This document shows, one piece after another, positions 1-16,372 of a stretch of 16,372 nucleotides of DNA; the first letter of the stretch is position 1; every line of letters begins with the position of its first letter. The notes under the pieces are model-generated. The model worked only from the letters and a program-made list of their open reading frames with translations, ran no database searches and was not told the origin of the DNA. The position numbers and the translations under genes were made by a program. Source of the stretch: Stenotrophomonas sp. (lineage in GTDB: Bacteria > Pseudomonadota > Gammaproteobacteria > Xanthomonadales > Xanthomonadaceae); the NCBI GenBank assembly GCA_003484865.1, contig DMZT01000061.1, positions 1-16,372 of the forward strand, in the 5' to 3' direction.

Positions 1-161
1 CTGCGGTACCACCACTGCGGGGTCTCCCCGGCGGGGTGGGCAATGGCCGGCACATCGACCTGGACCGCGCCGGCAGAGGCGCTGGAGGAGGGAGCGGTAG
101 TGGCGCAGGCGCCAAGCAGCAGGGTGGTGACGGCAGCCACCAGAGGCGTGAAACGGGACAT
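1..161 (-). CDS. N-terminus of a predicted lipoprotein, possibly alkaline phosphatase (partial)
   Basis: The reading frame runs off the left edge, leaving about 53 residues. The start MSRFTPLVAAVTTLLLGAC is a short lipoprotein signal peptide with an LGAC lipobox, so export and lipid attachment are expected. A Ser/Ala-rich linker follows, then a segment reading HPAGETPQWWYR. From memory, a similar HP-GET--WW-R stretch precedes the metal-binding domain in secreted alkaline phosphatases of Xanthomonadaceae; no catalytic residue is inside the window, so this function is a guess. An in-frame ATG four codons upstream (position 173) is an equally possible start, and neither has a strong ribosome binding site. 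The gene is divergent from the symporter gene, sharing a 149-base intergenic region. Confidence 0.6.
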   Translation of the reverse strand, partial: MSRFTPLVAAVTTLLLGACATTAPSSSASAGAVQVDVPAIAHPAGETPQWWYR

Positions 162-310
162 GGATGAATGCATCTCACATGTGAAACGGGCGTTCATTAT
201 GCAGAACGCCGCAAGGCACGCCGATGACACGCTGATTTTCCGTGTACGCCTCGTGCCACGGCCCCGCTTGGGCTAAGGTGCCTAGCTGTCAAATCATCTC
301 TGGAACGCAC

Positions 311-1639
311 ATGAAGCTGGTCTCTGCCTGGCTGCGGATCCCCTTCTGGCAACGGGTCCTCGGCGGCTTCGTGCTGGGCGCACTGGCCGGCTGGCTGCTC
401 GGCCCGGCGGCCGAAACCTGGTTCGGCCCGCTCGGCGATCTCTACGTCACCCTGATCAAGATGATCGCGGTGCCGCTGGTGTTCTTCGCCGTGATCAACG
501 CCATTTCCTCGCTGCACGGGCAGAAGTCCGTGGCAGCCCTGGGCGGGCGCACCTTCCTGTGGTTCATCATCACCGCTGCCCTGGCCGTGTGCGTGGGCCT
601 GGGTGTCGGCACCCTCATGCAGCCGGGCAGCGGCGCGCTCAGCCTGAGCATGGACCACGGCTACACCCCGCGCGAAGTACCCAGCGTGATCAAGGTGCTG
701 ATGGATGTCGTGCCCTCCAACGTCTTCTACGCGTTGACCGGCATCGGCACCCGCATCAATGGCGCCGGTGAAACCGTGCTGGCCGCGGGCCGCGGCTCGA
801 TCCTCCCGGTGATCTTCTTCGCCGGCCTGCTCGGCTTTGCCATGGTCAAGCTCGGCGACAAGGTCAGCGAGGCACGCAAGCTGACCGGGCAGATGAGCGA
901 GATCATGATCCAGGTGACCCGCTTCGTGCTGGAGATCACCCCGCTGGGCACCTTCGGCCTGATCGCCGGCCTGGTCGGCAGCTACGGCTTTGAGAAACTG
1001 CTGCCGCTCGGCAACTTCGTGCTCGCCCTGTACATCGCCTGCGCCCTGCACATCGTCGTGGTCTACGGCAGCCTGCTGCTCATGCACGGCCTGAACCCGC
1101 TCAAGTTCTTCCGCGGCGCCGCCCCCGGCATGCAGGTCGCCTTCGTCAGCTCTTCCAGCTTCGCCGCCATGCCCGCCGCGATGCGCTCGATCACCCACAA
1201 CCTCGGCGTCAACAAGGACTACGCCTCCTTCGCCGTCCCCCTCGGCGCCAGCATCAAGATGGACGGCTGCGGGGCGATCTATCCGGCCCTGTGCGCCGTC
1301 TTCATCGCCCAGTACACCGGCGTGCCGCTCACCCCCGAGCAGTACATCGTGGTCCTGATCGCCTCGGTCCTGGGCAGCTTCGGCACCGCCGGCGTCCCCG
1401 GCACCGCCGTCGTGATGGCCACCGTCGTCCTCAGCGCCGCCAATCTCCCGCTGGAAACCATCGGCTACCTCTACGCCATCGACCGCATCCTCGACATGAT
1501 GCGCACCATGACCAACGTCACCGGCCAGATGCTGGTCCCGGTCATCGTCGCCAAGGAAACCGGCCTGCTCGACCGCGAGATCTACGACAACCCATCCACC
1601 AACCTCGGCGTGGATGAAGGCGAAGAACGAACGTCCTGA
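311..1639 (+). CDS. Dicarboxylate/amino acid:cation symporter (DAACS, GltP/DctA type)
   Basis: Inner-membrane secondary transporter of 442 residues, the usual family length, predicted to import C4-dicarboxylates or acidic amino acids with Na+ or H+. Visible family hallmarks are the serine-rich re-entrant loop SSSSFAAMP (hairpin 1), the TM7 segment GASIKMDGCGAIYPAL, the hairpin 2 loop GTAGVPGTAVVM, and the TM8 motif DRILDMMRTMTNVTGQ with its substrate-contacting Asp and Arg. The TM7 motif has Lys where most family members have Asn (NMDG), so substrate or ion coupling may differ. The ATG at 311 is chosen over an upstream GTG at 242 because hydrophobic TM1 starts right after it and GGA lies 6 bases before it. 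The gene is monocistronic and ends in a strong terminator. The substrate cannot be fixed from sequence. Confidence 0.93.
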   Translation: MKLVSAWLRIPFWQRVLGGFVLGALAGWLLGPAAETWFGPLGDLYVTLIKMIAVPLVFFAVINAISSLHGQKSVAALGGRTFLWFIITAALAVCVGLGVGTLMQPGSGALSLSMDHGYTPREVPSVIKVLMDVVPSNVFYALTGIGTRINGAGETVLAAGRGSILPVIFFAGLLGFAMVKLGDKVSEARKLTGQMSEIMIQVTRFVLEITPLGTFGLIAGLVGSYGFEKLLPLGNFVLALYIACALHIVVVYGSLLLMHGLNPLKFFRGAAPGMQVAFVSSSSFAAMPAAMRSITHNLGVNKDYASFAVPLGASIKMDGCGAIYPALCAVFIAQYTGVPLTPEQYIVVLIASVLGSFGTAGVPGTAVVMATVVLSAANLPLETIGYLYAIDRILDMMRTMTNVTGQMLVPVIVAKETGLLDREIYDNPSTNLGVDEGEERTS

Positions 1640-1661
1640 TGCAGGCACGGACGCAGCACCC

Positions 1662-1689
1662 AAAGACCGGCGAGAGCTGGTCTTTTTTT
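1662..1689 (+). terminator. Rho-independent terminator after the symporter gene
   Basis: AAAGACC (1662-1668) pairs with GGTCTTT (1679-1685). The stem is extended inward by a G-T pair and two G-C pairs around a GAGA tetraloop, and a run of T reaches 1689. It lies 22 bases after the symporter stop codon. Confidence 0.9.
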
Positions 1690-1849
1690 GCTTGTGTGCA
1701 ACTGCTTTCGCATCGTCGCTTCTTCCTGCCAAACAGGCAGATGTCTGGCGGGCTGGCGAGGCTTGGCATCGCCGGCCCTCACGACAAAGCGACTGGCTGA
1801 AGCTTTACAAGCAAACCCGGGGCGAGCCTGAATCCGCACCGTAACCCCC

Positions 1850-1879
1850 TGTATCACCCGGTGTAACACCCGTGATACA
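1850..1879. promoter_or_regulatory. Putative enhancer-binding protein site (three TGTAWCA heptamers)
   Basis: GTATCAC (1851-1857) and GTGATAC (1872-1878) form a perfect 7-base inverted repeat, and GGTGT-A-ACACC (1860-1870) sits between them. Read as heptamers, TGTATCA (1850), TGTAACA (1862) and the reverse complement of TGTATCA (1873) are spaced 12 and 11 bases, close to one helical turn. The cluster lies about 170-200 bases upstream of the predicted sigma54 start, a normal distance for a sigma54 activator. The protein that binds is unknown. Confidence 0.55.
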
Positions 1880-1952
1880 CCCGCACCCCGCTTGACTCTC
1901 AGCGCAACGCCGTCCATCGCCAAACCTATTCATACGCACAAACGCTAACGCC

Positions 1953-1963
1953 GCTGTAACAGC
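1953..1963. promoter_or_regulatory. Promoter-proximal palindrome with TGTAACA core
   Basis: GCTGT-A-ACAGC is a perfect 5+1+5 palindrome with the same TGTAACA core as the upstream cluster (GGTGTAACACC at 1860-1870). It lies about 90 bases before the predicted start of transcription. Recurrence of the core in one promoter region suggests a second site for the same regulator. Confidence 0.45.
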
Positions 1964-2023
1964 AATGTTGCGTGCGATTAACCCGCGCCGCAGGAAAACC
2001 CCGGAAACACGGCCATTGGGAAC

Positions 2024-2040
2024 TTGGCACGAATGCTGCT
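2024..2040 (+). promoter_or_regulatory. Sigma54 (RpoN) -24/-12 promoter of the fap-like operon
   Basis: The sequence TTGGCACGAATGCTGCT has the -24 GG at 2026-2027 and the -12 GC at 2038-2039, exactly ten bases apart, and a complete TTGGCACG -24 box. Transcription should start near 2051, giving a leader of about 20 bases before the ATG at 2072. The TTG at 2024 that can open the reading frame is part of this promoter and is not a start codon. Confidence 0.88.
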
Positions 2041-2060
2041 CCAACCCTCCGCATGTAATC

Positions 2061-2066
2061 GGGAGG
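2061..2066 (+). promoter_or_regulatory. Ribosome binding site of the first fap-like gene
   Basis: GGGAGG lies five bases before the ATG at 2072. With the sigma54 promoter just upstream, it fixes 2072 as the start and excludes the TTG at 2024. Confidence 0.8.
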
Positions 2067-2071
2067 TCGCC

Positions 2072-2602
2072 ATGGACAGCGTTGCCGCACACCGCACACG
2101 ACACACCACACTCTGGCTGCTCGCCGCCGCACTCATCCTGCCGGCCGCCGCCAACGCCTCCGGCGCACGCCAGGGCGTCAAAGCACAACCCGGCGAAATC
2201 GTCCTCCTGCGTGACGTCTCCGCACGGCCTGCGTACCGTCCTGCGCCCCCCGGCATGGCGCTTATCGCAGACCCCTCACCGCGCCGCGAAATCGGCCATG
2301 CCCTCGGCACCTCCACCGGCATGGATGAACTCAGCGATGACGATTACGCCTCGCTGGGCTCCAACACCGGCGCCGGCATTCCCCGCAACGCCACCACCAT
2401 CGAACGCGTCACCGGCCATACGGTCAACGGCACGCTCGGCAAAGTGACCGACAGCGGCATGCTCTCCAGCGGCCAGTTCAGCAACACCATCGGCGGCCCC
2501 ATGGGCGCCGTCGGCAACGCCACCCGCGGCATTGGCGACCAGGTGCGTGGCGCACTCGCCCAGTTCCCGCTCGGCCAGCCTGCGGGCGGGCCCGGCAAAT
2601 GA
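2072..2602 (+). CDS. Small secreted protein, first gene of the fap-like operon (FapA position)
   Basis: A 176-residue protein with an N-terminal signal peptide (hydrophobic LWLLAAALILPAAANA after an Arg-rich start, cleavage near residues 29-31). The mature part is Pro/Gly/Ser-rich, has no cysteine and looks largely disordered. A middle section reads GEIVLLRDVSARPAYRPAPP, followed by an acidic stretch MDELSDDDYASLGS and a Gly/Asn/Thr-rich tail. In Pseudomonas the first gene of the operon, fapA, encodes a periplasmic protein of similar size that affects FapB/FapC fibre composition. I place this gene in that role only by position, size and secretion, because I cannot see clear residue similarity. 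Its stop overlaps the next start (ATGA at 2599-2602), so the two are translationally coupled. Confidence 0.85.
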   Translation: MDSVAAHRTRHTTLWLLAAALILPAAANASGARQGVKAQPGEIVLLRDVSARPAYRPAPPGMALIADPSPRREIGHALGTSTGMDELSDDDYASLGSNTGAGIPRNATTIERVTGHTVNGTLGKVTDSGMLSSGQFSNTIGGPMGAVGNATRGIGDQVRGALAQFPLGQPAGGPGK

Positions 2603-3237
2603 ACACCGTCCTGCGCATGGCACTGTTGACCAGCCTGGTGCTGGCTCCCTGGGCTGCACACGCCCAGCAGGGCAACGACTACGCCGCGATGCTCTCCTAT
2701 CTCAACCAGAGCCGCATCGACGGCCGCACCCTGGCCGGCGCCGATGGCGCCATCACCGTCAACATGGCTGCCGGTGACCTGAACCAGCAGGCCAACCTGA
2801 TGGGCATCGCCAACGGCCGCAACGCCCATATCCAGGTGGATGCACGCCAGCAGCAGTCCAACAACGTCAGCCTCGGCGACACCGCCATGGACGCCAGCGC
2901 CACGCTCGGTGGCCAGGCACTGAACGGCGCCAGTGGCGTCGCATCGATCAACCAGGCCAGCGGCAATGGCAACGCGACGCTCAACGTCGTCACCGCCACG
3001 CTGGCGCAACAGGGCATACGCGAAACGAACGACGAGGCTTTGGCCGCGTCGGGCGCACTCGCGTCAGCAGGGGGGCAGGGGGCCGTCAACAGCGGTCGGT
3101 CGGCCGGAACTCGCAGGGTGGCGGTCGAAGCCTCCGCGCTGCAGGGATTCGACGGCGTCCTGCAACTCAATCAGATCGCGGGATCCGGCAACGCCACCGC
3201 AAACCAACTGAGCATTTCGGTGCAGTCCACCCCGTGA
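2599..3237 (+). CDS. fapB: FapB-like minor amyloid subunit / nucleator
   Basis: A 212-residue secreted protein: the signal peptide ends near AAHAQ (residues 19-23) and the mature part is rich in Gly, Ala, Asn and Gln with no cysteine. Two amyloid-type units are visible: VNMAAGDLNQQANLMGIANG in the first half and GASGVASINQASGNGNATLN in the second. A weaker one lies at the C-terminus (LQLNQIAGSGNATANQLS). These match the (A)xGxxNxQxN pattern of Fap fibre proteins. By order and size it corresponds to FapB, the minor fibre component thought to seed FapC. It overlaps the preceding gene by four bases and lies 44 bases before the major subunit gene. The symbol is by analogy. Confidence 0.8.
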   Translation: MNTVLRMALLTSLVLAPWAAHAQQGNDYAAMLSYLNQSRIDGRTLAGADGAITVNMAAGDLNQQANLMGIANGRNAHIQVDARQQQSNNVSLGDTAMDASATLGGQALNGASGVASINQASGNGNATLNVVTATLAQQGIRETNDEALAASGALASAGGQGAVNSGRSAGTRRVAVEASALQGFDGVLQLNQIAGSGNATANQLSISVQSTP

Positions 3238-3281
3238 GTAGTCACATCCACCCGATTGTCTGTGATGAGAGAGAGGGCACC

Positions 3282-4763
3282 ATGAACACCAACATGAAAC
3301 GGACCGTACTGGCCATCGCCGTCGCCGCTGCATCCGCCTCCGCCGGCGCCAATGGCTGGGGCAATGACCGCGACAACCAGAACCAGAGCGCCAACATCAA
3401 CCACCTGCACAACGTGGCTGAAACGCGCACCAACACCAATACCGATACCAACACCGAAACCAATACCACCACCAACACCGATACCGATTCGCGCACCTGG
3501 AACCGGACCTGGAACAACACCCGCAACAACAACAGCACCACCAACACCACCATCAACGACAACGTGACGAGCAACACCAACGTCACCAGCAACCGCGACG
3601 TGACCAGCAACCGCAACGTCACCGAGAACGTCAGCAAGACCAGCAACATCCAGGCCGACGAACGCCAGGAAAAGAACAATCACGGCGTTGACGTGAACAT
3701 CGAAAAGGACCTGCGCCTGAGCTCGGACATCAGCTTCTCGGGTGATCCGGAAATCACCGGTTCGATCGACATCGATTCGGCCGCCATCGCCGTCATCGAC
3801 AACCGCCAGTCGGTCACCAACAATCTGGCCGGCAACACCCTGGTGACCAACAGCGCCTCGATCGCCGACGACGTCGGTGCCGATGCCTCGGGCAACCTGG
3901 GCTTCAACGTCGCCGCCGGTGACAACAACGCCCAGGACAATGCGGCGTCGCTGTCCGCGGCCGATGCGTCCTTCAGCTTCGGCATGGCCGATGCGGAAGT
4001 CTTCGTCAACCAGTTCGGCGGTGGAAATACCACCCTCAACTCCGGCGTGACCAACGCCGCGGGCCTGGGTGGCAATGCCTTCAGCGGCGCGTCCGGCAAC
4101 ATCGGTGCCAACGTCGCCTCGGGCAACAACAACGAGCAGAAGAACGCGCTCGCCGCCTCGGTCGCCACCAGCGCCTATGCGACCTCGAGCATCAGCTCCA
4201 ACCAGGTGTCCTCCGGCAACACCGTCAGCAACGCCGGCTACCTGCAGTCGATGACCGACACCGTGGACGTGAACCTGAGTGGTCGCGTTGCCGGTGCCAC
4301 ATTGGCCGTGGGTGCGGGCCGTTACAGCGGCACGGGTAGTGCCTACCAGAAAGACAACTACTACCTGGATACCTGGAGCGGCGCGCTGGATCACCCGAGC
4401 GGCAGCGAAACCGGTCATATCGACATGGATAGCGATATCCAGAATGCCACCGCCAACCCGAATCGTCCGGGCGTGGGCGGCATCGCGTTCGATACCGATG
4501 AGCGCGGCACCAGCCAGTTCGTTGAACTGGGCGTGGCCGATCTCTACGCGAGCCTGAGCGGCACCGTCTCCACCACCCGTTGGGTGAACGTGGATGCGAC
4601 CAACACCGCGGCGCTGTCCGGCAGTGCGTTCTCCGGCGCCTCCGGCAACATCGGGGTGAACGTGGCCTCCGGTACCGGCAACCTGCAGGCCAACAGTCTG
4701 GCCCTGGCGGTTGCGCAGCCCTCCACCGGCGGCGGTGGCGGTGGCGGCGGTCCGGAACAGTAA
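3282..4763 (+). CDS. fapC: FapC-like major amyloid fibre subunit, Asn/Thr-rich
   Basis: A 493-residue secreted protein. A signal peptide (residues 1 to about 24) is followed by an Asn/Thr region (48-122) of TNTDTNTET-type dyads and four VTSNxN-type hexads (95-118). Three Fap-type repeats begin near residues 204 (GNLGFNVAAGDNNAQDN), 272 (GNIGANVASGNNNEQKN) and 455 (GNIGVNVASGTGNLQAN). The two later ones are preceded by FSGAS. The tail is a Gly8 run ending PEQ. Repeats 2 and 3 are separated by about 180 residues, including an aromatic, non-repetitive stretch of about 90 residues. There is no cysteine, whereas Pseudomonas FapC is described with a C-terminal CxxC. Predicted role: extracellular biofilm amyloid. 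The ATG at 3282 follows GAGAGAGGG; the upstream GTG at 3234 would spoil the signal peptide. Family assignment is by repeats and operon context. Confidence 0.87.
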   Translation: MNTNMKRTVLAIAVAAASASAGANGWGNDRDNQNQSANINHLHNVAETRTNTNTDTNTETNTTTNTDTDSRTWNRTWNNTRNNNSTTNTTINDNVTSNTNVTSNRDVTSNRNVTENVSKTSNIQADERQEKNNHGVDVNIEKDLRLSSDISFSGDPEITGSIDIDSAAIAVIDNRQSVTNNLAGNTLVTNSASIADDVGADASGNLGFNVAAGDNNAQDNAASLSAADASFSFGMADAEVFVNQFGGGNTTLNSGVTNAAGLGGNAFSGASGNIGANVASGNNNEQKNALAASVATSAYATSSISSNQVSSGNTVSNAGYLQSMTDTVDVNLSGRVAGATLAVGAGRYSGTGSAYQKDNYYLDTWSGALDHPSGSETGHIDMDSDIQNATANPNRPGVGGIAFDTDERGTSQFVELGVADLYASLSGTVSTTRWVNVDATNTAALSGSAFSGASGNIGVNVASGTGNLQANSLALAVAQPSTGGGGGGGGPEQ

Positions 4764-4805
4764 GGTTGTCCGTTTTCGCAAGCAGTACGCGTTGAGCGCA
4801 ACAAA

Positions 4806-4874
4806 CCCGGTCATCCGCCAATGACCGGGCTCCCCGGGAGCCCCTGTCCCTTCTCCCCCTTGGGGCAGGGGCTC
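4806..4874 (+). other. Cluster of hairpins between fapC and fapD
   Basis: Three inverted repeats lie in the 132-base gap. CCCGGTCAT (4806-4814) pairs with ATGACCGGG (4821-4829), a perfect 9-base stem with a 6-base loop. CTCCC/GGGAG lies at 4830-4840. GAGCCCCTG (4838-4846) pairs with CAGGGGCTC (4866-4874), with further CCC/GGG pairing inside. No T-run follows, so a classical terminator is unlikely. A role in mRNA 3' protection, processing or partial termination is inference. Confidence 0.75.
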
Positions 4875-4895
4875 CTTCCTGAGCCGGAGTACTAC

Positions 4896-5606
4896 ATGTC
4901 CAGTCGTATGCGCACGTGGATGCTGGTGTGGGCCTTGTCGGTGCTGATGATGCCGATGGGCATCGTGCGTGCCGGCGACGTCGGCTTCAGTGGTGTGCTG
5001 CCCAACGGGGCGGTCCTCACCCAGCGCGTGGAAAGCATGCAGGAACGGCGCTTCCGCAATGTCGTACGGCAACACACCGATTACAGCTGTGGCGCAGCTG
5101 CCCTGGCCACGATCCTGCGCTACGCCTACCACCTGGAGGCCGATGAGAGCACGGTGATCGAAGGGATGATGGGGGTCTCGGATCCACAACTGGTCCACCA
5201 GCGCGGTTTCTCGCTGCTGGACATCAAGCGTTACGTCGAATCGATGGGCATGCGTGGGCGCGGCTACCGCGTCAATGAAGAGCGCCTGCGCTCACTGCGC
5301 GTGCCCGGGCTGGTGCTGATGGATGTGCGGGGCTTCCGCCACTTCGTGGTCCTCAAACAGGTCCGTGGCGATCTGGTGGATGTGGCCGACCCGATTCTGG
5401 GCAACCGCAGCATTCCCGTCAGCGAATTTCTCCAGGCGTGGCCGTCGCGCGCCGTGTTTGTCGTGATCGGCAGTGACTTCGATCGCAACACGGCGTTGCT
5501 GCAGCCCGGTGAACGGCCGAGTGCCCGTTCGCTGTACGCCAGGCAGGGGCCGATCACCGATGCGGAACTGGTCGATTTCGGATTCACCCATGCCGATCTG
5601 TTTTAA
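4896..5606 (+). CDS. fapD: FapD-like C39-family cysteine protease
   Basis: A 236-residue protein with a hydrophobic N-terminal segment (about 7-25) that serves as signal peptide or anchor, so the enzyme should act in the periplasm. The C39 peptidase core is clear: Gln59 and Cys65 in QHTDYSCGAAALATIL, His149 in GFRHFVVL and Asp165 in DVADP form the expected oxyanion Gln plus Cys-His-Asp triad. C39 domains usually sit in ABC exporters and cut double-glycine leaders; a stand-alone C39 protein is characteristic of the fap operon, where FapD is needed for fibre export or processing. The ATG at 4896 is chosen because GGAG lies six bases upstream and it directly precedes the signal sequence; the frame opens earlier only inside the hairpin cluster. 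The stop runs into the ribosome binding site of the next gene (TAAGGAGG). Confidence 0.9.
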   Translation: MSSRMRTWMLVWALSVLMMPMGIVRAGDVGFSGVLPNGAVLTQRVESMQERRFRNVVRQHTDYSCGAAALATILRYAYHLEADESTVIEGMMGVSDPQLVHQRGFSLLDIKRYVESMGMRGRGYRVNEERLRSLRVPGLVLMDVRGFRHFVVLKQVRGDLVDVADPILGNRSIPVSEFLQAWPSRAVFVVIGSDFDRNTALLQPGERPSARSLYARQGPITDAELVDFGFTHADLF

Positions 5607-5615
5607 GGAGGCACC

Positions 5616-6380
5616 ATGAACATCGCAACCTGGACGCCCGGCATCGTGTTGCTCGCCCTGCTGGGCATTGCGCCGGCGCATGCCGACGAGAGCCGGCCCG
5701 GCAAGGGATTGAGCGAAATCCCCGATCCGGAATTGAACCTCATGCGGGGCCGCTACACCGTCGGTGGCAACACCGTGGCGTGGTTCGGCGTCACCATGGT
5801 CTCGCAATGGCAGACCGCCGGCGGGCAGTCGGCACAGAGCGCGCTGAAGCTGGGCATGGACTTCAGCCACGGCGGCAGCACACCGAAGATCAGCTTCGCA
5901 CCGAGCGTGAGTGTGACCGCTGCCGATGCGCCGCTGCCGGTGACACCGGGGCGCAGTGTGGACTCCAGTGGCCTGCAGAACGTGGCTGGCCTGAGTCAGA
6001 GCATCCAGGTGGCCGGCGACGGCAACCTGGCCAGCAACGCCACCCAGCTGAGCGTGCGCGATGGCGTGGCACCCACGCCCACCGGCGAAGGGGTGAACCT
6101 GGCCAGCGTGCAGCAGGGCGGTGTCAGTGCGCTGGCCCAGCTGGAAGGCAACACGGCCAAGGTGCAGTTGCAGATCGAGGGTGTCGGTGCGGTCCAGCAA
6201 TGGATCCGCAATGGCAGCGTCGGCCAGAGCATCGCGCTGGGCAGTGATGGACAGTCGGTCACCAACCGGCTGCAGATCGACCTCGTGAGGCAATCGCTGG
6301 CCAACAACGTTCCGCTCAACCAGAACGTGGCGCAGGCGATGACGCTGGTACGCGGCGTAGGCATGGGGCCGGGCCAGTGA
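5616..6380 (+). CDS. fapE: FapE-like secreted protein
   Basis: A 254-residue secreted protein with a signal peptide ending near AHADE (residue 24). The conserved-looking N-terminal part PDPELNLMRGRYTVGGNTVAWFG is followed by a region predicted to be rich in beta strand. Toward the C-terminus there are amyloid-like elements such as QVAGDGNLASNATQLS. No cysteine is present. By order, size and the GDGNxASN pattern it corresponds to FapE, a minor extracellular component in Pseudomonas whose exact role is not settled. A strong ribosome binding site, GGAGG, lies seven bases before the ATG and overlaps the end of the protease gene, so translation of the two is probably linked. The symbol is by analogy. 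Confidence 0.78.
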   Translation: MNIATWTPGIVLLALLGIAPAHADESRPGKGLSEIPDPELNLMRGRYTVGGNTVAWFGVTMVSQWQTAGGQSAQSALKLGMDFSHGGSTPKISFAPSVSVTAADAPLPVTPGRSVDSSGLQNVAGLSQSIQVAGDGNLASNATQLSVRDGVAPTPTGEGVNLASVQQGGVSALAQLEGNTAKVQLQIEGVGAVQQWIRNGSVGQSIALGSDGQSVTNRLQIDLVRQSLANNVPLNQNVAQAMTLVRGVGMGPGQ

Positions 6381-6428
6381 TCCATCGGCCCGGCAGGGGG
6401 AGCGACAACACAACAGTGGGCCAAGGCA

Positions 6429-7745
6429 ATGCACACGATGATCCGCGCAACACCGCTGGCGCTGGCGGCGCTGGCACTCATGGCGGCTGCGTCCGCCCAG
6501 GCACAGGCACAACAGCCGGCGCCCGATGACGCAGCCGACGTCAAGGCCTTGATGGCGCAGCTGGAAAGCCTGAAAGCCAATTACGCGCAGGAAGTACGGC
6601 GCCTGCGCGAGCTGGACATGCAGGTGCAGGCCATGCAGGCGCGGCTGACTGGCAAGACCGCGCCCGTCGCCGGTGCCGCACCTCCACCTCAACAGGCCTT
6701 GCCGGCTGGCACGCCTGCAGCGCCGGCCAGCGCCGACGGTTACGCCAGCTCGGCGGCCGAAGCGCAGCAGGCCAAACAGGAATCGCGGCGCAGCGTGGAT
6801 GACGTCAAACAACAGCAGGCTGCGCTGTTCAGTCGCCGCTTCACGATCGAAAACAGCCTGTCCTACGCGCGCTATGACCGCAAGCAGCTCAGCCTCAACG
6901 GCTTCCTGGCGCTGGACGCGATCTTCCTGGGCAACATCGCCATCGAGAACGTCGAGTCGGACACGCTGACCTACAACCTGGCCGCGCGCTGGGGTGTCAG
7001 TCCGCGCCTTACCTTGAACCTGGATGTGCCCTACCTGGCTCGCAAGACCGTGTTCCAGAAGGGCGGTGCCGGCGGATCTGCCGCGGCCATCGCGCAGGAA
7101 GAGACGACCGGCAACGGCATCGGCGATGTTGGCGTGAGCGCCAACTACCGGTTGTTCGCCGAGCGGGGGCGGCTGCCGGAAACGGTGTTGACCGTGGGGG
7201 CGACCGCGCCGACCGGGCGTGCGCCGTATGGGCTGGACTGGAAGGTGCTCGAGCGCGATGACGATGACTTCATCCGCTTCGCCGTGCCCGAGCAGCAGCC
7301 CACCGGCAACGGGGTGTGGCAGGCCAACGTCGGGCTTTCCGCAGTGAAGACCGCCGATCCGGCGATCCTGTTCGCCAACATCGGTTACATCCATTCCTTC
7401 CCGCGCAGCTTCGATGACATCGACGCCAACCCGGATACCACCAACCCGGGGGATGTGAAGCTGGGCGGCTCGTACTACTTCGGTGCCGGCGTGGCGTTCG
7501 CCTTCAACGAGCGCACCAGCCTGAGCATCTCCTTCAGCGACAAGCTGAGCGCGCGAGCGTCCACGCGCTACAAGAACGGCCAGTGGCTGAAGGTGATCGG
7601 CAGTGACGCCAACGCGGGCACGCTGAACCTGGGCATCACCTACGCCCTCAACCAGAAGACCACCTTGGTGAGCCTGCTGGGTATCGGCCTGACCCCGGAT
7701 GCACCGGACTTCACTCTGGCGTTCAAGGTGCCGTACAGCTTGTAG
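6429..7745 (+). CDS. fapF: FapF-like outer-membrane amyloid secretion channel
   Basis: A 438-residue protein: signal peptide (1 to about 27), a heptad-like helix (about 35-74, DVKALMAQLESLKANYAQEV onward), an Ala/Pro linker (77-102), a second Gln/Lys-rich helix (about 105-135), then a beta-barrel domain to the end with alternating hydrophobic strands. This is the architecture of FapF, which forms a trimeric outer-membrane pore with an N-terminal coiled coil and a helical plug and exports the fibre subunits. The last residues are KVPYSL, so the usual C-terminal Phe of barrel proteins is replaced by Leu. The start is uncertain: the ATG at 6429 has AAGG only two bases away, while the in-frame ATG at 6438 has it eleven bases away; both give a working signal peptide. 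Last gene of the operon. Confidence 0.88.
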   Translation: MHTMIRATPLALAALALMAAASAQAQAQQPAPDDAADVKALMAQLESLKANYAQEVRRLRELDMQVQAMQARLTGKTAPVAGAAPPPQQALPAGTPAAPASADGYASSAAEAQQAKQESRRSVDDVKQQQAALFSRRFTIENSLSYARYDRKQLSLNGFLALDAIFLGNIAIENVESDTLTYNLAARWGVSPRLTLNLDVPYLARKTVFQKGGAGGSAAAIAQEETTGNGIGDVGVSANYRLFAERGRLPETVLTVGATAPTGRAPYGLDWKVLERDDDDFIRFAVPEQQPTGNGVWQANVGLSAVKTADPAILFANIGYIHSFPRSFDDIDANPDTTNPGDVKLGGSYYFGAGVAFAFNERTSLSISFSDKLSARASTRYKNGQWLKVIGSDANAGTLNLGITYALNQKTTLVSLLGIGLTPDAPDFTLAFKVPYSL

Positions 7746-7780
7746 GCGCGCTGCGGAGGCTGCGACGCCACCGCTGAAGG

Positions 7781-9142
7781 TCAGCGCAGTTCGGGAAGCG
7801 CCAGCTGGTGCTTGCGGCACAGCCGGTAAACGGTCACCCGCGAGACCTGCATGTGGCGGGCGCAGGCGGTGATGTTGAAGTCGTTCTGGCGCAGGGCATG
7901 CAGCAGGGTTTCGCGTTCGGCGACCTGCTTTGCGCCGTGCAGGCCGTGCGCGGTGATGGGCAGCAGCGGCTGGCTCAACTCCAGATCCGCGGCGGTGATC
8001 AGTTCGGCATCGCTGACGATCGCTGCACGCTGCACCCGGTTGAGCAGCTCGCGCACATTGCCCGGCCAGGCATGCCGCTGAAGCGCGGTGGCCGCCGCGG
8101 TGGACAGTGGCTTGCCAGTGTCCAGGAAGCGTTCGGCCAGCGGCAGGATGTCGCCGGGGCGGTCGGCCAAGGCCGGCAGCGCCAGCTCGACAGTGTTGAG
8201 GCGGTAGTACAGATCCTCGCGGAACTGGCCATCGCGGATCATCGTGGGCAGATCGGCGTTGGTCGCGCTGATGACGCGGACCTTCACCTGCCGCTCGCGG
8301 TTGGAACCCAGCCGTTCGAAACGGCCGGTTTCCAGCACGCGCAGCAGTTTCATCTGTCCACTGGCAGAGAGATTGCCGATCTCATCCAGGAACAGGGTGC
8401 CGCCATCGGCGGCCTCGAACTTGCCTTCGCGTGCCTTGTTGGCACCGGTGTAGGCACCGGCCTCGGCACCGAACAATTCCGCCTCGATCAGCTCGGACGG
8501 AATCGCGCCGCAGTTGAGCGCGACGAACGGCCCCTTGGCCACCAGCGAGTTGGCCTGGATGATCTCGGCGATCTTCTCCTTGCCCGCGCCGTTGGGGCCG
8601 GTGATCAGCACCGGCAGTGCCGAGCGTGCCACCTGGCAGGCCAGGTTGACCACGCGCTCGCTGGCCGGATCGGCCACTACGGCACCGCGCAGATCGTAGC
8701 GGGCCTCCAGCGCCGAGCGATCGCGTTGCTCGCGGTCGCGGCGGCGGTCCAGTTCGCGGCGGGTTTCGGAGAGCTCCAGCAGGTTGTTGACCGTGATCAG
8801 CAGCTTGCGGTCGTCCCATGGCTTGGCCAGGTAGTCCGCCGCGCCCGCCTTGACCAGATCGACCGCGCTGCTCAGATGTGTCCAGGCGGTCAACAGGATC
8901 ACCGGCAGGTCCGGATGACGTGCACGGATCTGCTGGAACAGGGCTTCGCCTTCTTCGCCGGAGGTGGTGTCCTCGGTGAAGTTCATGTCCTGGATCACCA
9001 GGTCCACCGGCTGTTGTTCCAGCAGCGCCAGCCCCTGCTCGGGCGAGAGCGCGTGCAGGGTATCGATGTCGTGCAGCGAGAACAGCACGTCGAGTGCGGT
9101 GCCGACGCTGGCGTTGTCGTCAATGATCAGGATCGAGGGCAT
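7781..9142 (-). CDS. Sigma54-dependent NtrC-family response regulator
   Basis: A 453-residue cytoplasmic transcription activator with three domains. The receiver (1-120) has acidic residues 8-9, phospho-acceptor Asp52, Thr85 and Lys107. The AAA+ domain (about 153-385) has Walker A GPNGAGKE (182-189), the sigma54-contacting loop GAYTGA (229-234, a common Tyr form of GAFTGA), Walker B GGTLFLDE (247-254) and FREDLYYRLN. The Fis-type helix-turn-helix is at 421-444. Phosphorylation by a sensor kinase should drive ATP-dependent opening of sigma54 promoters. The ATG at 9142 is chosen because MPSILIIDD is the normal receiver start; an extension to 9310 is unstructured and runs into the PDZ gene. It follows the PDZ gene by 79 bases, is convergent with fapF, and has no kinase next to it. 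The likely target is the sigma54 promoter at the head of its own operon. Confidence 0.95.
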   Translation of the reverse strand: MPSILIIDDNASVGTALDVLFSLHDIDTLHALSPEQGLALLEQQPVDLVIQDMNFTEDTTSGEEGEALFQQIRARHPDLPVILLTAWTHLSSAVDLVKAGAADYLAKPWDDRKLLITVNNLLELSETRRELDRRRDREQRDRSALEARYDLRGAVVADPASERVVNLACQVARSALPVLITGPNGAGKEKIAEIIQANSLVAKGPFVALNCGAIPSELIEAELFGAEAGAYTGANKAREGKFEAADGGTLFLDEIGNLSASGQMKLLRVLETGRFERLGSNRERQVKVRVISATNADLPTMIRDGQFREDLYYRLNTVELALPALADRPGDILPLAERFLDTGKPLSTAAATALQRHAWPGNVRELLNRVQRAAIVSDAELITAADLELSQPLLPITAHGLHGAKQVAERETLLHALRQNDFNITACARHMQVSRVTVYRLCRKHQLALPELR

Positions 9143-9183
9143 GCGGCAACGTAGGACCGGAAGTGGAATCAAGAGTACCGGAG

Positions 9184-9212
9184 CGCCGGGCCAAGGGGCA
9201 GATGGCCCGGCG
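9184..9212 (-). other. Intra-operon hairpin between PDZ gene and response regulator
   Basis: CGCCGGGCCA (9184-9193) and TGGCCCGGCG (9203-9212) form a perfect 10-base stem with a 9-base loop, starting ten bases after the PDZ stop codon. No T-run follows on the minus strand. It could lower read-through into the regulator gene or stabilise the upstream message; the effect is inference. Confidence 0.7.
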
Positions 9213-9221
9213 TGGCAGGCC

Positions 9222-9650
9222 TCAGCCGCCGGCGCGTGGCGGCGTTGCGGGCTGGGGGATGGGCGGTGTCTCGACCGCCAGCACCTCGCTCCAGGCGGCG
9301 GTGTCGACATCCACGGTCACCTGGTCGCCCTTGCGCAGCACGACGACGGGCACCCGGGTGGCCTTGTTGCCAACCAGCGCATGGGTGAGGTCGGCCATGC
9401 GCCGGACGGGCTGGCCATCCACGCGCAGGATCCGGTCGCCGCTGCGCACACCGAAGTAGCTGCTCGGTTCGGTGGTGGTGACGCGCACGATGCCATCCCG
9501 GGCATCGACCACCAGATGGTGGCCGGCGTCACGCCACTCCAGGCGTGCGGTATCGGTCTGGGTGGCGGCCAGCGCAGGTGCGCTGGCCAGCAGGAGGGAC
9601 AACAACAGGGTCGTGATCCTGGTCTTGGTCTTGGTATTGGTCTTGCGCAT
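9222..9650 (-). CDS. Small secreted PDZ-domain protein
   Basis: A 142-residue protein with a Lys/Arg-rich start, a hydrophobic signal segment (TTLLLSLLLASAPALA) and a single PDZ domain (about residues 45-110). The domain is visible as SSYFGVRSGDRILRVDGQPV, followed by a second strand pair and VVVLRKGDQVTVDVD. A Pro-rich tail follows. There is no protease domain, so it would be a periplasmic binding or scaffold protein. The ATG at 9650 has GGAG eight bases upstream and begins one base after the upstream permease stop, which implies coupled translation. A stand-alone PDZ protein in an FtsX-type ABC operon suggests it helps recognise or hold a protein or peptide ligand of the transporter; that role is inference. 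Confidence 0.85.
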   Translation of the reverse strand: MRKTNTKTKTRITTLLLSLLLASAPALAATQTDTARLEWRDAGHHLVVDARDGIVRVTTTEPSSYFGVRSGDRILRVDGQPVRRMADLTHALVGNKATRVPVVVLRKGDQVTVDVDTAAWSEVLAVETPPIPQPATPPRAGG

Positions 9651-9651
9651 T

Positions 9652-10872
9652 TCAGGCACTCCGGGTGGCAACGGCAGGGGGGACGGCGGCGGCGCGACGG
9701 GCCGGGCCGAAGACAGCGATCTGGCCCAGCAGCCACAGCAGTACCGCGCCGATCGGCAGGTAACTGATGGGCATGCGTGGCAGCTCGTAGTTGTTCATCA
9801 GCCACAGATTGATCGTGTAGGCCATCAACATGCCCAACACGATCCCAACCGTGGCCAACAGGAAGTTCTCGGTCTGGAAGTAGCGCAGGATCTGGCTGCG
9901 GGTCGCGCCCAGCGCCCGGCGGATGCCGATCTGCTTGGTGCGCTGCTGCACCCAGAAGCTGGCCAGACCAACGATGCCCAGTGCCGTCACCACCAGCAGG
10001 GCAACGCACACGGTGATCAGCAGGCCGACCATGGCGCGGTCATTGGCGAAGTACTTGTTGCGCTGTTCCTCGTAGGTGGATTTGCCGCGGATCAGCCGGC
10101 TCGAATCGACACGTTCCAGTGCCGTCACTGCTGCCTTGATCACCTCGTCCCGACGCGCGGGATCGGTGACACGGATCAGGTAGAAGCCTTCGTCGTAGGT
10201 CGCCCGCAACGGCAGCATGATCGAATACTGGATGTCGCCGCCAACCGGGTTCGGGCGGGCCAGCACCTTGACGATGCCGACGATGCGCAGCGGCATGGAA
10301 CCGCTGTAGACCGTCTTGCCCAAGGCATCACCGCCGGGGAACATCTTGTCGGCAATCGCCTTGGTGACGATGATCGCCGAGCCCGTTTTTTCGGCGTTCT
10401 CGTCGGTCAGGGCATCCGCTGCGTCGCGGTATTCGTCGCTCTGGAAATCACGGCCGGCGATCAGCTCCACGCCCAGTGTCTCCAGCGCGCCTTCGCGGGC
10501 GAAGTACTGGGAGGTGCTCAGCGTCGAGCGTTCCTGGTTGGGGGTCAGCCCCAGGCCCGTGTTCCAGGAGCTGTTGCGGAACGGAATCTGGTTCAACGTC
10601 ACGGCACTCTTGACGCCCGGAATGGCCTGCAACGCCGCCAGGTCTTCGCGGGTGCGCGCGGCCGCATTGACCTGGGTGCCGATGCCGCCCAGGCGGACTT
10701 CGATCAGTTCGGTCTCGGCGATGCCGCTGGGCTGGTTGATCTTCTCGATGCGCTGCCCGATCAGGAACAGCGCATTGCAGACGATGGCGCAGGTCAGGGC
10801 GATCTCGAGCACGATCAGCGACGCGGCGGTTTTATGCCGGCGCAGGGTGGAGAGGATGGGACGGATATCCAT
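9652..10872 (-). CDS. ABC transporter permease, FtsX/MacB type (second permease)
   Basis: A 406-residue inner-membrane protein with the MacB-like layout: one N-terminal membrane helix (about 18-40, ASLIVLEIALTCAIVCNALF), a large periplasmic domain (about 45-280), then three C-terminal helices. The conserved cytoplasmic loop reads QQRTKQIGIRRALGATRSQI. Such permeases do not move substrates through the membrane like classical ABC pumps; they transmit ATP-driven motion to the periplasm (type VII, mechanotransmission). It should form a heterodimer with the permease encoded 16 bases upstream, driven by the ATPase two genes up. GGAG lies six bases before the ATG. The C-terminal residues are Ala/Pro-rich after the last helix. 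The substrate is unknown. Confidence 0.93.
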   Translation of the reverse strand: MDIRPILSTLRRHKTAASLIVLEIALTCAIVCNALFLIGQRIEKINQPSGIAETELIEVRLGGIGTQVNAAARTREDLAALQAIPGVKSAVTLNQIPFRNSSWNTGLGLTPNQERSTLSTSQYFAREGALETLGVELIAGRDFQSDEYRDAADALTDENAEKTGSAIIVTKAIADKMFPGGDALGKTVYSGSMPLRIVGIVKVLARPNPVGGDIQYSIMLPLRATYDEGFYLIRVTDPARRDEVIKAAVTALERVDSSRLIRGKSTYEEQRNKYFANDRAMVGLLITVCVALLVVTALGIVGLASFWVQQRTKQIGIRRALGATRSQILRYFQTENFLLATVGIVLGMLMAYTINLWLMNNYELPRMPISYLPIGAVLLWLLGQIAVFGPARRAAAVPPAVATRSA

Positions 10873-10888
10873 GGTGTGCTCCGGATCC

Positions 10889-12193
10889 TTACTGCGATTT
10901 GAGTTGGATGGCGGGCGCGACCTGCATGGCGCGCAGCGCCGGCAGGAAACCGGCCAACAGGCTGGCGACCAAGGTCAGCGCGAAGGTCATCAGCAGCATC
11001 TGCCCATCCAGCGTGGCCAGCTTGGCGTAGTCCACCGGTTGCTGGCGCACCGCGTACAGTCCCAGCATCGCGAGCACCAGGCCGAGCAGGCCGCCGGCCA
11101 GGCCGACCGTACCGGCCTCGATGAGCGACTGCAGGAAGATCTGGCCGCGGCTGGCACCCAGCGCCCGGCGCACGCCGATCTCGCCGCTGCGGCGCAGGAA
11201 CTTGGCCAGCAGCAGGCCCACGGTATTGATCAGGCAGACCAGCAGGAAGCCCATCGCCAACCACAGCTGCAGGCGCACGTCACCGGGGACCACCTTCTTG
11301 TAGTCCAGCCACTCCATGACATTGCGCAGACGGACGTTGTTGGGACGCTCGAAGCGGCCGGCCGCACGCTGCTGGTCGGAGTAGTTCTCCAGGTAGCGGC
11401 GGTACTCCGCAGCTTGCCCGGCGTTCTCCAGCTCCACCCAGTACTGGATCCAGGTGCAGCTGGCGGTCGGGCCGGTCGGATCGGGTTCGTTGCGGCGGCC
11501 GAAGCAGTCCATGCTGCCGCTGCGGTCGAACTTCAGCTCGATGGCCGTGGTGAAGGGAACGAACACATCTTCGCTGTCGCCATAGCGACCGGTGTTGAGA
11601 TCGTAGAAGTGCGGGTTGGGGTGCCACTCGTCCAGAACGCCCACCACGGTCATCGTGTTGCCATTGATGCGCAGTGACTTGCCGACGCTGTTGGCGCCAT
11701 CGAACAGCTTCTGGTTGAGTGTCTTCGTGATCACCGCGACCCTGCCGCGGCCCTCGTCATCGGATTCCTTCCAGCCCTGGCCGTACTGGAACGGGGTATC
11801 GAACATCGGGAAGAAGTCGCCCGAGGTGTAGCGAGAATCCGTGACGAACGGACGCAGCGTGCTGCTGTCCGGCTCGATGGTGACGCCGCCACCGGTCATC
11901 ATCGCCTGGCGCTTGGCATGTTTCTCGCTCAGCAGTCTGGTGGCATCGAAGCGGGTCAACTGGTCGGCCGGTTCTTCGCCAGGCTGATAGCCAAGCGCCG
12001 ACTGTGGATCAATCTGCACGCTGAAGAGCCGGTCGCTCTTCTGCGGAATCGGATCACCGGACAGCACGTGGAACACGGTCAGCGTGGTCATCGACGCGCC
12101 GATGCCCAGCGCGATGGCGATCACCATCAGCGCGGTCAGCACCTTGTTGCGCCGGAAGCTGCGCAGGGCCAGTCGGAAGTAGTAAGCGATCAT
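10889..12193 (-). CDS. ABC transporter permease, FtsX/MacB type (first permease)
   Basis: A 434-residue inner-membrane protein with one N-terminal helix (about 18-40, ALMVIAIALGIGASMTTLTV), a large periplasmic MacB-like domain and three C-terminal helices. The FtsX-family loop reads LRRSGEIGVRRALGASRGQI. The periplasmic domain has two cysteines about 17 residues apart (in SMDCFGRR and TASCTWIQYW), which may form a disulphide that the sister permease lacks. It starts eight bases after the ATPase stop and ends 16 bases before the second permease, so the subunits are made together. The C-terminal AIQLKSQ resembles endings of MacB-like permeases. The pairing of two different permeases with a separate ATPase differs from the fused MacB of MacAB-TolC. 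Confidence 0.93.
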   Translation of the reverse strand: MIAYYFRLALRSFRRNKVLTALMVIAIALGIGASMTTLTVFHVLSGDPIPQKSDRLFSVQIDPQSALGYQPGEEPADQLTRFDATRLLSEKHAKRQAMMTGGGVTIEPDSSTLRPFVTDSRYTSGDFFPMFDTPFQYGQGWKESDDEGRGRVAVITKTLNQKLFDGANSVGKSLRINGNTMTVVGVLDEWHPNPHFYDLNTGRYGDSEDVFVPFTTAIELKFDRSGSMDCFGRRNEPDPTGPTASCTWIQYWVELENAGQAAEYRRYLENYSDQQRAAGRFERPNNVRLRNVMEWLDYKKVVPGDVRLQLWLAMGFLLVCLINTVGLLLAKFLRRSGEIGVRRALGASRGQIFLQSLIEAGTVGLAGGLLGLVLAMLGLYAVRQQPVDYAKLATLDGQMLLMTFALTLVASLLAGFLPALRAMQVAPAIQLKSQ

Positions 12194-12201
12194 GGCCGGC
12201 C

Positions 12202-12927
12202 TCAGTCGTTGGCGATGGCAGCGGCAACCGCGGGGCGCGGCGTGGAAAGCACCGGGTCGCGCAGCAGGTCGGTGACCTGGCCGTCGACGATGTGCACGTT
12301 GCGCTTGGCACGGGCGGCCAATTCGGGATCGTGGGTCACCATCACGATCGTGGTGCCCTTGGCATTGATTTCTTCCAGCAGCTCCATGACGCCACGGGCC
12401 ATCTGGCTGTCCAGGTTGCCGGTCGGTTCATCGGCCAGCAGCAGGCGCGGGCTGCCCGCCAGCGCCCGCGCGATCGCGGCGCGCTGCTGCTGACCACCGG
12501 AGAGTTCGGCCGGGTAATGCTTCATGCGCGAGCCCAGGCCCACCTGGGCCAGCGCGTGCTCGATGCGCTCCTTGCGCTCGGCAGCGGGCATGCCGCGGTA
12601 GCGCAGCGGCACATCGACGTTGTCGAACAGGTTCAGATCGGAGATCAGGTTGAAGCCCTGGAAGATGAAGCCGATCTTCTGGTTGCGCAGGCGGCTGCGC
12701 GCGTCATCGCCGAGCTGGCTGACGTCCTGGCCATCGAGCAGGTAGGTGCCGCTGGTGAAGGTCTCCAGCAGGCCGGCGATGTTGAGGAAGGTGGTCTTGC
12801 CCGAACCGGACGGACCGGTCACGGCGACGAACTCGCCTTCGCGGACATGCAGGTCCAGCGACCGCAGGGCGTGGGTTTCCACCTGTTCGGTGCGGAAGAC
12901 TTTGGCGACCGAGCGCATTTCAAGCAT
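12202..12927 (-). CDS. ABC transporter ATPase, MacB/LolD type
   Basis: A 241-residue cytoplasmic ATPase with all required motifs: Walker A GPSGSGKT (38-45), Q-loop Gln90 in GFIFQGFNLI, signature LSGGQQQR (142-149), Walker B RLLLADEPTGNLD (161-173) and switch His199 in MVTHD. The sequence belongs to the MacB/LolD/FtsE clade that works with FtsX-type permeases. The ATG at 12927 is chosen because MLEMRSVAKVF is the usual family start and AAAGGA lies about eight bases upstream; the longer frame from 12996 would overlap the end of the membrane fusion gene. It lies 43 bases after the fusion protein gene and eight before the first permease. Confidence 0.95.
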   Translation of the reverse strand: MLEMRSVAKVFRTEQVETHALRSLDLHVREGEFVAVTGPSGSGKTTFLNIAGLLETFTSGTYLLDGQDVSQLGDDARSRLRNQKIGFIFQGFNLISDLNLFDNVDVPLRYRGMPAAERKERIEHALAQVGLGSRMKHYPAELSGGQQQRAAIARALAGSPRLLLADEPTGNLDSQMARGVMELLEEINAKGTTIVMVTHDPELAARAKRNVHIVDGQVTDLLRDPVLSTPRPAVAAAIAND

Positions 12928-12970
12928 GGCTGTTTTCCTTTGAAAGTCGAGAGGATCGAAAGGGACTGAA

Positions 12971-14236
12971 TCAGTTGATGGAGACGCGCTCGGCATCGCC
13001 GAACAGATCGCTGCCGGACACCACGACGCGATCGCCGGGCTGCAGGCCAGAGAGGATTTCCACTTCGCCCAGGCTGCTCACACCGAGCTTGACCGGGCGA
13101 CGGACCGCACTGCTGCCGTCCATGACGTAGGCGTAGCCGTTGCCCTGTTCGACGAACGGGCCGCGTTCGATCTTCAGGGCATTGCGGCGGGTATCGAGCA
13201 GCACGCGCGCCTGCATCCGCTGGCTCTGGCGCAGGCCCTGCGGTTGCTTGTCGGCAAAGCGGATGCGGGCGTTGACCTCACCGGCGACCACTTCCGGGGA
13301 CACCGCGGAGATCTCACCGGCGAACTGGCCGCTGCCGCCGGTCAGCTGCGCAGGCATGCCGATCGTCAGCTCGCGGGCGAAACTCTCCGGCACCTTGATC
13401 TCGATCTCGAAGCGCGACAGGTCGACCACGCCCAGGATTGGCGCATTGGCGACCACGTTGGTGTGCTGGGTCGCCTGCACCTGGCCGACCTGGCCATCGA
13501 ACGGCGCACGCAGCGTGAGGGCGTCGACCTGGCGCTCGACCTCGGTCACCACCGCACGCTGGCGGTCGGCGAGCAGGCGCTTGTTGCGCGCATCGAGGTC
13601 GGCGCCCTGGGCCTTGAGCAGGGCGTCCTTGCGGGCATGTTCGAGCTGGATGTCGCTCTTCTTGACCGTGTCTTCGGCCTTGGCGACATCGACCTGCGGC
13701 ACCGCGCCCCCATCGAAGCCACGCTTGTAGCGTTCCAGATCGCGCACGGCCGCCTGGCGTTCGATCACGGCCTGGTCAGTGTCTTTCTGTGCCGTGGCGC
13801 GGGCCAGGGTGGCATCCAGGGTCGCGCGGCTCGCCTCGGCCTGCAGACCGGCCAGCGTGGCCTGTTCCTGGGCCAGCTTGCTGCGCAGCTCCGGGCTGTC
13901 GATCACGGCCAGTTCCTGGCCCTGCTTGACCACGTCACCGGCCACCACCTTCAGGTTCACGTTGCCGGCGGAGATCGCATACAGCACCGGGTTGTTGGCC
14001 GCGATCACACGGCCATCCGCGGCGATGTCGCGGACCATGTCGCCGCGGGTGACCTCGGCCACCCGGACACGGGCGCTGTCGAACGAGCGGCTGGCACCGA
14101 GCCAGGCGCGGGCGGCGAAGCCGATCGCCAGCAGCACGACCAAGGCGGCGACCGCCGGCCACAGCCAGCGCTTCCACGGGGCGGGCGCGGCATGCGAGGA
14201 AAGGGTCTGGTCCTGGGCGGAAGTGTCGCGGATCAT
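12971..14236 (-). CDS. Membrane fusion protein (HlyD/MacA-type periplasmic adaptor)
   Basis: A 421-residue periplasmic adaptor anchored by one membrane helix (about 25-43) after a cytoplasmic tail. The first half of the lipoyl/barrel-sandwich domain is near 60-110 (ISAGNVNLKVVAGDVVKQGQ). A long helical hairpin with heptad character follows (about 110-240), then the second lipoyl half (LTLRAPFDGQVGQVQATQHT), a beta-barrel and a membrane-proximal domain (GLQPGDRVVVSGSDLF). It should link the FtsX-type permeases to an outer-membrane TolC-like channel, which is not encoded in the window. It is the first gene of the operon, about 23 bases after the predicted sigma54 start. The ribosome binding site before the ATG is weak (only GAG). 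Confidence 0.94.
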   Translation of the reverse strand: MIRDTSAQDQTLSSHAAPAPWKRWLWPAVAALVVLLAIGFAARAWLGASRSFDSARVRVAEVTRGDMVRDIAADGRVIAANNPVLYAISAGNVNLKVVAGDVVKQGQELAVIDSPELRSKLAQEQATLAGLQAEASRATLDATLARATAQKDTDQAVIERQAAVRDLERYKRGFDGGAVPQVDVAKAEDTVKKSDIQLEHARKDALLKAQGADLDARNKRLLADRQRAVVTEVERQVDALTLRAPFDGQVGQVQATQHTNVVANAPILGVVDLSRFEIEIKVPESFARELTIGMPAQLTGGSGQFAGEISAVSPEVVAGEVNARIRFADKQPQGLRQSQRMQARVLLDTRRNALKIERGPFVEQGNGYAYVMDGSSAVRRPVKLGVSSLGEVEILSGLQPGDRVVVSGSDLFGDAERVSIN

Positions 14237-14268
14237 CGGGCTCGTTCGCGGTTGGGTTGCGGAGTACC

Positions 14269-14286
14269 AAGCAGACGCCGTGCCAA
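14269..14286 (-). promoter_or_regulatory. Sigma54 (RpoN) promoter of the ABC transporter operon
   Basis: On the minus strand the sequence TTGGCACGGCGTCTGCTT has the -24 GG at 14284-14283 and the -12 GC at 14272-14271, exactly ten bases apart. It is as good a match as the fap promoter. Transcription should begin near 14259, giving a leader of about 23 bases before the ATG at 14236. The response regulator at the end of the operon is the expected activator. Confidence 0.9.
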
Positions 14287-14301
14287 GTTTTGGCCCTTTG
14301 A

Positions 14302-14314
14302 AAACAATGGCTTG
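14302..14314. promoter_or_regulatory. IHF-like binding site between activator sites and sigma54 promoter
   Basis: AAACAATGGCTTG matches the IHF consensus WATCAANNNNTTR with one mismatch (T to A at the third base). It lies between the sigma54 promoter and the upstream repeats, about 45-55 bases before the predicted start, where IHF typically bends DNA for sigma54 activation. The evidence is short and positional. Confidence 0.4.
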
Positions 14315-14327
14315 CGAATCTCGTCGC

Positions 14328-14361
14328 GTGTCCGCGTGTCCGCGGACACCGGACCGGACAC
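14328..14361. promoter_or_regulatory. Putative upstream activator site: GTGTCC / GGACAC array
   Basis: Two direct copies of GTGTCCGC (14328-14335, 14336-14343) face two copies of the inverse half-site, GGACAC (14344-14349) and CGGACAC (14355-14361). The inner pair forms a perfect 14-base palindrome (14336-14349). The array lies about 70-100 bases upstream of the predicted sigma54 start, the usual place for an NtrC-type dimer pair. The response regulator at 7781-9142 is the likely ligand. The array also lies about 80-110 bases before the glmS start codon. Confidence 0.65.
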
Positions 14362-14439
14362 TTTCGTTAAGCCGACAGCGCCCAAGCCGCCGGGGCGGCC
14401 ACGCTAGAATGCGAGGCTAACCAGCAGGGATCTGAATCT

Positions 14440-16281
14440 ATGTGCGGCATTGTGGGAGCGATCGCGCATCGCGACGTGGTACCGGTACTCATCGAAGGCC
14501 TGAAGCGACTGGAATACCGGGGCTACGACTCGTCGGGCATTGCCGTGATCGACACCACTGCCGCCGAAGCTGACGTCCGCCGTGTGCGCCGCACCGGCCG
14601 CGTGGCCGAGATGGAGAAGGCCGCCACGAGCGAAGGCTTCCAGTCGCTGCTCGGGATCGGCCACACCCGCTGGGCCACCCACGGTGGCGTGACCGAGGCC
14701 AATGCGCACCCGCACATCAGTCATGGCGTGGCGCTGGTCCACAACGGCATCATCGAGAACCATGAAGAACAGCGCGAGAAGCTGCGCGCGCTGGGCTATA
14801 CCTTCGAGTCGCAGACCGACACCGAAGTGATCGCGCACCTGATGCACCATCACCTCAAGGAAGGCGACAGCCTGCTGTCGGCGCTGCAGCGCACGGTCAA
14901 GGAACTGACCGGAGCCTACGCACTGGCGGTGATGAGCCGTGCCGAGCCGGATCACTTCGTGTGCGCGCGCATGGGCTGCCCGCTGCTGGTCGGCGTGGGC
15001 GAGGGCGAGAACTTCGTCGCCTCCGACGTCTCGGCGATCCTCCAGGCCACCCGCTCGGTGATCTTCCTGGAAGAGGGCGATACCGCCGATATCCGCCGCG
15101 ATGGCGTGCAGGTGTATGACGAGCACAACCAGCCGATCGTGCGTGACGTGCACCTGTCCGATGTGTCGCTGGCCTCGCTGGAGCTGGGCCCGTACCGCCA
15201 CTTCATGCAGAAGGAAATCCACGAGCAGCCGCGCGCGCTGGGCGACACCATCGAAGCGGCGATCGATGCCGGCGGTTTCCCGGCCACCCTGTTCGGCAAG
15301 AATGCCGAGGGCGTTCTGTCGGATATCGAAGGCGTGCAGATTCTTGCCTGCGGTACCAGCTATTACGCCGGGCTGACCGCGCGCTACTGGATCGAGGCAA
15401 TCGCCGGGCTGCCGTGCAGCGTCGAGATCGCCAGCGAATACCGCTATCGCGCGGCCTACGCGAATCCCAAGCACCTGATCGTCACCATCTCCCAGTCCGG
15501 CGAAACGCTGGATACGATGGAGGCGCTCAAGTACGCCAAGTCGCTCGGCCACCTGCACACGCTCTCGATCTGCAACGTTCCCGAGAGCGCGATCCCGCGT
15601 GCCAGTGAACTGGTCTGCTACACCCGTGCCGGTGCCGAGATCGGTGTCGCGTCGACCAAGGCCTTCACTACCCAGCTGGCCGCGCTGTTCCAGCTCACCG
15701 TGGTGCTGGGCAAGCTGCATGGCCGCATCGATGCCGCCCAGGAAGCGGACTACCTGGAACAGCTGCGCTTCCTGCCGGGCAGCGTGCAGCATGCGCTGAA
15801 CATGGAGCCGCAGATCGCCGCGTGGGCCGAGCGCTTCGCGCGCAGGAACAGCGCGTTGTTCCTGGGCCGTGGGCTGCATTACCCGATCGCGCTGGAAGGC
15901 GCGCTCAAGCTCAAGGAAATCTCGTACATCCACGCCGAGGCCTATCCGGCCGGCGAGCTCAAGCATGGCCCGCTGGCGTTGGTGGATGAAGAGATGCCGG
16001 TGGTGGTGATCGCCCCGAACGACAGCCTGCTGGAAAAGGTCAAATCCAACATGCAGGAAGTGCGTGCCCGCGGCGGTGAGCTGTTCGTGTTCGCCGACCA
16101 GGACAGCAACTTCGTCGAGTCCGAAGGCGTGCATGTGATCCGGACGCCGCGCCATGCCGGTGTGCTGAGCCCGATCGTGCATACGATTCCCGTGCAGCTG
16201 TTGGCCTATCACACCGCGCTGGCCCGCGGGACAGACGTGGACAAGCCGCGCAACCTGGCAAAGAGCGTGACGGTGGAGTGA
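14440..16281 (+). CDS. glmS: Glutamine--fructose-6-phosphate aminotransferase (isomerising)
   Basis: A 613-residue cytoplasmic enzyme (usual length 608-613) that makes glucosamine-6-phosphate from fructose-6-phosphate and glutamine, the first step toward UDP-GlcNAc for peptidoglycan and lipopolysaccharide. The N-terminal class II glutaminase domain has the nucleophile Cys2 (MCGIVGA) plus GYDSSGIAV and HTRWATHG. Two SIS domains follow: ACGTSYYAG around residue 304, [18 protein letters not shown], and the second SIS with the [15 protein letters not shown] segment. The C-terminus [12 protein letters not shown] is the conserved ending that closes the active site. AGGGA lies nine bases before the ATG. 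The leader is short, and I see no glmS ribozyme or large leader structure. It is divergent from the ABC operon and is followed by a strong terminator, so it is probably transcribed alone. Confidence 0.98.
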
Positions 16282-16316
16282 TGTGTCCGCCGCCGAGGCG
16301 GCGCTGACGCGTATCG

Positions 16317-16346
16317 AGGGTGGTCCTGCGGGGCCACCCTTTTTTT
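16317..16346 (+). terminator. Rho-independent terminator after glmS
   Basis: AGGGTGGTCC (16317-16326) pairs with GGGCCACCCT (16331-16340), with one G-T pair and a TGCG loop, followed by a run of T up to 16346. A second GC-rich inverted repeat, CGCCGCC/GGCGGCG (16288-16303), lies just before it. Confidence 0.92.
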
Positions 16347-16350
16347 GTGC

Positions 16351-16372
16351 GCCACCCATGGGGTGGCTCTAC
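16351..16372 (-). repeat. REP element of the SMAG (GTAG-headed) type
   Basis: Read on the minus strand this is GTAGA followed by GCCACCC-CAT-GGGTGGC, a 7-base stem with a 3-base loop. A GTAG tetranucleotide at the foot of a 22-25 base palindrome is the hallmark of the REP family described in Stenotrophomonas maltophilia. It lies directly after the glmS terminator, a typical intergenic site. The window ends at the GTAG, so a paired second copy beyond the edge cannot be seen. Confidence 0.7.

Follow-up and report, generated by a model that had tools for sequence, protein, structure and literature searches.

Stenotrophomonas lies outside Pseudomonas, the genus in which Fap functional amyloid is best studied. 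Does one of its genomes carry a complete Fap system, and what would switch such a system on? We addressed this in a 16,372-nt stretch of DNA (the window) from a Stenotrophomonas genome of the S. rhizophila clade. A sequence-only reading had proposed a six-gene Fap-like operon in a Xanthomonadaceae-type genome, and both the operon and the placement proved correct. The implied novelty did not survive: Fap was reported in Stenotrophomonas and Rhodanobacter in 2013 (Dueholm et al., PMC3792158, accessible text), and a 2018 review names S. maltophilia among carriers outside Pseudomonas (PMC6173800, accessible text). The claim is thus right and not new. Beyond published Fap, we add a sigma-54 site, a linked activator, a cysteine-free FapC with a variable N-terminus, and an activator ORF that is probably chimeric. 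For Stenotrophomonas, the accessible parts of those two papers yielded no description of a sigma-54 site, of an activator linked to fap or of the N-terminal region of FapC.

A complete fapABCDEF operon

The window almost certainly contains, at 2072–7745, a complete Stenotrophomonas fapABCDEF operon that would make a secreted functional amyloid and work as set out below. The top NCBIfam match of each of the six proteins is its own Fap model, in order, with E-values from 1.8e-9 to 4.4e-113 (Table 1). The six plus-strand genes are therefore fapA–F, as first read. Profile searches of the protease and channel genes, set beforehand as the test, returned C39_FapD (2.4e-77) and FapF (4.4e-113). Of the span originally assigned (1850..7745), the part from 2072 on is operon, whereas 1850–2071 is promoter region.

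Table 1. Features of the fap locus and of the adjoining activator ORF in the window.
Feature	Position	Strand	Description
sigma-54 promoter	2024..2040	+	-24/-12 type, TTGGCACGAATGCTGCT; 48 nt upstream of fapA ATG
fapA	2072..2602	+	176 aa, chaperone-like protein; NF058617 FapA, E 1.8e-9, 38.1 bits (cut-off 110)
fapB	2599..3237	+	212 aa, minor amyloid-repeat subunit, putative nucleator; NF058557 FapB, E 1e-23, 83.9 bits (cut-off 190)
fapC	3282..4763	+	493 aa, major amyloid subunit; NF058558 FapC, E 7.2e-50, 170.5 bits (cut-off 195)
fapD	4896..5606	+	236 aa, stand-alone C39 cysteine peptidase; NF058616 C39_FapD, E 2.4e-77, 259.2 bits (cut-off 330)
fapE	5616..6380	+	254 aa, accessory fibre protein; NF058559, E 2.1e-23, 82.8 bits (cut-off 250)
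fapF	6429..7745	+	438 aa, outer-membrane amyloid channel; NF058560 FapF, E 4.4e-113, 378.2 bits (cut-off 700)
fap-linked activator, 3' end	7781..8067	-	BrfA-type sigma-54 activator up to the join; stretch from WPGNVREL motif to stop matches the fap-linked counterpart in S. rhizophila L085
Joining stretch	8044..8067		24 nt identical between two different activator genes; probable misassembly
REC-domain activator, 5' part	8068..9142	-	from an ABC-transporter locus found at another place in relatives; does not belong to fap

Gene order is conserved well beyond this genome. All 34 relatives' loci searched by tblastn carry the six genes in identical order, which excludes chance, although in one of them (L041) fapB and fapF have no detectable start codon. 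Among 80 named loci, a set that overlaps the 34 (G013 and L085, for example, are one contig judging by length) and is not independent of it, 64 show all six genes in order and at least one gene was missed in 16. The FapF model was matched in 34 of 37 same-genus genomes, our own included. FapF relatives also turned up in 18 plasmid records, but all fall below 60% identity, with alignments that span less than 80% of the query.

None of the six proteins reaches its curated NCBIfam cut-off, in keeping with the earlier impression that they diverge from the Pseudomonas versions; applied strictly, the cut-offs would deny them the name Fap. We take the cut-off as an annotation threshold and not as a feature of the Fap system. 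FapF exceeded it in none of 61 genomes in one profile search and none of 149 in another; among six other FapC proteins scanned, one with a short N-terminus (L112) passed, at 200 against 195. Pfam contributed no useful match for FapA, FapB, FapC or FapE, which made NCBIfam necessary. Where public sources name the major subunit, it is an 'adhesin' or a 'hypothetical protein' (120 listed of 930 relatives found), and the system is therefore easy to miss. The window's operon resembles Pseudomonas Fap in its six genes, their order, a catalytic C39 peptidase, the FapF fold and three FapC repeats.

The protease and the channel bear out this identity at the level of residues and predicted structure. 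FapD matches Pfam Peptidase_C39 (5e-18), and its Cys65, His149 and Asp165, already recognized as intact, are invariant in 20 of 20 aligned FapD sequences. By our script's choice of start, 33 of 35 FapD proteins, including the window's, are 230–236 aa long (the others are 240 and 259), which makes an alternative fapD start, the ATG at 4821, less likely. FapF aligns with the FapF of PDB 5o65 over query residues 118–436 (E 3e-79). Its predicted model combines coiled-coil-like helices at 32–74 and 109–132 with a C-terminal beta-barrel, the coiled-coil-plus-barrel channel that had been anticipated, and in a Foldseek comparison this model proved to share the fold of the FapF crystal structure (E 2.5e-28).

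A cysteine-free FapC with a variable N-terminus

The two subunits first read as amyloid-repeat proteins are homologues of FapB and FapC with imperfect amyloid repeats, three of them in FapC. By sequence, the window's FapC matches FapC of solved fibrils (PDB 9nqd, E 1e-11). Its predicted model (pLDDT 57) has FapC as its first Foldseek matches, but these are weak (E 6.7e-3, probability 0.57) and we did not rely on them. The protein comprises a signal peptide (assigned by eye), an Asn/Thr-rich hypervariable N-terminal region at about residues 25–121, a pre-R1 segment at 122–165, the three repeats and a Gly-rich tail. Across 48 sequences, R1, L1, R2 and R3 contain no indels, while the Asn/Thr-rich region ahead of the repeats ranges from 2 to 202 aa. 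Compared with the PDB FapC chain, the window's protein has about 140 more residues before the first aligned repeat, Asn/Thr-rich and hypervariable.

We considered whether these traits are peculiar to the family, and both candidates weakened on comparison. N-terminal extensions also occur in FapC of other families. The first repeat core starts at residue 78–127 in eight of ten such proteins versus 203 in the window; in the other two listed (L168 and L172) the repeat pattern picked up a later repeat. Cysteine is absent from the window's FapC and from 78 of 78 FapC proteins of named loci, in contrast to the conserved CxxC described for FapC in the accessible text of PMC6173800, and cysteine-free FapC is also common in other families. 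A relative from another family of the order (G056, L021) has one cysteine. Among ten FapC proteins of other families, three, all from one genus, have a C-terminal CxxC and one more has it mid-chain; the motif is thus not universal, and we do not treat it as defining Fap.

A sigma-54 promoter-like site and a linked activator

The site upstream of fapA matches 13 of the 14 specified positions of the sigma-54 consensus. Sites with at least 12 of 14 positions precede 34 of 35 operons versus 5 of 700 shuffled regions; the one operon counted as a miss (L040) perhaps reflects a script-chosen start codon too far upstream. At L047 the site lies only 9 nt ahead of the chosen fapA start.

In 79 of the 80 named loci, a BrfA/VpsR-type sigma-54 activator is encoded next to fap. 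Its gene is convergent and just downstream of fapF in 61, and upstream of fapA in 18, which by title are S. maltophilia and close relatives. Outside the family, such an activator adjoins fap in eight of nine loci, taken from 14 genomes with a FapC match. All 18 of the 79 linked activators that were examined carry AAA+ and HTH_8 (Fis-type HTH) domains, and a VpsR-type N-terminal domain was detected at E 0.01 in 12 of these 18 and in four of five from other families. In a tree of 20 of the 79 family activators and outgroup loci (seven given, three of them, L197, L198 and L203, filtered out), a split supported at 99/100 separates 24 fap-linked activators from just eight others, which have long branches.

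This arrangement has a described counterpart. In P. fluorescens PF07, too, fapA is preceded by a sigma-54 promoter, and a gene for an enhancer-binding protein lies next to fap (PMC9207406, accessible text). That gene, brfA, is a 1,326-bp ORF encoding the fap activator (PMC9207406 and PMC13101488, accessible text), and c-di-GMP binding is reported for BrfA (PMC13101488, accessible text). BrfA is a sigma-54 activator similar in size to the linked activators, a likeness taken from published description. By analogy with P. fluorescens, the BrfA/VpsR-type activator beside fap suggests c-di-GMP control. The accessible text of one study of c-di-GMP in S. maltophilia (PMC11404848) contains neither 'fap' nor 'amyloid'.

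A probable misjoin beside the operon

Unlike the brfA locus, this contig holds just the 3' end of its fap-linked activator. The activator ORF at 7781–9310 is probably a chimera of two genes joined at the 24-nt identity. Its REC domain comes from another locus, and it contains no intact gene with a VpsR-type N-terminus. Positions 8068–16372 are therefore probably misjoined to fap, and what lies right of 8067 is probably not its true neighbour. Comparison of the ORF with relatives led us to give up an initial view that this REC-type activator probably regulates fap; the chimera is a warning against reading fap regulation off this contig.

The contig could instead be correct, recombination in the strain having fused the fap-linked gene to the activator gene of an ABC-transporter/glmS locus. 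A REC activator with a BrfA-type DNA-binding end beside fap could then place the operon under a two-component signal. The fused frame is open over 453 codons (7784–9142), and paralogues can recombine at an identical stretch. We nevertheless regard this as unlikely. The join sits exactly where the two genes share their 24 nt, in an assembly of 508 contigs that is 77.67% complete, and another contig of that assembly (C308) ends inside the ABC-linked activator gene and carries its other part. A 211-nt query around the join was covered whole by none of the matches listed, best first, from 90 other genomes of the genus, and the fap and ABC-transporter loci lie apart in six of six relatives examined. 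The 5' half of the fap-linked activator is missing, which neither proves nor excludes recombination.

Alternatives concerning the operon itself are weaker still. Acinetobacter Fil pilus systems also pair a C39 peptidase with an outer-membrane channel, and FapD and FapF do match the FilB (4.4e-33) and FilC (7.5e-21) models. The scores fall much below those for Fap (114.8 versus 259.2 bits for FapD, 74.9 versus 378.2 for FapF), no Fil model in NCBIfam matched FapA, FapB, FapC or FapE, and the repeats match those of a FapC whose fibre structure has been solved; we rejected a Fil assignment as having next to no likelihood. Scarcely more credible is a remnant operon, decayed or not expressed. The FapF-model match is absent from three of the 37 same-genus genomes, and our search of the open-access literature turned up nothing on the expression, fibres or phenotype of fap in Stenotrophomonas. 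In an S. rhizophila matrix proteomics paper that we considered (PMC11985002), the accessible text mentions FapA solely in the title of a reference that supports a different point. Against decay, all six frames are open with catalytic residues intact, the FapC repeat segments are free of indels, and the sigma-54 site is kept.

How the system may work, and what it means

For the intact fap operon, we propose a course of events modelled on Pseudomonas. Sigma-54 RNA polymerase would start at the -24/-12 site once the enhancer-binding protein encoded beside fap switches the promoter on, probably in answer to c-di-GMP as with P. fluorescens BrfA. The Fap proteins would enter the periplasm via Sec, where FapA may hold FapC soluble. 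FapD would cut a Fap partner, a step required for export, and FapF, as a trimeric plugged barrel, would deliver FapB, FapC and FapE to the surface. There FapB would nucleate FapC, and stacking of the three FapC repeats would give the biofilm matrix its cross-beta fibres. Our analysis supplies gene identity and order, the active-site residues, the channel fold, the promoter-like site and the linked activator of relatives; the scheme borrows from Pseudomonas the secretion, processing and nucleation steps, the formation of fibres and the control by c-di-GMP.

More tentatively, and with the balance of probability somewhat against it, Lysobacteraceae FapC may be a two-part protein, its indel-free repeats joined to a fast-evolving N-terminal Asn/Thr-rich brush that determines what the biofilm fibre adheres to, and the adjacent activator may be a conserved seventh fap component across Gammaproteobacteria. 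If so, the N-terminal region would grow and shrink between its length extremes by short repeats, forming a variable brush that extends outward from the fibre, and fap would be a c-di-GMP-gated system far beyond Pseudomonas.

These results confirm the S. rhizophila clade as a carrier of a complete, intact amyloid-fibre operon. The hypervariable FapC N-terminus offers a natural comparison for asking what a functional amyloid's regions outside the core do. The conserved adjacent activator, together with the sigma-54 site, yields a testable prediction: that c-di-GMP turns Fap on in this family.

A divergent member of a known amyloid system

The sequence-only reading proposed a complete but divergent six-gene Fap-like operon, and profile searches bear out both parts of that proposal. 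Each of the six proteins has as its best NCBIfam match the Fap model expected from its gene position (E-values from 1.8e-9 to 4.4e-113). The curated cut-offs of those models are reached by none of the six, so the proteins are divergent. Cys65, His149 and Asp165 of FapD are indeed present, and are invariant in all 20 aligned FapD sequences. The window is the entire contig, one of 508 in an assembly that is 77.67% complete.

Features of the fap locus and the profile matches that identify them
Feature	Position	Strand	Evidence
fapA-fapF, six genes	2072-7745	plus	gene order and NCBIfam matches
FapA			own NCBIfam model best, E 1.8e-9
FapB			own NCBIfam model best, E 1e-23
FapC			own NCBIfam model best, E 7.2e-50
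FapD			own NCBIfam model best, E 2.4e-77
FapE			own NCBIfam model best, E 2.1e-23
FapF			own NCBIfam model best, E 4.4e-113
Sigma-54 promoter-like site TTGGCACGAATGCTGCT	2024-2040		48 nt upstream of fapA ATG; 13/14 specified consensus positions
24 identical nt common to both activator genes	8044-8067		site of identity switch

The accessible passages of Dueholm et al. 2013 (PMC3792158) treat Xanthomonadales Fap proteins (Rhodanobacter, Stenotrophomonas), place S. maltophilia among fap-bearing pathogens and give fapABCDEF as the usual arrangement; those of a 2018 review (PMC6173800) add 25 genera and name S. maltophilia again. Fap in Stenotrophomonas was thus already known, and the window operon is a new, divergent member of that system. 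Its initial recognition as Fap was correct and well read, with no mention of the conserved regulator described below.

The predicted channel structure also agrees with FapF, as the earlier proposal anticipated. In sequence, residues 118-436 align with crystal structure 5o65 of FapF (3e-79), and the AlphaFold model (mean pLDDT 73) retrieves FapF first from the PDB (E 2.5e-28, TM 0.90 on target), followed by a COG4313 channel. Separately, a second and weaker class of FapF-model matches (125-162 bits) occurs in family genomes such as G122, G196, G184 and G079, sometimes alongside a strong FapF, and perhaps represents another FapF/FilC-like channel system.

Distribution among relatives

Among FapF relatives (the best 80 of 106, whose fap loci we call the named loci), the window protein is listed as 100% identical to FapF from S. 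rhizophila USBA GBX 843. The FapF model has a match in 34 of 37 genomes of the genus, our own counted, and none in the other three searched (G003, G012, G020). Across 149 genomes sampled from the family, 34 exceed 320 bits and 54 match at E 0.001. Gene order is the same in all 34 relatives' loci compared (33 from the genus, one from another family of the order), a set not independent of the named loci because some genomes are common to both. Titles of the named loci are nearly all Stenotrophomonas, Pseudoxanthomonas, Luteimonas, Lysobacter, Xanthomonas or Lysobacteraceae.

Two records stand apart. JAHREJ010000021.1 contains a fap locus resembling those of Stenotrophomonas (FapF 90% identical) under the title Bacillus subtilis, and is probably mislabelled or contaminated. 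NZ_AP026896.1, a 4.9-Mb Aeromonas caviae "plasmid" with a FapF relative, is probably a misfiled chromosome.

Conserved repeats and variable regions in FapC

By sequence, FapC matches two solved FapC fibril structures, 9nqd and 9u4u (1e-11). Its structure model is poor (pLDDT 57; residues 1-164 under 50), and the best Foldseek matches to that model, also FapC, are weak. Across 48 FapC sequences, the repeats R1-R3 and linker L1 are constant in length, with a mean pairwise identity of 0.73-0.84. Linker L2 spans 105 to 171 aa, and the region past the signal peptide ranges between 2 and 202 aa with an identity of 0.31. In the window, Asn makes up 27% of this last region and Thr 26%, and short tandem repeats at 3428-3485 and 3513-3623 encode it. 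The search pattern located the first-repeat anchor in 71 of 78 FapC, at positions from residue 70 to 273.

The 80 named loci yielded 78 FapC, none of which contains cysteine. In other families a C-terminal CxxC occurs in just three of 10 FapC, all from one genus, and N-terminal extensions are found too, shorter than the window's. Neither the lack of cysteine nor the extension is limited to the family. In genome G462, several consecutive FapC-model matches lie in long frames (contig C55, ~26517-29512), which may encode a many-repeat FapC-like protein.

A likely misassembly downstream of fapF

The activator ORF beyond the operon (7781-9142, longest start 9310) is not of the BrfA type and has two parents. 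Residues 1 to about 358 resemble a REC-domain activator from an ABC-transporter/glmS locus (85% over the whole alignment with locus L063), and the part from WPGNVREL on resembles the S. rhizophila fap-linked activator. DNA identity switches partner between the 50-nt bins 8001 and 8101.

Sequence right of the switch lies elsewhere in all six relatives examined: on other contigs in three, ~0.7-0.8 Mb from fap in G013 and G027, and 3.8 Mb off by coordinate in G019 (whose one contig, if circular, would reduce this to ~0.7 Mb). The remainder of the ABC-linked activator is on contig C308 of the same assembly, which ends within that gene, and the whole 211-nt join query is covered by none of the matches listed, best first, from 90 other genomes of the genus. 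The join is likely a misassembly at the motif that the two activator genes share, with real recombination an improbable alternative; it probably attaches an ABC-transporter/HlyD/glmS block (8068-16372) to the fap locus. Both the operon and the flank to its left run collinear with the compared relatives and are untouched by it. Within the ABC block, a small PDZ-domain gene (9225-9671, minus strand) sits between permease and activator; G023 has about 45 nt in place of the stretch corresponding to ~9229-9651.

A sigma-54 promoter-like site and a linked activator

Scored against the sigma-54 consensus, a site matching at least 12 of 14 positions precedes 34 of 35 operons, versus 5 of 700 shuffled regions. 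The available part of PMC9207406 describes an RpoN-type promoter for fapA of P. fluorescens PF07.

The same source places the PF07 activator gene, brfA, convergent and downstream of fapF, and accessible text of PMC13101488 reports BrfA as a c-di-GMP sensor. In 79 of the 80 named loci, a gene for a sigma-54 activator, usually some 440-450 codons long, adjoins fap on the other strand; at the exception, L158, none was found on a contig that stops shortly past fapF. It lies downstream, as in PF07, in 61 (54 by script, seven just beyond the FapF match), but upstream in 18, by title S. maltophilia and close relatives.

The association recurs outside this family. Eight of nine loci from seven other families of the class (nine taken of 14 genomes with a match) carry an activator of this type next to fap, running in the fap direction, seven upstream (one cut by a contig end) and one downstream. 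The ninth, L200, has none in the 18 kb examined, where fapB, fapC and fapD alone were found; there and in L201, fapC is ahead of fapB. When 32 activators are placed in a tree, a branch supported at 99/100 separates the 24 linked to fap from the rest, although outsiders are few (five ABC-linked, three others) and branches long. Pfam's VpsR domain is found in 12 of 18 linked activators examined and in four of five from other families. By analogy with BrfA, we infer that fap would be under c-di-GMP control outside Pseudomonas as well.
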